Position numbers and translations under genes: made by a program. Shown in pieces: positions 1-64,000 of a stretch of 64,000 nucleotides of DNA (the first letter of the stretch is position 1; each line of letters starts with the position of its first letter). This stretch comes from an uncultured Microbulbifer sp. GTDB taxonomy: Bacteria; Pseudomonadota; Gammaproteobacteria; Pseudomonadales; Cellvibrionaceae. Under the pieces are notes generated by a model, which was given only the letters and a program-made list of their open reading frames with translations, did no database searches and had not been told where the DNA came from. The stretch covers positions 62,001-126,000 of the forward strand of contig NZ_CANMKV010000008.1 of assembly GCF_947498635.1 (NCBI RefSeq), in the 5' to 3' direction.

Positions 1-287
<287 letters not shown>

Positions 288-344
288 TAAGTGGAGAAGG
301 CCGTCTTTGAATAGGGCGGCTGTCGAAGACAAGCCGGCTGAATA

Positions 345-980
345 ATGACTATGCAAATCACTATCGCCCTGACCAAGGGGCGCATTCTGCAAGAAACTTT
401 ACCGCTACTCGCCGCTGCGGGCCTGGAGCCGCTGGAAGATCTGGGGAAGAGTCGCAAGCTGATTTTTCCCACCAACCGTGAGGGGGTTCGACTACTCCTT
501 TTGCGCGGTGTTGATGTCCCTACTTATGTGCAGCATGGGGCGGCCGATATCGGCGTTGCCGGAAAAGACACTTTGCTGGAACATCACTCCGATGGCCTCT
601 ATGAACCCCTGGATTTGGAGATCGCACGCTGTCGCCTGATGACAGCAGGCGTGAAGGGTGCGGCACTGCCGTCGGGTCGGATTAAAGTGGCGACAAAGTT
701 TGTCGAGAGTGCCAAGCGTCATTACGCGGCTCGGGGTCGCCAAGTGGATATCATTAAATTGTATGGCGCTATGGAGCTGGCTCCATTAATGGATCTGGCC
801 GATGAGATAGTGGATATTGTCGACAGTGGCAATACTTTGAAAGCCAATGGCCTTGAGGCCCGCGAAATGATTGCCCATATCAGCAGTCGCCTAATCGTCA
901 ATAAAGCCGCGATGAAGATGAAGTATCAGCCCATTAGTGAGCTGATCGAAAAATTATCAGCGGCGGTCGCACAAAACTAA
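345..980 (+). CDS. hisG: ATP phosphoribosyltransferase, short form (HisG-S)
   Basis: HisG joins ATP and PRPP to phosphoribosyl-ATP, the first step of histidine synthesis. The protein has 211 residues, the size of the short HisG form that lacks the C-terminal regulatory domain and needs HisZ as partner. Seen: [10 protein letters not shown] at the start, [10 protein letters not shown] near residue 73, and [20 protein letters not shown] near residue 150, the PRPP-binding loop region. hisZ is not in this window, so its presence elsewhere is inferred. ATG 345 and ATG 351 are both possible starts, and neither has a strong ribosome binding site. hisD follows after 15 bases, suggesting an operon. Confidence 0.95.
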
Positions 981-995
981 AAGTCCCCGGAAGTC

Positions 996-2303
996 ATGAC
1001 TCGCAAGATTATTCGCAGGCTGAATGCCGCTGAAAAAAATTTCGACACGCAATTAAAACGGCTGCTCGCCTGGGAGGCGGTGGCCAATGAGCAGGTTGAG
1101 GCAACCGTTGCGGAGATCCTGCAGCAGGTGCGCAGCCGTGGAGATGCTGCCGTAGTTGAATATACCAACCGGTTTGACCGGCGTGATCTTGTTGTGGCTG
1201 AAGACTTTTTATTGGCGCCACTGGAGCTGGATCAGGCGCTCGGGCGTATTGGTGCCGAAGAGCGCGAAGCCCTGGAAATTGCCGCTCGGCGAGTGCGTAG
1301 TTACCACGAGCGGCAGAAGCAAGAATCCTGGCGCTATACCGAGGCCGATGGCACGGTATTGGGACAGCAGATTACGCCAATGGAGCGCGTTGGTATTTAC
1401 GTTCCCGGTGGCAAAGCCAGTTATCCGTCCTCGGTGTTAATGAATGCCATTCCGGCCAAGGTTGCGGGTGTGGATTCGGTGACCATGGTAGTCCCTGCTC
1501 CCCAGGGCGAAATCAGTGATTTGGTTTTGGCGGCGGCGGCTATTGCCGGGGTCGATCAGGTGTTTACTATTGGCGGTGCACAAGCAGTGGCGGCTCTGGC
1601 GTATGGCACCGAAACCATTGATTCTGTGGATAAAATAGTCGGCCCCGGCAATATCTTTGTCGCCAGCGCCAAGCGTGCTGTCTTTGGTCATGTGGCTATC
1701 GATATGATCGCCGGGCCTTCAGAGATCCTGGTGATTTGTGACGGTGCTACAGACCCCGATTGGATCGCGATGGACCTGCTGTCTCAGGCCGAACACGATG
1801 AGCAAGCGCAGTCAATTCTGTTATGCCCCGATAGTGAGTTCCTCGATGCTGTGGAGGCATCCCTACTACGCCAGCTGGAGGATCTGCCCCGGGCTGAGAT
1901 AGCGACCAAATCTCTATTGGATCGTGGAGCCCTGATTCTGGTGGACTCCCTCGAGCAGGCACTGCAAATTTCAAACGGTATTGCACCGGAACACCTGGAA
2001 GTTTCTGTAGCTGATCCAGAGCCTTTGTTAGCGCAAATTCGTAATGCAGGCGCCATCTTCCTGGGCCGCTATACTGCTGAAGCTCTGGGGGACTATTGTG
2101 CTGGTCCCAACCACGTGTTGCCCACCAGTGGTACAGCGCGTTTCTCCTCCCCCCTGGGCGTTTACGATTTTCAGAAGCGCAGTTCAATTATTTTTTGTTC
2201 ACCGCAAGGTGCCGATCAACTCGGTCGTGTGGCTGCTACCCTCGCTCGTGGTGAGGGACTGGAGGCACATGCGCGCTCGGCTGCATTTCGAGTCAAGAAG
2301 TAA
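996..2303 (+). CDS. hisD: histidinol dehydrogenase
   Basis: HisD oxidises L-histidinol to L-histidine in two NAD-dependent steps and carries a zinc ion. The 435-residue length is normal. Seen: the [18 protein letters not shown] nucleotide-binding block near residue 133, [16 protein letters not shown] near 214, [11 protein letters not shown] near 240, the zinc-ligand segment [12 protein letters not shown] near 264, and the C-terminal [18 protein letters not shown] block. It sits directly after hisG. In Pseudomonas hisC comes next; here the next gene encodes an unrelated lipoprotein. Confidence 0.96.
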
Positions 2304-2351
2304 GCGTGCGCATTGCGCACCGCTTCGGCATCAGCGCCAGCAAGACACATC

Positions 2352-3515
2352 ATGCGTAAAATACTATTGGCTTTAATCGTTTTGTTATTGACCGGTTGTG
2401 TGGTCAACAATGAGTACAGTACCGCGGATTACACCCGGGCCGAGCAGAACCTCCCGCCCATTTCGCTATTCGCAAAAATGCCTGAGGCGGATTTTGAGCA
2501 GCGCTGTAATGACTATGGCGACAGTTCTCTGTTGAAGCACTGCCAGTTTGGTGTGTTGGATTATGCCGAGTTACTCCGGGCATTGGAGGGGGCCGCTGCT
2601 TTTCGTTCGGTACAGCTTGGTAATGAGGATGTTCCCTATCAATTACTGATAACCTCGGCCGGATATACCGAAGAGGGCGTTGAAGATATCGGTGAGGCGG
2701 TGATTGCCGGAGCTACCATGATGTTGGCTCCTATGAGCACAACTCGGGACATTCATGTCGATGCAATCCTCACTTGGCACGGTCTGCCTTTACAGCGCTA
2801 TCAGCTGGAATTCCCTTTCACCACTACGGTCAATTTATTCACTCCCCCGGAAGCGGCGAAGAGGGGGCTGGCTCAAGTGGTGGCATCGAAGTTGATTGCC
2901 CACGTGCAAGAGAGTGGGGCCATGGCTCCGGAGTACCTCTACCGCTCAATCGGTGCAAGTGATTACCATTCTGCGCTGAATTTACCGGATTCTGTCGGCG
3001 AATATGTGAGCAATCCACTGGAGCTTGCCAGCCACCCTTTGTTTGGCGCTCAGGCCCGGTATATACATCGCCATTTTCAGTTCGACTCAGTAGATGTTTT
3101 TGTGTACCCGATTCCCAACTGGCAGTGGGAGGATTTGGCGTTAACGCAGGTGCGCGAACTGGACAGAGTGCGCGAGGAGCTTCAGTTGGTGGAAAGGGAG
3201 GCGCAGTGGCAGGTATTGGATCTCAGTGAGGAAGCGTCAGAAAGTTGGCGTATTCAAGGGCGGGACACCCCGGTGGCCAGACTTTCTGGCTATTTCCTTT
3301 CTGCCGATGGGGAGCGGTTTGATACCCATACTTACCTGTTTGTGCGCAAAGATAAGTTTATAAAAGTACGTGCCTCTTTTTCCGGCCAAGGCAGAAGCAG
3401 GCAAGACGTGGAGGCGTTTGCGCGGGGGCTGATCGCCCAGGCGGATGTCCCCAGTGAATCTCAATTTATGCTAAATGTTCGTGAGAACTGGCGAGAGGCC
3501 CAGGTGGAGGATTAA
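2352..3515 (+). CDS. predicted lipoprotein of unknown function
   Basis: The function is not recognised. The chosen start at ATG 2352 gives a typical lipoprotein signal: MRKI, a run of Leu/Ile/Val, and a lipobox LLTGC with Cys at about residue 16. The mature part has about 370 residues, is soluble in character and has no obvious repeats or membrane segments. A stretch with Pro- and Thr-rich text near residue 150 (PFTTTVNLFTPPEAAKRG) may be a surface loop. The gene starts 48 bases after hisD and ends 18 bases before the convergent NTF2-like gene. It occupies the place of hisC in the Pseudomonas order. The open frame extends to 2313, but that start would put 13 residues in front of the signal peptide. 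Confidence 0.8.
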   Translation: MRKILLALIVLLLTGCVVNNEYSTADYTRAEQNLPPISLFAKMPEADFEQRCNDYGDSSLLKHCQFGVLDYAELLRALEGAAAFRSVQLGNEDVPYQLLITSAGYTEEGVEDIGEAVIAGATMMLAPMSTTRDIHVDAILTWHGLPLQRYQLEFPFTTTVNLFTPPEAAKRGLAQVVASKLIAHVQESGAMAPEYLYRSIGASDYHSALNLPDSVGEYVSNPLELASHPLFGAQARYIHRHFQFDSVDVFVYPIPNWQWEDLALTQVRELDRVREELQLVEREAQWQVLDLSEEASESWRIQGRDTPVARLSGYFLSADGERFDTHTYLFVRKDKFIKVRASFSGQGRSRQDVEAFARGLIAQADVPSESQFMLNVRENWREAQVED

Positions 3516-3533
3516 CCGGGTCTGCTCCGTGTA

Positions 3534-3980
3534 TTATTTTTTCTCACTGGGTTTTCCCTCGTTGGGAATTTGAGTTGCCTGCCAGGCGACTACGTACCAA
3601 TCGCCTTTGCGTTTGGCAAAGGTGCCGGTATTGAAGTAATAGTTCTTCACCCCGTTGCTTCTGTCGTTAGCCACCAGTTTGAAAGCCACGATTGCCGTAT
3701 CGCCCAGTAGGCGGATATCGACATCTTCCGCTGCATAACGCACTGTTACCGGCTCGTCGGGTGAGACTTCCATTCCCTGCATAATTTGTGTTTTGCCAAA
3801 CCGCTTGCCGGCAGAGCTGGTGTAAATCAGATCCTCGGCCCAGAAGCGCCGATGAACCTCGGCACTGCTGGCTGCATTTTCAATAAAGTGATGCAGCAGT
3901 TGTGATAGCTCCTCCTTATCGTCCGCTCGGGATTGCCCAGCTGTCAAAACCAAGAGAATACAGAGGATGACTGCGCGCAT
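3534..3980 (-). CDS. secreted SnoaL/DUF4440-like (NTF2-fold) protein
   Basis: A 148-residue protein with an N-terminal signal peptide (MRAVILCILLVLTAGQSRA, cleavage expected after SRA). The mature part resembles the NTF2-like DUF4440/SnoaL group: a first helix with ELSQLLHHFIENAAS, then FWAEDLIYTSSAGKRFGKTQIM, then VDIRLLGDTAIVAFKLVAND and a final strand KRKGDWYVVAWQATQIP. Such proteins bind small ligands or act as periplasmic accessory domains; no enzyme activity can be deduced. It is convergent with the lipoprotein gene and lies 29 bases downstream of the DegS-like protease gene, on the same strand, so the two may be cotranscribed. Confidence 0.75.
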   Translation of the reverse strand: MRAVILCILLVLTAGQSRADDKEELSQLLHHFIENAASSAEVHRRFWAEDLIYTSSAGKRFGKTQIMQGMEVSPDEPVTVRYAAEDVDIRLLGDTAIVAFKLVANDRSNGVKNYYFNTGTFAKRKGDWYVVAWQATQIPNEGKPSEKK

Positions 3981-4009
3981 AGATTTACCTTCCGTGTTGC
4001 GTTAATTGA

Positions 4010-5152
4010 TTATTCTTCGGGCGCTGTCGTGTCAGGTTTGACTGACACCGTTGCCTCTACGGTGTGGGATGCACCCTCGCGGGTAAAGGTTATGGAGATG
4101 GTGTCTCCTGGTCGCAGAGTTGCCATGGTGGCCTCTCCCTGCTTTCCATCGCCAATGGGTAGCCCGTCGATATGGGTAATCACATCCCCTGGCTTGAGTC
4201 CGGCGCTGTGGGCTGGGCTCTCATTGTAAATTGCGGTAATCATAACGCCCCCGGTGGAGGCCAGCTTAAACTCTTTGGCCATCTGTGGGCTGATGGCACT
4301 GGCTTCAATACCCAGCCAGCCGGGCACGACGCGACCGTAAGCGATGATGTCCTGCATCACCTTGAAGGCGATATTGGCGGGAATCGCGAAACTGATTCCG
4401 CCGGAATAACCGGATTGATTGAGTATGGAGGTATTGATGCCGAGTAGGCGACCTCGAGAATCTACCAGCGCCCCCCCTGAATTGCCGGGATTGACCGCCG
4501 CATCCGTTTGCAGAAAGTTTTGTAGGTGGCTGCCGGTGCCGGAGTTTTCCAGGTGGCGGCCTTTGGCGCTGATAATACCTTGGGTGACGGTCTGACCGAC
4601 CCCAAAGGGGTTTCCGATTGCGAGTACTACATCGCCCACTTGGGCAGATTCAGGCTCGCCCACAGAGATTGAGGTGAGATTGTCCAGTTCAATTTTTAAG
4701 ACGGCCAGGTCAAAGTCGACGTCGCTTCCGACCATGCGGGCGTGTGCTTCGCGGCCATCAGCCAGCAGAATAACGATAGCAGCGGCCTGATCGACAACAT
4801 GGTGGTTGGTGAGAATATAACCATTGTCGCTGACGATAACCCCGGAGCCCAGGTTCGATTGCATGCGCTCCCTCTGCGGGACGTTCATATTGTCGAACAG
4901 CCGGCGAAAAAGGGGGTCGTTAAATAACGGATGTTGCCGCTGTGGCAGTGCCATGCGCGTATAGATATTCACTACAGCAGGTCCGGCCATATTGACGGCC
5001 TGGGCATAGGATACCGGCCCCTGCCAATTCTCCTGCGGCGGGGTGGGGTTTGCACCGCGCAACTGCGGAAATAGCACCAGCAGCAGGGCGGCCATGGTCA
5101 GGCCTATCAGGGCAGGCAGGGCCCAGTCCTGTAAAAAGCGATTTTGGGACAC
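4010..5152 (-). CDS. degS: DegS/AlgW-type periplasmic serine protease
   Basis: A trypsin-like protease with one PDZ domain, anchored in the inner membrane by an N-terminal helix (about residues 11-29). By family knowledge DegS/AlgW senses misfolded outer membrane proteins and makes the first cut in the anti-sigma factor RseA/MucA. With the start used here the triad is His118 (TNHHVV), Asp148 (DFDLAVLKI) and Ser225 (NPGNSGGAL), and the PDZ domain covers about 270-370. The GTG at 5152 is preceded by AGAGGAG with 6 bases spacing. A TATAAT box at 5171-5176 would make the upstream GTG at 5182 untranscribed, which supports the shorter start. algW sits near hisC in Pseudomonas, so the position is conserved. 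Confidence 0.88.
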   Translation of the reverse strand: MSQNRFLQDWALPALIGLTMAALLLVLFPQLRGANPTPPQENWQGPVSYAQAVNMAGPAVVNIYTRMALPQRQHPLFNDPLFRRLFDNMNVPQRERMQSNLGSGVIVSDNGYILTNHHVVDQAAAIVILLADGREAHARMVGSDVDFDLAVLKIELDNLTSISVGEPESAQVGDVVLAIGNPFGVGQTVTQGIISAKGRHLENSGTGSHLQNFLQTDAAVNPGNSGGALVDSRGRLLGINTSILNQSGYSGGISFAIPANIAFKVMQDIIAYGRVVPGWLGIEASAISPQMAKEFKLASTGGVMITAIYNESPAHSAGLKPGDVITHIDGLPIGDGKQGEATMATLRPGDTISITFTREGASHTVEATVSVKPDTTAPEE

Positions 5153-5724
5153 TCGAGACTCCTCTTTGCGCTGATTATACACACGTCTTGCCGGGGATTC
5201 GCCGAGTAGGGGAGGCTCGACTCTGTTGGCTGGGGGCTCAGTAAGGGGAGATAAAGAGCCTGCGTTCGACTTTTACGCAGCGTAACCCTCTCGGTGCTTC
5301 CGATTAGCTCCCAGCAGATTGGTATTGCTTCGGGGGAGCGTGAGGCTCCGCTGGTATTCCTGGTCGTTGGATGGATTTTGGTTGGGCGAATGCATTTTAA
5401 AAAGTGGGCGTTGTTGTTCAGGGCTGCCACACGGGCTCTTCATTGCCTGAGGTTCATTACGGCTTCAAGACTTATCACAGAATGGATCTGAGGCTCTTTT
5501 AAATAACTTGTTTTTAGACATTTTGTTTGAGCCGTTTGAATAGCCTTGGTGGGGATAAGTGTTTTTGTGGTTAATCAATGACGCTGCTCATAGACATTGT
5601 CTTTTTCGCAGAATGCGAGTTCAGGCTGTTTTATTCATCGAGTCAATATCGGTGGGTGGTAAATTTGGTCCTCAGGTTGACCGCAGGCGGGGGCTATACT
5701 CTCTCATCCTGTATAGGTTTGACA
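5153..5724. other. intergenic region between divergent degS and sat
   Basis: About 570 bases without a convincing gene. On the minus strand it holds the likely -10 box of degS (TATAAT, 5171-5176). Open frames through it, including an N-terminal extension of sat, lack conserved-looking protein and ribosome binding sites. No terminator, repeat or RNA gene was recognised. Confidence 0.5.
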
Positions 5725-5752
5725 TTGGTCGGCCAGCACAGATGCGTATAAT
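5725..5752 (+). promoter_or_regulatory. sigma-70 promoter of sat
   Basis: TTGGTC (5725-5730) and a perfect TATAAT (5747-5752) are separated by 16 bases. The predicted transcript starts near 5759, some 45 bases before the sat start codon. This also argues against the longer sat frame that begins at 5559. Confidence 0.6.
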
Positions 5753-5804
5753 AACCAGTCGCAATTTTAAGACTAACCGGCAACCTAAGTATTTGGAGAC
5801 CAAA

Positions 5805-6995
5805 ATGTCCCTTGTTCGCCCCCATGGCAGTGTTGAGCCGCAACCTCGCTTTGTTTATGACAGCGAGCGGCATCACCAGTTGATGCATGAAGCGGAATCG
5901 CTGCCCTCTATTGTGGTCAGTTCCGCTGCCGCTGCCAACGCGGTAATGCTGGGTGCGGGTTACTTTAATCCTTTGCACGGTTATATGAACTTGGCGGATG
6001 CACTGAGTGTGGCGGAGACCCTGCGCACTGTCGATGGGCTTTTTTGGCCGGTTCCGGTATTGAATGTTGTAGAGGATACCCGTGCAATTGAAGGCGCCTC
6101 CCGTATCGCCCTACGCGACCCAAATGTTGAGGGTAACCCGGTACTGGCGGTGATGGATGTGGAGGCGATTGAAACCGTTTCCGATGGGCAGATGGATACG
6201 ATGGCCGAGCAGGTTTTCGGTACTTTGGATGACAAGCACCCCGGTGTCGCCACGTTTAAGTCTGCTGGTCGCAAGGTGATTTCAGGCCCAATCGAAGTGC
6301 TTAATTTCAGCTACTTCCTGAATGATTTCCCGGATACCTTCCGCACCGCAGTGGAAATTCGCAACGAATTCGCTGAGCGCGGCTGGAGTAAGGTGGTGGC
6401 ATTCCAAACCCGCAACCCCATGCACCGTGCCCACGAAGAGCTGTGTAAGATGGCCCTGGATGGGGTTGAGGCTGACGGTGTACTGATTCACATGTTACTG
6501 GGGCAGCTGAAGCCTGGCGATATTCCCGCCCCGGTACGGGATGCCTCGATCCGCAAGATGGTGGAGCTCTACTTCCCGGCCAATACGGTAATGGTGACCG
6601 GTTATGGCTTTGATATGCTCTATGCAGGTCCCCGCGAGGCGGTTCTGCACGCGGTGTTCCGCCAAAACTGCGGTTGTAGCCACCTCATCGTAGGTCGCGA
6701 CCACGCCGGTGTTGGCGATTACTACGGCGCCTTTGATGCGCAGACAATCTTTGATGAAAAAGTCCCCGAGGGTGCTTTGGAAATTGAAATCTTCCGTGCC
6801 GACCACACCGCTTATTCAAAGAAGCTCAATAAGGTAGTGATGATGCGGGATGTGCCGGATCATACCAAGGAAGACTTTATTCTGTTGTCCGGTACCAAGG
6901 TGCGGGAGATGCTGGGGGATGGTATTGCGCCTCCGCAGGAGTTTTCCCGCCCGGAAGTGGCTCAGATCCTTATGGATTACTACCAGAGCCTGTAA
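5805..6995 (+). CDS. sat: sulfate adenylyltransferase (ATP sulfurylase, single-subunit type)
   Basis: Converts ATP and sulfate to adenosine 5'-phosphosulfate (APS) and pyrophosphate, the activating step of sulfate use. The 396-residue protein is the homo-oligomeric Sat type, not the CysD/CysN pair of E. coli and Pseudomonas. Seen: the PUA-like N-terminal part with GAGYFNPLHGYM near 50, the substrate motif QTRNPMHRAH at 201-210, and GRDHAGVGDYYG at 297-308. ATG 5805 is chosen because GGAG lies 7 bases upstream and the family begins shortly before the LxxPHG segment. A strong terminator follows. No APS kinase or APS reductase gene is nearby. Confidence 0.93.
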   Translation: MSLVRPHGSVEPQPRFVYDSERHHQLMHEAESLPSIVVSSAAAANAVMLGAGYFNPLHGYMNLADALSVAETLRTVDGLFWPVPVLNVVEDTRAIEGASRIALRDPNVEGNPVLAVMDVEAIETVSDGQMDTMAEQVFGTLDDKHPGVATFKSAGRKVISGPIEVLNFSYFLNDFPDTFRTAVEIRNEFAERGWSKVVAFQTRNPMHRAHEELCKMALDGVEADGVLIHMLLGQLKPGDIPAPVRDASIRKMVELYFPANTVMVTGYGFDMLYAGPREAVLHAVFRQNCGCSHLIVGRDHAGVGDYYGAFDAQTIFDEKVPEGALEIEIFRADHTAYSKKLNKVVMMRDVPDHTKEDFILLSGTKVREMLGDGIAPPQEFSRPEVAQILMDYYQSL

Positions 6996-7018
6996 ATTTT
7001 AAATTTACACGGACACAT

Positions 7019-7050
7019 TAAAAAAGGCGGGATCACCCGCCTTTTTCTTT
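7019..7050 (+). terminator. rho-independent terminator after sat
   Basis: The stem AAAGGCGGG / CCCGCCTTT has a 4-base loop and is followed by TTCTTT. The A-run before the stem lets it also act for the convergent zapG transcript. Confidence 0.85.
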
Positions 7051-7068
7051 GATCCCCGACAGGTTTGC

Positions 7069-7509
7069 TCAGTTACCTACGTGCGCCTCTTTTTCTAGGC
7101 CGTAGTCTTCAGCGAGGGTGCCTTTGGCGCCGGGTTCTTTGGGGGCCCAGTCTTTTGGTGGGCCCATATCCTGAAGCTGTGTGTCATCTTCCTTCAGCTT
7201 GCCGCTACCGGCTTCCAGCATTTGCCGCCCTATATCCTGATTGGATAGGCGTAAGGCACTATTCGACAGATATTCGTGTATCTCTTTATAGCTTTCGGTC
7301 AGGTTGTGAACCAACTGGGAGGTCTGGTCGAAGTGTTCATTGACTTGAAGCTGGAAGTCTTCGAGCTTGTCATTGGCTTCGTGTAGGCGCTGTTCCAACT
7401 CTTGCGAGCGATCGACACTGGAGCGTCCGCGAATAGCGAGGTACGCCAAGAATGCACCCAGCGTCATGCCGAGGATGCCAACTAGAATTAATACCGATGT
7501 AGAGTGCAC
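7069..7509 (-). CDS. zapG: DUF1043 membrane protein, YhcB/ZapG family
   Basis: A 146-residue inner membrane protein with one N-terminal helix (about residues 7-26, VLILVGILGMTLGAFLAYLA), then a coiled-coil region (SQELEQRLHEANDKLEDFQL) and the family motif region FDQTSQLVHNLTESYKEIHEYL. YhcB/ZapG proteins link envelope growth and cell division in E. coli. The GTG start at 7509 has an excellent AGGAGGT 5-6 bases upstream. The gene lies head to head with zapE, as yhcB and yhcM do in E. coli. Confidence 0.88.
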   Translation of the reverse strand: MHSTSVLILVGILGMTLGAFLAYLAIRGRSSVDRSQELEQRLHEANDKLEDFQLQVNEHFDQTSQLVHNLTESYKEIHEYLSNSALRLSNQDIGRQMLEAGSGKLKEDDTQLQDMGPPKDWAPKEPGAKGTLAEDYGLEKEAHVGN

Positions 7510-7864
7510 TTCCTACCTCCTGAACTTGCTCTTATATGGCACTGGCGATCCCTGGTGCATGATGGATGGCGGTGTATATGGGGAGTATTGTCGCCCCAGG
7601 CCCCGGGAAGCCCCTTAAAGTGGCTGATGCCCCCTGTTAGCGGGCCCAGTATACGCGATTATTAATCCGACAATTAAGATTGTTGGTGGTTTGCGATACA
7701 CCGATTTACTGACAATTCCGAATCGCCAGTGTCGCCTGGCGAATCAAGCCTGGGTGGCGGCGAAAAGTACTCTCAGCTCGTCGAGTCTTTGCCGCCTAGG
7801 CGGCTCTGTGTTGAATTTGGTAGAGTGCGCGCCAGTAATCCAGTTGTTAAAGATATTTTCCTCT
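7510..7864. other. divergent intergenic region zapG-zapE with a 14-bp palindrome
   Basis: This gap of 355 bases separates two divergent division-related genes. It holds a perfect 14-bp palindrome, GCCGCCTAGGCGGC, at 7791-7804, about 60 bases before the zapE start. No T-run follows, so it looks more like an operator or cruciform than a terminator. No convincing promoter hexamers were identified. Confidence 0.45.
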
Positions 7865-8989
7865 ATGTTGCCCGCTAAACCCCAACGATTTACTCCTCTT
7901 GAGCGCTATGAAAGCGATTTGCAACGTCCCGACTTTATTGAGGATTTGTCCCAGCGGGCGGCCGTGCAGGAATTGCAAGACTTGCATCTACGTTTAGTGG
8001 CCAGGGGGGAGCGGGGCTTTGTGGCAAATATGCTCGCACGACTGCGCCGTACGGATACCGGTCCGGAGCGAGGGATCTATTTTTGGGGGGGGGTCGGACG
8101 GGGCAAGACATACCTTATGGATGCATTTTATGAATCCCTGCCATTTGCCCAGAAGCAACGAACACACTTCCATCGTTTTATGCGCCAGGTACACGGGGAC
8201 CTAAAAGAGTATGCCGGGGAGAAGAATCCCCTGGAAAAAGTGGCGGATAAGATCGCGGGACGGGCCCGGGTGCTTTGTTTTGATGAGTTCTTTGTGTCAG
8301 ATATTGCCGATGCCATGATCTTGGCGGGTCTGTTGGAGGCGTTATTCCGCCGCGGAGTGGCACTGGTGGCCACTTCCAATATTGAGCCGGAGGGGCTTTA
8401 TAAGGATGGCTTACAGCGGGCGCGCTTCCTGCCAGCCATTAAACTCCTGCAGCGTCACACCAAGGTAGTGAATGTCGATGGAGGCACCGATTACCGCCTG
8501 CGCACTCTGGAGTTGTTGGAGTTGTACCACGCACCTCTCGATAGAGAGGCAGATGAAAATCTGTCCCGCAGCTTCGCTCGTCTGAGTGTGGATGGCAGTG
8601 AGATGCGCAACAACGTGGAGCTACAGGTCGAGGGGCGCCCGATTCGGGCCTTGAAAGTGGCCGATGACGTTGCCTGGTTTGATTTTGTGGACCTCTGCGA
8701 CGGTCCCCGCTCCCAGAATGACTATATAGAGTTGGCGCGAGAGTTCCAGACGGTTCTACTGGCCGCGGTACCGAGGTTTGATGAGCGTATGGATGCCCAG
8801 GCGCGCCGTTTTATCAATCTGGTAGATGAATTTTATGACCGCTGTGTCAAGTTAGTGATTTCTGCGGAGGCGCCGGCTGAGGAATTATACGCTGGACAGC
8901 ACCTCCGTTTTGAGTTTGAGCGAACGGTCAGCCGGCTATTGGAAATGCAGTCTCGGGAGTACCTGGAGAGGGCACATCGCCCAGAGTGA
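7865..8989 (+). CDS. zapE: cell division ATPase ZapE (AFG1-like)
   Basis: ZapE is an AFG1-family P-loop ATPase that associates with FtsZ rings late in division in E. coli. The 374-residue length matches E. coli ZapE. Seen: TPLERYESDLQRPDF at the N-terminus, Walker A GGVGRGKT at 75-82, Walker B LCFDEFFVSDIADAM near residue 140, and ATSNIEPEGLYKDGLQR near 170. ATG 7865 is used because family members start just before the TPLERY motif; the frame is open to 7691 but that part does not resemble the family. The neighbours zapG, rplM and rpsI match E. coli and Pseudomonas. Confidence 0.93.
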   Translation: MLPAKPQRFTPLERYESDLQRPDFIEDLSQRAAVQELQDLHLRLVARGERGFVANMLARLRRTDTGPERGIYFWGGVGRGKTYLMDAFYESLPFAQKQRTHFHRFMRQVHGDLKEYAGEKNPLEKVADKIAGRARVLCFDEFFVSDIADAMILAGLLEALFRRGVALVATSNIEPEGLYKDGLQRARFLPAIKLLQRHTKVVNVDGGTDYRLRTLELLELYHAPLDREADENLSRSFARLSVDGSEMRNNVELQVEGRPIRALKVADDVAWFDFVDLCDGPRSQNDYIELAREFQTVLLAAVPRFDERMDAQARRFINLVDEFYDRCVKLVISAEAPAEELYAGQHLRFEFERTVSRLLEMQSREYLERAHRPE

Positions 8990-9029
8990 TTTCGGTGCAT
9001 ACGGCCCTAGGTTAGGGGCTATAAACCGC

Positions 9030-9058
9030 TTGAAAAGCGAGCACTCCTTTTGTACTAT
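9030..9058 (+). promoter_or_regulatory. strong sigma-70 promoter of rplM-rpsI
   Basis: TTGAAA (9030-9035) and TACTAT (9053-9058) are separated by exactly 17 bases. Transcription would start near 9065, leaving a leader of about 54 bases before rplM. In E. coli this leader is the target of L13 autoregulation; whether the RNA fold is kept here was not checked. Confidence 0.75.
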
Positions 9059-9118
9059 CCGCGCTCTTTTGTGGGACGGCCCCTAATACCAGGGGGTCAT
9101 ATTACAGGTGTTTATAAC

Positions 9119-9547
9119 ATGAAGACATACAGTGCCAAACCGGAAGCGGTAACACGCGACTGGTACATTGTTGACGCTGCGGACAAGACCCTCGGCCGTA
9201 TTTCCGCCGAGATCGCGCACCGCCTGCGTGGCAAGCACAAGCCTGAATACACGCCCCACGTGGACACTGGCGATTACATTATTGTGATCAATGCCGAGAA
9301 GGTTCGCGTGACCGGCAACAAGGCCAAAGACAAGATCTACCACAGCCACTCCGGCTATCCCGGTGGTCTGAAGTCGATCAGCTTTGAAAAGTTGATCGAG
9401 AAAGCGCCCGAGCGCACCATCCAAAGCGCCGTTAAAGGTATGCTGCCGAGGGGTCCTCTGGGTCGAGCCATGTTCAAAAAGCTGAAAGTATACGGCGGTA
9501 GTGAACATCCTCACACGGCACAACAGCCGATTGAACTGGCGATCTAA
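9119..9547 (+). CDS. rplM: 50S ribosomal protein L13
   Basis: A 142-residue protein of the large ribosomal subunit, exactly the length of E. coli L13. Seen: [20 protein letters not shown] at the start, [28 protein letters not shown], and [20 protein letters not shown] near the end. ATG 9119 is chosen from the family N-terminus. rpsI follows after 15 bases as one operon. Confidence 0.98.
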
Positions 9548-9562
9548 ACGGGAATAAATCTG

Positions 9563-9955
9563 ATGGCAACTACTCAATACTACGGTACCGGCCGCCGCAA
9601 GACCTCCACCGCTCGTGTATTTATCGTGCCTGGTGAAGGCAAGATCAGCGTAAATGGTCGCGCCCTGGACGAATACTTTGGTCGCCAGGTGGCTCGCATG
9701 ATCGTGCGTCAGCCGCTGGAAAAGGTTGATCTGGTCGAAAAATTCGACATCATCGCAACTGTAAAAGGTGGTGGTTCTTTTGGTCAGGCGGGTGCTATCC
9801 GTCACGGCCTGACCCGCGCCCTGATGCAGTACGATGAGGAGCTGCGTCAAACCCTGCGCGCCGCTGGTTATGTTACCCGCGATGCTCGTGAGGTTGAGCG
9901 TAAGAAAGTCGGTCTGCGCAAAGCGCGTAAGAAACCGCAATTCTCCAAGCGTTAA
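9563..9955 (+). CDS. rpsI: 30S ribosomal protein S9
   Basis: A 130-residue protein of the small subunit. Seen: [16 protein letters not shown] at the start, [21 protein letters not shown] in the middle, and the basic tail KKPQFSKR that reaches the P-site tRNA. It is the second gene of the rplM operon and is followed by a strong terminator. Confidence 0.98.
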
Positions 9956-9967
9956 GCTTTCTTTTTG

Positions 9968-9991
9968 GCCCGGCTTCTGCCGGGCTTTTTT
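9968..9991 (+). terminator. rho-independent terminator of rplM-rpsI
   Basis: The perfect 6-bp stem GCCCGG / CCGGGC has a 6-base loop and is followed by TTTTTT. It separates the ribosomal protein operon from the bc1 operon. Confidence 0.88.
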
Positions 9992-10257
9992 CTGTCCTGT
10001 GTTTGAGGATTTGAGCGGCCGTTCTGGGTTTTGCTTGATTTCTCATGGTTCCACCACGCAATTCCTGACGTTCCCCATGTCTTTGCCTTGTATCAAAATG
10101 GCATTTTCTTTAACATTGCGCGGATTTGTATCCGCTTGATTTGTGGGGTTTATTCGCGCGGGCAATCTGCCGGAGCGGGACTTCTTTCAAGACTTTTTGG
10201 GTTTGGGCCAGCGCATTTCCGGTTTTCCCGGGATCGCTGTGATGGGAGAACTACGTC

Positions 10258-10857
10258 ATGAGTGATGACGGTGTAAATGTAGGACGGCGTCGTTTCTTGA
10301 CCGCTGCTACCTCTGTCGTTGGTGGTGCGGGTGCGGTTGGGGTTGCCGTGCCCTTCGTCGCCTCCTGGAATCCGAGTGCCAAGGCAAAAGCTGCGGGCGC
10401 TCCGGTTAAGTACAACATTAGCAAAATCGAGCCGGGCCAGATGGTCACCGTTGAGTGGCGCGGCAAGCCGGTATATGTGGTTCGTCGAACAGACGAGATA
10501 TTGCAGGACCTGGAGAAAGTGGAGCCGCTGTTGCGGGACCCCAACTCCGAGGAATCCATTCAGCCGGTTTATGTAAATCCGGAAAACCGCTCTATCAAAC
10601 CGAAGCTGTTAGTCCTGGTTGGCTTGTGCACACACCTGGGCTGCGCCCCGATGTACCGCCCCGAAGTCGGCGCCGCTGATTTGGGTGGTGCCGAGTGGAT
10701 GGGCGGCTTCTTCTGTCCCTGTCACGGCTCCAAGTACGATATGGCTGGTCGGGTCTATGCCGGTGTTCCGGCACCGACGAACCTGGAGGTTCCGCCTTAT
10801 TCCTATGAGAGCGACGACGTAATCGTGATTGGTGTAGACCAGGAGGGCGCTGCATGA
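10258..10857 (+). CDS. petA: ubiquinol-cytochrome c reductase, Rieske iron-sulfur subunit
   Basis: The Rieske subunit of the bc1 complex passes one electron from ubiquinol to cytochrome c1 at the periplasmic face. The 199-residue protein begins with a twin-arginine type signal/anchor (GRRRFLTAATSVVGG, residues 9-23). The 2Fe-2S ligands are visible: Cys124 and His126 in CTHLGC, and Cys153 and His156 in CPCHGS, with Cys129 and Cys155 able to form the structural disulfide. GGGAG lies about 9 bases before ATG 10258. Its stop overlaps the start of the cytochrome b-c1 gene by 4 bases (ATGA), so the two are translationally coupled. Confidence 0.97.
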   Translation: MSDDGVNVGRRRFLTAATSVVGGAGAVGVAVPFVASWNPSAKAKAAGAPVKYNISKIEPGQMVTVEWRGKPVYVVRRTDEILQDLEKVEPLLRDPNSEESIQPVYVNPENRSIKPKLLVLVGLCTHLGCAPMYRPEVGAADLGGAEWMGGFFCPCHGSKYDMAGRVYAGVPAPTNLEVPPYSYESDDVIVIGVDQEGAA

Positions 10858-13088
10858 AATGGCTAGCAAATTTCGGTGACTGGGTAGATCAGCGACTGCC
10901 GATCTACCAGGCCTGGGATAAGCATATGGGCAAGTACTATGCGCCCAAAAACTTTAACCTCTGGTATTTCTTCGGTGTTTTCTCCCTGCTAGTACTGGTC
11001 AACCAGCTGTTGACAGGTATCTGGCTGGTGATGAGTTTCACCCCTTCCGCCGAAGGAGCCTTTGCCTCCGTTGAATACATCATGCGCGATGTGGAATGGG
11101 GCTGGTTGATCCGCTATCTCCACTCGACAGGTGCGTCTGCATTCTTCGTAGTGGTGTACCTACATATGTTCCGCGGCTTGATGTACGGCTCTTACAAGCC
11201 ACCGCGCGAGCTGGTGTGGATATTCGGTATGTGCATCTACCTGGTGCTGATGGCGGAAGCCTTTATGGGCTATGTGCTGCCGTGGGGACAGATGTCCTAC
11301 TGGGGCGCCCAGGTGATCGTATCTCTGTTTGGGGCCATACCCGGTATTGGGGACAGCCTGGTAGAGTGGATTCGCGGTGACTACCTGATTTCCGGTATTA
11401 CCCTGACCCGCTTCTTCTCCCTGCATGTGATTGCTCTGCCACTGGTATTGGTACTGCTGGTGGTATTGCACATTCTTGCCCTGCACGAAGTGGGCTCCAA
11501 TAACCCTGACGGCATCGAAATTAAAAAGAACAAGGATGAGAATGGCATTCCTAAAGATGGAATTGCTTTCCACCCTTACTACTCGGTCCACGACCTGGTG
11601 GGTATCGCGGTCTTCCTGTTTATCTTCGCCACTGTGGTGTTCTTCTTCCCGGAGATGGGCGGTTTCTTCCTAGAATACGCTAACTTCGAAGAGGCGAACC
11701 CGCTGAAGACCCCGCCGCATATCGCGCCGGTTTGGTACTTTACGCCGTTCTACGCGATTTTGCGTGCAGTAACGATGGATATTGGCCCGCTTACAGCTAA
11801 GTTCCTCGGCCTGGTGGCTATGGGCGCAGCTATTGCTGTTCTGTTCGTGCTGCCCTGGCTGGATAAGAGCCCAGTGCGTTCGATTCGCTATAAAGGCTGG
11901 CTGCCCAAAGGCCTGCTGCTCCTGTTCGCAGCGGTATTTATTATCCTGGGCTACCTGGGGGTTAAGTCTCCAACTCCGGATCGCAACTTCCTTTCCCAGT
12001 TGGCGACTCTGTTCTACTTTGCCTTCTTCCTGACTATGCCGGTTTGGACGAATCCAAAGGGGCGCAAAGGGATCGGTTCATGGGTTGTGAGTATTGGCTT
12101 TGGTATCCTGTTCCTGTGGATGGCATTCGCAAACTTTACCTTTGGTCATGAAGATCAAGACAAGAATGGCTTTGTGAATACCTTTGTTGGTATTTCGGCT
12201 CTGTTACTTGCTGCTTTCTTTGCTGCGCTACCGTGGATTACCAACCGCGATGAGGTATACCCGGAGCCAGAGCGTGTCACCAGCCCGTCTGGCGGTAAGA
12301 CTTTCGGTATCCTGTTTATTGGTATCGTTGTTGTGGGTCTGCTGACCTTTATTCCGATCAAGGCCGTGGGTGCTGAGTCCAGTGTTGAGCTGGACCACAT
12401 TGATATCGACCTGCAGGACAAGCCGTCCTTACAGCGCGGTGCCAAGTACTTCGTCAACTACTGTATGGGTTGTCACAGTGCCAACTATTCCCGCTGGGAG
12501 CGCGTTGCTACTGATCTGGATATCCCCAGAGAGTTGATGATGGAGAATCTGATTTTGGGGAACGATAAGATCGGTAACCTGATGGAGATCTCCATGCGCT
12601 CGGACGACTCCAAAGTATGGTTCGGTGCCACGCCGCCGGATCTGACATTGGTGGCTCGCTCACGCTCCCCGGAATGGCTCTACACTTATCTGCGCAGTTT
12701 CTACAAGGATGACAGTCGGGCTACCGGTGTGAACAACCTGGTATTTCCCAGCGTTGCTATGCCCCACGTGTTGATGGAGCTGCAAGGCTTGCCTGAATGT
12801 GCTCCGGGCCCCAAGCGTGACCACGGAAAAATTGTCCGTGATGAGCTGGGTAACCCGATTATGGATGCGGATTGTGGCAGCTTGCAGGTTGGCAAAATCA
12901 AAGGCTCCATGACTCCAGACGAGTTCGACCAGGCTATGTATGATCTGGTTAACTTTATGGAGTATATTGCTGAGCCTATGGCAGAAGATCGCAAGCGCAT
13001 CGGTTTCTATGTGTTGGCGTTTATATTTGTGTTCTTTATCTTTGCCTGGTTACTGAACCGGGAGTATTGGAAAGACGTGCAACACTAA
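10854..13088 (+). CDS. petB: fused cytochrome b - cytochrome c1 of the bc1 complex
   Basis: One 744-residue frame encodes both remaining bc1 subunits. Residues 1-400 are cytochrome b with haem ligands His90/His104 and His191/His206 and the Qo-site motif PVWY at 292-295. Residues 410-460 add two predicted membrane helices not usual in either subunit. Residues 483-507 form a helix ending in AVGA, like a retained c1 signal peptide. Cytochrome c1 follows, with haem motif CMGCH at 537-541, candidate axial Met636 (AMPHVL), and a C-terminal anchor at about 717-733. By analogy with fbcH of Bradyrhizobium, a polyprotein cut after the AVGA segment is likely; this is inference. No frameshift or internal stop is present. 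In Pseudomonas and E. coli relatives with bc1 the two are separate genes. Confidence 0.95.
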   Translation: MKWLANFGDWVDQRLPIYQAWDKHMGKYYAPKNFNLWYFFGVFSLLVLVNQLLTGIWLVMSFTPSAEGAFASVEYIMRDVEWGWLIRYLHSTGASAFFVVVYLHMFRGLMYGSYKPPRELVWIFGMCIYLVLMAEAFMGYVLPWGQMSYWGAQVIVSLFGAIPGIGDSLVEWIRGDYLISGITLTRFFSLHVIALPLVLVLLVVLHILALHEVGSNNPDGIEIKKNKDENGIPKDGIAFHPYYSVHDLVGIAVFLFIFATVVFFFPEMGGFFLEYANFEEANPLKTPPHIAPVWYFTPFYAILRAVTMDIGPLTAKFLGLVAMGAAIAVLFVLPWLDKSPVRSIRYKGWLPKGLLLLFAAVFIILGYLGVKSPTPDRNFLSQLATLFYFAFFLTMPVWTNPKGRKGIGSWVVSIGFGILFLWMAFANFTFGHEDQDKNGFVNTFVGISALLLAAFFAALPWITNRDEVYPEPERVTSPSGGKTFGILFIGIVVVGLLTFIPIKAVGAESSVELDHIDIDLQDKPSLQRGAKYFVNYCMGCHSANYSRWERVATDLDIPRELMMENLILGNDKIGNLMEISMRSDDSKVWFGATPPDLTLVARSRSPEWLYTYLRSFYKDDSRATGVNNLVFPSVAMPHVLMELQGLPECAPGPKRDHGKIVRDELGNPIMDADCGSLQVGKIKGSMTPDEFDQAMYDLVNFMEYIAEPMAEDRKRIGFYVLAFIFVFFIFAWLLNREYWKDVQH

Positions 13089-13109
13089 GCGTGGCAGTTT
13101 TTCTCTGAT

Positions 13110-13138
13110 GGGTGGTGGAGTTAGTCCTCCACCCTTTT
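13110..13138 (+). terminator. probable terminator after the bc1 operon
   Basis: The stem GGGTGG(T)GGAG / CTCCACCC has one bulged base and is followed by TTTT. It lies between the bc1 genes and sspA. Confidence 0.6.
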
Positions 13139-13194
13139 ATATTTTGAATAAAAAGGTTGGCACTCGCTAACCAAAAGTTTGAGGTAGTTTGAAC

Positions 13195-13821
13195 ATGGGT
13201 GTGCCTACCAACAAGCGCTCCTCTATGACCTTCTTCTCCGATGGTCGCAGCCACTACAGCCACCGCGTGCGTATTGTGCTTGCAGAAAAAGGAGTTTCCG
13301 TCGATATCATAGATGTTGATTCTGACGATAAACCAGCCGAGCTCGCTGACCTCAACCCCTACAATTCGCTGCCGACTCTGGTGGACCGCGATTTGGTGTT
13401 GTTCGAAACCAAGGTAATGATGGAGTACCTGGACGAGCGCTTCCCTCATCCGCCACTGCTGCCGGTTTATCCGGTTGCTCGCGCACAGAGCCGCCAGATC
13501 ATGCACCGCATCGAGCGAGATTGGTGCCCTCTGGTCGATAAAATTCTTGCCGGTGGCAAGGATGTGGCTTCGGCTCGTAAAGAGTTGCGCGATAGCTTCG
13601 TTGGCATCGCACCGATGTTTACCGAACTGCCGTTCTTCTTTAACGAAGAGTTCTCTCTGGTGGATTGCTGCATGGCACCGCTGTTGTGGCGTCTTGAGCA
13701 GTTTGAAATCAGCCTGCCCAAAACCAAGCAGGTTAAGCCGTTGCTGGATTATATGGATCGCCTGTTCGCTCGCGAAGCCTTCCAGCAGAGCCTGACCGAG
13801 TACGAGCGGGAAATGCGTTGA
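13195..13821 (+). CDS. sspA: stringent starvation protein A
   Basis: SspA is a glutathione S-transferase-fold protein that binds RNA polymerase and helps gene expression in starvation and acid stress. The 208-residue protein shows [20 protein letters not shown], then [32 protein letters not shown] and [18 protein letters not shown], all typical of the SspA N-terminal thioredoxin-like half. An in-frame TTG lies 6 bases upstream, but ATG 13195 is preferred. sspB follows after 10 bases. Confidence 0.95.
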
Positions 13822-13831
13822 GGATACTTTT

Positions 13832-14242
13832 GTGAGTAAGCCGGCTATGACATCCAATCGCCCCTATATTTTACGGGCATTCTATGAGTGGATAACCGAC
13901 AACCGGTGCACTCCTTATATTCTTGTGGATACCCACCTATCCGGGGTACTGGTACCCCAACAGCATGTCAACGATGACGGTCAAATTGTACTGAACGTTT
14001 CCGAGGGTGCTGTCGCTGGCCTGACGATGGATAACTACGCGATTCGCTTCAATGCGCGTTTTGGCGGGGTACCCACCGATATTCAGGTTCCGGTCGGGGC
14101 CGTGGTCGGTATTTACGCGCGTGAAAATGGTCAGGGAATGGTGTTTGAGGCGGAGGAAACTCCAGAGCCACCAGAGCCCACACCACCCACCAGCCTGGGT
14201 AAGAAGTCGGTGAAGAAGCCCGCGTTGCGGGTTGTGAAGTAA
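13832..14242 (+). CDS. sspB: ClpXP protease specificity-enhancing factor SspB
   Basis: SspB delivers ssrA-tagged proteins to ClpXP. The 136-residue protein has the compact N-terminal domain (RPYILRAFYEWITDNRCTPY, HLSGVLVPQQHVNDDGQIVLN), a Pro/Glu-rich flexible linker, and the C-terminal ClpX-binding tail ending in ALRVVK. The GTG start at 13832 keeps the family N-terminus; ATG 13847 is the alternative. A strong terminator follows. In Pseudomonas the next gene is the dolP homologue; here about 17 kb of other genes intervene. Confidence 0.95.
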   Translation: MSKPAMTSNRPYILRAFYEWITDNRCTPYILVDTHLSGVLVPQQHVNDDGQIVLNVSEGAVAGLTMDNYAIRFNARFGGVPTDIQVPVGAVVGIYARENGQGMVFEAEETPEPPEPTPPTSLGKKSVKKPALRVVK

Positions 14243-14251
14243 CTTCACTGG

Positions 14252-14280
14252 AAAAAGGAGGCATTAGGCCTCCTTTTTTT
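14252..14280 (+). terminator. rho-independent terminator of sspA-sspB
   Basis: The stem AAAAAGGAGGC / GCCTCCTTTTTT has a 5-base loop and a long T-run. It marks the left edge of the accessory block. Confidence 0.9.
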
Positions 14281-14670
14281 CTTCTGTATCACTGGCCTGA
14301 GCCTGTATGTCCAGTTGGGGCCTATATTTCATCCCGTATTGCCTGGACTATTTTTCCTTCTCCTTCTCCTTCTCTCATTAAATTCATACTCTAGCTTTTT
14401 CACAGCTAAGCAATGTACCGACTAATTTTTCCTCTCTCAGAAATCTCAATTCAGTGATCGTATTTTGACGCTAATTTTACTTTTAGATTTTTCAGGTGTT
14501 GCCTGATACAGCCTGCGGTTTGAACGTTGAAATGCCTAAGTAAGGGGCTGCTGTCATTAAAGGGATTTTCGAGACGCAATGCCGATCAGAGCCACTGAAG
14601 GCGCTTCTGTAAAATTAGCTTATCAAATTGAAAGCGCGGACGGCTTTGCTGTGGAGCTGGTAATAAATAG
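14281..14670. other. non-coding stretch at the left edge of the accessory block
   Basis: About 390 bases without a supported gene. A pyrimidine-rich run of CTTCTC repeats lies near 14350-14375. A plus-strand frame starting at 14579 runs into the antisense strand of the OmpA-like gene and has no family character. No attachment-site-like repeat or mobile element remnant was recognised. Confidence 0.4.
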
Positions 14671-14701
14671 AAAAAAGCCACGGATATTTAATGTCCGTGG
14701 C
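14671..14701 (-). terminator. terminator of the minus-strand envelope operon
   Basis: On the minus strand the perfect 8-bp stem GCCACGGA / TCCGTGGC has a 9-base loop and is followed by TTTTTT. It lies 56 bases beyond the stop of the OmpA-like lipoprotein gene. Confidence 0.85.
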
Positions 14702-14756
14702 AAAGGGTCGAAGGATGGAGGCCTTCGGGGCTACCTTGGGGGGGTAGCGGGGAGGA

Positions 14757-15569
14757 TTAATTCATGCTGGCAACGGTCGGAGATTCATAGGCTTCGTTTT
14801 TGCCCAGTAATACAACTTCTACACGGCGGTTATGCTGTCGGCCTGCGAGAGTATCGTTACTGGCCACGGGGTTCGATTCGCCATAACCTTTAACGCTAAT
14901 ACGGTCGCTTGCAACACCGGAATTGATCAGAACATTTTGGATCGACCGCGCGCGTTTTTTGGATAATTCCAAATTATATGCTTCGCTGCCTAGAGAATCG
15001 GTATAACCTTCAATAACCGCTTTGGTATTCTCATGTGCGCTCAAGAAATCAGCTAATTTCTTCACTGTGGGTTTGGCACCGGGTTGCAGCTCGTGGTCGT
15101 CAAAGGCGAAGAGTACGTCACCAAGAGTTAGCACATTAGTATCTGCATTTTGTTTGCTTCCCATTTTTTCGAGCTCTTTTTTCAGCATCTTGAGCTCCTG
15201 CTGATTCTGGGCCAGCTCTGAATTCTTATCTTGCAGTACTAGACCTGCACGCACCATATCGGCATTTTCAAACTGAGCTTCCATCTTGGCAATATCAACT
15301 TCGTATTTTGCAACGCCCAGCATTTTTTGCGCCAAGTAAACTTGATGCTCCATATCGGTTTCATTGCCTTCCTGCCATGCCGTTTTGGCTTCACTCACGC
15401 TATCACCCGCAGCTCTGAGCGGCACTGTCGCATGGCGATTAACCAGATCATTACGGCTCATAGCCTGGTACTGATCTTCAACCTCGGCGAGAGGTTTTGG
15501 CATTTCTGTGGTGGCACAGCCGCTGACTACTGCAGTGGCGATGCCAAGAGCGATTAACGACTTATTCAT
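14757..15569 (-). CDS. OmpA-family lipoprotein with DUF4398-type N-terminal region
   Basis: A 270-residue predicted outer membrane lipoprotein. The signal MNKSLIALGIATAVVSGC ends in a lipobox, with Cys at residue 18. A helical region resembling DUF4398 follows (RNDLVNRHATVPLRAAGDSV, AKTAWQEGNETDMEHQVYLA), then a coiled coil rich in Gln, Lys and Glu. The C-terminal OmpA domain binds peptidoglycan: LGDVLFAFDDHELQPGAKPT, VIEGYTDSLGSEAYNLELSK, RISVKGYGESNPVA and RQHNRRVEVVL are its standard blocks. The start is at ATG 15569 with AGGA upstream; a longer frame would overlap the preceding gene. It is the last gene of the operon that starts at 16637 or 15987. Confidence 0.87.
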   Translation of the reverse strand: MNKSLIALGIATAVVSGCATTEMPKPLAEVEDQYQAMSRNDLVNRHATVPLRAAGDSVSEAKTAWQEGNETDMEHQVYLAQKMLGVAKYEVDIAKMEAQFENADMVRAGLVLQDKNSELAQNQQELKMLKKELEKMGSKQNADTNVLTLGDVLFAFDDHELQPGAKPTVKKLADFLSAHENTKAVIEGYTDSLGSEAYNLELSKKRARSIQNVLINSGVASDRISVKGYGESNPVASNDTLAGRQHNRRVEVVLLGKNEAYESPTVASMN

Positions 15570-15627
15570 GGTCAAATCCTGTATTTTAAATGGCAAATGT
15601 GGGCGTAGTTTGCGAAGGGTGATTAGA

Positions 15628-15987
15628 TTAAGAGTCCTGATCGATTGTCTGCTTGAGCTGAATGAGGGTTGCATTCAATTCATAAAGTTTTTGCTTGGTG
15701 GATTCGGAGCGGGCCTGTGCGCTGGCGAGCTTGGCATCGGCTGTGGCTTTCTCTGCAAACCTGCGTGCCTTATTAAATTCACTCTTGTCTACAGCAGTCT
15801 GTGCCTTTCCCAGGTGCTCTTTTGCCGTAGTCAAGTGTTGAGCGGCAAACTGTTCACTTTTGTCTGCTTCAGCCGTGGAGATATGTATTTTTGCTTCTGC
15901 AATCTCATTTGTGGGCATGTTTCCGGTGGCACAGCCTGAAATTGCAGTGACCAGTACCAGACTGCCAAATAGCTTTGTTGACTTCAT
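15628..15987 (-). CDS. DUF4398-type small lipoprotein
   Basis: A 119-residue protein with a lipoprotein signal (MKSTKLFGSLVLVTAISGC, Cys at 19). The rest is one helical unit rich in Ala, Lys and Glu (NEIAEAKIHISTAEADKSEQ, HLTTAKEHLGKAQTAVDKSE, RRFAEKATADAKLASAQARS), the pattern of DUF4398. It shares this pattern with the first half of the next gene, so the pair may have arisen by duplication, with fusion of an OmpA domain to one copy. GGAGAAGGAA lies just before the ATG. The exact role is unknown; a periplasmic, outer membrane-anchored location is likely. Confidence 0.82.
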   Translation of the reverse strand: MKSTKLFGSLVLVTAISGCATGNMPTNEIAEAKIHISTAEADKSEQFAAQHLTTAKEHLGKAQTAVDKSEFNKARRFAEKATADAKLASAQARSESTKQKLYELNATLIQLKQTIDQDS

Positions 15988-16070
15988 TTCCTTCTCCTTC
16001 TGTAGTGGATAGAGAGTTCGCTAGAGAAGGTACATCCCTGTACCTCTCTGGCTAAATATTTACCGGGTCC

Positions 16071-16637
16071 TTAAAAAGCGAATTGCAGAGAAGCGGAGGC
16101 GACATCAAGTTTTGGTTCGATATCATCTTCAATTTCGAAGCGCTCATACTCTAAACGCAGGTCAAGGTTCTCAAGCAGACCAACTTTTACACCAGCGCCA
16201 TAGAACCAGTCGCCACCGTCCATATCTTCAGAAACCCCACCGAGTACAGGCAGGTCAGCCTTCACTTCAGCATTCCAGGTAAACCAGCCACCTTTTACAT
16301 ACACAGATGCGCGCTCATGGATGGGGGCAGACAAAATACCGGCGAAGGTAAAACCATCAATTTCAGCATTGGTGTCGAAGTCGTTGGCTTCGTCGAAGTT
16401 TAAGTAAGCGACTTCGGCACCGAGGTATTCATTCAGTTTGATACCACCAAAAATTTTCACGACTTCAGATTTTTCATCGAATTCCGTTTCTTCGTCATCC
16501 CATTTAACGGAGTACTGGCCGTAGCCGCCGCCTACAAAGAACTCTGATTCCGAGCGATCAAAGATATCCTGTGCCATAGCTTGACCAGTAAGGCCAGTGG
16601 TCATTGCAATTGCAGCGATTAGTTTTCCGTAGTTCAT
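16071..16637 (-). CDS. OmpA-like outer membrane beta-barrel protein
   Basis: A 188-residue protein with a signal peptide (MNYGKLIAAIAMTTGLTGQAMA) and a mature part of alternating strands: EFFVGGGYGQYSVKWD, KIFGGIKLNEYLGAEVAYLN, FTFAGILSAP, SVYVKGGWFTWNAEV, WFYGAGVKVGLLENLDLRLE. It ends in aromatic FAF, the usual C-terminal signal for outer membrane insertion. It belongs to the 8-stranded OmpA/opacity type of barrel. ATG 16637 has GAGGA about 8 bases upstream. A sigma-54-type promoter lies about 110 bases upstream. It may be cotranscribed with the two lipoprotein genes downstream; the 83-base gap holds a GGTACA/TGTACC hairpin but no T-run. Confidence 0.85.
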   Translation of the reverse strand: MNYGKLIAAIAMTTGLTGQAMAQDIFDRSESEFFVGGGYGQYSVKWDDEETEFDEKSEVVKIFGGIKLNEYLGAEVAYLNFDEANDFDTNAEIDGFTFAGILSAPIHERASVYVKGGWFTWNAEVKADLPVLGGVSEDMDGGDWFYGAGVKVGLLENLDLRLEYERFEIEDDIEPKLDVASASLQFAF

Positions 16638-16746
16638 GATAGTAATCCTCATGTGAAAATATTTTGTTACTTCTCGGTATTTTCTCTTGGGAGTAAAACC
16701 GAATTCAGTTTCGAATCTCTAAGCTGTGAAGCTTGTTGTTGATGGT

Positions 16747-16762
16747 TGCAACCGGTATGCCA
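16747..16762 (-). promoter_or_regulatory. sigma-54 promoter for the beta-barrel/lipoprotein operon
   Basis: On the minus strand the sequence reads TGGCATACCGGTTGCA, which fits the consensus TGGCAYR-N4-TTGCA at every defined position, with GG and GC at the required spacing. Transcription would start near 16735, giving a leader of about 100 bases before ATG 16637. It faces away from the second sigma-54-type site at 17049. Confidence 0.75.
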
Positions 16763-17048
16763 ACTTTTTTGCATGGGGAAGAAAAATATTTCAAAAGTGT
16801 GTCTAAGCCGCATGGGTGCTGAGTTTTTTTGGGGGCAGGTACTGTTGAGATTTTTTAATATCGGTCAATAACTGATGGCTTCCAGGGGTGTTCTTACGGT
16901 GTAGGAATGTTTTTGGTATGTAAAAATTGCAAAGAGTTCTATTTCTGTTTTGTAAAAATTTATACAAAGTGCAATTTGACGTTGGGTATTTAAAAGAACA
17001 ATGCCCATTTCGCACCTATAAAGAAGGGAGAGATGTCAAAGTAGAAGT
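16763..17048. promoter_or_regulatory. shared upstream region of the divergent sigma-54 promoters, with TGTAAAAATT repeats
   Basis: This 286-base AT-rich region lies between two outward-facing sigma-54-type promoters and has no supported gene. The 10-mer TGTAAAAATT occurs at 16919-16928 and 16951-16960, 32 bases apart, about three helical turns. The second copy continues into TATACAAA, giving a TTTGTA/TACAAA inverted repeat. AAATTGCA (16924-16931) and TGCAATTT (about 16970-16977) form another inverted pair. Enhancer sites of NtrC-type activators usually sit 80-150 bases upstream of such promoters, so this is a plausible binding region. No site has been proven. Confidence 0.5.
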
Positions 17049-17064
17049 TGGCATGCTAACTGCA
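17049..17064 (+). promoter_or_regulatory. sigma-54 promoter for the DUF883 operon
   Basis: TGGCATGCTAACTGCA fits TGGCAYR-N4-TTGCA except that the first T of the -12 element is C; the GG and GC pairs are in place. Transcription would start near 17075, about 25 bases before ATG 17101. Confidence 0.7.
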
Positions 17065-17100
17065 GGTTCACTAATGAACTTTGCAAACTAGGAGATTCTC

Positions 17101-17445
17101 ATGGCTACAGCAGCTAACTCAAAAACAAACTCAAGCCGCGGTAATAAAAGTGCAGTTGGTAAGGATGCGGTGCAGGAAGAGGTTCTTTTATCCGAAATGG
17201 CGAGAGAGAAAGCCCACTCGGCGGTAGACAGCGTCTCTGATAAAGCGGCTGCTACGGAAGAAAAGATCCGTGAATCTGCAGCGCAATCATCTGAGTCACT
17301 CTCGCAAAAGCAGGAGCAGATCAAGCAGACCGCTAGCCAGACCCGTTCAGACATAGAAGGCTTTGCGAAAAAAAATCCATGGGCTGCTGCGGGTATTGCG
17401 TTCGCTACAGGTGCGATTGTCAGCGCACTAATTCGTCGTCGCTAA
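17101..17445 (+). CDS. DUF883 family (YqjD/ElaB-like) membrane-anchored protein
   Basis: A 114-residue protein with a hydrophilic helical body (MAREKAHSAVDSVSDKAAAT, SSESLSQKQEQIKQTASQTR) and a single C-terminal membrane segment (NPWAAAGIAFATGAIVSALI) followed by RRR. This is the layout of the YqjD/ElaB family, which in E. coli is stationary-phase induced and tethers ribosomes to the inner membrane. AGGAG lies 6 bases before the ATG. It is the first gene after the sigma-54-type promoter, with the holin-like gene 3 bases downstream, like yqjD-yqjE in E. coli. Confidence 0.85.
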   Translation: MATAANSKTNSSRGNKSAVGKDAVQEEVLLSEMAREKAHSAVDSVSDKAAATEEKIRESAAQSSESLSQKQEQIKQTASQTRSDIEGFAKKNPWAAAGIAFATGAIVSALIRRR

Positions 17446-17448
17446 TTT

Positions 17449-17883
17449 ATGTCGGACGTTGAAAATACTCAGCAATGCGACTCCGGGGTAGAGGGCTCTG
17501 GCGAAGCGTCGGATTGGCAGCGTCTGGGCGTGAGCGCCCAGGCGCTGCTGTCAGCATTGCAGCAAGTGGCCGGCGGGCGCTTGGCATTGATCGGCGCGCA
17601 GTGGCGACTCAGTCTTGTTGCTATCTCGCTGTCACTTGTCATGTTGGTCAGCCTTGGCTGTGTCATCGCATTAAGTTGGTTTGCTATTTCCCTCGGGGCA
17701 GGTTTTGCCATTTGGAAATTTCTTGATCACTGGCTCTGGGCACTTTTCGTGGTGCTGTGTATGCAGCTATTGGCCGTATTTTTATTATGGAAGCAAAGTC
17801 GACGCCTGTTACAGTTGATTTCCATTGACCTGAATATCTTTGAAAGTGAGGCTTCTGGTGCTGGATCTCCTGCTAAAGAATGA
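17449..17883 (+). CDS. phage holin family (YqjE-like) membrane protein
   Basis: A 144-residue protein with two long membrane helices (about residues 55-85, LVAISLSLVMLVSLGCVIAL, and 95-118, HWLWALFVVLCMQLLAVFLL) and short charged ends. The pattern and position match YqjE (putative Actinobacteriophage holin superfamily 3), the partner of YqjD. It starts 3 bases after the DUF883 gene and overlaps the next gene by about 26 bases. Confidence 0.78.
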   Translation: MSDVENTQQCDSGVEGSGEASDWQRLGVSAQALLSALQQVAGGRLALIGAQWRLSLVAISLSLVMLVSLGCVIALSWFAISLGAGFAIWKFLDHWLWALFVVLCMQLLAVFLLWKQSRRLLQLISIDLNIFESEASGAGSPAKE

Positions 17884-18196
17884 GAAGGCTGCTGTGCGGG
17901 CAGCACGCAAAACTGAGCGAGAAGGTCTAGTAAGTGCCAAAGCGGCCCTAGATTCACTTAAGACTTACTCCGCCAAAGTTGCTGTACAGCCAGTCAGTTT
18001 GGCGGCCATGGTTGCAGCTGGATTTATTTCGGACAGGGCTTTTGCCGATGTAGGGAAGCAAAGACTTAAAGTCCTGCTTTCAGGGCTCAGTTACAGTGCC
18101 CTCGCAGAGTATGGTTTTCAGTTTTGGTCGGACTATGCCGATGAAAAACCCGGTGAAGATAAAACTTCCGGCGAGGCAGAAGCCTCTCAGATTTGA
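17858..18196 (+). CDS. small hypothetical protein, third gene of the yqjD-yqjE-like operon
   Basis: A protein of about 112 residues that is not clearly recognised. The first part is charged and helical (LLLKNEKAAVRAARKTEREG), and the middle holds one or two weak hydrophobic segments (PVSLAAMVAAGFISDRAFAD). It occupies the place of yqjK in enterobacteria, but similarity was not seen. There is no ATG start. GTG 17858 is preferred because GTGAGG lies 6 bases upstream; TTG 17840 and GTG 17846 are alternatives. The overlap with the previous gene suggests translational coupling. Confidence 0.65.
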   Translation: MLDLLLKNEKAAVRAARKTEREGLVSAKAALDSLKTYSAKVAVQPVSLAAMVAAGFISDRAFADVGKQRLKVLLSGLSYSALAEYGFQFWSDYADEKPGEDKTSGEAEASQI

Positions 18197-18313
18197 CCAC
18201 TCCCCAAGTCTAATAAAATCTCAGATGCAACTGCATTGTTGTGAGCGAGTGCCGGTCACCTTGAGGGATGGGGCAACTTGCACTTTTAATATTCAAGTAC
18301 GGCAGATACCCGA

Positions 18314-19450
18314 GTGAATGCACAAGACAGCCCTGAACAAGAATCAATACAAGCACCTAAAATGAGCAGTGAATCTAGGAGCCATCGTCAGTTTAAGATC
18401 CTAGCTACTTGTGCGGTCATCCTGACCGCCCTGGCAATTATCGCAGCCCTTTACCTAGGGCGTACGATTCTTTTGCCTTTTACCCTCGCATGGATGAGTT
18501 CGCTGCTGCTCTCACCCCTCGTGCGCTGGACATCTCAAAAGGGCATACCCAACCCTATTTCAGCGGGGTTTTTGGTTCTGTTTGCCGTATCCATGTTATT
18601 TCTCGCTGTGCGTTTGCTGGCGGAGCCCGCTAGCGAATGGGTAGAAAGTTGGCCGCAAAAAACGGCAGAGGTACAGGAAAAACTCAATATGGTGCAAAAA
18701 CCCTTAGTCGATTTGCGTAAGGCGGGTGACGAGGTGGTGAAGCTCGGTAAGTCAAACGATGAAAGTCATGTAACGGTATCGGTAAAGCAGGAAAGCTGGC
18801 TGAAAAGTATTGTTACGGATGATATTCCAACTTTGTCTGGTCAGGCGTTAATGATTATTGTTCTGACCTTTTTCCTGCTTTCAAGCCGCGGAAGTATTGC
18901 TCGGCACATTGGCCAGTTTGGCCGTGACTTCAGTGGGCGCCGACATCTTATGGGCATTGCTACCCAGGTGAGAAGGCAAATCTCAACCTACCTAAACACG
19001 ATCGCATTAGTGAACTTGGCATTGGCGATTGTTACGTCACTAGTCTTATGGGCTCTGAACTTTCCCAATCCCTTTCTATGGGGATGCCTGGCAGGCCTTT
19101 TGAATTTTGCCCCCTATGTAGGGCCTTTGATTACTGTTTCTTTGCTCTCAATCGTTGGCTTGGTTTCTTACGATACACTCTGGGCAGGCCTGCTGGCGCC
19201 AGCGGCATTTATGGGAATTACAATGCTCGAAGGGCAATTGATCACCCCCTCAGTGGTTGGGCAAAGATTGAAACTATCGCCCATCTCAGTTTTTTTGGCA
19301 GTAATTTTTTGGACTTGGATCTGGGGTGTCGGCGGAGCTTTGATGGCAGCGCCAATTCTGGCTTGTCTGAAAATATTTCATGAAAACCTCTTCCCCGCTC
19401 CACCAAGAGCTGAATCGAAAGAAGAAGCGTTGAGGCCCTTAGCACTATAG
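18314..19450 (+). CDS. AI-2E family transporter (PerM/YdiK/TqsA-like)
   Basis: A 378-residue inner membrane protein. Predicted helices come in the family order: a pair near 30-90 (FKILATCAVILTALAIIAAL, then LPFTLAWMSSLLLSPLVRW), a hydrophilic helical region at about 100-170, then helices from 175 onward. Family hallmarks include ALNFPNPFLWGCLAGLLNFA-PYVGP near residues 250-272 and EGQLITPSVVGQRLKLSP near 308. Members export autoinducer-2 or small solutes; the substrate here is unknown. GTG 18314 is used, ATG 18362 is possible. The stop codon region overlaps the convergent hybrid kinase gene by 6 bases. Confidence 0.88.
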   Translation: MNAQDSPEQESIQAPKMSSESRSHRQFKILATCAVILTALAIIAALYLGRTILLPFTLAWMSSLLLSPLVRWTSQKGIPNPISAGFLVLFAVSMLFLAVRLLAEPASEWVESWPQKTAEVQEKLNMVQKPLVDLRKAGDEVVKLGKSNDESHVTVSVKQESWLKSIVTDDIPTLSGQALMIIVLTFFLLSSRGSIARHIGQFGRDFSGRRHLMGIATQVRRQISTYLNTIALVNLALAIVTSLVLWALNFPNPFLWGCLAGLLNFAPYVGPLITVSLLSIVGLVSYDTLWAGLLAPAAFMGITMLEGQLITPSVVGQRLKLSPISVFLAVIFWTWIWGVGGALMAAPILACLKIFHENLFPAPPRAESKEEALRPLAL

Positions 19451-21346
19451 CTGGGCCAGCTTGATAAGGTCATAGGGTTTGCTGAGGATGCCGTCGAACC
19501 CCGATTCAGTGAGCTTATCAGAATTCGGACTTTCGCCTGTGGCGGCGAGTAATCGCCCCGTGTAAGACAGTTTGCGGATTCTTTTGGCAAGCGTGAAACC
19601 ATCCATATCTGGAAGGTTAATATCCATTAATATCAGATTTGGCTGGTAGGTTGCGAAGAGTTCCAGGGCTGATTGGGCATCGCCACAGGCTTTAGCTTCC
19701 CAGCCTAAAGCGATGAGTAGTTGCTGTGTCGCACTGCGCGCATCTTCATCGTCCTCAACCAGAATCAGCTTTTTATTGATTGCAGGGGCTGGCAGGTGCT
19801 TAGTAAGAAGATCAAATAACTGATCTGGCTGCACTGGCTTGCCTAAGTGATCGGTACAGCCGGCATCCAGGCAGCGTTGGCGTTCGCCGAGCATCGTCTG
19901 AGCTGTGAGCGCAATGACCGGCGTTTCGAACCCTAGCATGCGTAGCTCTTGAGTGGCGGTAAGACCGTCCATAACGGGCATCTGCACATCCATTACGACT
20001 AAATCAAAGGGTTTGCCATTATTGCGGGCCGCTAGTAATAGATTGATTGCCTCCTGGCCATTCGCTGCTTGTTGGACGTTACAACCTGCGCTTTCAAGCA
20101 AGTGGGCTACCAGTTCGCGAATTTCCCTGAGATCGTCTGTAATCAATACCTGCCCAGACAGGCTTGGGGTCTGGATATGCACCGCAGAAGAGGGTTGCTG
20201 AATATCCCAGGTCTGATACTGGTATTGCGCAGGGTGCTTGCACTCTAATGTCAGGGTGAAACAGCTGCCCGATCCCTCCTCGCTGTGCAAAGAGATTTTC
20301 CCTCCCAACAGCTGGGCTAACTGCCGGCTGATGGCCAGCCCCAGGCCCGACCCGAGTTCGGAACGGTGGGCACCGCCGTGGGCCTGGACAAAGGGGGTGA
20401 ACAGTTTTTCCTGTTCGGCGGGAGGGATACCAATGCCGGTATCGATGACACGAAAGCGTAGCTGGCAACTGTGTTCAAGTCGAGTCGCGTCAACTTCGAG
20501 GCGGACTTCACCGGTATCGGTAAATTTCACAGCGTTGCTGAGGAAGTTCAGTAGAATCTGTCGCAAGCGGATTGTATCCGTGATGATCTGCGATGGGAGT
20601 TCTGTCTGAATATCAATACTAAAGCGGATCCCCTTATCTTCCGCCTTAATTGCGATTAATTGATAGAGCTCGGCAAGAAAGCCGGGGAGGGCCAGTTCGC
20701 TGAATTGCACCTCCAGGCGACCCGCTTCGATTTTGGATAAATCGAGTACATCGTTCAAGAGGCTCAACAAATGATAGCCGTTACGCTTGATAATACTTAA
20801 GTGATCGAGCTGTTGCTGGCCCTTGTGATTTTGTAGGAGAAGGTCGGTATAGCCCAATATAGAAGTTAAAGGCGTGCGCAATTCATGGCTCAAATGCGCG
20901 AGGAACTCGCTCTTGGATTTGTTCTCGGCTTCCGCTTTGAGACGCTCCAAGCGCTCCCGCTCCATATCCCTACGTGATACTGCGTAGCGGATAGCCCGAC
21001 TCAATCGGGCTGCGGTAAGTTGGGTTTTGACCAAATAATCGACTGCGCCTGCAGAGAGGGCTTCGGCATCCAGGGTGCTATCGTCATGGCCTGTGAGCAT
21101 GATGATAGGGGCATCGAAACCCTGGCGTCGCGCCTCAGCGAGAATCTGCAGGCCAGTAAATGCACCCAGAGAGTAATCGAGTAGGCATACATCAAAATTA
21201 TTAGAGGCAAAGTATTTGTGGGCCTCCTCCGGCGAGCGTGCCCACTCGATCTGGTAGCCCTCAGGGTCTATATCCTGAAGAAGATCTTTCGCGATAATAA
21301 AATCATCTTCGTCATCTTCTACCAGAAGTAATCTGGTGACGCCCAT
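19445..21346 (-). CDS. hybrid sensor histidine kinase with three receiver domains (REC-HisKA-HATPase-REC-REC)
   Basis: A 633-residue cytosolic signalling protein with no membrane segment. Order: receiver 1 (residues 4-120, phospho-acceptor Asp57), a coiled linker, HisKA with His154 in HLSHELRTPL, ATPase domain with N-box NFLSNAVKF (267-275), DTGIGI (302-307) and GSGLGL (332-337), receiver 2 (about 398-515, Asp453), receiver 3 (about 526-633, Asp575). All key residues are present. The N-terminal receiver suggests that it is itself controlled by phosphorylation, perhaps by the kinase two genes upstream. It is the last gene of the five-gene operon starting at 24937; it starts 52 bases after the single-domain regulator. 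Confidence 0.92.
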   Translation of the reverse strand: MGVTRLLLVEDDEDDFIIAKDLLQDIDPEGYQIEWARSPEEAHKYFASNNFDVCLLDYSLGAFTGLQILAEARRQGFDAPIIMLTGHDDSTLDAEALSAGAVDYLVKTQLTAARLSRAIRYAVSRRDMERERLERLKAEAENKSKSEFLAHLSHELRTPLTSILGYTDLLLQNHKGQQQLDHLSIIKRNGYHLLSLLNDVLDLSKIEAGRLEVQFSELALPGFLAELYQLIAIKAEDKGIRFSIDIQTELPSQIITDTIRLRQILLNFLSNAVKFTDTGEVRLEVDATRLEHSCQLRFRVIDTGIGIPPAEQEKLFTPFVQAHGGAHRSELGSGLGLAISRQLAQLLGGKISLHSEEGSGSCFTLTLECKHPAQYQYQTWDIQQPSSAVHIQTPSLSGQVLITDDLREIRELVAHLLESAGCNVQQAANGQEAINLLLAARNNGKPFDLVVMDVQMPVMDGLTATQELRMLGFETPVIALTAQTMLGERQRCLDAGCTDHLGKPVQPDQLFDLLTKHLPAPAINKKLILVEDDEDARSATQQLLIALGWEAKACGDAQSALELFATYQPNLILMDINLPDMDGFTLAKRIRKLSYTGRLLAATGESPNSDKLTESGFDGILSKPYDLIKLAQL

Positions 21347-21398
21347 CTTAAAACTCTACCTTGCTGTTTATCTTATCGAAACTTATATCGGGGAACTA

Positions 21399-21860
21399 CT
21401 ACTGATAGCTGCGTTGCTTACCAGGGAATTCAACAAATTCGACCCAATAACGCCCCAGTGAGCGCATCAATTCCACCAGGTCTTCAAAAGTTACAGGCTT
21501 GGATAGATAGGAGGCCGCGCCAAGGTCGTAGGATTTGAACATGTCCTCTTCGGCCTTGGAGGTTGTGAGAATGACGACTGGAATACGTCGTAAATTGGGG
21601 TCTGCTTTTATCGCTGCCAGAGCTTGTCGACCATCCATGCGAGGCATATTTAAATCGAGCAGAATCAAGTCGGGCAGATGCTCATTAGCCAGATGTTCAA
21701 ATTCGCCTTCTCGCTTTAGGTAGGACAGCAACTCGGCACCATCGCTAACGATGGAGAGTTCGCTTTTTACGAGGCTTTCTTCGAGAGCCTCTCGGGTGAG
21801 CAATTGATCATCCTTGTCATCGTCTGCGAGGACGATGCTGATGGATTTACTTGCTTGCAT
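21399..21860 (-). CDS. single-domain response regulator (Rcp1-like)
   Basis: A 153-residue protein that is a single receiver domain with a short tail. Seen: acidic pocket ADDDKDD near 12-18, phospho-acceptor Asp69 in LILLDLNMPRMDG, Thr in ILTTSK near 99, and Lys in YLSKPVTFEDL near 121. The insert LKREGEFEHLANEHLPD before the active Asp is typical of regulators encoded next to phytochrome-like kinases (Rcp1 type). There is no output domain, so it acts by phosphotransfer or protein binding. It begins 11 bases after the sensor kinase gene. Confidence 0.92.
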   Translation of the reverse strand: MQASKSISIVLADDDKDDQLLTREALEESLVKSELSIVSDGAELLSYLKREGEFEHLANEHLPDLILLDLNMPRMDGRQALAAIKADPNLRRIPVVILTTSKAEEDMFKSYDLGAASYLSKPVTFEDLVELMRSLGRYWVEFVEFPGKQRSYQ

Positions 21861-21871
21861 AAATTGTTCTC

Positions 21872-23428
21872 TTAAAGGTTGAGACCTTGCTGTGACTGCG
21901 CACTCGTATCGAGCAAGCGAGGTTCAGAATCATTGTATTCCACTTGTACCGGCGGGTTTTCCGGTATCAGCAGTTCAAAGGTTGCCCCTTCACCTGGTGC
22001 GCTGGCAGCGTGAATTTCGCCGCAGTGGCGCTCCAGTATTCTTCTACAAATCGCAAGGCCAATACCTGTACCTTCATACTCATTGCGACCATGCAATCGC
22101 TGAAAGGCTGAAAACACTTTGTCGACAAACTGCTCGTCAAAGCCAATTCCATTGTCACTAACAGTGATGCGATAGCCTGGTACCTTGGTGTCCACATGGG
22201 AAATTTCTGTTTTCTCACATTGGATCCGAATAATTGGCGGGCATTCGGGTTTGATAAATTTAAGCGCATTACCGATCAAGTTGAGAAACAGTTGGGCCAT
22301 CTGCGTCGGATCAGCATGGATCGTTGGTAGAGGCTGAATGTCAATTTGTGCGTTGGTTTCTTCGCGCTTAATTTGTAGGTCATCCAGTACTTCTTCGACC
22401 ACAAGATTGAGGTCGACTGTCTCAAAAGGTGTCGTTCGTGTAGAAACACGGGAGAAGGCGAGCAGATCTTCAATCAGCTTGGACATTCTTTTTGCAGCAC
22501 TTTGCATACGCTCCACATAGTCCTTGCCGTCGCCTAGTTTTTCGCTATACCGAGCCGTTAGCCGGTCGCCAAATGCACGAATCTTACGCAGCGGCTCTTG
22601 CAGGTCATGGGAGGCGACAAAAGCAAAGTTTTGCAGCTCGCGGTTACTGCGTGTTAATTCCTGTGAGTACAATTCCAATTCCTGGGTTCGCTCCGTGACC
22701 CTCAGTTCCAGAAGTTGTGCATATTCGTTTTGTTGCCGCATCGACCGGTTGGTAAGCATGGCGATGACCAAAATTAAGCCTATACCCAGGCAGTTGGCGA
22801 ATAAAACGGCACGCGTAACCTCTCGGCGTCGGAGGGCGGAATCATCCATTAGCGATTGAATGTGCTGGAATTCTTCCTCTTCGATGGTGCTGATAAACTG
22901 TGAGAGCATCTCCAGAGTCTTGTGGCTAGCCTCCATCGTTCGCGCAAGACTTTTCACTTCGCGCTTATCTTGGGCGGCGTTAAAATCTGTTACAAGCTGT
23001 GAGCTTTGGTTGCTATCAGCAGGCGTCGTCACGGTGTCAATTGCTCGGTAATGACTGCTTAGCAGCCGCTCGAGTTCGTCAAAACGAAATGCCGACTTGG
23101 GGATTTTGGTATTTTGAGCTTGCAGTTCGTTGACCAGTTCTGAGGCGTGAGCAACTGCGGCCTCATACTTGGTAAAGTTTGCAGCATTTTCGTTTTGTTT
23201 GAATTCACGCAACTGGAGTTCGGCGGTATGCACGGCAAAATAAGTATCGCTGGCCAGCTGAAGGATATCTTTAATCTCACCGGAGCGTGCCGCATTTTCC
23301 CCGAGCTCATTCAGGTTGCGGTAGGTATAATAGCTGTTTGCTGCAAAAAGGAGGCATAGTCCCAGGATCAAAGCCGACCAGAAATAACGCAGCTTGGACG
23401 GTTTGCTATCCATGATCATGCGGCTCAC
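21872..23428 (-). CDS. membrane sensor histidine kinase with periplasmic helical sensor
   Basis: A 518-residue kinase. TM1 is at about 15-32 and TM2 at about 207-225, enclosing a mostly helical periplasmic part of about 170 residues that resembles a CHASE3-type sensor. After a coiled coil comes HisKA with His274 in FVASHDLQEPLRKI, then N-box LIGNALKF (384-391), DNGIGF (425-430) and GTGIGL (453-458). The SHDLQEPLRK H-box is the type found in phytochrome-like kinases and fits the Rcp1-like regulator encoded next. Start choice: GTG 23428 (AGAGG 9-10 bases upstream), ATG 23419 or ATG 23413; all overlap the end of the 63-residue gene, indicating coupling. Confidence 0.9.
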   Translation of the reverse strand: MSRMIMDSKPSKLRYFWSALILGLCLLFAANSYYTYRNLNELGENAARSGEIKDILQLASDTYFAVHTAELQLREFKQNENAANFTKYEAAVAHASELVNELQAQNTKIPKSAFRFDELERLLSSHYRAIDTVTTPADSNQSSQLVTDFNAAQDKREVKSLARTMEASHKTLEMLSQFISTIEEEEFQHIQSLMDDSALRRREVTRAVLFANCLGIGLILVIAMLTNRSMRQQNEYAQLLELRVTERTQELELYSQELTRSNRELQNFAFVASHDLQEPLRKIRAFGDRLTARYSEKLGDGKDYVERMQSAAKRMSKLIEDLLAFSRVSTRTTPFETVDLNLVVEEVLDDLQIKREETNAQIDIQPLPTIHADPTQMAQLFLNLIGNALKFIKPECPPIIRIQCEKTEISHVDTKVPGYRITVSDNGIGFDEQFVDKVFSAFQRLHGRNEYEGTGIGLAICRRILERHCGEIHAASAPGEGATFELLIPENPPVQVEYNDSEPRLLDTSAQSQQGLNL

Positions 23429-23597
23429 TATCCAGTACCTCTGCGCAGCTTCGACAGCTTTCGGTGACTTTTTCCAGGCTGACCAGGATTTTTTCAGCAG
23501 GCGCTTGCTGGCTTATCTGCAGTTTGGCCAGCTCCGCATTCATGGCAATGTTGTTCATCAAATTACGCAGCTTGTGATGAATATCTTGTTTGGTCAT
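23406..23597 (-). CDS. 63-residue protein resembling a lone histidine-kinase DHp/H-box domain
   Basis: A small gene whose ATG overlaps the stop of the NtrC-type regulator gene (ATGA, 4 bases) and whose end overlaps the start of the sensor kinase gene; this tight coupling supports it as real. The protein reads as two helices: DIHHKLRNLMNNIAMNAELA and then ILVSLEKVTESCRSCAEVLD. The first matches the spacing of the phospho-acceptor helix in kinases of the AHDFNNLLxxIxGNAEL type (His, then Asn at +4, NAEL at the end), and the second the return helix. No ATP-binding domain follows. His7 or His8 is the candidate acceptor. It could be a phosphotransfer intermediate or a regulator of kinase pairing. 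Function is inferred only. Confidence 0.72.
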   Translation of the reverse strand: MTKQDIHHKLRNLMNNIAMNAELAKLQISQQAPAEKILVSLEKVTESCRSCAEVLDSEPHDHG

Positions 23598-24937
23598 GAC
23601 TCACTCTGCTTGTACTGATTGAGACGGTTGTAAAGCGTTTTTAAGCTAATCCCAAGCATATCGGCGGCTTGCTTCTTATTGCCATCTACCGCTTCTAAGG
23701 TATTCGCGATCAAGCGTTTTTCCATGGCCTCGATGGTCGTGCCCGCCTGTAGATTACTGGAAGAGTCTGAGCTCTGTGTCTGTTCCGTAGTTGTGGCGGA
23801 ACGCCCAAAAGGAGAGCCCAGTTGTGGAGGGAGACTGAGGGTATTCTGATTGCGGTCAGACAGAATAAATGCGCGGTGTAAGGTATGGCGCAATTCTCGC
23901 ACGTTGCCTGGCCAGTCGTAACTCTGCAACGACGCCAATATTTTGTCATCCAGAGCGTAGGCGGTTGCGTACTCTTCGTTCATCTGATCGATAAATGACT
24001 GGGCCAGTAGGGGGATGTCTTGTTTTCGATCCCTCAAGGGTGGCAGCTGCAAAGGGAACACCGCGAGGCGAAAATAGATATCCTCACGTAGATGGCCGCC
24101 ATCGGCAATATTTTCATTGCTGCGGTTGGTTGCGGATACTACCCGGCAGGAGACATCTAACTCTGTGGTACCCCCCAGCCTGGTTACCTTACCGGTCTCG
24201 AGCACCCTCAGTAGGTTAGGTTGCTGATCGATCGGCATTTCAGTCACTTCATCTAGGAAGAGGGTGCCTTCATTGGCGCGCTCGAACAGGCCGGGCTTAC
24301 GCGCTACCGCACCGGTAAAAGCCCCCTTTTCGTGACCAAATAATTCGCTACCGATCAACTCCGCGGAGATGGCCCCGCAGTTGGCTGCTACGAGAGGGCC
24401 TTGTGCGGCAGAAGCATTGTGGACCGCCTGGGCGACCAGCTCCTTACCTGTACCACTTTCTCCCTGGATCAACACATTGGCTTGGGTTTGCGCGACTTTG
24501 CCGATCATATCGTAAAGAGCTTGCATGGCTGGAGACTCACCGACTAAAACACCAAAGTGCCGTTCATACGTTGCCGGTGCCGATTCCCTTTTCCGCAGTA
24601 GCAAATCTTGCAGCTGCTGGATTTCAATCGGTTTAACCAGATAAGTCATGTTCGGACCGGCCAGGTGATCCACCATGGATCTGATGGCGCTATGCCCAGT
24701 GACAAAAGCGACTTTATCGGGGGTTCGATCGAGGGGGAGGGCGTCCAACACATCAAAGCCGCTGCCTTCAGGAAGCATTAGGTCAAGCAAAAGCGTGTGG
24801 TAGCGATTGCGGGCCAAGTAACTGCGGGCTTCGCTTACCCTGTCAGCCACATCTACCGCAAATCCCATATTTTCAATTAGGGGGGAAACTGCGCTCGTGA
24901 AATCTTTGTCGTCATCTACCAATAATACCCGTTGCAA
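23594..24937 (-). CDS. NtrC-family sigma-54-dependent response regulator
   Basis: A 447-residue transcription activator. The receiver covers residues 1-115 with phospho-acceptor Asp52. The AAA+ domain follows from about 130 with Walker A GESGTGKE (159-166), the sigma-54 contact loop GAFTGA (205-210) and Walker B GTLFLDEVTEM (224-234). A Fis-type helix-turn-helix lies at the C-terminus (IEAMEKRLIANTLEAVDGNK, QAADMLGISLKTLYNRL). All elements required for opening sigma-54 promoters are present. It is the first gene of the signalling operon. Sigma-54-type promoters flank the operon on both sides, making these the obvious targets. Confidence 0.95.
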   Translation of the reverse strand: MQRVLLVDDDKDFTSAVSPLIENMGFAVDVADRVSEARSYLARNRYHTLLLDLMLPEGSGFDVLDALPLDRTPDKVAFVTGHSAIRSMVDHLAGPNMTYLVKPIEIQQLQDLLLRKRESAPATYERHFGVLVGESPAMQALYDMIGKVAQTQANVLIQGESGTGKELVAQAVHNASAAQGPLVAANCGAISAELIGSELFGHEKGAFTGAVARKPGLFERANEGTLFLDEVTEMPIDQQPNLLRVLETGKVTRLGGTTELDVSCRVVSATNRSNENIADGGHLREDIYFRLAVFPLQLPPLRDRKQDIPLLAQSFIDQMNEEYATAYALDDKILASLQSYDWPGNVRELRHTLHRAFILSDRNQNTLSLPPQLGSPFGRSATTTEQTQSSDSSSNLQAGTTIEAMEKRLIANTLEAVDGNKKQAADMLGISLKTLYNRLNQYKQSES

Positions 24938-25282
24938 AGTCCCAACTCCTATCGATTAGGGATTAAATAAAGGCAACGTAGTTTGCGGTGATTGCAGAGC
25001 GTGCCGCAAGCAGTTGATACAAAAAATCGTCATCTTGAGAGGAATGTCTAGATTGGGATGAAATTTACGAACTCAACCCCTGGGCTCGAAGTTTTATTTA
25101 AAGCGAGTTTTTGGGTTTCTGATCGGATTGGGCTTGTATTCTGAGACTTTGCGGTGAAGCACTGCAGTGCCAACAATGACATGTCTTGGCGGTTAAGCGA
25201 AAACCTGAGGGAGGGGTGCTGGAAGGATTGCGGGGCTGCCGACAGCGATAGCTTGTCGGCGAGCGCCACTTAGACCAATCGA
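24938..25282. promoter_or_regulatory. upstream region of the signalling operon
   Basis: This 345-base gap lies between the activator gene and the end of the small lipoprotein gene. It holds a perfect 12-bp palindrome, GCACTGCAGTGC, at 25159-25170, which overlaps a minus-strand sequence like a sigma-54 promoter but with spacing one base too short. No clear sigma-70 promoter was found. A minus-strand frame at 25048-25269 has no family character. Confidence 0.4.
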
Positions 25283-25474
25283 TTAGCAGTTGGTATCTTT
25301 AGCTTGCACGCCTTCTTTTACTTCTTCACAGGCGTCCTCAACACTGTTGCCAATTTTATCGGCTGTCTGATCTACAGACTCACCCAGCTCCTCAGCAGGG
25401 CCTTCGTTAATATCGCAAGCGGCCAGGGCAAAAACGGAGAGCATGATTGAAAAAATCAGGGTCAACTTGGTCAT
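25283..25474 (-). CDS. small lipoprotein, entericidin-like in size
   Basis: A 63-residue protein with a lipoprotein signal MTKLTLIFSIMLSVFALAAC (Cys at residue 20). The short acidic mature part contains GESVDQTADKIGNSVEDACE and ends in NC. Similar small, helical, envelope-anchored proteins are common among stress genes; the family is not firmly identified. ATG 25474 is used because GAGGA lies about 9 bases upstream, whereas the upstream start adds residues before the signal. A sigma-54-like site (imperfect) lies about 100 bases upstream. Confidence 0.75.
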   Translation of the reverse strand: MTKLTLIFSIMLSVFALAACDINEGPAEELGESVDQTADKIGNSVEDACEEVKEGVQAKDTNC

Positions 25475-25569
25475 TTTGTAAGTCCTCATTCTTAGTAGTT
25501 ACATTTCAACTTTATTGCTAGAAAACTATTCTGTAAAAAATCAATTTTCTGCATTTACATAAAATGTTA

Positions 25570-25585
25570 TTCAAGGAGTGTGCCA
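25570..25585 (-). promoter_or_regulatory. possible sigma-54 promoter for the small lipoprotein gene
   Basis: On the minus strand the sequence reads TGGCACACTCCTTGAA. The -24 element is perfect, but the -12 element has TTGAA instead of TTGCA. The distance to the ATG at 25474 is about 100 bases, as at the beta-barrel gene. Confidence 0.45.
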
Positions 25586-25661
25586 ACTTTGTGGGATGCA
25601 GTGATTCTGCGCGGTTGCGCTGGATTCTCTCGTTTTGGCTGTGGGTAATAGTTGCCCATAC

Positions 25662-25671
25662 TGTAAAAATT
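25662..25671 (+). repeat. TGTAAAAATT repeat, candidate activator site
   Basis: The third exact copy of the 10-mer found twice in the other divergent region. It lies 76 bases upstream of the plus-strand sigma-54 site and 76 bases upstream of the minus-strand one, within the usual enhancer range for both. AT-rich words recur by chance, so this is suggestive only. Confidence 0.4.
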
Positions 25672-25746
25672 GGCTGGCAATTGGGCTTGAAATTGTAATA
25701 GCTACAAAAAACCTTCGAAATTTAGCAAAAATACTTGGAAATTCGT

Positions 25747-25762
25747 TGGCATGGGGATTGCA
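25747..25762 (+). promoter_or_regulatory. sigma-54 promoter for the DUF1328-PLDc_N operon
   Basis: TGGCATGGGGATTGCA fits TGGCAYR-N4-TTGCA at all defined positions with correct spacing. Transcription would start near 25773, leaving a leader of about 130 bases before ATG 25905. Confidence 0.75.
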
Positions 25763-25904
25763 AATTACCCATTGTCAAAGGAGGGCGGTGCTGAATCTGC
25801 TCACTAAAACACAGGAACGCTCAATTTTATAAAAGTTGAGTGGAGTGTTTTACCAGTTGAGGTCATAAATTTATTGTTTGCTAGAAAGAGAGTAGGGGTC
25901 TCCT

Positions 25905-26084
25905 ATGCTCATTTGGGTTAATACCTTTTTAGTGCTGTCAATTATTGCCGGGATTATAGGTTTCTCTGGCTTTGCCAGCGGCTCTCTTGATTTTGCGAAG
26001 GTGCTGTTTGCGGTATTTGCGTTACTGTATGTAATTTCGCTGGCAGCACATTTTATGACGAAGCGTGAACCCCCGGCCGATTAA
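25905..26084 (+). CDS. DUF1328 family (YtjA-like) small membrane protein
   Basis: A 59-residue protein made of two membrane helices: MLIWVNTFLVLSIIAGIIGF and then LFAVFALLYVISLAAHF, joined by the Gly/Ser-rich GFSGFASGSLDFAK. This is the layout of DUF1328/YtjA. The molecular role of the family is unknown, but members often sit among stress genes. ATG 25905 follows a weak GGGG ribosome binding site. The PLDc_N gene follows after 35 bases. Confidence 0.85.
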   Translation: MLIWVNTFLVLSIIAGIIGFSGFASGSLDFAKVLFAVFALLYVISLAAHFMTKREPPAD

Positions 26085-26119
26085 CTCGTTTTTGCCAGTA
26101 TTAAAAAGAAGGAAGAAAC

Positions 26120-26308
26120 ATGGATATTCAAGTAGGTGGCATATTAGGTTTTCTGATTTTGGTTGCTGATATTTGGGCCATTTTAAATATTGTGCAGTCG
26201 GGGAGTAGTACGGGTTCGAAGTTGATCTGGATTCTACTCGTCTTGTTTTTGCCGGTGATCGGTTTGATTTTATGGTTCCTTTTGGGTCCCAAGAGTGCCA
26301 GGGCTTAA
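26120..26308 (+). CDS. PLDc_N domain small membrane protein
   Basis: A 62-residue protein with two helices: GGILGFLILVADIWAILNIV and LIWILLVLFLPVIGLILWFL, ending in LGPKSARA. The motif with W, P-x-IG-x-I-x-WF-LLG-PK is that of the phospholipase D-nuclease N-terminal domain (PLDc_N) found alone in many small proteins. No nuclease domain follows. AAGGAAGAAA precedes the ATG. A strong terminator 52 bases after the stop closes the two-gene operon. Confidence 0.85.
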   Translation: MDIQVGGILGFLILVADIWAILNIVQSGSSTGSKLIWILLVLFLPVIGLILWFLLGPKSARA

Positions 26309-26360
26309 TTTTAGAGGCTTTTGGTAGTTTTTTCAGAAGGTTTTGATGGACCTTATTGCT

Positions 26361-26394
26361 GCGTCGCAGCTCTTTCTAGAGCTGCGACGCTTTT
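26361..26394 (+). terminator. terminator of the DUF1328-PLDc_N operon
   Basis: A perfect 13-bp stem, GCGTCGCAGCTCT / AGAGCTGCGACGC, has a 4-base loop and is followed by TTTT. Confidence 0.85.
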
Positions 26395-26667
26395 CATCCT
26401 CTAATCGCCGTGGCATCTCCCTAGGTATTTGGGCGTATATTCTTCCTCGGAGTGGCGAGGTATCGGCCCTGATCTTAAGATGATGACAAGGCTTCCGGGT
26501 GGCAGCCAGAGCCCATAGGCATTCGCCTGCAGAGCCTACCTGCCTGTGTGCCCAGGCTTGATATAAGTCAACCTGATTTGAAAGTGGCGCTTAATTTCTT
26601 ATTCGCATTGGTTAATTCCGCGCCGGCCCCCGATACTGCAAAGCAGGGTATAAAAGGGAGCATTAGC

Positions 26668-27291
26668 GTGCGGTTACTCAGTCACACAATTGGTATTCTG
26701 ACCAATCCGGAAAAAGAGTGGAAAGCTATACGGGCGGATCGTCACTCTTTCTTCCAGGTTTTCCTGACCCATGTGCCATTTTTGGCGTTGATACCCACAG
26801 TCGCCGGTTATTTTGGCGTGACCCGTGTAGGTTTTGAGGTGGGCGGTCACTTGGCAAGGTTGACCCCGGGGAGCGCAGCGGTTTTGTCTATCGTTACCTA
26901 CTTTGCGCTATTGGTTGGCGTTTATTGCCTGGGCGAGTTTATTAACTGGATGGCAAGATCTTACGGGGTGGAGGGCGATGAGCCCACTAGGCATTATGAG
27001 GGTACAGCGCTTGCAGTATTTATTAGTACGCCAATTTTTCTCGCCAGCATCGTGGTGTTGTTTCCCCATCCCTGGCTGACCATGGCCTCAGTGGGGATTG
27101 CCGGAATGTACTCTATTTACCTGGTGTTTGCTGGCATTCCGATTTTAATGAATATGAATAAGGACCGGGCATTTCTTTATGCTTGTGCGGTATTGACCGT
27201 CGCCTTGGTCATGATGGTGACGGTACTTATTACCTCTGTAATTTTGTGGAGTGTGGGTATAGGCCCCATTTACCAGCACCATATTCACTAA
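26668..27291 (+). CDS. Yip1-domain inner membrane protein
   Basis: A 207-residue protein with about five membrane helices after a short cytosolic start. The N-terminus LLSHTIGILTNPEKEWKAIR is the family signature (NPxxEWxxI), and the helices FLTHVPFLALIPTVAGYFGV, YFALLVGVYCLGEFINWMA and so on follow the Yip1/DUF1282 pattern (E. coli YohC). GTG 26668 is chosen because AAAAGGGAG lies about 6 bases upstream; the longer frame from 26548 lacks family character. Function is not established. It is convergent with the M48 peptidase gene. Confidence 0.8.
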   Translation: MRLLSHTIGILTNPEKEWKAIRADRHSFFQVFLTHVPFLALIPTVAGYFGVTRVGFEVGGHLARLTPGSAAVLSIVTYFALLVGVYCLGEFINWMARSYGVEGDEPTRHYEGTALAVFISTPIFLASIVVLFPHPWLTMASVGIAGMYSIYLVFAGIPILMNMNKDRAFLYACAVLTVALVMMVTVLITSVILWSVGIGPIYQHHIH

Positions 27292-27319
27292 GGCATTTGA
27301 TGCGTGGTTTCACCGCTGG

Positions 27320-29209
27320 TTATTTCACCGGCAGCAAGGGCGGCATAGGGCAGTCCAGGCTGTCGGCCACCGCGCGCAACAATTCAATTTCCTCCGCTTT
27401 GATAACGCCATTGTGGTTCAGGGTATGAACCATAGCCTTCAGGAGCGCGGGCTTTTCCAGCGGTTTCATTTGACCGGCTATTGCGATGGCTTTATCGAGG
27501 TGCTGCAGGCCGATGTCTTTGCGGCTCGGTAGTGGCGTTACATCCAGGGACAAAAACTTTAGGCCCTGTTCGTAGGCGCGCTTCGCCGGCAGGTACTGGT
27601 TGTTGCCCGCGTGAGCGATAGCGGCCAGAAGAAAGCGGGAGGCATCCTTGCTGGCCCCTTTTTTATTGGAAAGGCGCTGTCGATCGGGCGTTTGTTCCAG
27701 AGTGTGCATTAGTACCCGGTACAGTGCCCACTCCCAGGTCTCAATAATTCCATCACTGCGCAAGAGCTTGATCAGGTTTCTTTTGAATATTTGATACTGC
27801 TGAGGAACCAGCGCTTTGAGCGCAGGGATACAGAGATCCAACAGTGGCAGGCGAGCATTGTCGGGCAGGGCCTTTATTTGCGGTGCCAGCTTGTCCATTT
27901 CCCGCACAACGGCAGGGTGGGCAATTTTTTTCAGAAGTGCCATTTGGGCCCGCTGCTTAGGCGCTTCGTTGTGTAATAACAAGTGATAAACCAAGGCGCG
28001 CGCAATAAAGGGATCATGTGCGGCTTGCTGGAGACTGACCGGGATGGATTGCAATAGCTGACGGCCGTATTGCACCTGTTGTTCACTGGGGTTTGCAATA
28101 CTGTTGTCCACCGCATCCAGAGTCATTTGAAATGAGGCAGTCCCTGCGATACCTGCCGCCTGTGGCCGGTTCGATTCTCTCCCCTGAAATTGTGGGGTTG
28201 GGCTGGCGCCGCTGGGGTACTGGCCGTTCCAGGTGGGGTCGAGCCGCAAAATGCGCTCGGTTAACGGGGGGTGCGTGGAAAAGAGGTTGAAAAGCGAGCG
28301 CTTTAGACCGCTGGCGAAAAACAAATGGCTGAATTCCGCTGCTCTGCCGTTGCTCAGATTGGAACCGGCGCTGCTGCCACCAATTTTTTTCAGTGCGCCG
28401 GCGATGCCCGAATTGTTACGGGTGAATTGCACGGCCGAGGCATCGGCGAGAAACTCCCGCTGGCGGCTCACGGCGGATTTGATCAGGTTGCCCAGCAGTG
28501 TCCCGGTGTAACCCACTCCTATCAAGGCGACGCCGAGTCCAAATAAAACGGCGCGTCTGCGATTGTTGCGGTTCGGATAGATACCGCGCACCAGCCAGTG
28601 ACCGAGCAGGCCGATGATCAATATCCCATTTAACAAACCAACGATACGAATGTTCAGGCGTGTATCGCCATTGAGGATGTGGCTAAATTCATGGGCCACT
28701 ACGCCTTGCAGCTCATCTCGGTTGAGCCTCTCGATACAGCCTCGGGTGAGACCGATTACCGCGTCGGAGGGCTTGTAGCCCGCGGCGAAGGCGTTGATGG
28801 CCTGATCTTCGATCAGGTAGACATCCGGCACCGGGGTGCCCGAAGCGATCGCCATTTCCTCTACCACATTCAGAGCGCGCTGCTCCGCGGGACTCTGTGG
28901 GGCAATATTGAGTTTGCGCCCGCCGAGCGATTCCGCCACAGCAATGCCACCAGTGTCGAGCTGGTGCAGTTTGTACAGGCTGCCCAGGCCTACAATGATG
29001 GTAATGGTGAGGGCAATGGAGCCTACCGTTTGCCAGCCCAGCAGTTGTTCAATGTCCAGCGGAGAAAAAAACTGGCCGCGGGAGTAAGCCACAGCGGCAG
29101 CGGCGATCAGGGTGGTCAATCCAATCAGCAAGACTACCGCCAGAGAAAATAGAGCGATTAACAAGCCGCTGTTCCGCCTCGCTCTATCCTGGTACTCAAA
29201 GAAATTCAT
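27320..29209 (-). CDS. M48 family (HtpX-like) membrane metallopeptidase with long C-terminal region
   Basis: A 629-residue protease. Membrane helices are predicted at about 15-40, 62-80, 188-206 and 220-240. The zinc motif HEFSH is at 173-177 and the third ligand Glu at 252 (REFLADASAV), as in HtpX. The first half thus equals a complete HtpX-like peptidase (normally about 290 residues), and about 300 extra residues form a soluble helical C-terminal region (TERILRLDPTWNGQYPSG begins the junction). Family members degrade damaged membrane proteins. The LemA gene lies 3 bases upstream, a common pairing with this larger M48 type. Confidence 0.9.
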   Translation of the reverse strand: MNFFEYQDRARRNSGLLIALFSLAVVLLIGLTTLIAAAAVAYSRGQFFSPLDIEQLLGWQTVGSIALTITIIVGLGSLYKLHQLDTGGIAVAESLGGRKLNIAPQSPAEQRALNVVEEMAIASGTPVPDVYLIEDQAINAFAAGYKPSDAVIGLTRGCIERLNRDELQGVVAHEFSHILNGDTRLNIRIVGLLNGILIIGLLGHWLVRGIYPNRNNRRRAVLFGLGVALIGVGYTGTLLGNLIKSAVSRQREFLADASAVQFTRNNSGIAGALKKIGGSSAGSNLSNGRAAEFSHLFFASGLKRSLFNLFSTHPPLTERILRLDPTWNGQYPSGASPTPQFQGRESNRPQAAGIAGTASFQMTLDAVDNSIANPSEQQVQYGRQLLQSIPVSLQQAAHDPFIARALVYHLLLHNEAPKQRAQMALLKKIAHPAVVREMDKLAPQIKALPDNARLPLLDLCIPALKALVPQQYQIFKRNLIKLLRSDGIIETWEWALYRVLMHTLEQTPDRQRLSNKKGASKDASRFLLAAIAHAGNNQYLPAKRAYEQGLKFLSLDVTPLPSRKDIGLQHLDKAIAIAGQMKPLEKPALLKAMVHTLNHNGVIKAEEIELLRAVADSLDCPMPPLLPVK

Positions 29210-29212
29210 GGT

Positions 29213-29809
29213 TTAAAACTCTATGCGCGGGGCTACCTGGATGGCTTCGGTGTTGGCAAACTCGAGCAGGCGGCCGTCGGTGCGGTGACCGAAGAATCCC
29301 GCGAGCAGAACCGGGGGAAAGCTCTGTTTGTAGATGTTGTAACTGGTGATGGCGTCGTTGAAAGCCTGGCGGGCAAAGGCAACCTTGTTCTCGGTACTGC
29401 TCAGCTCTTCGCTCAGCTGCATCATGTTTTGATTGGCCTTGAGGTCCGGGTAGGCTTCTATAACAGCACTGAAGCGACCCAATGCACTATTCAGAGCACT
29501 TTCGGCGCGACCGAGACTTTCTATTGCGCCGGCATTGGAGGGGCTGGCCGCCGCGGCTTTTAGGTCGCTGATGGCCGTGTTGCGCGCGCTGACCACGGCT
29601 TCCAAGGTGTCCCTTTCGTGCTTCAAATAACCCCTGGCAGTTTCAACCAGATTGGGAATCAGGTCGTGACGGCGCTTTAGTTGCACTTCAATTTGCGCAA
29701 AGGCATTTTCATTGCGGTTTTTCAGAGAGACCAATCGGTTGTAGATGCCGACTCCGTAAAACAGTAGCGCGGCCAAAACAACCAACACGACGATACTCGA
29801 AATCTCCAT
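29213..29809 (-). CDS. lemA: LemA family protein
   Basis: A 198-residue protein with one N-terminal helix (ISSIVVLVVLAALLFYGVGI) and a four-helix body. Signature blocks seen: NRLVSLKNRNENAFAQIEVQ, LKRRHDLIPNLVETARGYLK, VVSARNTAI, FSAVIEAYPDLKANQNMMQL, and FNDAITSYNIYKQSFPPVLL. LemA proteins are membrane-anchored with the body outside the cytosol; their role is unclear, but they recur beside M48 peptidases. ATG 29809 with GAGAGAG upstream is used; the frame is open to 29869 without family character. Confidence 0.92.
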   Translation of the reverse strand: MEISSIVVLVVLAALLFYGVGIYNRLVSLKNRNENAFAQIEVQLKRRHDLIPNLVETARGYLKHERDTLEAVVSARNTAISDLKAAAASPSNAGAIESLGRAESALNSALGRFSAVIEAYPDLKANQNMMQLSEELSSTENKVAFARQAFNDAITSYNIYKQSFPPVLLAGFFGHRTDGRLLEFANTEAIQVAPRIEF

Positions 29810-29989
29810 ATACTCTCTCGCCACTTTCTCATGTGATTGGCGTCGATAGTAACACGGCCCTTGCTTCAATTGAGATGCACCACTGCGCGACCCTGGCGAA
29901 GCGGAGGGTAGCTTCGGCTATAATGGCGCGACATTAAAAACAATTGCCGCCACAACAATGATGGCGGCGCAGAATTGGGAGCAGACAGA

Positions 29990-31180
29990 ATGAGCGATGT
30001 AACCTCAGATCCGGTAGTGATCGTTGGAATGGCGCGCACCCCGATGGGTGCTATGCAGGGCAGCCTGTCGGCGCTGAGCGCGCCGCAGCTGGGTGCCGCA
30101 GCGATTCGCGCAGCCCTGGAGGACGCCGGCGTGGCGCCCGCCGATGTCGATGAAGTACTGATGGGTTGTGTGCTCCCGGCTGGTGTTGGTCAGGCTCCTG
30201 CACGCCAGGCGGCACTGACGGCGGGCATTCCCGAGGGCACACCTGCTACCACGGTGAATAAAGTCTGTGGCTCCGGTATGAAGACCGTGATGATGGCCCG
30301 AGACGCCCTGTTGCTGGGCGAGGGGAAAATTATCGTCGCTGGGGGTATGGAGAGTATGAGCAACGCTCCGTATCTGATACCCAAGGCCCGCTCCGGCATG
30401 CGTCTGGGACACGGTGAGATCAAGGACTCTATGTTCCTCGATGGCTTGGAGAATGCGGCCGATGGCAAGTTGATGGGGACCTTTGCCGAGGCTACGGCAG
30501 AAAAATACGGTTTTACTCGTGAGGAGCAGGATGCCTTCGCGTTGGAATCTCTCGCCCGCGCCCAGGCGGCTATCGAGAGCGGTGGCTTCGAGCGCGAAAT
30601 CGCCCCGGTCACTATCACTTCGCGCAAAGGCGAGGTGCAGGTTGGCACCGATGAGGCGCCGGGCAATGCTCGCCCGGACAAAATTCCCCAGCTAAAGCCA
30701 GCTTTCCGCAAGGATGGCACCGTGACAGCGGCCAACTCTAGCTCTATCTCCGACGGCGCTGCGGCCTTGGTGTTGATGCGCAAAAGCGAGGCGGAGAAGC
30801 GCGGCCTTAAAGTGCAGGCGGTGATCAAGGCCCAGGCCCAGTTTGCCCGCGAGCCCGAGTGGTTCACCATCGCCCCCGTAGGCGCCATGCACAAGTTGCT
30901 GGAGAGTAGCGGCTGGTCTGCTAGCGATGTCGATCTGTTTGAAATCAACGAGGCCTTTGCTGTGGTGACCATGGCGGCTATGCGCGAGCTGGACCTGCCC
31001 TGGGAGAAGGTCAATATCAATGGCGGTGCCTGCGCACTGGGGCATCCGCTCGGGGCCAGTGGTGCCCGAATCCTGACTACTCTGCTGGCGGCGATGGAAA
31101 AACGCGATGTGAAAAAAGGGGTGGCGAGCCTCTGTATCGGTGGTGGTGAGGCCACTGCGGTCGCGATAGAGCGCGTATAA
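29990..31180 (+). CDS. acetyl-CoA C-acetyltransferase (thiolase)
   Basis: A 396-residue degradative/biosynthetic thiolase that interconverts acetyl-CoA and acetoacetyl-CoA, or cleaves longer 3-ketoacyl-CoA. Cys93 in NKVCGSGMKTV is the acyl-enzyme residue; FEINEAFAVVTM, GGACALGHPLGASGARIL (His) and ASLCIGGGEATA (second Cys) complete the active site. ATG 29990 has GGGAG 8 bases upstream. The 5' leader holds GCCGCCA/TGGCGGC, a 7-bp hairpin at about 29947-29968. No other fatty acid or polyhydroxyalkanoate gene adjoins. A terminator shared with the convergent dolP gene follows. Confidence 0.93.
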   Translation: MSDVTSDPVVIVGMARTPMGAMQGSLSALSAPQLGAAAIRAALEDAGVAPADVDEVLMGCVLPAGVGQAPARQAALTAGIPEGTPATTVNKVCGSGMKTVMMARDALLLGEGKIIVAGGMESMSNAPYLIPKARSGMRLGHGEIKDSMFLDGLENAADGKLMGTFAEATAEKYGFTREEQDAFALESLARAQAAIESGGFEREIAPVTITSRKGEVQVGTDEAPGNARPDKIPQLKPAFRKDGTVTAANSSSISDGAAALVLMRKSEAEKRGLKVQAVIKAQAQFAREPEWFTIAPVGAMHKLLESSGWSASDVDLFEINEAFAVVTMAAMRELDLPWEKVNINGGACALGHPLGASGARILTTLLAAMEKRDVKKGVASLCIGGGEATAVAIERV

Positions 31181-31200
31181 ATCGCTCGCGCTCTTTTGCA

Positions 31201-31232
31201 TAAAAAACGGAGGCTTGAGCCTCCGTTTTTTA
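31201..31232. terminator. bidirectional terminator between thiolase and dolP
   Basis: AAAAAACGGAGGC / GCCTCCGTTTTTT forms a long stem with a 3-4 base loop, with T-runs on both strands, so it can serve both convergent transcripts. It marks the right edge of the accessory block. Confidence 0.9.
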
Positions 31233-31284
31233 TGCTGCCGATTCTCGCCGGGTCGCATCTGAGCCCGGCGACGACGCTTCAGTT

Positions 31285-31875
31285 TTAGTTGATGTACTCT
31301 ACGGCCTTGACCACTTTTTGAACTCCGCCAATAGAGCGGGTGATGTCCGCGGCGCGTTCGGCTTCGGCCGGAGTCAGTAGGCCCATCAGGTAAACCACGC
31401 CGTTTTCTGTCACAACCTTGATGCGGGCACCATCGATTTCCTTGTGCGCGAGCAGGTTGGTTTTTACCTTGGTGGTCAGCCAGGTATCGCTGGTGGAGGC
31501 GAGCAGGGTGACTTTGCCACGCACCTGGGTCTCATTATAAACCTGACGCACATTCTGCACCTGGCTTGCGGTGCGCCCGGCGAGCAGGCGCAATTCCTGA
31601 TCGGGCACCTGTCCGGTAAGCAGTACCACACCATTGAAGGAGGTGATATCGATATTCGATGCCTTCAGGTCCGGGTGTGCTTTATTGATATTGACCGTAA
31701 CTATGGTTTCGATTCTCTCGTCATCGATATAAGTGCCCAGTGAGCGCTTGCCCGGGTCTTGCTGAATGGGGCCATCGTGCGTGGCCTCCATAACGGTGCT
31801 GCAGCCGCTCAGAAGCGCGGTTGCGGCGAGTGCAGAGAGAAGACGTTTTCCCAGGGAAAGTCGGTTATTTTTCAT
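31285..31875 (-). CDS. dolP: dual BON-domain outer membrane lipoprotein DolP (YraP)
   Basis: A 196-residue lipoprotein with signal ending in ALLSGC (Cys at 25) and two BON domains: about 48-120 (DERIETIVTVNINKAHPDLK, TSFNGVVLLTGQVPDQELRL) and about 125-196 (SDTWLTTKVKTNLLAHKEID, VVTENGVVYLMGLLTPAEAE). DolP binds anionic phospholipid at the inner leaflet of the outer membrane and supports envelope integrity in E. coli. It follows diaA with 3 bases between and ends the minus-strand yra operon. Confidence 0.93.
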   Translation of the reverse strand: MKNNRLSLGKRLLSALAATALLSGCSTVMEATHDGPIQQDPGKRSLGTYIDDERIETIVTVNINKAHPDLKASNIDITSFNGVVLLTGQVPDQELRLLAGRTASQVQNVRQVYNETQVRGKVTLLASTSDTWLTTKVKTNLLAHKEIDGARIKVVTENGVVYLMGLLTPAEAERAADITRSIGGVQKVVKAVEYIN

Positions 31876-31878
31876 TGT

Positions 31879-32469
31879 TCAGTCCTCGTAGCCACCAAAC
31901 AGGCTGCTGTCGATTAAGTCACACAGGCAAAAAATAGTCAGAAGGTGTACCTGGTGTACTTCAGCTGCGACATCAGATGGTACGCGCAGTTCAATATCGT
32001 GTGTATCGATTAGGGCTGCGCAGTCGCCGCCGTCGCCGCCGGTCAATGCCAGTATGCCCATATCGCGATCCCGCGCAGCGCGCATGGCTTGTACCAAATT
32101 GGAATCGCGGCCGTCGCTGCTAATAATTACCAGAAGGTCGCCGGGTTGGCCAAGGGCGCGCACCGGATGGGCAAAGGTATCCGCACTGCCGTGATTCTGT
32201 GCCACTGTGCCCATCGAGACCCCGTCGCTGTTGAGCGCCATGGCGGGCAGCCCGGGGCGCTCCCGCTGAAAGCCGCCAGTCAGTTGCGAGCAGAAACTCT
32301 GTGCCAGGGCACCGCTGACCCCATTGCCGCAGAGCAACACTTTGCTCTCTGCCAGCAGTGTGTGCACCACCATTTCACTGGCTTCCGCAATCAGGGGCGC
32401 CAGTATTTCACCGGCGTTCATGGTGGCTTCCAGGCTGTGGTGAAAAAGGGTTACGACTCGCTGTTCCAT
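31879..32469 (-). CDS. diaA: SIS-domain protein DiaA (phosphoheptose isomerase-like)
   Basis: A 196-residue protein with one sugar isomerase (SIS) domain: SKVLLCGNGVSGALAQSFCS, LPAMALNSDGVSMGTVAQNH, LGQPGDLLVIISSDGRDSNL and MGILALTGGDGGDCAALIDT. In E. coli the gene at this place, diaA, helps DnaA assemble at oriC; in Pseudomonas it is annotated as a phosphoheptose isomerase. The neighbours dolP, yraN and lpoA favour DiaA. ATG 32469 is used because residues before it have no family counterpart. Confidence 0.9.
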   Translation of the reverse strand: MEQRVVTLFHHSLEATMNAGEILAPLIAEASEMVVHTLLAESKVLLCGNGVSGALAQSFCSQLTGGFQRERPGLPAMALNSDGVSMGTVAQNHGSADTFAHPVRALGQPGDLLVIISSDGRDSNLVQAMRAARDRDMGILALTGGDGGDCAALIDTHDIELRVPSDVAAEVHQVHLLTIFCLCDLIDSSLFGGYED

Positions 32470-32533
32470 TGTGTCCTTAATACAGGCGAACTGCAGTTCG
32501 CCATAACTTGGCAAGGTAAATCTCGGTTTTGCC

Positions 32534-32896
32534 TCAAGCTTCGAAGGCGTTCTTTATCCACTGAATGTTTTGCGCATCGCCCTCTATGGCAAGGACATCG
32601 AAGCGGCATGGACAGTCCAGTTTGTGTTGTTGCAAATAGTTTTGGGCGGTGGCGAGCAGCTTCTGTTGCTTGCGGATATCCACACTGGCCCCGGCGCCGC
32701 CGAAGCGATTGTTGCGGCGAAAGCGCACCTCCACAAACACTACAGTATCGCTTTCGCGAGCGATTAGGTCTATCTCTCCGTGACGACTGCGGTAATTTCG
32801 TTCGATCAAAGAGAGTCCAGCACACTGTAAATAGTGTGCTGCGGCCTCCTCCATCTGGGCGCCGACGCTCCCCGCGGAGCCCTTAAAAAGCTTCAC
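32534..32896 (-). CDS. yraN: YraN family (UPF0102) putative endonuclease
   Basis: A 120-residue protein with a restriction-endonuclease-like core: GAQMEEAAAHYLQCAGLSLI, then RNYRSRHGEIDLIARESDTV and VFVEVRFRRNNRFGGAGASV. The E-I-D-L-I ... F-V-E-V-R pattern gives the Asp and Glu-x-Arg/Lys residues of the fold. Activity has not been established for most members. It overlaps the end of lpoA by 14 bases. Confidence 0.92.
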   Translation of the reverse strand: MKLFKGSAGSVGAQMEEAAAHYLQCAGLSLIERNYRSRHGEIDLIARESDTVVFVEVRFRRNNRFGGAGASVDIRKQQKLLATAQNYLQQHKLDCPCRFDVLAIEGDAQNIQWIKNAFEA

Positions 32897-34796
32897 TTTC
32901 GCCGGGCTGCAGGCTGGGTTGTTGTGCGGGAAAGTGGGGCTCCATAGTGGTTACCGGGACGGGTATCCCCTTTTCAATTTGCGCCCACATCTGTTCGCGC
33001 ACTATGCGGCCATCCGCACTTAGACTCAGCGCGCCGGTGAGGCCGTGCATCTTTTGTGCGGGGAATTGGCGCAACATGGGCAGGCGCGGATAGAGGCGGA
33101 ATGCATCGGCGCCGAGGGCGTAAAGGCGCGCAAAAGCCGGTGGTGGGGCCGCCTGTTGTTCGATCTCCTGTTTGGTCGCATTGTCTTCAAACAGCCAGGG
33201 CAGAGCGGTAAATCGTACTCCATTGAGGTCGCGATCGCGGTTTGGGTTAGCTTTGCCGGCGAATACGTGTGAGGTCGCGTAAATCGGCAGGTCATTGGCG
33301 TAGTAGTAAGTCAGCATGGGGTTAATCTGTCGGGCCTGCTGCGGTAGGGCGGCGACAAAGATCATATCCACATCGCCGCGCCGGCGTGGAGTGAACTCCA
33401 GCGGTGCGGACAGGCGGCCCTGCAGCGTTTTCTTGCGCGCGTTGCTGTCGGGGATCAGTAAAGCATTACTAACCAGATTGGAAAACTTACTGCTTTTCGT
33501 GAAAGTTTTGTTGATGCTCACCGAGCCGCCGAGTTGTTGCCAGGCCTCCACAAAAGTCTCGGCACCGCGTTGCCCCCAGCTGCTATCGCTGGTCAGGATC
33601 ATGGCCTGGCGGTGGCCTTGGCGGTAGGCGTGTTGGGCGATCTGGCGCGCTTCATCCTCAATGGCCAGGCCGAACTGAACCAGATCGCCAGTGAGGCGGC
33701 CCTGGTCGCCGTAGTTCAGGGCGAGTGTGGGTACGGGCAGCTTTTCGGTGGCCAACAGGTTGGCGACCTTGCTTTTGTCGAGAGGGCCGATAATGGTTTG
33801 GGCCCCCGCATCCACCGCGGCTTGGTAGATTTCCTCGAAAGGCTGCTCGGTGCCGGTGTCGTACACCATTACTTTTGGCGTTGCGGCACCGGCTGTCAGG
33901 GCGGTGTAGTGGGCCGCCATAAAGCCGTCGCGAATTGCGCGACCGGCGCTGCCGAGTGATCCGCTAAGTGGTAGCAGCAGGGCGATATTATTGGCGCGTT
34001 GATCCGCCAAGCGCTCGAGTAGCTGCAGTGCTTGAGGTGGATGGGTATTGGCGCTGTGGGCTGGCCAGCGTTCGCGCCAGCGGCTTAGGGCAGAGAGCTG
34101 CGAGCTGATATCGGACTGGGTGTCGCGCCCCAGCAGAGCCAGCTGGTACCAGCCGCGCATCTGTGTGTCCCTACTGGTGTTGGCGCGCTGCTGGAGTTCG
34201 CTGGAGGGGAGTTGAGTCAGCAGTTGCCAAAAACCGTTGTTGTTTTCGGTAATGGTCTTGTCGGACTGGGTCAGGTAGGAAATCTCGCGGCGCTCACTGA
34301 TGGCGCTGTCCAGGTTGCCCAAGAGCCCCCAGAGATCGGCGCGCAGGTTGCGCAGTGGCAGCGCTGTGTCGCGCGGCAGTTGCGGCCAGACACCCTCGAG
34401 GCGGGGTGAAGTCGCCAGATCTAGGGCCTCAAAGAAATCGTCATCATCGACTAGCAGGCTGCCGTACACCTGGGCGTAGTTGGCAAAGAGGGTGTTATCG
34501 AGCTGCTCGGGAATAATTTTGGTAACAGCTTCTTTGGCCGTCTCTTTGTCGCCCAGCTCGTATAGAATGGCCGCCGCTTGCAGGCGCTGTTGATCACGTG
34601 CGGGTGTCGGCAGGGTGTCTGCCCTGCGCAGCAGGCGCACGGCATCACTGCGGCTGGCTTGGTGGCTGGCCGGATGTGTTGGCTGGTAGCCCCCTGGTCG
34701 TGAGGCCGGAGTCTGGCAGGCAGCCAGTGCCAGTGCCAGTGTGGCGGTTGCCACACTGGTTATCACAGTAGAGGTACGCCGGGAAGAGGCGGACAT
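32883..34796 (-). CDS. lpoA: penicillin-binding protein activator LpoA
   Basis: A 637-residue outer membrane lipoprotein that reaches through the periplasm to activate PBP1a. The signal ends in LALALAAC, followed by a Pro-rich start. The N-terminal half is TPR-like (about 45-260, DAVRLLRRADTLPTPARDQQ), and the C-terminal half is a periplasmic-binding-protein fold (about 265-600: NIALLLPLSGSLGSAGRAIR, FMAAHYTAL, TIIGPLDKSKVANLLA, AMILTSDSSWGQRGAETF). ATG 34796 has GGGAGAAG 4-6 bases upstream. It is head to head with rsmI, as in E. coli and Pseudomonas. Confidence 0.93.
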   Translation of the reverse strand: MSASSRRTSTVITSVATATLALALAACQTPASRPGGYQPTHPASHQASRSDAVRLLRRADTLPTPARDQQRLQAAAILYELGDKETAKEAVTKIIPEQLDNTLFANYAQVYGSLLVDDDDFFEALDLATSPRLEGVWPQLPRDTALPLRNLRADLWGLLGNLDSAISERREISYLTQSDKTITENNNGFWQLLTQLPSSELQQRANTSRDTQMRGWYQLALLGRDTQSDISSQLSALSRWRERWPAHSANTHPPQALQLLERLADQRANNIALLLPLSGSLGSAGRAIRDGFMAAHYTALTAGAATPKVMVYDTGTEQPFEEIYQAAVDAGAQTIIGPLDKSKVANLLATEKLPVPTLALNYGDQGRLTGDLVQFGLAIEDEARQIAQHAYRQGHRQAMILTSDSSWGQRGAETFVEAWQQLGGSVSINKTFTKSSKFSNLVSNALLIPDSNARKKTLQGRLSAPLEFTPRRRGDVDMIFVAALPQQARQINPMLTYYYANDLPIYATSHVFAGKANPNRDRDLNGVRFTALPWLFEDNATKQEIEQQAAPPPAFARLYALGADAFRLYPRLPMLRQFPAQKMHGLTGALSLSADGRIVREQMWAQIEKGIPVPVTTMEPHFPAQQPSLQPGESEAF

Positions 34797-34835
34797 ATTC
34801 TTCTCCCGCAAAATTTATATTTGGAGTGAACAGCT

Positions 34836-35678
34836 ATGGGGCCGGATCAGGCGCTACTTTATATTGTCGCTACGCCCATCGGTAATTTGGCCGATATGGT
34901 ACCGCGAGCCATTGAAGTTCTACAATGTGCCGATCTGGTTGCGGCAGAGGACACACGTCACAGTCAGAGACTCTTTTCTCATTTCAATATCGATACGCCT
35001 CTGATGGCGTACCACGATCACTCCGACGACAAGCGCACCGGCCAGATCCTGCAGCGTTTGGAGCAGGGGCAAACGGTGGCGCTGATCTCCGATGCGGGCA
35101 CGCCACTGATTTCTGATCCCGGCTACCGCCTGGTGCGCGAGGCGCGTGAACGGGGCATCCGCGTAGTGCCGATTCCCGGAGCCTGTGCCTTCGTGGCGGC
35201 ACTGAGTGCGGCGGGATTGCCCAGTGATCGATTCAGCTTTGAAGGTTTCCTGCCCGCCAAGACCGGCCCGCGGGAGCGGGCACTGCAGGAGCTGGCGGGG
35301 GATACCCGTACTCTGGTCTTCTACGAGGCCCCGCACAGGGTGGCCGATACTTTGCAGGCTATGGCAGAGGTTTTCGGCGCCGAACGCGAGGCGGTCATCG
35401 CGCGGGAAGTGAGTAAGGCGTTCGAAACTTTCCAGTTACTACCCCTGGGGGAGCTGGTGAGCTGGGTGCGCTCCGATAGCAATCAGCAGCGCGGTGAGAT
35501 TGTCTTGCTGGTGCGCGGTGCCGAGCGCCGTCGCGACACAGAGCTGGATGGTGAGGCGCAGCGGGTAATGTCCCTGTTGTTGGCCGAGCTGCCACCCAAA
35601 AAGGCCGCCGCTATTGCCGCTGAGATCACAGGGGTGAACAAGAAGGTTCTGTATAACTGGAGCCTGGAACAGAAATAA
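34836..35678 (+). CDS. rsmI: 16S rRNA (cytidine(1402)-2'-O)-methyltransferase RsmI
   Basis: Methylates the 2'-OH of C1402 in 16S rRNA with S-adenosylmethionine. The 280-residue protein shows the tetrapyrrole-methylase-type fold: LYIVATPIGNLADMVPRAIE at the start, LVAAEDTRHSQRLFSHFNID, LISDAGTPLISDPGYRLVRE, PIPGACAFVAALSAAGLPSD and FEGFLPAKTGPRERAL. The length is normal. GGAG lies about 10 bases before the ATG. The RNase P RNA gene follows on the same strand. Confidence 0.96.
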   Translation: MGPDQALLYIVATPIGNLADMVPRAIEVLQCADLVAAEDTRHSQRLFSHFNIDTPLMAYHDHSDDKRTGQILQRLEQGQTVALISDAGTPLISDPGYRLVREARERGIRVVPIPGACAFVAALSAAGLPSDRFSFEGFLPAKTGPRERALQELAGDTRTLVFYEAPHRVADTLQAMAEVFGAEREAVIAREVSKAFETFQLLPLGELVSWVRSDSNQQRGEIVLLVRGAERRRDTELDGEAQRVMSLLLAELPPKKAAAIAAEITGVNKKVLYNWSLEQK

Positions 35679-35712
35679 GGCGCAATCTTTTCGCTTTGTG
35701 GGGAAATCGCTG

Positions 35713-35741
35713 TTGCAATCCGGCTGTCGCCTCATTACTCT
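35713..35741 (+). promoter_or_regulatory. probable promoter of rnpB
   Basis: TTGCAA (35713-35718) and TACTCT (35736-35741) are 17 bases apart, placing the start near 35747-35748, which matches the expected 5' end of the RNase P RNA. The -10 hexamer is a weak match. Confidence 0.55.
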
Positions 35742-35746
35742 TCGCG

Positions 35747-36100
<354 letters not shown>

Positions 36101-36107
36101 AATTCTA

Positions 36108-36134
36108 AAGCCCGGCATCCGCCGGGCTTTTTGT
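36108..36134 (+). terminator. terminator of rnpB
   Basis: The perfect stem AAAGCCCGGC / GCCGGGCTTT has a 4-base loop and is followed by TTGTTTT. Confidence 0.88.
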
Positions 36135-36381
36135 TTTGGCCCCAGTTTGGCGCTGGTTGGTTGGCGCGAATCCCCATTGCGATTTAGTGAGGAAGTTTGG
36201 GCTTTTGTCGTTGGCGCAGGCATCGGCACAGTGGCGGCTGGTTTAAGATGATCGATTATTTTGTGAGTGAGCGCTCGCACTATTTGGCTGGGTTGTGGGA
36301 GTGATTTTTATGTCATTGCTTCCATCTGGGCTGCAGACCGCGAATTTACTGGGGTTTATGGGGACTTTGCGGTCGATTTCC

Positions 36382-36409
36382 TTGACTTTGTGTCGACCAG
36401 TTTTATAGT
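36382..36409 (+). promoter_or_regulatory. mra promoter of the division and cell wall cluster
   Basis: TTGACT (36382-36387) and TATAGT (36404-36409) are 16 bases apart. The predicted start near 36416 lies directly before the GTGG repeats. This is the expected position of the main promoter of the dcw cluster. Confidence 0.72.
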
Positions 36410-36416
36410 GTCGAAG

Positions 36417-36450
36417 GTGGGGAAAAGTGGAAAATCGTGGAACTTTGTGG
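36417..36450 (+). promoter_or_regulatory. MraZ box: four GTGG repeats at 10-bp steps
   Basis: GTGG occurs at 36417, 36427, 36437 and 36447, exactly one helical turn apart, separated by AT-rich hexamers. MraZ of other bacteria binds TGGG/GTGG-type direct repeats with 5-6 base spacers just downstream of Pmra and represses the operon. The site is therefore very likely an autoregulatory operator. Confidence 0.82.
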
Positions 36451-36573
36451 TTTATTCGTTGCGGGTGAGTGGGTATTTACACCGCGCGGGTAAAGTTTGA
36501 ATTTTTCCTGCTATCGGCCCGCCAAAATAAGGCCTGCCGCGACAAGTGCGAAACAAGCGAGCTATATCACAAA

Positions 36574-37017
36574 GTGTATCTGGGTAGCCATGCAATCAAT
36601 ATGGACGCCAAGGGGCGTCTGGCGATTCCGGCGAGGGTCCGCGACCGCTTGCTGGATGAGTGTGCCGGTTGTCTGGTGGTGACTGCCCATACGGAAGAGC
36701 GCTGCTTGCTGGTATATCCGGCGCCTCAATGGCAGCAAATCCTACCGAAGGTGGAGGCTCTCCCCAGTTTTAACAAGGTGGCACGGCGTGCCCAGCGGTT
36801 ACTGATTGGCTACGCCTGTGAGCTGCAAGTCGATGCTAATGGCCGTGTGCTGATTCCCCCCACCCTGCGTGAGTACGCGGGGTTGGAGAAAAAATTGATG
36901 CTCGTGGGGCAGGGTAAGAAATTAGAACTTTGGAGCGAGGAACGCTGGATGTCCTGGCTCGATGACAGTGAAGACGAGGAGGGAATGCCTGAGGAAATGG
37001 CTTCCCTCTCTTTATAG
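36574..37017 (+). CDS. mraZ: transcriptional regulator MraZ
   Basis: MraZ is a DNA-binding protein with two SpoVT/AbrB-like halves that represses the dcw cluster. The 147-residue protein shows the two repeats, each with D-A-x-[22 protein letters not shown] and [20 protein letters not shown]. The C-terminus is acidic ([12 protein letters not shown]). GTG 36574 is used because family members begin 2-4 residues before the GSH/GAT segment; its ribosome binding site is weak, which may limit MraZ synthesis. The frame is open to 36469, but that part has no family character. rsmH follows after 11 bases. Confidence 0.93.
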
Positions 37018-37028
37018 GAGCACACCGG

Positions 37029-37961
37029 GTGTCTCAAGAATTGCATCGCAGTGTGTTGCTGCGTGAGGCCGTGGACGCTTTGGTGACTGATCCGGAGGGT
37101 TTCTATGTGGACGGAACCTTCGGGCGCGGTGGACACAGTGCCGCGATCCTCGAACAGCTAGACCCTAACGGGCATCTGCTGGCGGTGGATAAAGACCCCC
37201 AGGCGATTGACTACGCGCACGAGCGTTTTGCTGGTGAGGCGCGTTTTTCGATTTGGCACGGTTCTTTTGCCGATATGGATCTCGCCGTAGCCGAACGGGC
37301 CGGCAAGGTCAGTGGCATCCTGCTGGACTTGGGGGTTTCCTCACCTCAGCTGGACCAGGCCGAACGCGGCTTTAGTTTTATGCAGGATGGGCCATTGGAT
37401 ATGCGCATGGATACCAGTCGAGGTATCAGTGCCGCCCAGTGGGTCAATACCGAAGCCGAGGCCGAGATGGTGCGGGTATTTAAAGAATACGGTGAGGAGC
37501 GCTTTGCCCGACGTATTGCCGCTGCGATTGGGCGCCGCCGAGTGGAAACACCATTTGCGCGCACTTTGGATTTGGCCGAGGTGGTCAAGGCGGCCAACCC
37601 GGCTTGGGAGAAGGGCAAGCATCCCGCTACCAGGGTCTTTCAGGCAATTCGCATTCACGTGAATGGCGAGCTGGATGATCTGCACAATGCACTGGAAAAG
37701 TCTCTGCAGTTGCTGGCACCTGGAGGGCGGTTGGTCATTATCAGCTTCCACTCCCTGGAGGATCGCATGGTTAAGCGCTTTATCCGCGACAAAGAGCGCG
37801 GGCCAAAGCTGCCTCGCGGGCTTCCGGTGATGGATAGCGAAATTATTAAAACCCTGCGTTCGCTGGGTAAAGCGGTGAAAGCCAATACCGTGGAAATCGA
37901 TGAAAATTTGCGATCGCGCAGTGCCGTAATGCGGGTTGCGGAAAAATTGGGCGGGAGTTGA
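37029..37961 (+). CDS. rsmH: 16S rRNA (cytosine(1402)-N4)-methyltransferase RsmH (MraW)
   Basis: Methylates N4 of C1402 of 16S rRNA, the same base whose ribose is methylated by RsmI, encoded 1.3 kb upstream. The 310-residue protein shows [16 protein letters not shown]-binding [68 protein letters not shown] and [18 protein letters not shown]. The GTG start has AGGAG 9-10 bases upstream. ftsL starts 4 bases after the stop. Confidence 0.97.
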
Positions 37962-37965
37962 TCTG

Positions 37966-38241
37966 GTGTCCACTAGATCGCTATTGGCCTTGGCCGCACT
38001 TTGGGTCGCTGCAATTGCCTCGGCTTTGGCGGTGGTGTATTCGACGCAGCGCAATCGGGAGTTGACCGCCGAATTAGGTAGGGCACAAAAGGCCCGCGAT
38101 GAGTTGCGCTATGAACAGGAGCGCTTGTTGTTGGAGCGAGGCGCCTGGTCTGCCTACAGCCGTGTGGAGAAGGTGGCGCGAGAAGGGTTAAAAATGCATA
38201 TGCCGAGCCCCTCGGAGCAGGTGCTGGTTCCGGCAGAGTGA
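37966..38241 (+). CDS. ftsL: cell division protein FtsL
   Basis: A 91-residue bitopic membrane protein of the FtsQLB complex. A short cytosolic start is followed by one helix (SLLALAALWVAAIASALAVV) and a periplasmic leucine-zipper-like coiled coil (ELTAELGRAQKARDELRYEQ, ERLLLERGAWSAYSRVEKVA), ending in LKMHMPSPSEQVLV. The GTG start at 37966 has GGGAG 8-9 bases upstream; a TTG 30 bases earlier would overlap rsmH. A 181-base gap separates it from ftsI. Confidence 0.92.
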   Translation: MSTRSLLALAALWVAAIASALAVVYSTQRNRELTAELGRAQKARDELRYEQERLLLERGAWSAYSRVEKVAREGLKMHMPSPSEQVLVPAE

Positions 38242-38247
38242 TGCTTT

Positions 38248-38270
38248 AGCGCAGGGGTTTGCACTGCGCT
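38248..38270 (+). other. hairpin after ftsL
   Basis: A 7-bp stem, AGCGCAG / CTGCGCT, with a 9-base loop lies just after the ftsL stop, followed by TCTGTATTTATA rather than a T-run. It may be a weak terminator or an RNA stability element inside the cluster. Confidence 0.4.
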
Positions 38271-38422
38271 TCTGTATTTATAGGCGCGAATGGATTTCTA
38301 TCTAATCGCGGCAAAATAACCATAAAAATTTTATGTGCCGATGCGCAATCGGGGGTGGTGGTCGAATGCTCCCGCGAAGAGGTTTGCCCTCAGGATGAAA
38401 ATATAACGCCAATTGGAAAATT

Positions 38423-40183
38423 ATGGGCGCAGTAAAGAAAAAGCAAACTCAACCGGGAATCGCTCGCTGGCGCTTTGTGCTGGTGGCGGCCCTGTTGTGT
38501 CTGCTCGCCCTGGCGTTGGTGTTGCACCTGGCGCGTCTACAGGTCGTGCCCGCAGCAGAGCGGGGTTACCGTTTTCTGCAGGACCAGGGGCGCGCGCGTA
38601 CCATCCGCACTGAGGAGATAGCGGCTTACCGAGGCTCCATTGTCGATCGCAATGGCGAGCTGTTGGCGGTGAGCACCCCTGTACACAGCCTTTGGGCCAA
38701 CCCCAAGCTGCTGCGTGAAAGCAGTCCTGCCCAGGTAAGCGAACTTGCACGGGCTCTGCAGATAAAGCCGGGAGCGTTGTCTGCTCGCCTGGAAAAATAC
38801 CGCAATAAAGAATTTATGTACCTGCAGCGCCACCTGACGCCCGAGCAGGCGGAGCAGGTGTTGTCTCTCGATTTGGCCGGCGTTTACAGTAAAAAGGAAT
38901 ACCGCCGTTTTTACCCTGCCGGAGAAGTGGTTGCGCAGCTACTGGGATTTACCAATATCGATGATCGGGGGCAGGAGGGTATTGAACTCGCCTATGACAG
39001 CTGGCTCTCCGGTGAGCCTGGAGCCCAGCAGGTGGTCAAGGACCTGAAAGGCCGTACGGTGCAGGAGCTGGCTATTCGGCGGGAGGCCCAGCCGGGGCAA
39101 GAGCTGCGCCTGTCGATTGATATGCGCCTGCAATACCTCGCCTATCGGGAGTTGAAACGTGCCGTGGGGGAAAACGGTGCAGCCTCCGGGTTTATGGTTA
39201 TTTTGGATACCCGCAGTGGCGATGTCCTGGCGATGGCCAATCAACCTTCTTTTAATCCCAATAATCGCAAGGGAGTGAAGGCCGCGGCAATGCGCAACCG
39301 CGCCCTGATCGATCAGTTTGAGCCCGGCTCTACGGTGAAACCCCTGACGGTACTGGCCGCCCTTGAGAGCGGGCGCTACAAACCCCACACCCAAATTGAT
39401 ACCAGTCCGGGTTATATCCGTGTGCCCGGCAAAACCCTGGTGGATCCGGTTAACTACGGCAAGCTGGATTTGACCAGCATTATTACCAAGTCGAGCCAGG
39501 TGGGTATTACAAAAATTGCCCTGGATTTGGAACCAAATACGTTACGGGAACTCTTTTACCGCCTGGGGCTGGGAGAGGCGATTGGTAGTGGCTTCCCTGG
39601 AGAGACCCCGGGAATCCTTCCCAGCCGCAGTCGCTGGCATCCAATCGAGCGGGCCAATTTTGCCTTCGGCTACGGTTTAACAGTGAATGCGGTGCAACTG
39701 GCCCAGGCTTACAGTGTACTGGCCAACAGTGGGCTCAAACGCCCGGTGTCTTTGGTTTTATCCGGTGACAAAACGGACGTTGAAGCGGCGCGCGTGGTCG
39801 GAGGCCCCCTCGCTAAGCAGGTGAGCGCCATGTTGGAGACGGTCATTGGCAGTCGTGGTACCGGCCGCCTTGCGGCGGTTGAGGGTTATCGGGTGGCGGG
39901 AAAGACCGGCACAGTACACAAGGTTGGCCGTGGTGGTTATGCCGATAATCGCTACCGTTCAGTATTCGCGGGTTTTATCCCCGCAGATAAGCCGCGCCTC
40001 GCCGCGGTTGTAGTAATAGACGATCCCAGTCAGGCGAAATATTACGGTGGTGAAGTGGCCGCGCCGGTATTTGGCGCTGTGATGACTGGGGCCATGCGCC
40101 TGCTGCAGGTACCGCCGGAGCGTAAGTCGTCGGCGGAGCGGCAGCTGGCCGCGCAGTTAAGCGAAAGGGGTTCAAAGTCGTGA
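38423..40183 (+). CDS. ftsI: peptidoglycan D,D-transpeptidase FtsI (PBP3)
   Basis: The septal class B penicillin-binding protein. The 586-residue protein has one N-terminal helix (about 17-38), the pedestal region with YRGSIVDRNGELLAVSTPV (69-87), and the transpeptidase domain from about 230. The SxxK motif is Ser303-Lys306 (EPGSTVKPL) and the KTG motif is 494-496 (VAGKTGTVHK). The middle motif reads Ser357-Ser358-Gln359 in TKSSQVGITK; most family members have SxN here, so the Asn-to-Gln change is notable. ATG 38423 has TTGGAAAA upstream as a weak site. murE overlaps its stop by 4 bases (GTGA). Confidence 0.96.
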   Translation: MGAVKKKQTQPGIARWRFVLVAALLCLLALALVLHLARLQVVPAAERGYRFLQDQGRARTIRTEEIAAYRGSIVDRNGELLAVSTPVHSLWANPKLLRESSPAQVSELARALQIKPGALSARLEKYRNKEFMYLQRHLTPEQAEQVLSLDLAGVYSKKEYRRFYPAGEVVAQLLGFTNIDDRGQEGIELAYDSWLSGEPGAQQVVKDLKGRTVQELAIRREAQPGQELRLSIDMRLQYLAYRELKRAVGENGAASGFMVILDTRSGDVLAMANQPSFNPNNRKGVKAAAMRNRALIDQFEPGSTVKPLTVLAALESGRYKPHTQIDTSPGYIRVPGKTLVDPVNYGKLDLTSIITKSSQVGITKIALDLEPNTLRELFYRLGLGEAIGSGFPGETPGILPSRSRWHPIERANFAFGYGLTVNAVQLAQAYSVLANSGLKRPVSLVLSGDKTDVEAARVVGGPLAKQVSAMLETVIGSRGTGRLAAVEGYRVAGKTGTVHKVGRGGYADNRYRSVFAGFIPADKPRLAAVVVIDDPSQAKYYGGEVAAPVFGAVMTGAMRLLQVPPERKSSAERQLAAQLSERGSKS

Positions 40184-41709
40184 CTCAGCGCGAACAATTA
40201 TTTATTTCCCTGCAGGAGCTGGTGCCCGGCTATGCGGGTATTCCCGATGTGCCGGTCAGTGGAGTGGCGCTCGACAGCCGCCAAGTGGCGGCGGGCGATG
40301 TTTTTATGGCATTGCGTGGCTCAGTTGTAGATGGGCGGGCCTATATTGATGCGGCTATCGATGCTGGTGCTGCAGCGGTACTAGCCGATGGGGATAAGCT
40401 GGAGAGTAAAGAATACCGAGATATTCTAGTGGTCACTGTGCCGGGGCTCGCCAAGCGTGTGGGGGAGATTGCCGCACGCTTCCACGGTAATCCCAGTGGA
40501 AAAATGCATCTGGTGGGGGTGACTGGCACGAATGGTAAAACCACCTGCGCCTATCTCACTTCCCAACTACTCGCCCAGCATTTTGGCAGTGCCGCACTGA
40601 TAGGCACCATTGGTAATGGCATTTGGAATAATGGCGTGATTGAGCTGCAGGAAACTGGGCTCACTACGCCGGATCCGGTGCGCTTGCAGAAGGATTTTGC
40701 CGATTTTCGCGATCGCGATGTGGGCGCGGCGGCGATGGAAGTCTCCTCCCACTCCCTGTCTCAGGGGCGGGTACATGGCCTTATTTTCGATACGGCAATT
40801 TTTACCAATTTGTCCCGCGATCATCTCGATTATCACGGCAATATGGCGGCCTATGGCGCGGCCAAAGAGAAGCTTTTTGGCCTGCCGAAATTAAAGCGCA
40901 GCATTATTAATTTGGATGATCCATTCGGTGCGCAGTTGGCTGAGCGTTGTAGGTTACGCGGGCTGCGTGTACTGACTTATGGTCTGCAGGCGGGTGACCT
41001 GCATGTGACAGATTTGCGTCGCCACGAAAAAGGGTTTTCTGTGCAGCTCAGCTCCCCATGGGGAAGTGGAGAGCTCAACGCGTCACTGATTGGCGATTTC
41101 AATATATATAACGCTCTTGCCGTAGTGGCTGCAGCGGGTTCTGCGGGGATGCCGTTTGCAGAAATTCTTGCGGCTTTCCCCTCTATTCAGGCGGTGCCCG
41201 GTCGTATGGAGCGGGTGCAGGTTGAGGATGCTGACGAAGTGGGCGTACTGGTCGATTACGCTCATACCCCGGATGCGCTGCGCGCTGCACTCGCCGCTGC
41301 GCGCCCTTATTGCCGTGGCAATTTGTGGTGTGTGTTCGGTTGCGGTGGCGATCGCGATACCGGTAAGCGCGCCTCTATGGGGCGCATAGCCTCCGAAATG
41401 GCCGATCGCGCCATCGTAACCAGTGATAACCCGCGCAGCGAGGAACCGCAAAAAATTATTGACGATATCCTTGAGGGTGCCGCGAGCAATATTGAAGTGG
41501 AAATTGATAGGGCCAAGGCCATTGATCGAGCGGTAGCTGCGGCGCAGCCGGGCGACATCGTATTGATTGCTGGCAAGGGCCATGAGGATTATCAGATTAT
41601 CGGTAGCGAAAAAATTCACTTTTGCGATCGTGAGCAAGCTGCAGCGGCGCTTCGCCGGCGCACGGGCAAATCCGCCCAGGGCGAAGGTGTAGAGGGGGAA
41701 ACCGAGTGA
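40180..41709 (+). CDS. murE: UDP-MurNAc-L-Ala-D-Glu:meso-diaminopimelate ligase
   Basis: Adds meso-diaminopimelate to the peptidoglycan precursor with ATP. The 509-residue ligase shows SGVALDSRQVAAGDVFMALR at the start, the P-loop GVTGTNGKTTCAYLTSQLL, GAAAMEVSSHSLSQGRV, DYAHTPDALRAAL and, in the C-terminal domain, VTSDNPRSEEPQKIIDDI; DNPR is the diaminopimelate-selecting motif. The GTG start lies inside the ftsI stop, and murF overlaps the end by 4 bases in the same way. Confidence 0.97.
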   Translation: MTQREQLFISLQELVPGYAGIPDVPVSGVALDSRQVAAGDVFMALRGSVVDGRAYIDAAIDAGAAAVLADGDKLESKEYRDILVVTVPGLAKRVGEIAARFHGNPSGKMHLVGVTGTNGKTTCAYLTSQLLAQHFGSAALIGTIGNGIWNNGVIELQETGLTTPDPVRLQKDFADFRDRDVGAAAMEVSSHSLSQGRVHGLIFDTAIFTNLSRDHLDYHGNMAAYGAAKEKLFGLPKLKRSIINLDDPFGAQLAERCRLRGLRVLTYGLQAGDLHVTDLRRHEKGFSVQLSSPWGSGELNASLIGDFNIYNALAVVAAAGSAGMPFAEILAAFPSIQAVPGRMERVQVEDADEVGVLVDYAHTPDALRAALAAARPYCRGNLWCVFGCGGDRDTGKRASMGRIASEMADRAIVTSDNPRSEEPQKIIDDILEGAASNIEVEIDRAKAIDRAVAAAQPGDIVLIAGKGHEDYQIIGSEKIHFCDREQAAAALRRRTGKSAQGEGVEGETE

Positions 41710-43085
41710 TTGGGTCGCTGACTCTACAACAGTTGCAGAAGCGCTTTGGTGGCGAACTGGTGAATGGTTCTGTCGAGTTTTCCGAGGTGTGTAGTGACAC
41801 TCGCAAGCTGAGTCCCCAGGCCCTGTTTGTCGCCCTAGTGGGCGATAACTTCGATGCTCACGATTTTGTCGGTGAGCTGGATGGCCAGGTACTGGGTTTG
41901 GTGGTTGATCGGGAAGTGCCGAACTGCGGATTGCCCCAGTGGCGGGTGGAAGACACTACCGTGGCGCTCGGCCAAATTGGTCTGCTGTGTCGCGAGCAAT
42001 TCAGCGGGCCGGTTATTGCCATTACCGGCTCTTGTGGCAAGACAACGGTCAAGGAAATGTTGTCGGCGATTTTTTCCCTTAGCCACACACCCTGTGTGAC
42101 CAGGGGCAACCTGAATAATCAATTCGGTCTGCCCCTAACGCTCTTCAGTCTTTCTAGAAAGCACGATGTATTGATTCTTGAAATGGGGGCCAACGGGCCT
42201 GACGACATTGCCTACTTGTGCAGTATCGGGAAGCCGCAGGTCAGCGTCGTTAATAATGTAATGCCTGCCCATGTAGAGGGCTTTGGCTCTATTGATGCAA
42301 TTGCGAAGGCAAAGGGACAGATTTACACCAGTCTGGATATTGGCGGTACGGCAATTATTAATGCCGACGATAATTATGCCGATTATTGGCGGGGGCGGAT
42401 GCCTGAAGGCGTAGAAACCCTGGAAGTAGGCCTGGCCAGCCAGTGTGAAATTTATGCGGATAATATTGTTCTGGATAAATCCGGATGTGCCGCGTTTGAC
42501 CTGGTTATCGAAGGACTTGCGCACCCGCTGCAATTACAGTTACTCGGTGAACACAATGTGCACAATGCGCTGGTAGCCGCGGCCTGCGCTTTTGCTGCTG
42601 GCTTGTCTGCAGCAGAAATTGTCCAGGGGCTCAGTACTTTGAAAGGCGTAGACGGCCGCCTGCAGGAACAGCGCGGCATCGCCGGGGCCACCGTCATTGA
42701 TGACAGCTATAACGCCAACCCGGGTTCGGTTGGGGCTGCTATTGAACTGCTGGCGCAGCGCTCGGGTAAGAAAATCCTGGTGCTGGGGGATATGGCTGAG
42801 CTTGGCCCAGATGCTGAGGAGATGCACCGCAGTGTCGGAGACCTGGCGCGGGAGCGCGGGCTCGATGCGCTATTTACTCTGGGACCGTTGGGTGCCGCTG
42901 CCAGCTTGGCGTTTAATCAGGGGAGCAGTGAGTCCTTGCGAAATTACCGGAACAGGGAGCCGCTTATCGCAGCTCTGACTCACGAACTGGATAACAATAC
43001 CACCATTTTGGTGAAGGGTTCTCGCAGTGCCCGTATGGAACTGGTCGCTGAGGCCCTGCTTGGCAACAGCAGAGGGGAGAAGTAA
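41706..43085 (+). CDS. murF: UDP-MurNAc-tripeptide:D-Ala-D-Ala ligase
   Basis: Completes the UDP-MurNAc-pentapeptide by adding D-Ala-D-Ala. The 459-residue protein shows [21 protein letters not shown]-loop [51 protein letters not shown], and [20 protein letters not shown], followed by [10 protein letters not shown]. The GTG start overlaps the murE stop. mraY starts at the last base of its stop (TAATG). Its substrate D-Ala-D-Ala must come from a ddl gene elsewhere. Confidence 0.97.
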
Positions 43086-44170
43086 TGCTGCTTTGGCTGG
43101 CGGAATTATTACAACAACATGTGAGCACCTTTTCGGTGTTCAACTATTTAACCATGCGCGCCATTCTGGCAGCCCTGACGGCCCTGGGTATTTCCCTGAT
43201 CGTTGGGCCGCGCATGATCACCTGGTTGAACCGTTTGCAGGTTGGGCAGGCGATCCGCGACGATGGTCCACAAACTCACCTGAGTAAGTCCGGTACTCCC
43301 ACGATGGGCGGCACCTTGATTCTTGCCTCGATCTTTGCCTCGGCGCTGCTGTGGTCGGATCTTGGCAATCGTTATGTGTGGGTTACCCTGTTGGTGACTT
43401 TTGTCTTCGGTGCCGTTGGATTTGTCGATGACTATAAAAAGGTCGTACACAAAAATCCCCGCGGCTTGATCGCGCGCTGGAAATATTTTTGGCAATCCAT
43501 TGCCGGCCTGGGCGCGGCAATTTATTTGTTTATGAGCGCGACGAGCCCGGCGGAGACTCAGTTTTTTGTGCCCTTCTTTAAGGATGTCGCCATTAATTTG
43601 GGGCCGGTCACTTTTATTTTATTGACCTATTTTGTAGTAGTGGGATCGAGTAATGCCGTAAATCTCACCGATGGTCTCGATGGCTTGGCGATTATGCCCA
43701 CGGTGATGGTGGGAGGAGCCCTGGGGGTTATCGCTTACTTGTCAGGACATGCTGAGTTTGCCGATTACCTGCACATTCCCTCGATCCCCGGCGCCGGTGA
43801 ACTGGCCGTTTTTTGCGCGGCATTGTGTGGCGCCGGCCTCGGGTTTCTATGGTTTAACACCTACCCTGCTCAGGTGTTTATGGGGGATGTAGGTGCCCTG
43901 GCGCTGGGCGCGGCACTCGGCATCATCGCGGTGATTACTCGTCACGAAATTGTGCTGTTTATCATGGGCGGGGTGTTCGTGATGGAGACGGTATCGGTAA
44001 TTTTGCAGGTGGCCTCATTCAAGTTGACCGGCAAACGTATCTTCCGTATGGCACCACTACATCACCATTTTGAATTAAAAGGGTGGCCTGAACCGCGCGT
44101 GATTGTGCGTTTCTGGATTATTACGGTCATTCTGGTTTTAGCCGGATTGGCAACACTGAAACTTCGATAA
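43085..44170 (+). CDS. mraY: phospho-N-acetylmuramoyl-pentapeptide-transferase
   Basis: Transfers phospho-MurNAc-pentapeptide to undecaprenyl phosphate, making lipid I in the inner membrane. The 361-residue protein has about ten membrane helices. Catalytic blocks seen: [36 protein letters not shown] (Asp-Asp), [40 protein letters not shown] and [20 protein letters not shown]. Length and order are as in E. coli. Confidence 0.98.
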
Positions 44171-44177
44171 AAATACA

Positions 44178-45560
44178 ATGAGTCTGATCGCGACTTCATC
44201 GCAGCACAAAGTGGTAATTGGGTTGGGCGCTACCGGAAAATCGGTGGTGCGCTACCTGCTGCGTCACGGTCACACTCCGCTGGTGGTGGATAGCCGCGAT
44301 AATCCGCCGGGACTGACTGCGTTTAACCGGGAGTTCCCACAGATATCGGTGGAAACTGGGCCCCTGAGTGTGAACACTTTGCTTGCCGCCAGTTTGATTA
44401 TTGCCAGTCCAGGCATTTCCCTGTCAGAGCCTGTTCTACAACAGGCCATTGCCGAGGGTATACCGGTGGTGGGGGATATCGAATTGTTTGCGCAGGCTCT
44501 GCTGCGCAAGCAGTCGACCGCGAAACTGGCAGCGATTACGGGCTCCAATGGCAAAAGTACGGTAACGACTCTACTTGGGAAGATGGCTGAGGTTGCCGGA
44601 GTTCCCGTGCGCGTAGGAGGCAATATCGGTGTGCCGGTACTCGATTTACTGGATGACCCGCTGCCCGAATTGTTTGTGCTGGAACTGTCCAGCTTTCAGT
44701 TGGAGACCACTTACTCCCTCGCGCCCACGGTGGCTACCGTATTGAATATGAGCGCGGACCATATGGACCGCTACCCCAGCATGGTGGAGTATCATCGGGC
44801 TAAACAGCGTATTTATCGCGGTGCTGAGGCGTTTGTGGTCAATCGTGAGGACCCGCTGAGTCAGGGGCCGCTGTCGCGAGACCGGCGTGAGACGAGTTTC
44901 GGTCTGGACCAACCCGACCTCAAACAGTTCGGGGTGCGCAAAGTTGGTGGAGAAAGTTGGCTGGCGCAGGGTAACGAAAATTTATTGCCCGTCGGTGCGC
45001 TGGCCATGGTGGGCAAGCACAATATTGCCAACGCTCTGGCTGCGCTGGCAATGGGCCGTGTGGTTGGATTGCCGATGGATGCAATGCTCTCGGTATTGCG
45101 CACTTTCCCAGGCCTGACACACCGCTGCGAGCGGGTGGCAGATTTGCATGGCGTTACCTATGTCAATGATTCTAAAGGCACTAACGTCGGGGCAACCCAG
45201 GCCGCGCTCAATGGGCTGGCTACCCCAGTACGAAAAATCGTATTAATTGCCGGAGGTGATGGCAAAGGCGCGGACTTTTCCGCCCTGGGAAAGAGTGCCG
45301 ATACGCTGCGCGGGATGATTTCAATCGGTGTGGACGGCGATAAGATCGCCCAGGTATTTGCCGATCAATGCACAACTATCCGAGCGGACTCCATGGCCGA
45401 TGCGGTGGTCAAGGCTCGCACAATGGCCCACAGTGGAGACTATGTGCTTCTATCGCCGGCTTGTGCGAGTTTTGATATGTACCGCAATTTTGAGGCCCGC
45501 GGTGATGATTTCCGTAAAATCGTGACGGCGCTGAGTGAGAACGCAGAGGCGGGGCAATGA
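44178..45560 (+). CDS. murD: UDP-MurNAc-L-Ala:D-glutamate ligase
   Basis: Adds D-glutamate to UDP-MurNAc-L-alanine. The 460-residue protein shows VVIGLGATGKSVVRYLLRHG at the N-terminus, SPGISLSEP, P-loop ITGSNGKSTVTTLLGKM, ELSSFQLETTYSLAPTVATV, NMSADHMDRY, THRCERVADLHGVTYVNDSK, GTNVGATQAALNGL and the C-terminal LIAGGDGKGADF and LLSPACASFDMYRNFEARGD. ftsW overlaps its stop by 4 bases (ATGA). Confidence 0.97.
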   Translation: MSLIATSSQHKVVIGLGATGKSVVRYLLRHGHTPLVVDSRDNPPGLTAFNREFPQISVETGPLSVNTLLAASLIIASPGISLSEPVLQQAIAEGIPVVGDIELFAQALLRKQSTAKLAAITGSNGKSTVTTLLGKMAEVAGVPVRVGGNIGVPVLDLLDDPLPELFVLELSSFQLETTYSLAPTVATVLNMSADHMDRYPSMVEYHRAKQRIYRGAEAFVVNREDPLSQGPLSRDRRETSFGLDQPDLKQFGVRKVGGESWLAQGNENLLPVGALAMVGKHNIANALAALAMGRVVGLPMDAMLSVLRTFPGLTHRCERVADLHGVTYVNDSKGTNVGATQAALNGLATPVRKIVLIAGGDGKGADFSALGKSADTLRGMISIGVDGDKIAQVFADQCTTIRADSMADAVVKARTMAHSGDYVLLSPACASFDMYRNFEARGDDFRKIVTALSENAEAGQ

Positions 45561-46780
45561 GTGAATTACCCTCCCTGAATCGTAGGCGCAACTTCCTCGA
45601 CAATCTGTTGCCGTTTAGTGTTTTGGCGCTGGTGAGTATTGGTGTCGTGATGGTGGCCTCGGCCTCCATTGCTTTTGCTACAGATATTTATGCGGACCCA
45701 TGGTACTTCCTTAAGCGCCACTTGGTGTTTTTGACAATTGGCGCTATGGCCGCATTACTTGTAAGCCAGATTCCTTTGGTCATTTGGTCGCGTTTGTCCT
45801 GGCCACTTCTTTTATTTTCCTGCTTGTTGCTGATTGTGGTACTGGTGCCCGGTATTGGGCGAGAGGTGAACGGTAGCCGGCGTTGGTTGGTGTTTGCGGG
45901 TATCACTATCCAGCCTGCAGAAGTGGCCAAGTTTTGTATGTTGGTCTTTTTTGCCAGTTTTTTAACGCGTCGCAGCAAACAACTACATCACTGGAGCAGC
46001 TTTATGGTGCCTGTGGTGATTCTTGCAGTTGTCGCTTTCCTACTGTTATTACAGCCGGATTTTGGTTCTGTTGTGGTGCTCTCTGGCACAGTGCTGGCCA
46101 TGGTTTTCTTGGGGGGCGCGCGCTTACCTCACACATTTTTGTTGGTGGCAGCTGCGGCCTGTGGACTTGCGCTGATGGCACTAATGAGCCCCTATCGTCT
46201 GCAGCGTTTATTGACATTTTTAGATCCCTGGGGAGATCAATTTGCCAGTGGTTATCAGCTTACTCAGTCGCTGATCGCATTTGGTCGCGGCGAGTGGTTT
46301 GGGGTAGGCCTGGGTAACAGCGTGCAGAAGCTGTTTTATCTCCCCGAGGCGCACACCGATTTTATTTTTGCCATCCTCGCGGAAGAGTGGGGCATGTTTG
46401 GTGGTCTTGTTGTTGTAGGGCTCTTTGTATTGTTGACCTGTTCACTGCTGCGCTTGGTGCGTGAAGCGTTAACTCAGCAGAAATTCTTTGCCGCCTTACT
46501 GGCATTTGGCATGGCGGTTCAGCTGGCTGGGCAGGCATTCGTGAATATGGGGGTGGCCTCAGGGCTGCTACCGACCAAGGGTTTGACTCTGCCGTTTGTC
46601 AGCTCTGGCGGCAGTAGCTTGATTGTGTGCTGCGCCCTGCTGGGATTGGCTTTGAGAATTCGCACCGAGTTGCGTGAGCCACTGACTAGCGGCGATGAAA
46701 ATCCGGGTTTGTTTGGCCGCCTTCCCATCTTTATCCGGCGCCGGACTAGCGGTGGAGTGGCCCGTGGGGAGGTGGCTTGA
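45557..46780 (+). CDS. ftsW: peptidoglycan glycosyltransferase FtsW
   Basis: A SEDS-family membrane polymerase that makes septal glycan strands with FtsI. The 407-residue protein has about ten helices. Seen: SIGVVMVASASIAFA in TM1, VNGSRRWLVFAGITIQPAEV with the conserved GxxRW and QPxE, FAKFLLQPDFGS-like text as LLQPDFGSVVVL, SPYRLQRLLTFLDPW, GYQLTQSLIAFGRGEWFGVG, KLFYLPEAHTDFIFAILAEE, and GLTLPFVSSGGSSLIVCCAL. The tail is a short cytosolic, Arg-rich end. murG starts at the last base of its stop (TGATG). Confidence 0.97.
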   Translation: MSELPSLNRRRNFLDNLLPFSVLALVSIGVVMVASASIAFATDIYADPWYFLKRHLVFLTIGAMAALLVSQIPLVIWSRLSWPLLLFSCLLLIVVLVPGIGREVNGSRRWLVFAGITIQPAEVAKFCMLVFFASFLTRRSKQLHHWSSFMVPVVILAVVAFLLLLQPDFGSVVVLSGTVLAMVFLGGARLPHTFLLVAAAACGLALMALMSPYRLQRLLTFLDPWGDQFASGYQLTQSLIAFGRGEWFGVGLGNSVQKLFYLPEAHTDFIFAILAEEWGMFGGLVVVGLFVLLTCSLLRLVREALTQQKFFAALLAFGMAVQLAGQAFVNMGVASGLLPTKGLTLPFVSSGGSSLIVCCALLGLALRIRTELREPLTSGDENPGLFGRLPIFIRRRTSGGVARGEVA

Positions 46781-47877
46781 TGGCCCATAATGAGAACATA
46801 TTTGCCGGCAAGAAATTCTTAATGATGGCCGGTGGTACAGGTGGACATGTTTTCCCCGCACTTGCAGTGGCAAAGGCTTTGCAAGAGGAAGGGGGCTGTG
46901 TCGAGTGGTTGGGTACCCAGCGTGGCATTGAGGCGCGTTTGATCCCTGAGGCTGGAATACCTCTGCACTGTATTCGCGTGGTGGGTGTGCGCGGAAAAGG
47001 TAAGTTGGCCCTCCTGAAGGCGCCGGTGCAGATATTGCGTGCAGTGGCCCAGGCCCGCGCCGTGATTAAAAAAGTTTCGCCGGACGCGGTGCTGGGCTTT
47101 GGTGGTTTTGCAACAGGTCCCGGCGGAGTGGCTGCAAGGCTCAGTGGAATTCCCCTGATTATTCATGAGCAAAACGCGGTAGCCGGCACGACCAATCGCC
47201 TGCTTGCTCGAATTGCGAGCAGGGTACTAGAGGCTTTCCCCAGTGGCCTGCCTGGTGCGAAACAGGTTGGCAATCCGGTGCGCGCTGAGATCGCGGGCCT
47301 TCCAGATCCACAGCAGCGTATTGGGAGTGAATCGCCTCTGCGACTGCTGGTCCTCGGTGGCAGTCTCGGCGCTGTGGCAATTAATGAATTAGTCCCTAAA
47401 GCCATTGCCTTGTTGCCGTCGCCAGTGCGCCCGAAAGTGGTTCATCAGGCTGGAGAGCGCCACTTACAGCTGGCCCTAGAAGCCTATAGTGCCGCCGGGG
47501 TAGAAGCTGAAGTTGTGCCTTTTATTGCGAATATGGCCGATGCTTACAGCCGGGCGGATTTGATCATTTGCCGTTCTGGTGCGCTGACGGTATCGGAAAT
47601 CGCTGCCGCCGGAGTCGGAGCGATTATGGTGCCCTTTCCATTTGCGATCGACGATCACCAAACACGCAATGGAGAGTGGCTGCAAAATGCTGGTGCAGCA
47701 GTGGTTATCCAGCAGAGTGCCATGGATGCGCAGGGGCTGTCAGAGCTATTAGAGAAACTGCTCTCTGACCCCCAGAAATTATTGGCCATGGCGCAAGCTG
47801 CACGGGGTGTGGCAAAGATTGATGCAACGGAGCAGGTAGTTGGTGCCTGTGCCGAAGAGCTGGCGCTTGCCAGATAA
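46780..47877 (+). CDS. murG: UDP-GlcNAc:undecaprenyl-pyrophosphoryl-MurNAc-pentapeptide GlcNAc transferase
   Basis: Converts lipid I to lipid II at the cytosolic face of the membrane. The 365-residue GT28 enzyme shows [20 protein letters not shown], the membrane-contact region near [95 protein letters not shown] and [21 protein letters not shown] 46780 is preferred over the TTG one codon upstream. Confidence 0.97.
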
Positions 47878-47911
47878 TAAACGCAACAAAAGTGGATCAA
47901 GGTTAGAGAGT

Positions 47912-49375
47912 ATGTCTTCTGAGCGTGCCAATGCGAAAAAAAGTTACGCGGTACCGGCAATGCGTCGCATCCGTCGCATCCACTTTATTGGTGTTGGCGG
48001 TGCGGGTATGAGTGGCATCGCTGAGGTGCTGCAGAACCAGGGTTATGAGGTTTCCGGCTCCGACCTGCGCGAGTCAACCGTGACAGATAGGCTGCGCAAG
48101 CTCGGGGTAAACGTGCAAATCGGGCACAGTGCGGAAAATATTCGTGGTGTGGATGTGGTCGTGAATTCCTCTGCGGTGCATGGGGATAATCCCGAGCTGG
48201 TCGCCGCCCAGGAAAATCGTATCCCAATTGTGCGCCGTGCAGAAATGCTCGGAGAATTGATGCGTTACCGCTATGGCATAGCCGTGGCGGGGACCCACGG
48301 CAAGACCACAACAACCAGCCTGATCGCTTCGATTTTTGCGGCGGATAAAAAAGACCCCACTTTTGTGATTGGTGGGCTGGTCAATGCGGCTGGTGCCAAT
48401 GCCGCGCTTGGCGAGAGCCGCTACCTGATCGCTGAGGCGGATGAAAGCGATGCGTCTTTTATCCACCTACAGCCGATGGTAACGGTGGTAACCAATATCG
48501 ATGCGGATCATATGGAGACCTATGGCGGGGACTTCGAAAAGGTCAAACAGATCTTTATTGATTTTGTTCACAACCTGCCTTTTTATGGCCTCGCTGTCGT
48601 TTGTGGGGATGATGCCAATGTGCAGGAGGTGATTCCGAAATTCTCCCGCCCGGTGTTGACCTATGGATTTGCTGAGGGTAATGACTTTCGCATCGTCGAG
48701 GTAAATCAGGAGCCATTGCGCAGTCACTTTACGGTGCAGCGCCCCGGTGGAGACCTGCTAGAGGTCTCGGTAAATACCCCAGGTATTCACAACGTGCTGA
48801 ATGCCACTGCAGCGATTGCCGTGGCTAGTGACGAGGGCATCGGCGATGAGGCCATTCAGAAGGGCCTCGAGGGTTTTCAGGGGGTGGGTCGCCGTTTTCA
48901 AATTTATGGAAATTTCTCTGTTAGTGACGACGGTAACGCAGAAAAAGTGATGTTGGTGGACGATTATGGCCACCATCCTCGGGAAGTGGCAGCCACAGTT
49001 AAAACCGTGCGCGATGGCTGGCCGGAGCGGCGCCTGGTTATGATTTATCAACCGCACCGCTATACGCGCACCCGGGACCTTTTTGAAGATTTTGTTCAGG
49101 TTCTCTCCGAAGTGGATAAATTAATTTTATTGGACGTGTACAGTGCCGGGGAGCCGCCGATAGCCGGAGCTGATGGTCGAACGCTGGCGCGCAGCCTGCG
49201 CAATCGTGGCCAGGTCGATCCGATTTTTGTTGAGACCGTGGATCAGGTGCCCCCGATTCTAGCTGACTTGCTAGAACCCGGCGATGTGGTTTTGACCCAA
49301 GGGGCGGGTAATGTGGGGGCTCTTTCACAAAGGCTGGCACAGTGGCGTCTGGGTGAGAACAGCACCGAGGATTGA
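47912..49375 (+). CDS. murC: UDP-N-acetylmuramate:L-alanine ligase
   Basis: Adds L-alanine to UDP-MurNAc, the first step of stem peptide assembly. The 487-residue protein shows [51 protein letters not shown]-loop [79 protein letters not shown] and FQPHRY-like [17 protein letters not shown] 47912 gives the normal family start; the frame reaches into the murG end without similarity. ftsQ starts on the base after its stop; the usual ddl gene between them is missing. Confidence 0.97.
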
Positions 49376-50188
49376 GTGGCAGTGAGACCCTCAGAAAAAA
49401 AATCCGCGAGAACAAAGCGCACATCTGTACGCGGGGCTAGTCCTCTCGGGGAGGCGACGAAAAGCAGAGTTCATTGGCACCCCTGGTTGCTGCTGGTTGC
49501 ATTGGTGCTTTTGTCCAGCGGACTGGCCACCGGCGGTTATTGGTTGTGGCAGCGTTTACCGGCATTTCAGTTGAGCAAAGTTGATGTGCTGGAGCAGGTT
49601 GAGGTTCGCGGAACGTTCAATGCGGTGACTGAAGAGCAGATAAAAGAAATCTTACTGCCTTATTTGCATGCAGGTTTTTTTTCTGCTGATATCCGCGCGA
49701 TGCGCTTTGCCTTATTGGAGCACCCGTGGGTTATTCGGGCATCGATAAATAGGCGCTGGCCTAAGGGTGTTGTTGTTGAGGTCAGCGAGGCGCAGCCTCT
49801 TGCCGTTTGGGGGCGCGACCGATTACTGGTGGCCAGTGGGGCATTATTGCCGCGACCGGTGCAAATGCAGGTCGGTAATTTGCCTGAACTCGCCGGGGAT
49901 GAAGAACTGGTGGGGCAAATCATGTCTCAGTACCAAGCGCTTGCGAGTCTATTGACTACACGGGACATGGAGGTCAAACGGTTGTCATTTGATGACCTTA
50001 GTGGCTGGCACCTGGAGTTAGTGTCGGGAATTGAATTAAAACTCGGGCATGATGCACTGCTGGAGCGAGTTAACCGCTTTCTCTCATTGAGCCGCGGCTT
50101 ACTCGCTCCGTATTTACAAAAAGTGGCCGGGGTAGATACCCGTTATGGCAACGCGGTAGCGGTTCAATGGAAGAGCGAGCAAGAGTAA
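49376..50188 (+). CDS. ftsQ: cell division protein FtsQ
   Basis: A 270-residue bitopic division protein that links early and late divisome parts. A basic cytosolic start (PSEKKSARTKRTSVRG) is followed by one helix (about 38-58, HPWLLLVALVLLSSGLATGG), a POTRA domain (about 70-140, VEVRGTFNAVTEEQIKEILL, RFALLEHPWVIRASINRRWP) and the beta domain (VVVEVSEAQPLAVWGRDRLL, DLSGWHLELVSGIELKLGHD). GTG 49376 directly follows the murC stop; an in-frame GTG two codons on is also possible. Confidence 0.94.
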   Translation: MAVRPSEKKSARTKRTSVRGASPLGEATKSRVHWHPWLLLVALVLLSSGLATGGYWLWQRLPAFQLSKVDVLEQVEVRGTFNAVTEEQIKEILLPYLHAGFFSADIRAMRFALLEHPWVIRASINRRWPKGVVVEVSEAQPLAVWGRDRLLVASGALLPRPVQMQVGNLPELAGDEELVGQIMSQYQALASLLTTRDMEVKRLSFDDLSGWHLELVSGIELKLGHDALLERVNRFLSLSRGLLAPYLQKVAGVDTRYGNAVAVQWKSEQE

Positions 50189-50301
50189 ACAGGGATGCGG
50201 TGATAGCCGCTGTTGAAAATAAAGTTTAAAAGCGAAGGCGGTGGTCCGGCGGATACTCAAAAAAGAGACCCGGAGCATGGCCCAGCGAGGTTGGAACAAA
50301 A

Positions 50302-51537
50302 ATGACACAAGTATCCGATCAGCGCATGATTGTTGGGCTGGATATCGGCACCTCCAAGGTAGTTGCCATCGTGGGCGAGGTAGGCGCTAACGGGGCACTC
50401 AATATTGTCGGTATAGGTTCGCACCGCTCCACTGGTATGAAAAAAGGTGTGGTGGTCAATATTGAGTCCACTGTGCAATCTATTCAGCGCGCAGTAGAGG
50501 AGGCGGAGTTGATGGCGGGGTGTGAAATCCACTCTGTCTACGCCGGTATCGCGGGTAGCCATATTCGCAGCCTTAATTCACACGGTATTGTGGCGATTAA
50601 AGATCGTGAGGTAACTCAGCAGGATTTGGATCGGGTTATCGATGCGGCCCGTGCGGTTGCCATTCCCGCGGATCAGAAGATTTTACATACCCTTCCGCAA
50701 GAGTATCTGATCGACAACCAGGAGGGCGTGAAGGAGCCACTGGGAATGTCGGGTGTGCGATTGGAAGCGAAGGTACACCTGGTAAGTGGTGCGGTTAATG
50801 CCGCGCAAAATATTGAAAAGTGTATCCGTCGCTGTGGGCTTGAGGTGGAGGATGTCATCCTCGAGCAGCTCGCTTCCAGCTATGCGGTTCTGACTGAAGA
50901 TGAGAAAGAACTCGGAGTATGTATGGTCGATATTGGTGGGGGTACTACCGATATTGCCGTATTTACTGGAGGTTCGATTCGTCATACCGGTGTCATTCCG
51001 ATTGCCGGGGATCAGGTGACCAATGATATTGCCATGGCTTTGCGCACACCGACGCCGCACGCTGAAGACTTAAAAATAAAGTATGCCTGTGCACTGGCAA
51101 AACTTGCGCGGGAAGGTGAAACCATTAAGGTGCCGAGCGTGGGAGACAGAGAGCCCAGGGATTTATCTCGTCAGGCCCTGGCCGAAGTGGTGGAGCCCCG
51201 CTATGACGAGTTATTTACTTTGGTGCAGGCGGAATTACGTCGCAGCGGATTTGAGGACCTGTGCGCAGCAGGAGTGGTTTTAACTGGAGGCTCCTCAAAA
51301 ATGGAGGGTGCGGTTGAACTGGCTGAGGAAATTTTCCATATGCCTGTGCGCCTCGCGGTGCCTCAGGGAATTTGCGGTTTAACTGATATTGTAAGTAATC
51401 CAATTTACTCCACCGGAGTTGGATTATTGATGTATGCGATGCAGCAAGACGAGTCTGCCGGGGGTAAAACTCAGCCCGTGCGCAACGATAATCAGTGGTG
51501 GGATAAAGTGAAACACTGGTTTCGCGGAAATTTGTAA
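50302..51537 (+). CDS. ftsA: cell division protein FtsA
   Basis: An actin-like protein that anchors FtsZ to the membrane. The 411-residue protein shows MIVGLDIGTSKVVAIVGEVG, the 1C domain region IGSHRSTGMKKGVVVNIEST, YAGIAGSHIRSLNSHGIVAI, VCMVDIGGGTTDIAVFTGGS, AGDQVTNDIAMALRTP and VLTGGSSKMEGAVELAEEIF. The C-terminal amphipathic helix WWDKVKHWFRGNL is the membrane-targeting sequence. It begins 113 bases after ftsQ. Confidence 0.97.
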   Translation: MTQVSDQRMIVGLDIGTSKVVAIVGEVGANGALNIVGIGSHRSTGMKKGVVVNIESTVQSIQRAVEEAELMAGCEIHSVYAGIAGSHIRSLNSHGIVAIKDREVTQQDLDRVIDAARAVAIPADQKILHTLPQEYLIDNQEGVKEPLGMSGVRLEAKVHLVSGAVNAAQNIEKCIRRCGLEVEDVILEQLASSYAVLTEDEKELGVCMVDIGGGTTDIAVFTGGSIRHTGVIPIAGDQVTNDIAMALRTPTPHAEDLKIKYACALAKLAREGETIKVPSVGDREPRDLSRQALAEVVEPRYDELFTLVQAELRRSGFEDLCAAGVVLTGGSSKMEGAVELAEEIFHMPVRLAVPQGICGLTDIVSNPIYSTGVGLLMYAMQQDESAGGKTQPVRNDNQWWDKVKHWFRGNL

Positions 51538-51559
51538 TAGCATGCAACCAGAATTAGCC

Positions 51560-51580
51560 ATCCCATAAGGGATTTTTTTT
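51560..51580 (+). other. terminator-like hairpin between ftsA and ftsZ
   Basis: ATCCC / GGGAT with loop ATAA is followed by seven T. The stem is only 5 bp, so it would be a weak terminator or attenuator in front of ftsZ. Confidence 0.45.
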
Positions 51581-51625
51581 AAGCGTGGCTGTAATATTCG
51601 ACATGAGCAAGAAAGGGGAACAGCG

Positions 51626-52876
51626 ATGTTCGAGCTAGTTGATAGCGTACAGGATAAACCTGTCATCAAGGTAATAGGAGTCGGCGGCGGCGGTGGCAAT
51701 GCTGTAAAGCATATGATTGTCAGTGACGTGGAGGGCGTGGACTTTATCTGCGCGAACACCGACGCTCAGGCGCTCAAAGATGTTGAAGCGCAAACCATTC
51801 TGCAGCTTGGTAATACCATTACCCGCGGTTTGGGTGCTGGGGCCAATCCCGATATTGGTCGAGAGTCGGCCCTGGAAGACCGCGATCGGATCGCTGAGGT
51901 CCTGAGCGGTGCCGATATGGTCTTTATTACCGCTGGCATGGGTGGTGGCACCGGCACCGGTGGGGCACCGATTGTGGCCGAGATTGCCAAAGAACTCGGT
52001 ATTCTCACCGTGGCTGTGGTGACCCGTCCGTTTAAGATCGAAGGGCGCAAGCGCACCGTTGTGGCTGAGGAGGGTATTCTCGAGCTGCGCGATAAAGTGG
52101 ACTCCCTGATCACTATCCCCAATGATCGCCTGTTGGAGGTATTGGGCAGCAAGATCACCATGAAGTCTGCCTATAAAGAGGCCGACAACGTACTGCTCGG
52201 AGCGGTGCAGGGCATTGCCGATCTGATGATCCGCCCAGGTATTATGAACGTGGACTTTGCCGATGTGCGTACGGTGATGTCTGAGATGGGGATGGCAATG
52301 ATGGGTTCCGGATCCGCAATTGGCGAGAATCGAGCCCGTGAAGCCGCGGAAAAGGCGGTTCGCAGCCCACTGCTGGATAACGTCAACCTTGCCGGTGCCC
52401 GCGGTATCTTGGTCAATATTATTACCGGCAGTGAAGAATCCGGCTGCCAGGAGCTGACGCTGGGGGAATACTCAGAGGTCGGTGAGATCGTGCAGGAGAT
52501 CGCTTCAGATGAAGCCACGGTGGTTATTGGCACCGCGGTGGATGATAAGCTGGGTGATGAGATGCGCGTGACCGTTGTGGCCGCGGGTCTGGGAGAGGGA
52601 ACCCCTACGGCGCGTCCGGCCAAGGTGGTGGACAACACCCGTCGTCCGGAGTCTCGTGATATGCGCGAGCCCCGTGAGACGAGAGAAGCCCGCGATATGC
52701 GCGAAATGCGTGAAAGCCACGGCGCGGCGGGGCTGGTCTCTCGCGAAAATACTGCGGACCCTCGCCCCCGGGTGGATGTCGAGCGTCCAAAGCGCCCGGC
52801 TCCGACTCTGAACTCGGCAGATGCGGACATGGAGTACTTGGATATTCCAGCGTTCCTGCGTCGCCAAGCCGATTGA
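51626..52876 (+). CDS. ftsZ: cell division protein FtsZ
   Basis: The tubulin-like GTPase that forms the division ring. The 416-residue protein shows KVIGVGGGGGNAVKHMI, DFICANTDAQAL, the GTP-binding loop AGMGGGTGTGGAPIVAEIAK, TRPFKIEGRKR, T7 loop region NVDFADVRTVMSEMGMAMMG, and the C-terminal FtsA/ZipA-binding peptide EYLDIPAFLRRQAD. The linker (about 322-395) contains a run of Arg/Glu/Met/Asp units (RDMREPRETREARDMREMRE), unusual beside typical Pro/Gln/Ala-rich linkers. AAGGGG lies 8-9 bases before the ATG. Confidence 0.98.
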   Translation: MFELVDSVQDKPVIKVIGVGGGGGNAVKHMIVSDVEGVDFICANTDAQALKDVEAQTILQLGNTITRGLGAGANPDIGRESALEDRDRIAEVLSGADMVFITAGMGGGTGTGGAPIVAEIAKELGILTVAVVTRPFKIEGRKRTVVAEEGILELRDKVDSLITIPNDRLLEVLGSKITMKSAYKEADNVLLGAVQGIADLMIRPGIMNVDFADVRTVMSEMGMAMMGSGSAIGENRAREAAEKAVRSPLLDNVNLAGARGILVNIITGSEESGCQELTLGEYSEVGEIVQEIASDEATVVIGTAVDDKLGDEMRVTVVAAGLGEGTPTARPAKVVDNTRRPESRDMREPRETREARDMREMRESHGAAGLVSRENTADPRPRVDVERPKRPAPTLNSADADMEYLDIPAFLRRQAD

Positions 52877-52885
52877 GGAGAGCCG

Positions 52886-52946
52886 CCGCAGAGGCAGTAC
52901 ACTGCTCATGTCCGCCCAGCCCCTGGGCTGGGTGTCGCCTCTGCGG
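52886..52946 (+). other. nested hairpin after ftsZ
   Basis: An outer 10-bp stem, CCGCAGAGGC (52886-52895) / GCCTCTGCGG (52937-52946), encloses an inner perfect stem CCCAGC / GCTGGG (52915-52920, 52927-52932). No T-run follows. It starts 10 bases after the ftsZ stop and may stabilise or process the mRNA, or act as a rho-dependent end. Confidence 0.55.
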
Positions 52947-53184
52947 TGTGGCTTGTTCCAGGAAGGCCAGTCAACTGTTACTGGTAGAGAGCGGACAACT
53001 TAAAAGGGATTTATTTTGACTTTTTGGTCAGGAAAAGAAGTTTAATTAACAATTTTTTACAGTGAACCTGGAGCTAGAGGTCTTAGAATGCTGTTTCAGC
53101 GACTGAGGTGTGGCGCTCCAATCTTTGCTTAAACTATCCTTTCAAGGAAGGTGGCGGTGTGTTGATCTGACCACACGCTCACAA
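52947..53184. other. ftsZ-lpxC intergenic stretch without a gene
   Basis: Together with the flanking hairpin and promoter this gap measures about 390 bases. It is AT-rich from 53000 on and holds no supported gene or second terminator. Confidence 0.4.
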
Positions 53185-53214
53185 TTGGTATTGGCGTCGC
53201 AATTATGCTAATAT
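53185..53214 (+). promoter_or_regulatory. promoter of lpxC
   Basis: TTGGTA (53185-53190) and TAATAT (53209-53214) are 18 bases apart, and TGC directly before the -10 box makes an extended -10 element. Transcription would start near 53221, about 47 bases before the lpxC ATG. Confidence 0.65.
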
Positions 53215-53267
53215 CGGCGGCTTGCTGCGCATTATGCGTAGACCACCGACTGGGAAAAGATAGTTTC

Positions 53268-54179
53268 ATGATCAAACAGCGCACGCTTAAAAATGCTATT
53301 CGCGCCACTGGCGTAGGTCTGCACACTGGCAAAAAGGTTATTCTAACCCTTAAGCCGGCTCCCGTAGACACCGGCATCGTGTTCCGTAGAACGGACCTAG
53401 ATCCGGTGGTCGAAATTGAAGCCCGCGCCGAGAATGTGGGTGATACCCTGCTCTCCACTACCCTGGTAAAGGACGATGTGCGCATCGCTACGGTCGAGCA
53501 TCTGCTCTCTGCGATGGCGGGTCTTGGTATTGATAATGCCATTGTTGAACTTTCCGCCCAGGAAGTGCCGATCATGGACGGCAGTGCCGGTCCATTCGTA
53601 TTTCTCATTCAGTCTGCCGGTATTCAGGAGCAGTCTGCGCCGAAGAAATTCCTGCGTATCAAGAAGCCGATCACTGTGGAAGAGGGTGACAAAGTTGCCA
53701 GTTTCCTGCCTTTCAATGGTTTCAAAGTGTCCTTTACCATTGACTTCGACCACCCGGTTTTCCAAGGGCGCAATCTGACTTCTTCTGTGGATTTCTCCAG
53801 CACCTCCTTCGTGAAAGAGGTGAGTCGCGCGCGTACATTCGGCTTTATGCACGAAATTGAATACTTGCGCTCCAAGGGGCTGGTTCAGGGTGGCTCAGTG
53901 GATAATGCCATCGTGGTTGACCAGTATCGTATTTTGAACGAGGGTGGATTGCGTTACGAAGACGAATTTGTGAAACACAAAATTCTCGATGCAATCGGCG
54001 ACCTTTATTTGCTGGGTACCAGCCTGATCGGCGAGTTCAAGGCCTTTAAGTCTGGCCATTCTTTGAACAATAAATCCCTGCGCCATCTAATGACACAAAA
54101 AGACGCCTGGGAAATGGTGACTTTTGAGGGAGAGCAAGAGGCTCCTATCTCTTACGTTAAGCCAATACTGGCCGTTTAA
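53268..54179 (+). CDS. lpxC: UDP-3-O-acyl-N-acetylglucosamine deacetylase
   Basis: The zinc enzyme of the committed step of lipid A synthesis. The 303-residue protein shows [40 protein letters not shown] (zinc His), [60 protein letters not shown] (zinc His and Asp) and [17 protein letters not shown] (catalytic His). ATG 53268 is the family start. In E. coli the level is controlled by FtsH proteolysis through the C-terminus; the tail here ends in [10 protein letters not shown]. Confidence 0.97.
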
Positions 54180-54190
54180 TCCCCCTCCAT

Positions 54191-54221
54191 AAAAAGCCGG
54201 CATTACAAAGCCGGCTTTTTT
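54191..54221 (+). terminator. terminator after lpxC
   Basis: AAAAAGCCGGC / GCCGGCTTTTTT-type stem with a short loop and T-run; it closes the lpxC transcript and the dcw region. Confidence 0.88.
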
Positions 54222-54377
54222 ACGTGACTGATTCAGCAGAGAAGGCCTGGCAATTCTGATAATCTTGCCCGGCGTCGGGGATTTCCCAACCGTTTACTAT
54301 GAGGTATAGCGCTGGAGTCTCGTCTCTTTTATACCGAGACAAAAAAATTACAAAATGTCGAACTTCTCCTGCTTGTT

Positions 54378-55313
54378 ATGAAAGTAATTCTGGTCAATGA
54401 GCGCGGTGCAACCCGCAGCTTTAATTTTGGTGGATTGAGCAAAGCGCTGTTGAGCTTATGCCTGCTCGGTTTGCCCGTTGGTGCCTTCCTGTTGGGTGCC
54501 AATCTACCTGTGACCAAATCAGATTTGTTCGACGCGCGCACGGCCAAGGCGTGGGAGCGTGCCCTGCGTAAACAGCAGCAGGAAATTGAAGAGGCTGATC
54601 GCGAAGCGCATGAGCAGCTCGCTGCGCTCACGGTCAAACTGGCTGAGCTACAGGCCCGTCTCACCCGTTTGGATGCCGTTGGCGAGCGCCTTACCGCGGC
54701 GGCCAACCTCGATGAAGGCGAGTTCGAATTCAGTGCGGCTCCCGCCGTGGGCGGTCCGGAGGATCCCGGAATCTCAGGTACGTCGGAACTGCCTTATCAG
54801 CCCCCCGAATTTCTCGATGTGATTGGCGACCTGTCCCATAAAGTGGATGATCGCCAAATGCAGCTTAATACGCTCGAATCCCTGATGGCCAATCTCCAGC
54901 TGGAGGACGAGCAGTTTATCGCCGGGCGCCCAATTACTAAGGGTTGGATGTCCTCACGATACGGTTATCGTACAGACCCCTTTACCGGGCGACGCACTTG
55001 GCACAAGGGCGTGGACTTTGCCGGCAAGAAGGGCTCGGACGTGGTTTCCGTTGCCGCGGGTGTTGTTACCTGGGCTGATGAGCGTCACGGTTACGGTCAT
55101 TTAGTGGAAATCAACCACGGCAATGGTTATTCCACCCGCTATGGCCATAACAGCAAGCTCAATGTCGGTCTCGGTGATGTGGTAAAAAAAGGCCAGGTGA
55201 TTGCCCAGATGGGCTCCAGTGGTCGCTCCACCGGCCCTCACGTGCACTTCGAAATCTTCAAGAACAACCGCACGGTCGACCCGGCCAGCTATATCCGCCG
55301 CACAGGCAGATAA
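54378..55313 (+). CDS. M23 family metallopeptidase (LytM-type)
   Basis: A 311-residue protein with a short cytosolic start, one N-terminal helix (about 20-43, LSKALLSLCLLGLPVGAFLL), a coiled coil (ALRKQQQEIEEADREAHEQL, TVKLAELQARLTRLDAVGER) and a C-terminal LytM domain (about 195-305). Zinc residues are visible in TWHKGVDFAGKKG (His and Asp) and GPHVHFEIF (His-x-His), with YSTRYGHNSKL between them, so an active endopeptidase that cuts peptidoglycan cross-links is expected. It lies before secA as in Pseudomonas. The DUF721 gene found between lpxC and this gene in Pseudomonas is absent. Confidence 0.92.
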   Translation: MKVILVNERGATRSFNFGGLSKALLSLCLLGLPVGAFLLGANLPVTKSDLFDARTAKAWERALRKQQQEIEEADREAHEQLAALTVKLAELQARLTRLDAVGERLTAAANLDEGEFEFSAAPAVGGPEDPGISGTSELPYQPPEFLDVIGDLSHKVDDRQMQLNTLESLMANLQLEDEQFIAGRPITKGWMSSRYGYRTDPFTGRRTWHKGVDFAGKKGSDVVSVAAGVVTWADERHGYGHLVEINHGNGYSTRYGHNSKLNVGLGDVVKKGQVIAQMGSSGRSTGPHVHFEIFKNNRTVDPASYIRRTGR

Positions 55314-55475
55314 CAACTATTCTTCCCTTACGCGTAATTGCTGGCAGCTTGGCATAGGAGTTGCCAGCGCTTGCGCCTTCCTGTTTACTTGCACCCCTCG
55401 CATAAAGGAGTGTCGGTGCGATATCTGCCCAGCATTAGCGCCGACAGCGCACATAAGATAAGTGGTTTCTAGATA

Positions 55476-58220
55476 ATGATTGGCAAACTGATTAAATCGG
55501 TCTTTGGTACAAAAAATGACCGCGAGCTGAAGCGCATGCGACGCATCGTGGAGAAGGTCAACGCGCTGGAAGGGGATTTTCAGCAACTGGACGATGCCGC
55601 TCTTCGCGCCAAAACAGAAGAGTTTAAGAAACGTGTTGTGGATGGGGAAACCCTGGATCGGTTGTTACCCGAAGCCTTTGCCGCTGTGCGTGAAGCTGGT
55701 CGGCGTACCCTGGGGATGCGCCATTTTGATGTGCAGCTGATCGGCGGTATGACCTTGCACGAAGGCCGTATTGCGGAAATGCGCACCGGTGAGGGTAAAA
55801 CCCTGGTGGCGACATTGCCCGCCTACTTGAACGCCCTGGAAGGCAAAGGTGTTCACATTGTGACGGTCAATGACTACCTGGCATCGCGGGATGCCAACTG
55901 GATGCGACCAGTTTATGAGTTCCTCGGCCTGACCGTAGGGGTGATTGTTTCCCAGCAAAACCCCGACGATAAAAAGGCCGCTTATCAGGCCGATATTACT
56001 TACGGTACGAACAACGAATTTGGCTTTGACTATCTGCGTGACAATATGGTGTTGCGCAAAGAAGACCGCACCCAGCGCCCGCAGAATTTTGCCATTGTGG
56101 ATGAGGTGGACTCCATCCTTATCGATGAAGCGCGCACCCCGCTGATTATTTCCGGCGCGGCAGAAGATTCCTCCCACCTGTATCTGGCCATGAACAAGCT
56201 GATTCCTCAGTTGGAGCGCGCCGAAGAGGGTGGGGAGGGTCACTACACGGTAGATGAAAAGACCCGCCAGGTGGAGCTGACCGAGCAGGGGCATCAGCTG
56301 GTTGAAGACTTGCTGTCCCGCAGTGGGCTGATGAAAGAAGATCAGTCCCTGTATGCTCCCGGTAACCTGGGCCTGTTGCACCATGTGCATGCTGCGCTGC
56401 GTGCCCAGGTGCTGTTTAACCGCGATGTGGATTATATCGTGCAAAACGGCCAGGTCGTGTTAATCGATGAGCATACCGGCCGCACCATGCCGGGTCGTCG
56501 CCTTTCCGAGGGGCTGCATCAGGCCTTAGAGGCCAAGGAGAGTGTGCAGATCCAGAATGAAAGCCAGACCCTGGCTTCCACCACCTTCCAGAACCTGTTC
56601 CGCTTCTACCCCAAACTTTCCGGTATGACGGGTACCGCGGATACCGAGGCGTTTGAATTTCAGCAAATTTATGGCCTGGATGTGGTGGTTATCCCCACGA
56701 ACAAAGACATTCAGCGGGAAGATCTCAATGATCTGGTCTATCTGAGCCAAGAGGAGAAGATGGACGCCATCATTGAGGACGTCAAATTCTGCCGTGAGAA
56801 GAAGGCGCCGATCCTGGTGGGCACCGCTTCTATCGAGACCTCCGAGGAAATGTCGCGCTTGCTGCAAAAGGCGGGCATTAAGCACCAGGTGCTGAACGCC
56901 AAATACCACGAGCGGGAAGCGCAGATTATCGCCCAGGCCGGTCGTCCCGGCGAAGTTACCATTGCCACGAATATGGCTGGTCGCGGTACTGATATTGTCT
57001 TGGGTGGTAACTGGGAATCCGAAGCGGAAACTCTTGCCCAGGAAAAAGGAAGCGCCTTAAGCGAGGCTGAGCTGGCCAGACTGAAAGAGGACTGGCAGAA
57101 GCGCCACGACTTGGTTATCGAAGCCGGCGGCCTGCATATTATTGGTACTGAGCGCCACGAGTCCCGCCGGATCGATAATCAGCTGCGTGGTCGCGCAGGG
57201 CGCCAGGGTGATCCGGGTGTGACCCGTTTCTACCTGTCTCTGGAAGACAGCCTGATGCGTATCTTCGCCTCCGACCGGGTGAAGAATTTCATGCAAATGC
57301 TGGGCATGGAGCGCGGTGAGGCCATCGAACACCGCATGGTTTCTAACGCTATCGAAAAGGCTCAGCGGCGTGTTGAGGGGCGCAACTTCGACATCCGCAA
57401 GCAGTTGCTCGAATACGATGACGTGGCTAATGACCAGCGCCAGGTGATTTACAGTCAGCGCAACGAATTGCTGGAAGCCGACACGATCAGCGATACCATC
57501 AACGCTATTCGCGAAGATGTGGTACACGAGATTATATCGGCCTCTGTGCCCCCAGAAAGTGTTGAAGAGCAGTGGGATATCCCTGCTCTGGAGCAGCAGC
57601 TCGCCGGTGAGCTGGGTGTCGAGTTACCTATCCAGAAGTGGCTGGATGAGGATCGTAACCTGCACGAAGAGACTCTGCGCCAGAAGATTACAGCAGAGGC
57701 GCAGAACGCCTATGCCGCTAAGGTTACGCGCATCAGTGAATCTTCCGGCGATGCCAACTTGATGCCCACCGTGGAGCGTCAAATCATGCTGCAGGTGTTG
57801 GACCAGCTATGGAAAGAACACCTTTCCAGTATGGATCACCTGAGAGCCGGTATTGGTTTACGCGCCTATGCCAATAAGAACCCCAAACAGGAATTCAAGC
57901 GCGAATCTTTCCACTTGTTCCAAAGCATGCTGGAAAACCTCAAGCACGAAGTGGTACGTATCCTTGCCCATGTGGAGCCGATGACCCGCGAGCAGATGGA
58001 TGAGCTGGAGGAGCGCCGTCTGGAGGAGCAGCGGCAGCAGCAGCTGGAGCTGCAACATGCGGAAGCTTCCGCCCTGCCTGAGAGTGAGCCCCAACAGCAG
58101 GCGACCCTGGTGCCGGAGCGCCGTGGACCGAAAGTTGGCCGCAATGACCCCTGTCCCTGTGGCTCCGGTAAAAAGTACAAGCAGTGTCACGGAAAATTGG
58201 CTTCCTCGACCCAAAGCTAG
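55476..58220 (+). CDS. secA: preprotein translocase ATPase SecA
   Basis: The motor that drives proteins through SecYEG. The 914-residue length is normal. Seen: Walker [14 protein letters not shown] (GEGKT 105-109), [17 protein letters not shown]-type [85 protein letters not shown] and the C-terminal zinc-binding SecB site (Cys893, Cys895, Cys904, His905 in [13 protein letters not shown]). The 162-base leader contains small inverted repeats (CTGGCA/TGCCAG) but no SecM-like gene was found. Confidence 0.98.
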
Positions 58221-58256
58221 AGAGATATCCGGCTTGATAGGCCGACTTTGCCACCA

Positions 58257-58285
58257 AATACCCCGCTTTCGCGGGGTATTTTTTT
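58257..58285 (+). terminator. terminator after secA
   Basis: AAATACCCCG / CGGGGTATTTTTTT has a 6-base loop; the stem is perfect and the T-run long. Confidence 0.9.
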
Positions 58286-58441
58286 AGCAGTCTTAAAAAT
58301 ATTCTGCGGCATGAGGGCTGATTTCCGCACATGGTGCGGATTTTTCTTGCCTCATTCTGGTTGGGCTTTAATAATGACGTCCTTTCTTCCATAGCCAGCC
58401 CGCGCAGCAAGCTTGCGTTTAGGGTATTAAGCCAAATCGAT

Positions 58442-59644
58442 ATGTCTGAACTACAACTTCCTTCCCTGAAAGGGGTCCGTCTTGCCAGTGTGCCGGCCAA
58501 TATCAAGAATTGGCTCCGTGACGATCTGTTATTGGTCGAGATCTCTGAAGGTGCATCGGTCTCGGCCACCTTCACCCAGAATAGCTTCTGTGCCGCACCG
58601 GTACTGGTAGCGAAAGAGCATATTGCCCAGGGGGATATTCGCGCGCTGTTGGTCAATGCGGGTAATGCTAATGCGGCCACAGGCACCCGCGGTCTCAGCG
58701 ATGCCAAAGCCTGTTGTGCGGCTGTGGCGGCGGCTATGGGTATTCGGGCGGAACAGGTGCTGCCCTTTAGTACCGGAGTGATCGGTGAACACCTGCCACT
58801 GCAACGCTTGCTCGATGCCATTCCCCCAGCCGCTGAAGCGCTGGCCGGCAATGGCTGGGGAAGAGCTGCAGAAGCGATTATGACGACGGACACCCGTCCA
58901 AAAATCGCTAAGCGCACCCTGGAGATCCGTGGTGAAGAAATTGCGGTAGTGGGTATCGCCAAGGGTTCGGGCATGATTCAGCCAAATATGGCAACTATGC
59001 TCGCCTATGTTGCCACCGATGCAACCGTGGCCCAGCCGCTGCTGGATGAGATGGTGAGGGATGCGGTGAGCGCCTCGTTCAACCGGGTTAGCGTAGATGG
59101 GGATACCTCAACCAATGATGCCTGCGTACTGATTGCCAGTGGTGCTGTCGGCGAGTCAATCCAGACTCGATCCGATGAAAGCTATGGCGCGCTAATGCAA
59201 GCTATTACCGAGGTGCATGTCGAGTTGGCTCAGGAAGTGGTTAAAGACGGCGAAGGTGCCACTAAATTTGTCACCGTGCAGGTCGATGGCGCAGACAATA
59301 GCGAAGAGGCACTTAAGGTGGCTTTTGAAGTGGGTAACTCACCTCTGGTAAAGACTGCGCTCTACGCCTCCGACCCCAATTGGGGGCGTCTGGTAATGGC
59401 TATTGGCAATGCCCTGCCAAATGATTTAGATACCGGCAAGGTCAATATATTTTTAGATCGTGTGCAGGTGGTGGAAGGCGGAGGCCGCGCGGCGGACTAT
59501 CGGGAAGAGCTGGGCGAACAGGTGTTTTCTCAGCCTGAGTTTACTGTTCGCATCGAGCTTGGTCGTGGCAACGCCAGTGAGCATATCTGGACCTGTGACT
59601 TCTCCCGCGAGTATGTCACCATCAACGCCGAATACCGTACCTGA
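58442..59644 (+). CDS. argJ: bifunctional glutamate N-acetyltransferase/amino-acid N-acetyltransferase
   Basis: ArgJ recycles the acetyl group from N-acetylornithine to glutamate in arginine synthesis. The 400-residue proprotein shows VRLASVPANIKNWLRDDLLL, SFCAAPVLVAKEH, LLVNAGNANAATGTRGLSDA, PFSTGVIGEHLPL, the self-cleavage site in GSGMIQPNMATMLAYVATDA (cut before the Thr of ATML, which becomes the nucleophile), SFNRVSVDGDTSTNDACVLI and TALYASDPNWGRLVMAIGNA. ATG 58442 gives the family start; the frame extends to 58331. E. coli lacks this gene and uses ArgE. Confidence 0.96.
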   Translation: MSELQLPSLKGVRLASVPANIKNWLRDDLLLVEISEGASVSATFTQNSFCAAPVLVAKEHIAQGDIRALLVNAGNANAATGTRGLSDAKACCAAVAAAMGIRAEQVLPFSTGVIGEHLPLQRLLDAIPPAAEALAGNGWGRAAEAIMTTDTRPKIAKRTLEIRGEEIAVVGIAKGSGMIQPNMATMLAYVATDATVAQPLLDEMVRDAVSASFNRVSVDGDTSTNDACVLIASGAVGESIQTRSDESYGALMQAITEVHVELAQEVVKDGEGATKFVTVQVDGADNSEEALKVAFEVGNSPLVKTALYASDPNWGRLVMAIGNALPNDLDTGKVNIFLDRVQVVEGGGRAADYREELGEQVFSQPEFTVRIELGRGNASEHIWTCDFSREYVTINAEYRT

Positions 59645-59653
59645 GGAGTTGTT

Positions 59654-60052
59654 GTGAGCCGTGTTATTCATGTCGCCGTGGGGGTTGTTCGCCGCGGTGA
59701 TGGCAAGATCCTGATTGCCCGTCGCCCCAAGCATTTACATATGGGTGGGCTTTGGGAGTTTCCTGGCGGTAAGGTGGAAGCTGGAGAAACCGTGCAGCAG
59801 GCCCTTTCCAGAGAGCTAAGGGAAGAGGTGGCTATTGAGGTGCAAGAGCTGCAGCCACTGGTAGAAATTCGCCACGAGTACCCAGAGAAAAGCGTACTTT
59901 TAGATACCTGGCTGGTCACCGCATTCAGCGGGGAGCCTGAAGGTTGTGAGGGGCAAGAGACAGCCTGGGCGACCGTGCAGGGATTAGAGAATTACCAATT
60001 CCCGGATGCCAACCAGGCAATTATTAAGGCCATTCAGACTGTAGAAAATTAA
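59654..60052 (+). CDS. mutT: Nudix hydrolase MutT (8-oxo-dGTP diphosphatase)
   Basis: Removes 8-oxo-dGTP from the nucleotide pool. The 132-residue protein carries the Nudix box from about residue 38: GGKVEAGETVQQALSRELRE followed by EV, with all catalytic Glu residues; the last Gly of the consensus is Ala. HMGGLWEFPGG precedes it, as in E. coli MutT. A GTG start follows argJ by 9 bases with GAGGAG upstream. The order secA-(argJ)-mutT-yacG is widespread. Confidence 0.93.
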   Translation: MSRVIHVAVGVVRRGDGKILIARRPKHLHMGGLWEFPGGKVEAGETVQQALSRELREEVAIEVQELQPLVEIRHEYPEKSVLLDTWLVTAFSGEPEGCEGQETAWATVQGLENYQFPDANQAIIKAIQTVEN

Positions 60053-60138
60053 GGCGGTCTGCGCCGGTTACACTGTGGGCCTCTGCACAAGATGTGCACG
60101 AGGCCCCAGTGATGGCGAATAGGATTTGTGATTCGCAC

Positions 60139-60354
60139 TTAGTGGCGCTGCTTATTCGGGTCCAGCTCGTCACTCAGCACGTCATCGTAAATCGATTCCC
60201 CCGCTATTTTATGTCCCTCACTGGCCCACTCCCCCAGATCGATTAGCTTGCAGCGCTCACTGCAAAAAGGCTTAAAGGGAAATTTGTCGCTCCACTCGAT
60301 GGGCTTCTTACAGGTAGGGCAATTCAGGCTGGGGGCTTCTTTCGGCTTGGACAT
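60139..60354 (-). CDS. yacG: DNA gyrase inhibitor YacG
   Basis: A 71-residue zinc protein that binds GyrB in E. coli. Four Cys ligands are visible: [10 protein letters not shown] and [20 protein letters not shown], the latter being the family signature. It is convergent with mutT and follows coaE on the minus strand. In E. coli zapD (yacF) lies between yacG and coaE; here it does not. Confidence 0.95.
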
Positions 60355-60412
60355 AGTGGGTCTGGATTCTGCTTATTCAGTTAGGGTGGGTCGTATGCCC
60401 TCTTGGGGCGAA

Positions 60413-61033
60413 TTATTTGGATGGCGGACACTCTTGCGCCGCTGCCGCCAGTAACAGGTATTTCTGATGTAGGGCCTCAATTTGACGGTTGAGTGCCGCT
60501 AAGTCCGCAGTATTGTCCAGTACATCGTCCGCCTTGGCTAGGCGCTCCTGTCTATCCAGCTGCGCGGCCATAATCTTACGAATCTGCTCTGGGTGATTCT
60601 CATCCCTGGTGCTGGCTCTTTCCAGCTGCAGACTTTCCGGCAGATCCACCACGCATATCCTGTCTACTAACTGATACTGCCCGGACTCTATGAGTAGTGG
60701 CGATTCTAAAATCGCATAGGGGCTTGCGCTCTGTGCCAGAGATAAAAGTATCTCCTCGCGAATCAGGGGATGTAGCAGCCCTTCCAGCCAGGCGCGTTCT
60801 GCGGGATTATCAAAGACTAAAGCGCGTAGCTGCGCCCGGTCCAATGTACCATTCTCAAGCAGTACACTGGCCCCGAAGTGCTGGGCGATTTGCTCCAGGG
60901 CTGGCCTACCTGGTTGTACCACTACCCTTGCCGCCCAGTCCGCGTCCACCACATGAATGCCCAGCTCGCGAAAGTAGGCGGCGGCGGCCGACTTGCCGCT
61001 GCCGATACCACCGGTTAAGCCTATTCGGAACAA
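60413..61033 (-). CDS. coaE: dephospho-CoA kinase
   Basis: Phosphorylates dephospho-CoA in the last step of coenzyme A synthesis. The 206-residue protein equals the E. coli length and shows [20 protein letters not shown] (P-loop), [55 protein letters not shown] and RIxAQ-like [20 protein letters not shown]. The start is TTG 61033, with AGGAG 8 bases upstream; an ATG start far upstream would run through a hairpin. It lies downstream of pilD. Confidence 0.93.
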
Positions 61034-61075
61034 TGGAATGTCTCCTCGGAGTGAAAGTTGAGGGCTAAAAATACG

Positions 61076-61102
61076 AAACCCGGCCAGTAGCTGGCCGGGT
61101 TT
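61076..61102 (-). terminator. strong hairpin between pilD and coaE
   Basis: A perfect 12-bp stem, AAACCCGGCCAG / CTGGCCGGGTTT, with a 3-base loop. On the minus strand it follows the pilD stop and is followed by CGTATTTTT, so it is a probable terminator of the pil operon; read-through into coaE remains possible. Confidence 0.7.
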
Positions 61103-61151
61103 ATGGTAATTCACTTGCCCGATATGGGCGAATTGTGGGCGGAAGCCTGAA

Positions 61152-62036
61152 TTAGCCACCGAGCCCGGAGAAATTCAAATACCAGCCAACGATTTGTTCC
61201 CCCCACAACATAGCAATCCAACCGGCACCAGCCAGATAGGGACCAAAGGCAATCGGCAAATTGCGATCGCGACCAACAGCCAGGCTCCAGGATAGACCGG
61301 CAATAGCGCCCACAGCGGCAGAGAGCAGAATCACCAAAGGCAGCATCTGCCAGCCAAACCAAGCCCCGATTGCCGCGAGTATTTTGAAATCCCCGGCGCC
61401 CATCCCCTCTTTGCCGGTGACCAGCTTAAAGATATGGAATACCAGCCAAAGAGCGAGATAACCGGCAATAGCTCCAATCACGGCGTCCTGCAGTGGAACA
61501 AAAACACCCCAGAGGTTCATAAGCAGCCCGCCCCAAAGTAGCGGCAGGGTGATGCTATCAGGCAACAACTGCTTGTCGAAATCGATACCGGTCAATGCGA
61601 CCAAGGCCCAGGTAAATACACAGCCTGCCAGCGCCTGCCAGGTAAAGCCCAGCTGCCAGACCACCACCGCCGTAAGAATACCGGTAGCCAGTTCAACCAG
61701 GGGGTAGCGCTTGGATATGTGTGTGCCGCAGGAGCCGCATTTACCTCGTAGTAGCAGATAACTGACAACTGGAATATTTTGCCAGGGTTTGATTTCCGTT
61801 TTGCACTTGGGGCAGTGGGAGTGCGGTAGCACCAGATTAAAAGGTTTTTCTAACTCTTCTTGCTCTGCGGGATCGGGTTGAGCGTTGAAGTAGCTATAGA
61901 AATCCCGCTTGTATTCTCGCTCCATCATTATTGGCAGGCGCAGGATGACAACATTGAGGAAGCTGCCTATAAGTAGGCCTAAAATAAATGCGCTGCCTAT
62001 AAGCAGCGCAGGGTAAAAAGATAAATATTCTTGCAT
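61152..62036 (-). CDS. pilD: prepilin peptidase / N-methyltransferase PilD
   Basis: An inner membrane aspartic protease that cuts the leader of type IV pilins and type II secretion pseudopilins and methylates the new N-terminus. The 294-residue protein has the cytosolic zinc domain (Cys75, Cys78, Cys100, Cys103 in CPKCK and CGSCG) after TM1, and the catalytic Asp residues in [11 protein letters not shown] (about 151-160) and [10 protein letters not shown] (Asp216). Eight helices are predicted. It lies 6 bases after pilC, as in Pseudomonas. Confidence 0.96.
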
Positions 62037-62042
62037 TATTTT

Positions 62043-63257
62043 TTATACGACTTGACCCAGCTGGAAGATAGGAAGATACATGGCAATCATCAAGCCGCCT
62101 ACAAGAATACCGAGTACGGCCATAATCATGGGTTCAAGAAGGGTGGTAAGGTTATCCACCATGTTATCGACAGCTTCTTCGTAGTAATCAGCGGCCTTTC
62201 CTAGCATCTCGTCTAATGCACCGGATTCTTCACCAATTGCAGTCATTTGAACTAACATGGTGGGGTACAGGCCGGAAGAGCGCAGGGCAGCATTCAAGGG
62301 GATGCCAGTAGCAACAGAATCTTTGACCTTAAGAGTTGCCTCTTCATACAGACTGTTGCCTGTAGCCCCGGCAACAGACTTAAGAGCATCGATAAGAGGA
62401 ACCCCGGCGGCAAAAGTTGTAGATAAAGTACGGGCGAATCTTGCTGAAATTGAGTTGTAGGTGATGCCGCCGAGAATAGGAAGCTTCAATATTAGCCGGT
62501 CGAAAAATTCAGCAACTTTCTTATTACGCTTTTTCGCTTCAATAGTGCCGCCAACTCCGATAACAACAGCTATTAATGCAAAGAACCAATTAGCTTGCAT
62601 CCATTCAGACATACCAACAACAAGCTGGGTGAATGCGGGTAAGTCGGCCCCGAAACTAGAAAAGGTCTCAGCAAACTGTGGCACAACCTTTATCAGCAAG
62701 ATGGAGGTGACAATGATTGCAACCACAACAACAGCGATAGGGTAGGTCATCGCCTTCTTGATTTTTGCTTTTAAGGACTCTGTTTTTTCTTTATAGGTAG
62801 CAATCCTGTCCAGCATGGTCTCAAGTGCTCCGGATTGCTCACCGGAGGCGACAAGGTTACAAAATAAATCATCAAAATAAAGAGGGTGTTTTCGCAGGGC
62901 ATCAGCGAAGGCTGTTCCTGAGGCCACCTCATCTCGAACCTTAAAAATTAGTTCTTTAACCCCCTGATTGTCTAAGCCATCGGCAACAATCTCAAAGCTT
63001 TGCACTAAGGGAACGCCGGCCTTCATCATGGTGGCCATCTGGCGAGTAAACAGGGCAATATCTGCAGGCTTAACCCTTTTCTTCCCCCCCCCAAACAGAG
63101 GTTTGGGCTTTTTCTGTACACGATTGGCAATAATCCCCTGTTTACGTAACTGGGCTTTCACCAGAGCTGGGCTGATACCATTGATTTCCCCTTGGACCTT
63201 AGCCCCCTTGCTATCCACCCCTTTGTAGATATATGGGACTGCTGTGGCATTGGCCAT
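62043..63257 (-). CDS. pilC: type IV pilus inner membrane platform protein PilC
   Basis: The polytopic platform protein on which PilB and PilT act. The 404-residue protein shows two GspF-type halves: ALFTRQMATMMKAGVPLVQS near 68 and FARTLSTTFAAGVPLIDALK near 271, each followed by helices, and DRIATYKEKTESLKAKIKKA-MTYP near 166. The C-terminus is VLGILVGGLMIAMYLPIFQL-GQVV, the usual end. It lies between pilB and pilD. Confidence 0.97.
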   Translation of the reverse strand: MANATAVPYIYKGVDSKGAKVQGEINGISPALVKAQLRKQGIIANRVQKKPKPLFGGGKKRVKPADIALFTRQMATMMKAGVPLVQSFEIVADGLDNQGVKELIFKVRDEVASGTAFADALRKHPLYFDDLFCNLVASGEQSGALETMLDRIATYKEKTESLKAKIKKAMTYPIAVVVVAIIVTSILLIKVVPQFAETFSSFGADLPAFTQLVVGMSEWMQANWFFALIAVVIGVGGTIEAKKRNKKVAEFFDRLILKLPILGGITYNSISARFARTLSTTFAAGVPLIDALKSVAGATGNSLYEEATLKVKDSVATGIPLNAALRSSGLYPTMLVQMTAIGEESGALDEMLGKAADYYEEAVDNMVDNLTTLLEPMIMAVLGILVGGLMIAMYLPIFQLGQVV

Positions 63258-63381
63258 ATGTGCTTTTCCTGCTCTATCTTTGTTAGCAAAGGTATATTGT
63301 CTGCTTCTGCCGTTAACTTGTGTAACCGCAAAACCCTAAGTTTCAGCCACTTGTATGGCGCGGAGCCAAATATGAAGATTG

Positions 63382-64000
63382 CTAATCCTTGGTTACCCGA
63401 TTCGCCTCCTCCAGGCTCGTAATCCCCATTACTACTTTACGTAGAGCAGAGATTCTCAAGTTGTTAAAGCCCTCCTCGCGGGCTTTATCAGCTATCTGAA
63501 TAGAGTTGCCTCCCTCCATTATAATTCTGGAGATGCTATCGGTAATGCGAACCACTTCATACACGCCCACGCGGCCCTTATAGCCCTTGGAGCAGTGTTC
63601 ACAGCCAACGGGCTGATAAATACTCCAGTCGCCTTGAGGGATGGTTACCGAATCAAAGCCCTCGGTCTCTAGTACTTCTTCAGGTAAGTTGACAGGTTTC
63701 TTGCACTCATTGCACAGACGTCTTGCCAGGCGTTGGGCAATAATTACGCTGACCGAAGTGGCTATATTGAAAGTGGGGACCCCCATATTCATCAAGCGAG
63801 TGAGAGTTTCTGGGGCTGAGTTGGTGTGCAGTGTTGAAAGCACTAGGTGCCCGGTCTGAGCAGCTTTGATGGCAATTTCGGCCGTCTCCAGATCCCGTAT
63901 CTCCCCCACCATTACGATGTCTGGGTCTTGTCGTAGAAAGGAGCGTAGTGCCTCGGCAAAGTTAAGCCCCACCTTATTGGAGACGTTGACCTGGTTGATA
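63382..64000 (-). CDS. pilB: type IV pilus assembly ATPase PilB, C-terminal part (partial)
   Basis: The hexameric ATPase that powers pilus extension. The gene enters from the right edge; the visible 206 codons cover the end of the ATPase domain. Seen: [20 protein letters not shown], Walker [13 protein letters not shown], the His box [40 protein letters not shown] and [20 protein letters not shown], whose four Cys bind zinc. The tail RVTKD is normal. A gap of 124 bases lies before pilC. The start and Walker A are outside the window. Confidence 0.96.

Follow-up and report, generated by a model that had tools for sequence, protein, structure and literature searches.

What controls the small envelope genes on both sides of a five-gene signalling operon in an uncultured Microbulbifer sp.? 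The window (64,000 nucleotides of contig NZ_CANMKV010000008.1) holds five relay genes on one strand, with a pair of divergent promoters on either side; the two pairs together carry four sigma-54 sites. We regard the relay and its envelope genes as a real feature. The best explanation is that the envelope genes form a sigma-54 regulon controlled by a phosphorelay of its own, and to this we give a probability of about 0.68.

Relay operon and neighboring envelope genes

The relay genes lie on the minus strand and were assigned with Pfam. The first encodes s54RR (23594..24937), an NtrC-type sigma-54 activator (REC-AAA-HTH_8; Response_reg, Sigma54_activat and HTH_8) with a literal GAFTGA motif. Its stop is overlapped by the start of the H-box gene (23406..23597), encoding a 63-residue stand-alone HisKA/DHp-like hairpin, a putative phosphotransferase with a weak HisKA match. 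The others encode a membrane sensor histidine kinase (21872..23428), a single-domain receiver (21399..21860) and a hybrid kinase, REC-HisKA-HATPase-REC-REC (19445..21346; three Response_reg, HisKA and HATPase_c).

The functional residues were well conserved in homologues. In the s54RR alignment (n = 52; L188 left out), the receiver Asp and the Walker A/B residues were intact in all sequences, and GAFTGA was exact in 50. With its receiver, its AAA+ domain carrying GAFTGA and Walker A/B, and its Fis-type HTH, s54RR is a bEBP by domain content. No NCBIfam equivalog reached its curated cut-off among the 25 of 107 matches listed; the named ones compared included AtoC (score 339.8, cut-off 714), NtrC (337.7, 558.6), LuxO (308.9, 800), ZraR and the PEP-CTERM regulator. 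The His and N-box Asn of the membrane kinase were intact in 50/50 homologues, as was the Asp of the single receiver (50/50). In the hybrid kinase, the His and the Asp of REC2 and REC3 were present in 51/51 and the REC1 Asp in 49/51, the other two being gaps. A CHASE3 domain was found in the membrane kinase homologues of loci L031 and L032; the domain profile scan detected none in the window copy.

Left of the relay, an outer membrane barrel gene (OMP; 16071..16652, minus strand; OMP_b-brl, 7.5e-20) lies upstream of two further predicted targets on the same strand, encoding a DUF4398 lipoprotein-like protein (15628..15987; 1e-11) and a DUF4398 + OmpA-C protein (14757..15674; Pfam). Divergent from them, on the plus strand, are predicted targets for a DUF883/YqjD-ElaB-like membrane protein (17101..17445; DUF883_C, 2.3e-5, below the curated cut-off), a YqjE-like membrane protein (17449..17883; no Pfam match) and g3 (17861..18196), an ORF with an uncertain start codon that is conserved in L111 and L154. 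An AI-2E-type membrane protein gene (18314..19450, plus strand; 2.2e-43) is possibly read through from DUF883; it had a sigma-54 site of its own in 0/6 and 0/16 copies examined. To the right of the relay, the predicted targets are an entericidin-like small lipoprotein gene (25283..25489, minus strand) and, on the plus strand, genes for DUF1328 (25905..26084; 1.8e-9) and a PLDc_N membrane peptide (26120..26308; 6.3e-13).

The labels "entericidin-like" and "YqjE-like" are our own assignments, and the window proteins at 25283..25489 and 17449..17883 had no convincing Pfam or NCBIfam match. The former was named from the look of its sequence, and its homologues recur next to the relay. Proteins at the same position as the latter in L031 and L032 gave a weak Phage_holin_3_6 match.

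Sigma-54 sites and a common palindrome

Predicted sigma-54 sites were found before OMP-DUF4398-OmpA (16747..16762, minus strand; score 17.7, 94 bp before the start), DUF883-YqjE-like-g3 (17049..17064, plus; 14.5, 36 bp), the entericidin-like gene (25570..25585, minus; 13.3, 80 bp) and DUF1328-PLDc_N (25747..25762, plus; 17.7, 142 bp). All four fit the GG-N10-GC consensus of -24/-12 promoters, the entericidin-like site with GA for GC at -12. The preliminary description had named the same five relay parts, with sigma-54-type promoter sets on both sides and small membrane proteins, lipoproteins and a barrel as targets; the Pfam assignments and the four sites bear this out, with DUF883_C as a sub-threshold match.

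An exact TTGGCAY-N5-TTGC match occurs 10 times in the 4.52-Mb genome, and both sites scoring 17.7 are among these. The window contained nine sites scoring at least 13, against two in the reversed window. Genome-wide, 282 N5-spaced sites had at most one mismatch, against 78 when the pattern was reversed; the N6-spacer control gave 190 versus 88. Another 14.5 site (15531-15546, minus strand) falls within the first part of the OmpA ORF and was left out of the count. Within 300 bp upstream of s54RR, a sigma-54 site was present in just 5/53 loci, so autoregulation is not general.

Upstream of the sigma-54 sites of target promoters, we found a palindrome with the consensus TTTGTAA-N3-TTACAAA, the predicted binding site of the activator. 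One copy is common to the OMP and DUF883 promoters (16917..16933; score 18.1) and another to the entericidin-like and DUF1328 promoters (25692..25708; score 16.8); the matrix was fitted on sets that included both copies. The first is one of two places scoring at least 13 in the window, and the second is one of two exact TTGTA-N5-TACAA places in its own genome.

The frozen motifs were then applied out of sample to 40 fresh loci, with thresholds of at least 12 for sigma-54 sites and at least 10 for the palindrome. A sigma-54 site preceded 53/155 target-family genes, compared with 25/321 other genes and 3/155 in the reversed control. The palindrome lay upstream of 34/48 target sigma-54 sites versus 16/296 ORFs without such a site. 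For operon leaders, taking one locus per genus (21 genera), the counts were 26/63 targets versus 16/175 others for sigma-54 sites, and 17/26 versus 13/159 for the palindrome.

The signal was uneven. A target promoter passed both thresholds in only 23 of the 40 test loci, and the sigma-54 pass rate was low in several families (entericidin-like, 7/31; MscS, 1/16; AI-2E, 0/16; OmpA/DUF4398, 0/4). When one genus at a time was left out, motif searches re-found the palindrome in 5/8 runs with random seeds and 6/8 with dyad seeds, the other two dyad runs ending in poly-T; with the window's own genus left out, neither seed type re-found it. A random-seed run on all 32 upstream regions converged on a different motif. 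In its own genome the strict palindrome was not enriched (at most one mismatch, 80 places versus 92 reversed). The palindrome scored by the matrix was also present at 11/25 sigma-54-positive ORFs outside the target families in the 40 loci, indicating either further targets or weak specificity. Further predicted targets encode DUF2383, hemerythrin and phosphatase/diacylglycerol-kinase proteins, and ExoD with a weaker palindrome. These additions suggest, from promoter sequence, a wider stress role of the regulon.

Recurrence of the cassette

Gilvimarinus, Paraglaciecola and other gammaproteobacterial genomes also carry the cassette, adjoining varying sets of the same envelope genes. The five-gene order was identical in 13/13 close loci first mapped (8 genera). 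For a further 40 loci, from 40 of 47 previously unused genomes, the activator was the sole criterion of choice (E ≤ 1e-120); in all 40 an H-box gene adjoined it. Over the 53 loci, the single receiver was not found in three, the membrane kinase in three and the hybrid kinase in two; in the stretches fetched for L172 and L182, the activator and the H-box gene were present and no relay kinase was found. Across 390 genomes of the order, the H-box profile matched below 1e-20 in 11, exactly those with an activator match at or below 1e-135. The search for co-occurrence proposed in the preliminary description found this relay accompanied by these target families in many genomes.

In the genus, a strong DUF883 match occurred in 3/48 genomes, and the activator was present in the same three; Yip1 was present in 48/48. 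The whole relay and target block lies between Yip1 and SspB in the window and in G790. In G013 the gene order agrees throughout the fetched stretch, which stops before SspB. At the block position, a GGDEF-like gene was found in 8/8 block-less genomes fetched (of 45). Relay and targets are therefore one DNA block, inherited or missing together within the genus as far as fetched.

The H-box protein

The window copy matched HisKA weakly (E = 0.0065, below the curated cut-off). HisKA was matched by 12 of 13 family members scanned (best 5.5e-7), and no Hpt family was among the 17 families listed for these 13 sequences. The His, an Arg at +3, an Asn at +7 and a later Glu were invariant (53/53). The kinase and phosphatase positions of HisKA, read against PMC3510030, varied: an acid at +1 in 40/53 (Lys in the window copy), and Thr or Asn at +4 in 33/53 (Asn in the window copy), with Lys, Gly, Ala or Ser in the other 20. 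A Cys (C51) was near-invariant (52/53), and CxxC occurred in 42/53.

The structure model is a hairpin (residues 3-29/34-56; pLDDT 91.6) with the conserved His on its first helix, as in HisKA/DHp domains; by fold comparison, a DHp hairpin is not distinguishable from other helical hairpins. No HATPase match was found, and 63 residues leave no room for that domain. No ATPase-like domain follows the hairpin, the ORFs spanning 64-102 codons stop to stop; such a domain may persist in the longer H-box proteins that L112 and L148 encode next to remote activators. The carrier is thus read as a stand-alone HisKA/DHp hairpin with an invariant His, variable kinase and phosphatase positions and a presumed phosphotransferase role.

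Proposed mechanism and alternatives

The phosphorelay reading builds on what was computed: which genes are present, how far they are conserved and inherited together, the statistics of promoters and palindromes, the residues that never vary, and the predicted hairpin. From these we infer the flow and direction of phosphate, DNA binding by s54RR, and envelope or osmotic stress as the stimulus. Both the hybrid kinase and the membrane kinase, whose homologues are of the CHASE3 type, would autophosphorylate. Receiver domains would hand phosphate to the H-box protein, a DHp hairpin that is presumably dimeric and has no kinase domain, at its invariant His. The receiver Asp of s54RR would accept the phosphate from there, and s54RR~P would bind the palindrome between the divergent promoters and open sigma-54 polymerase at both. 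The products would be small envelope proteins: the barrel, lipoproteins, and DUF883/YqjE-like and DUF1328/PLDc_N membrane peptides. By analogy, the likeliest mechanism resembles hybrid kinase-LuxU-LuxO. The earlier interpretation is supported in part: its claim that the relay switches on its neighbors gains from the unit behavior, the co-inheritance and the out-of-sample promoter statistics, while envelope sensing by the relay and a regulon confined to these neighbors are conjectural. The lack of genome-wide enrichment of the strict palindrome counts against the regulon reading.

The membrane kinase might act on s54RR directly, leaving the H-box protein a remnant or passive adaptor. The activator and kinase share an operon, and the H-box protein has no catalytic domain, its window copy scoring low for HisKA. 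This is improbable given its four invariant residues and its retention where relay kinases were not found; the conserved receivers of the hybrid kinase also imply a relay. It is doubtful, too, that the H-box protein is a phosphatase or phosphate sink draining s54RR. The residue at H+4 would suit a phosphatase (PMC3510030) in 33/53 proteins, the window copy included, and the phosphotransferase VanU is reported to repress VanO-activated qrr genes (PMC3352281), but the 20 other proteins lack such a residue.

As to the stimulus, the regulon could answer oxidative, iron or general stress and not envelope damage, a less likely alternative. DUF2383, hemerythrin and ferritin-like proteins among the predicted targets or neighbors would fit it, as would the H-box Cys; however, the recurrent target families bearing sites are mostly membrane or exported proteins, and the P. 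aeruginosa DUF883/YqjE homologues are described as responding to envelope stress (PMC11302039). Use of the sites by another activator, with the cassette as a chance neighbor, is very improbable. The genome holds seven strong sigma-54 activator domains (E ≤ 6.6e-47), s54RR included, but sites and palindrome accompany the cassette across families, and targets and relay are present or absent jointly in the genus.

If the phosphorelay reading is correct, it would link a phosphorelay to widespread, poorly understood envelope genes (DUF883, DUF1328, BON and YqjE-like), a lone HisKA hairpin could replace an Hpt protein, and the palindrome with -24/-12 sites would be a cis code for reading the regulon in other cassette-carrying genomes. 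The presumed phosphate-passing mini-protein travels with the activator in dozens of related genomes. More speculatively, it may be a new, unusually small phosphotransferase class, a bare DHp hairpin serving one sigma-54 activator, in which redox state or a bound metal, acting at C51, controls whether phosphate is passed on, so that envelope signals and redox are integrated at the carrier. From hairpin geometry in general, one would expect this Cys roughly one helical turn away from the His that accepts phosphate.

Comparison with known systems

The preliminary description knew of no system with this exact make-up. The literature search found no description of the small H-box family, and this family with its near-invariant Cys is what is new; the remainder varies a known relay design, the wiring resembling the Vibrio LuxU/VanU-LuxO/VanO quorum relay. 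As described in PMC3352281, that relay also has hybrid kinases, a small phosphotransferase in one operon with the sigma-54 response regulator (vanOU), and -24/-12 promoters preceded by palindromic boxes whose half-sites read TTGCA. It differs in that the carrier here matches HisKA, with no Hpt family among the matches listed, and in that s54RR falls far short of the LuxO cut-off. The LuxO box is TTGCA-N3-TGCAA, whereas that here is TTG(T/C)A-N5-T(A/G)CAA, with similar half-sites and two extra central bases. The Vibrio targets are small RNAs; those predicted here are envelope genes.

ChpT and Spo0B are dimeric phosphotransferases in which an H-box likewise sits on a helical hairpin of the DHp type (PMC3433190). 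In ChpT, as described there, an ATPase-like domain whose ATP lid is altered forms the C-terminal part, whereas the H-box protein is the hairpin alone and would feed a sigma-54 activator.

PMC3162934 treats control of the bacterial exterior by sigma-54 and shares the broad theme of this regulon. Its main text has no occurrence of Entericidin, HisKA, Alteromonas or Saccharophagus, and its passages on the theme do not describe the cassette. P. aeruginosa PA3040-3042 also combines DUF883 and YqjE-type genes. According to PMC11302039, it is induced by envelope stress under the ECF sigma factor AlgU, whereas the locus here lies under predicted sigma-54 sites.

Organization of the relay operon and its promoters

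In the window (G000:C8:62001-126000), the relay operon is located on the minus strand and runs from the NtrC-type sigma-54 activator gene (s54RR, 24937) to the hybrid kinase gene (19445). According to ORF coordinates, s54RR and the H-box gene overlap by 4 bases and the H-box and membrane kinase genes by 23 bases; the later gaps are 11 and then 52 bases in gene order. Pfam analysis confirmed the relay domains named in the preliminary description. The operon had also been placed between two sets of sigma-54 promoters, and this was borne out: divergent pairs, OMP(-)/DUF883(+) and entericidin-like(-)/DUF1328(+), flank both sides with two sigma-54 sites each. One predicted palindrome (TTTGTAA-N3-TTACAAA) lies between both sites in each pair. 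The whole genome contains 10 exact TTGGCAY-N5-TTGC places, and two of them are the outermost two of the four block sites. A near-perfect sigma-54 site was also observed at 55350-55365 (+), distant from the block.

Distribution of the cassette

The suggested search for co-occurrence in other genomes indicated that the cassette recurs, for example in Gilvimarinus agarilyticus (L031, Cellvibrionaceae) and Paraglaciecola marina (L032, Alteromonadaceae). Of the 390 genomes sampled from the window's order, 15 encode an activator homologue (E<=1e-95), and 11 of these 15 had an H-box profile match below 1e-20. Order-wide, matches at this level were confined to exactly these 11 genomes, which bear the closest activators; the six weaker matches listed (E 1.5e-7 to 8.2e-4) belong to larger ORFs, 312 to 1403 codons long. 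In the class sample, 7 of 369 genomes had the activator (E<=1e-95), own genome counted, and among the other six the cassette was present in one genome, G753, alone. At E<=1e-120, the activator was present in 37/144 family genomes (13/32 genera) and in 19/345 genomes of G753's order. Genome G1052 carries a second, divergent activator copy (45-47%; L183, about 11043-12500, oriented), also adjoining an H-box gene.

Within the window's genus, a strong DUF883 match was found in 3 of 48 genomes and a weak match in 8 others; the activator was present in the same three. G790 has the same block flanked by Yip1 and SspB, and G013 has the same order in a fetched stretch that stops short of SspB. In eight block-less genomes (from the best Yip1 matches; L155-L162), what separates Yip1 from SspB is a GGDEF-like gene. 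The relay and its targets are thus, as far as seen, present or missing jointly. The G+C content is 48.5% in 14261-26540 vs 54.7% in the rest of the window.

Sigma-54 sites and palindromes at target genes

Sigma-54 sites and the palindrome occur at target genes above chance. In the 13 loci first mapped (8 genera, some loci nearly identical), a sigma-54 score >=12 within 300 bp upstream was obtained for 34/74 target-family genes, 4/83 other ORFs, and 1/74 reversed targets. The dyad TGTA-N5-TACA was present in 10/32 upstream stretches vs 0.37 in shuffles. A matrix fitted on the 32 upstreams matched 27/32 vs 4/79 controls (score >=8), a circular result from the same sequences. Leave-one-genus-out analysis gave a mixed outcome for the palindrome: held-out matches >=8 were 16/32 vs 5/80 with random seeds and 14/32 vs 9/80 with dyad seeds, the latter being 9/32 vs 3/80 at >=10.

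Frozen matrices applied to 40 new loci provided the fair test. Sigma-54 sites preceded 53/155 target-family genes vs 25/321 others (Fisher 3.6e-12), with 3/155 for reversed targets. Palindromes scoring >=10 were found at 34/48 target sites, 11/25 sigma-54-positive other ORFs, and 16/296 remaining ORFs. For operon leaders with one locus per genus (21 genera), the counts were 26/63 vs 16/175 for sigma-54 and 17/26 vs 13/159 for the palindrome, shared ancestry above genus level still being included. Sites were missing or few in some neighbouring gene families: in the 40 loci they preceded 0/16 AI-2E, 1/16 MscS, and 7/31 entericidin-like genes, and 17/40 loci had no target promoter passing both thresholds.

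More sigma-54 and palindrome pairs were observed near the cassette, upstream of DUF2383, hemerythrin, and phosphatase/diacylglycerol-kinase genes, identified with Pfam (L163, L180, L195, L196) or by look (L164, L173, L191, L198, L199, L200). These genes are likely extra regulon members.

Proposed phosphorelay

The receiver Asp was intact in all aligned activators (52/52; L188 left out) and single receivers (50/50; none in L169, L172, L182). The membrane kinase retained His and Asn in 50/50 (none found in L172, L176, L182). In the hybrid kinase (none found in L172, L182), His and the REC2 and REC3 Asp were intact in 51/51 and the REC1 Asp in 49/51, with 2 gaps. Since these residues were intact and no Hpt domain was detected among the block proteins scanned with Pfam, a relay through the H-box protein is proposed. 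The hybrid kinase and receivers would pass phosphate to the H-box protein and the latter to s54RR, which would act through the common palindrome on two divergent sigma-54 promoters. From target homology (PMC11302039), we infer a putative envelope-stress regulon. In L172 and L182, the fetched stretch contained the activator and H-box genes with no relay kinases.

By profile match and predicted structure, the H-box protein (63 aa) forms a HisKA-like hairpin. In an alignment of 53 sequences (13 + 40 loci), four residues were invariant: H, R(+3), N(+7), and a Glu further along; H+1 was acidic in 40/53 and H+4 was Asn in 33/53. In HisKA kinases, according to PMC3510030, the acid is required for kinase activity and T/N for phosphatase activity. 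The loosening of both positions around a fixed His points to phosphate carriage as the H-box role. A second Cys was present in 52/53 sequences and CxxC in 42/53; the Cys-to-His distance is a predicted one, reasoned from the hairpin. L180 lacks the second Cys. Replacement of the first Cys by Ala, Ser or Thr with the second kept (L146, L184-L187, L192, L193, L196, L197, L200) was observed in part of G753's order.

Compared with LuxU-LuxO as described in PMC3352281, the cassette is similar in arrangement, including adjacency of carrier and activator genes and a palindrome whose half-sites read TTG(C/T)A. The differences are another carrier family and another box spacing.

Remote relatives of the activator

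Near remote activator relatives (45-47%), genes that look glgC-like were observed in L142 (11181-12734) and L144 (11013-12356), each having a strong sigma-54 site close to its start or upstream of it (17.4 at 11197 and 16.4 at 10875, respectively). They may represent a separate sigma-54 glycogen regulon. Other remote activators are near longer H-box-bearing proteins of 296 aa (L112, 11763-12653, no Pfam match) and 240 aa (L148, 4265-4987; both oriented), possibly transitional forms that link a kinase to the bare H-box protein.
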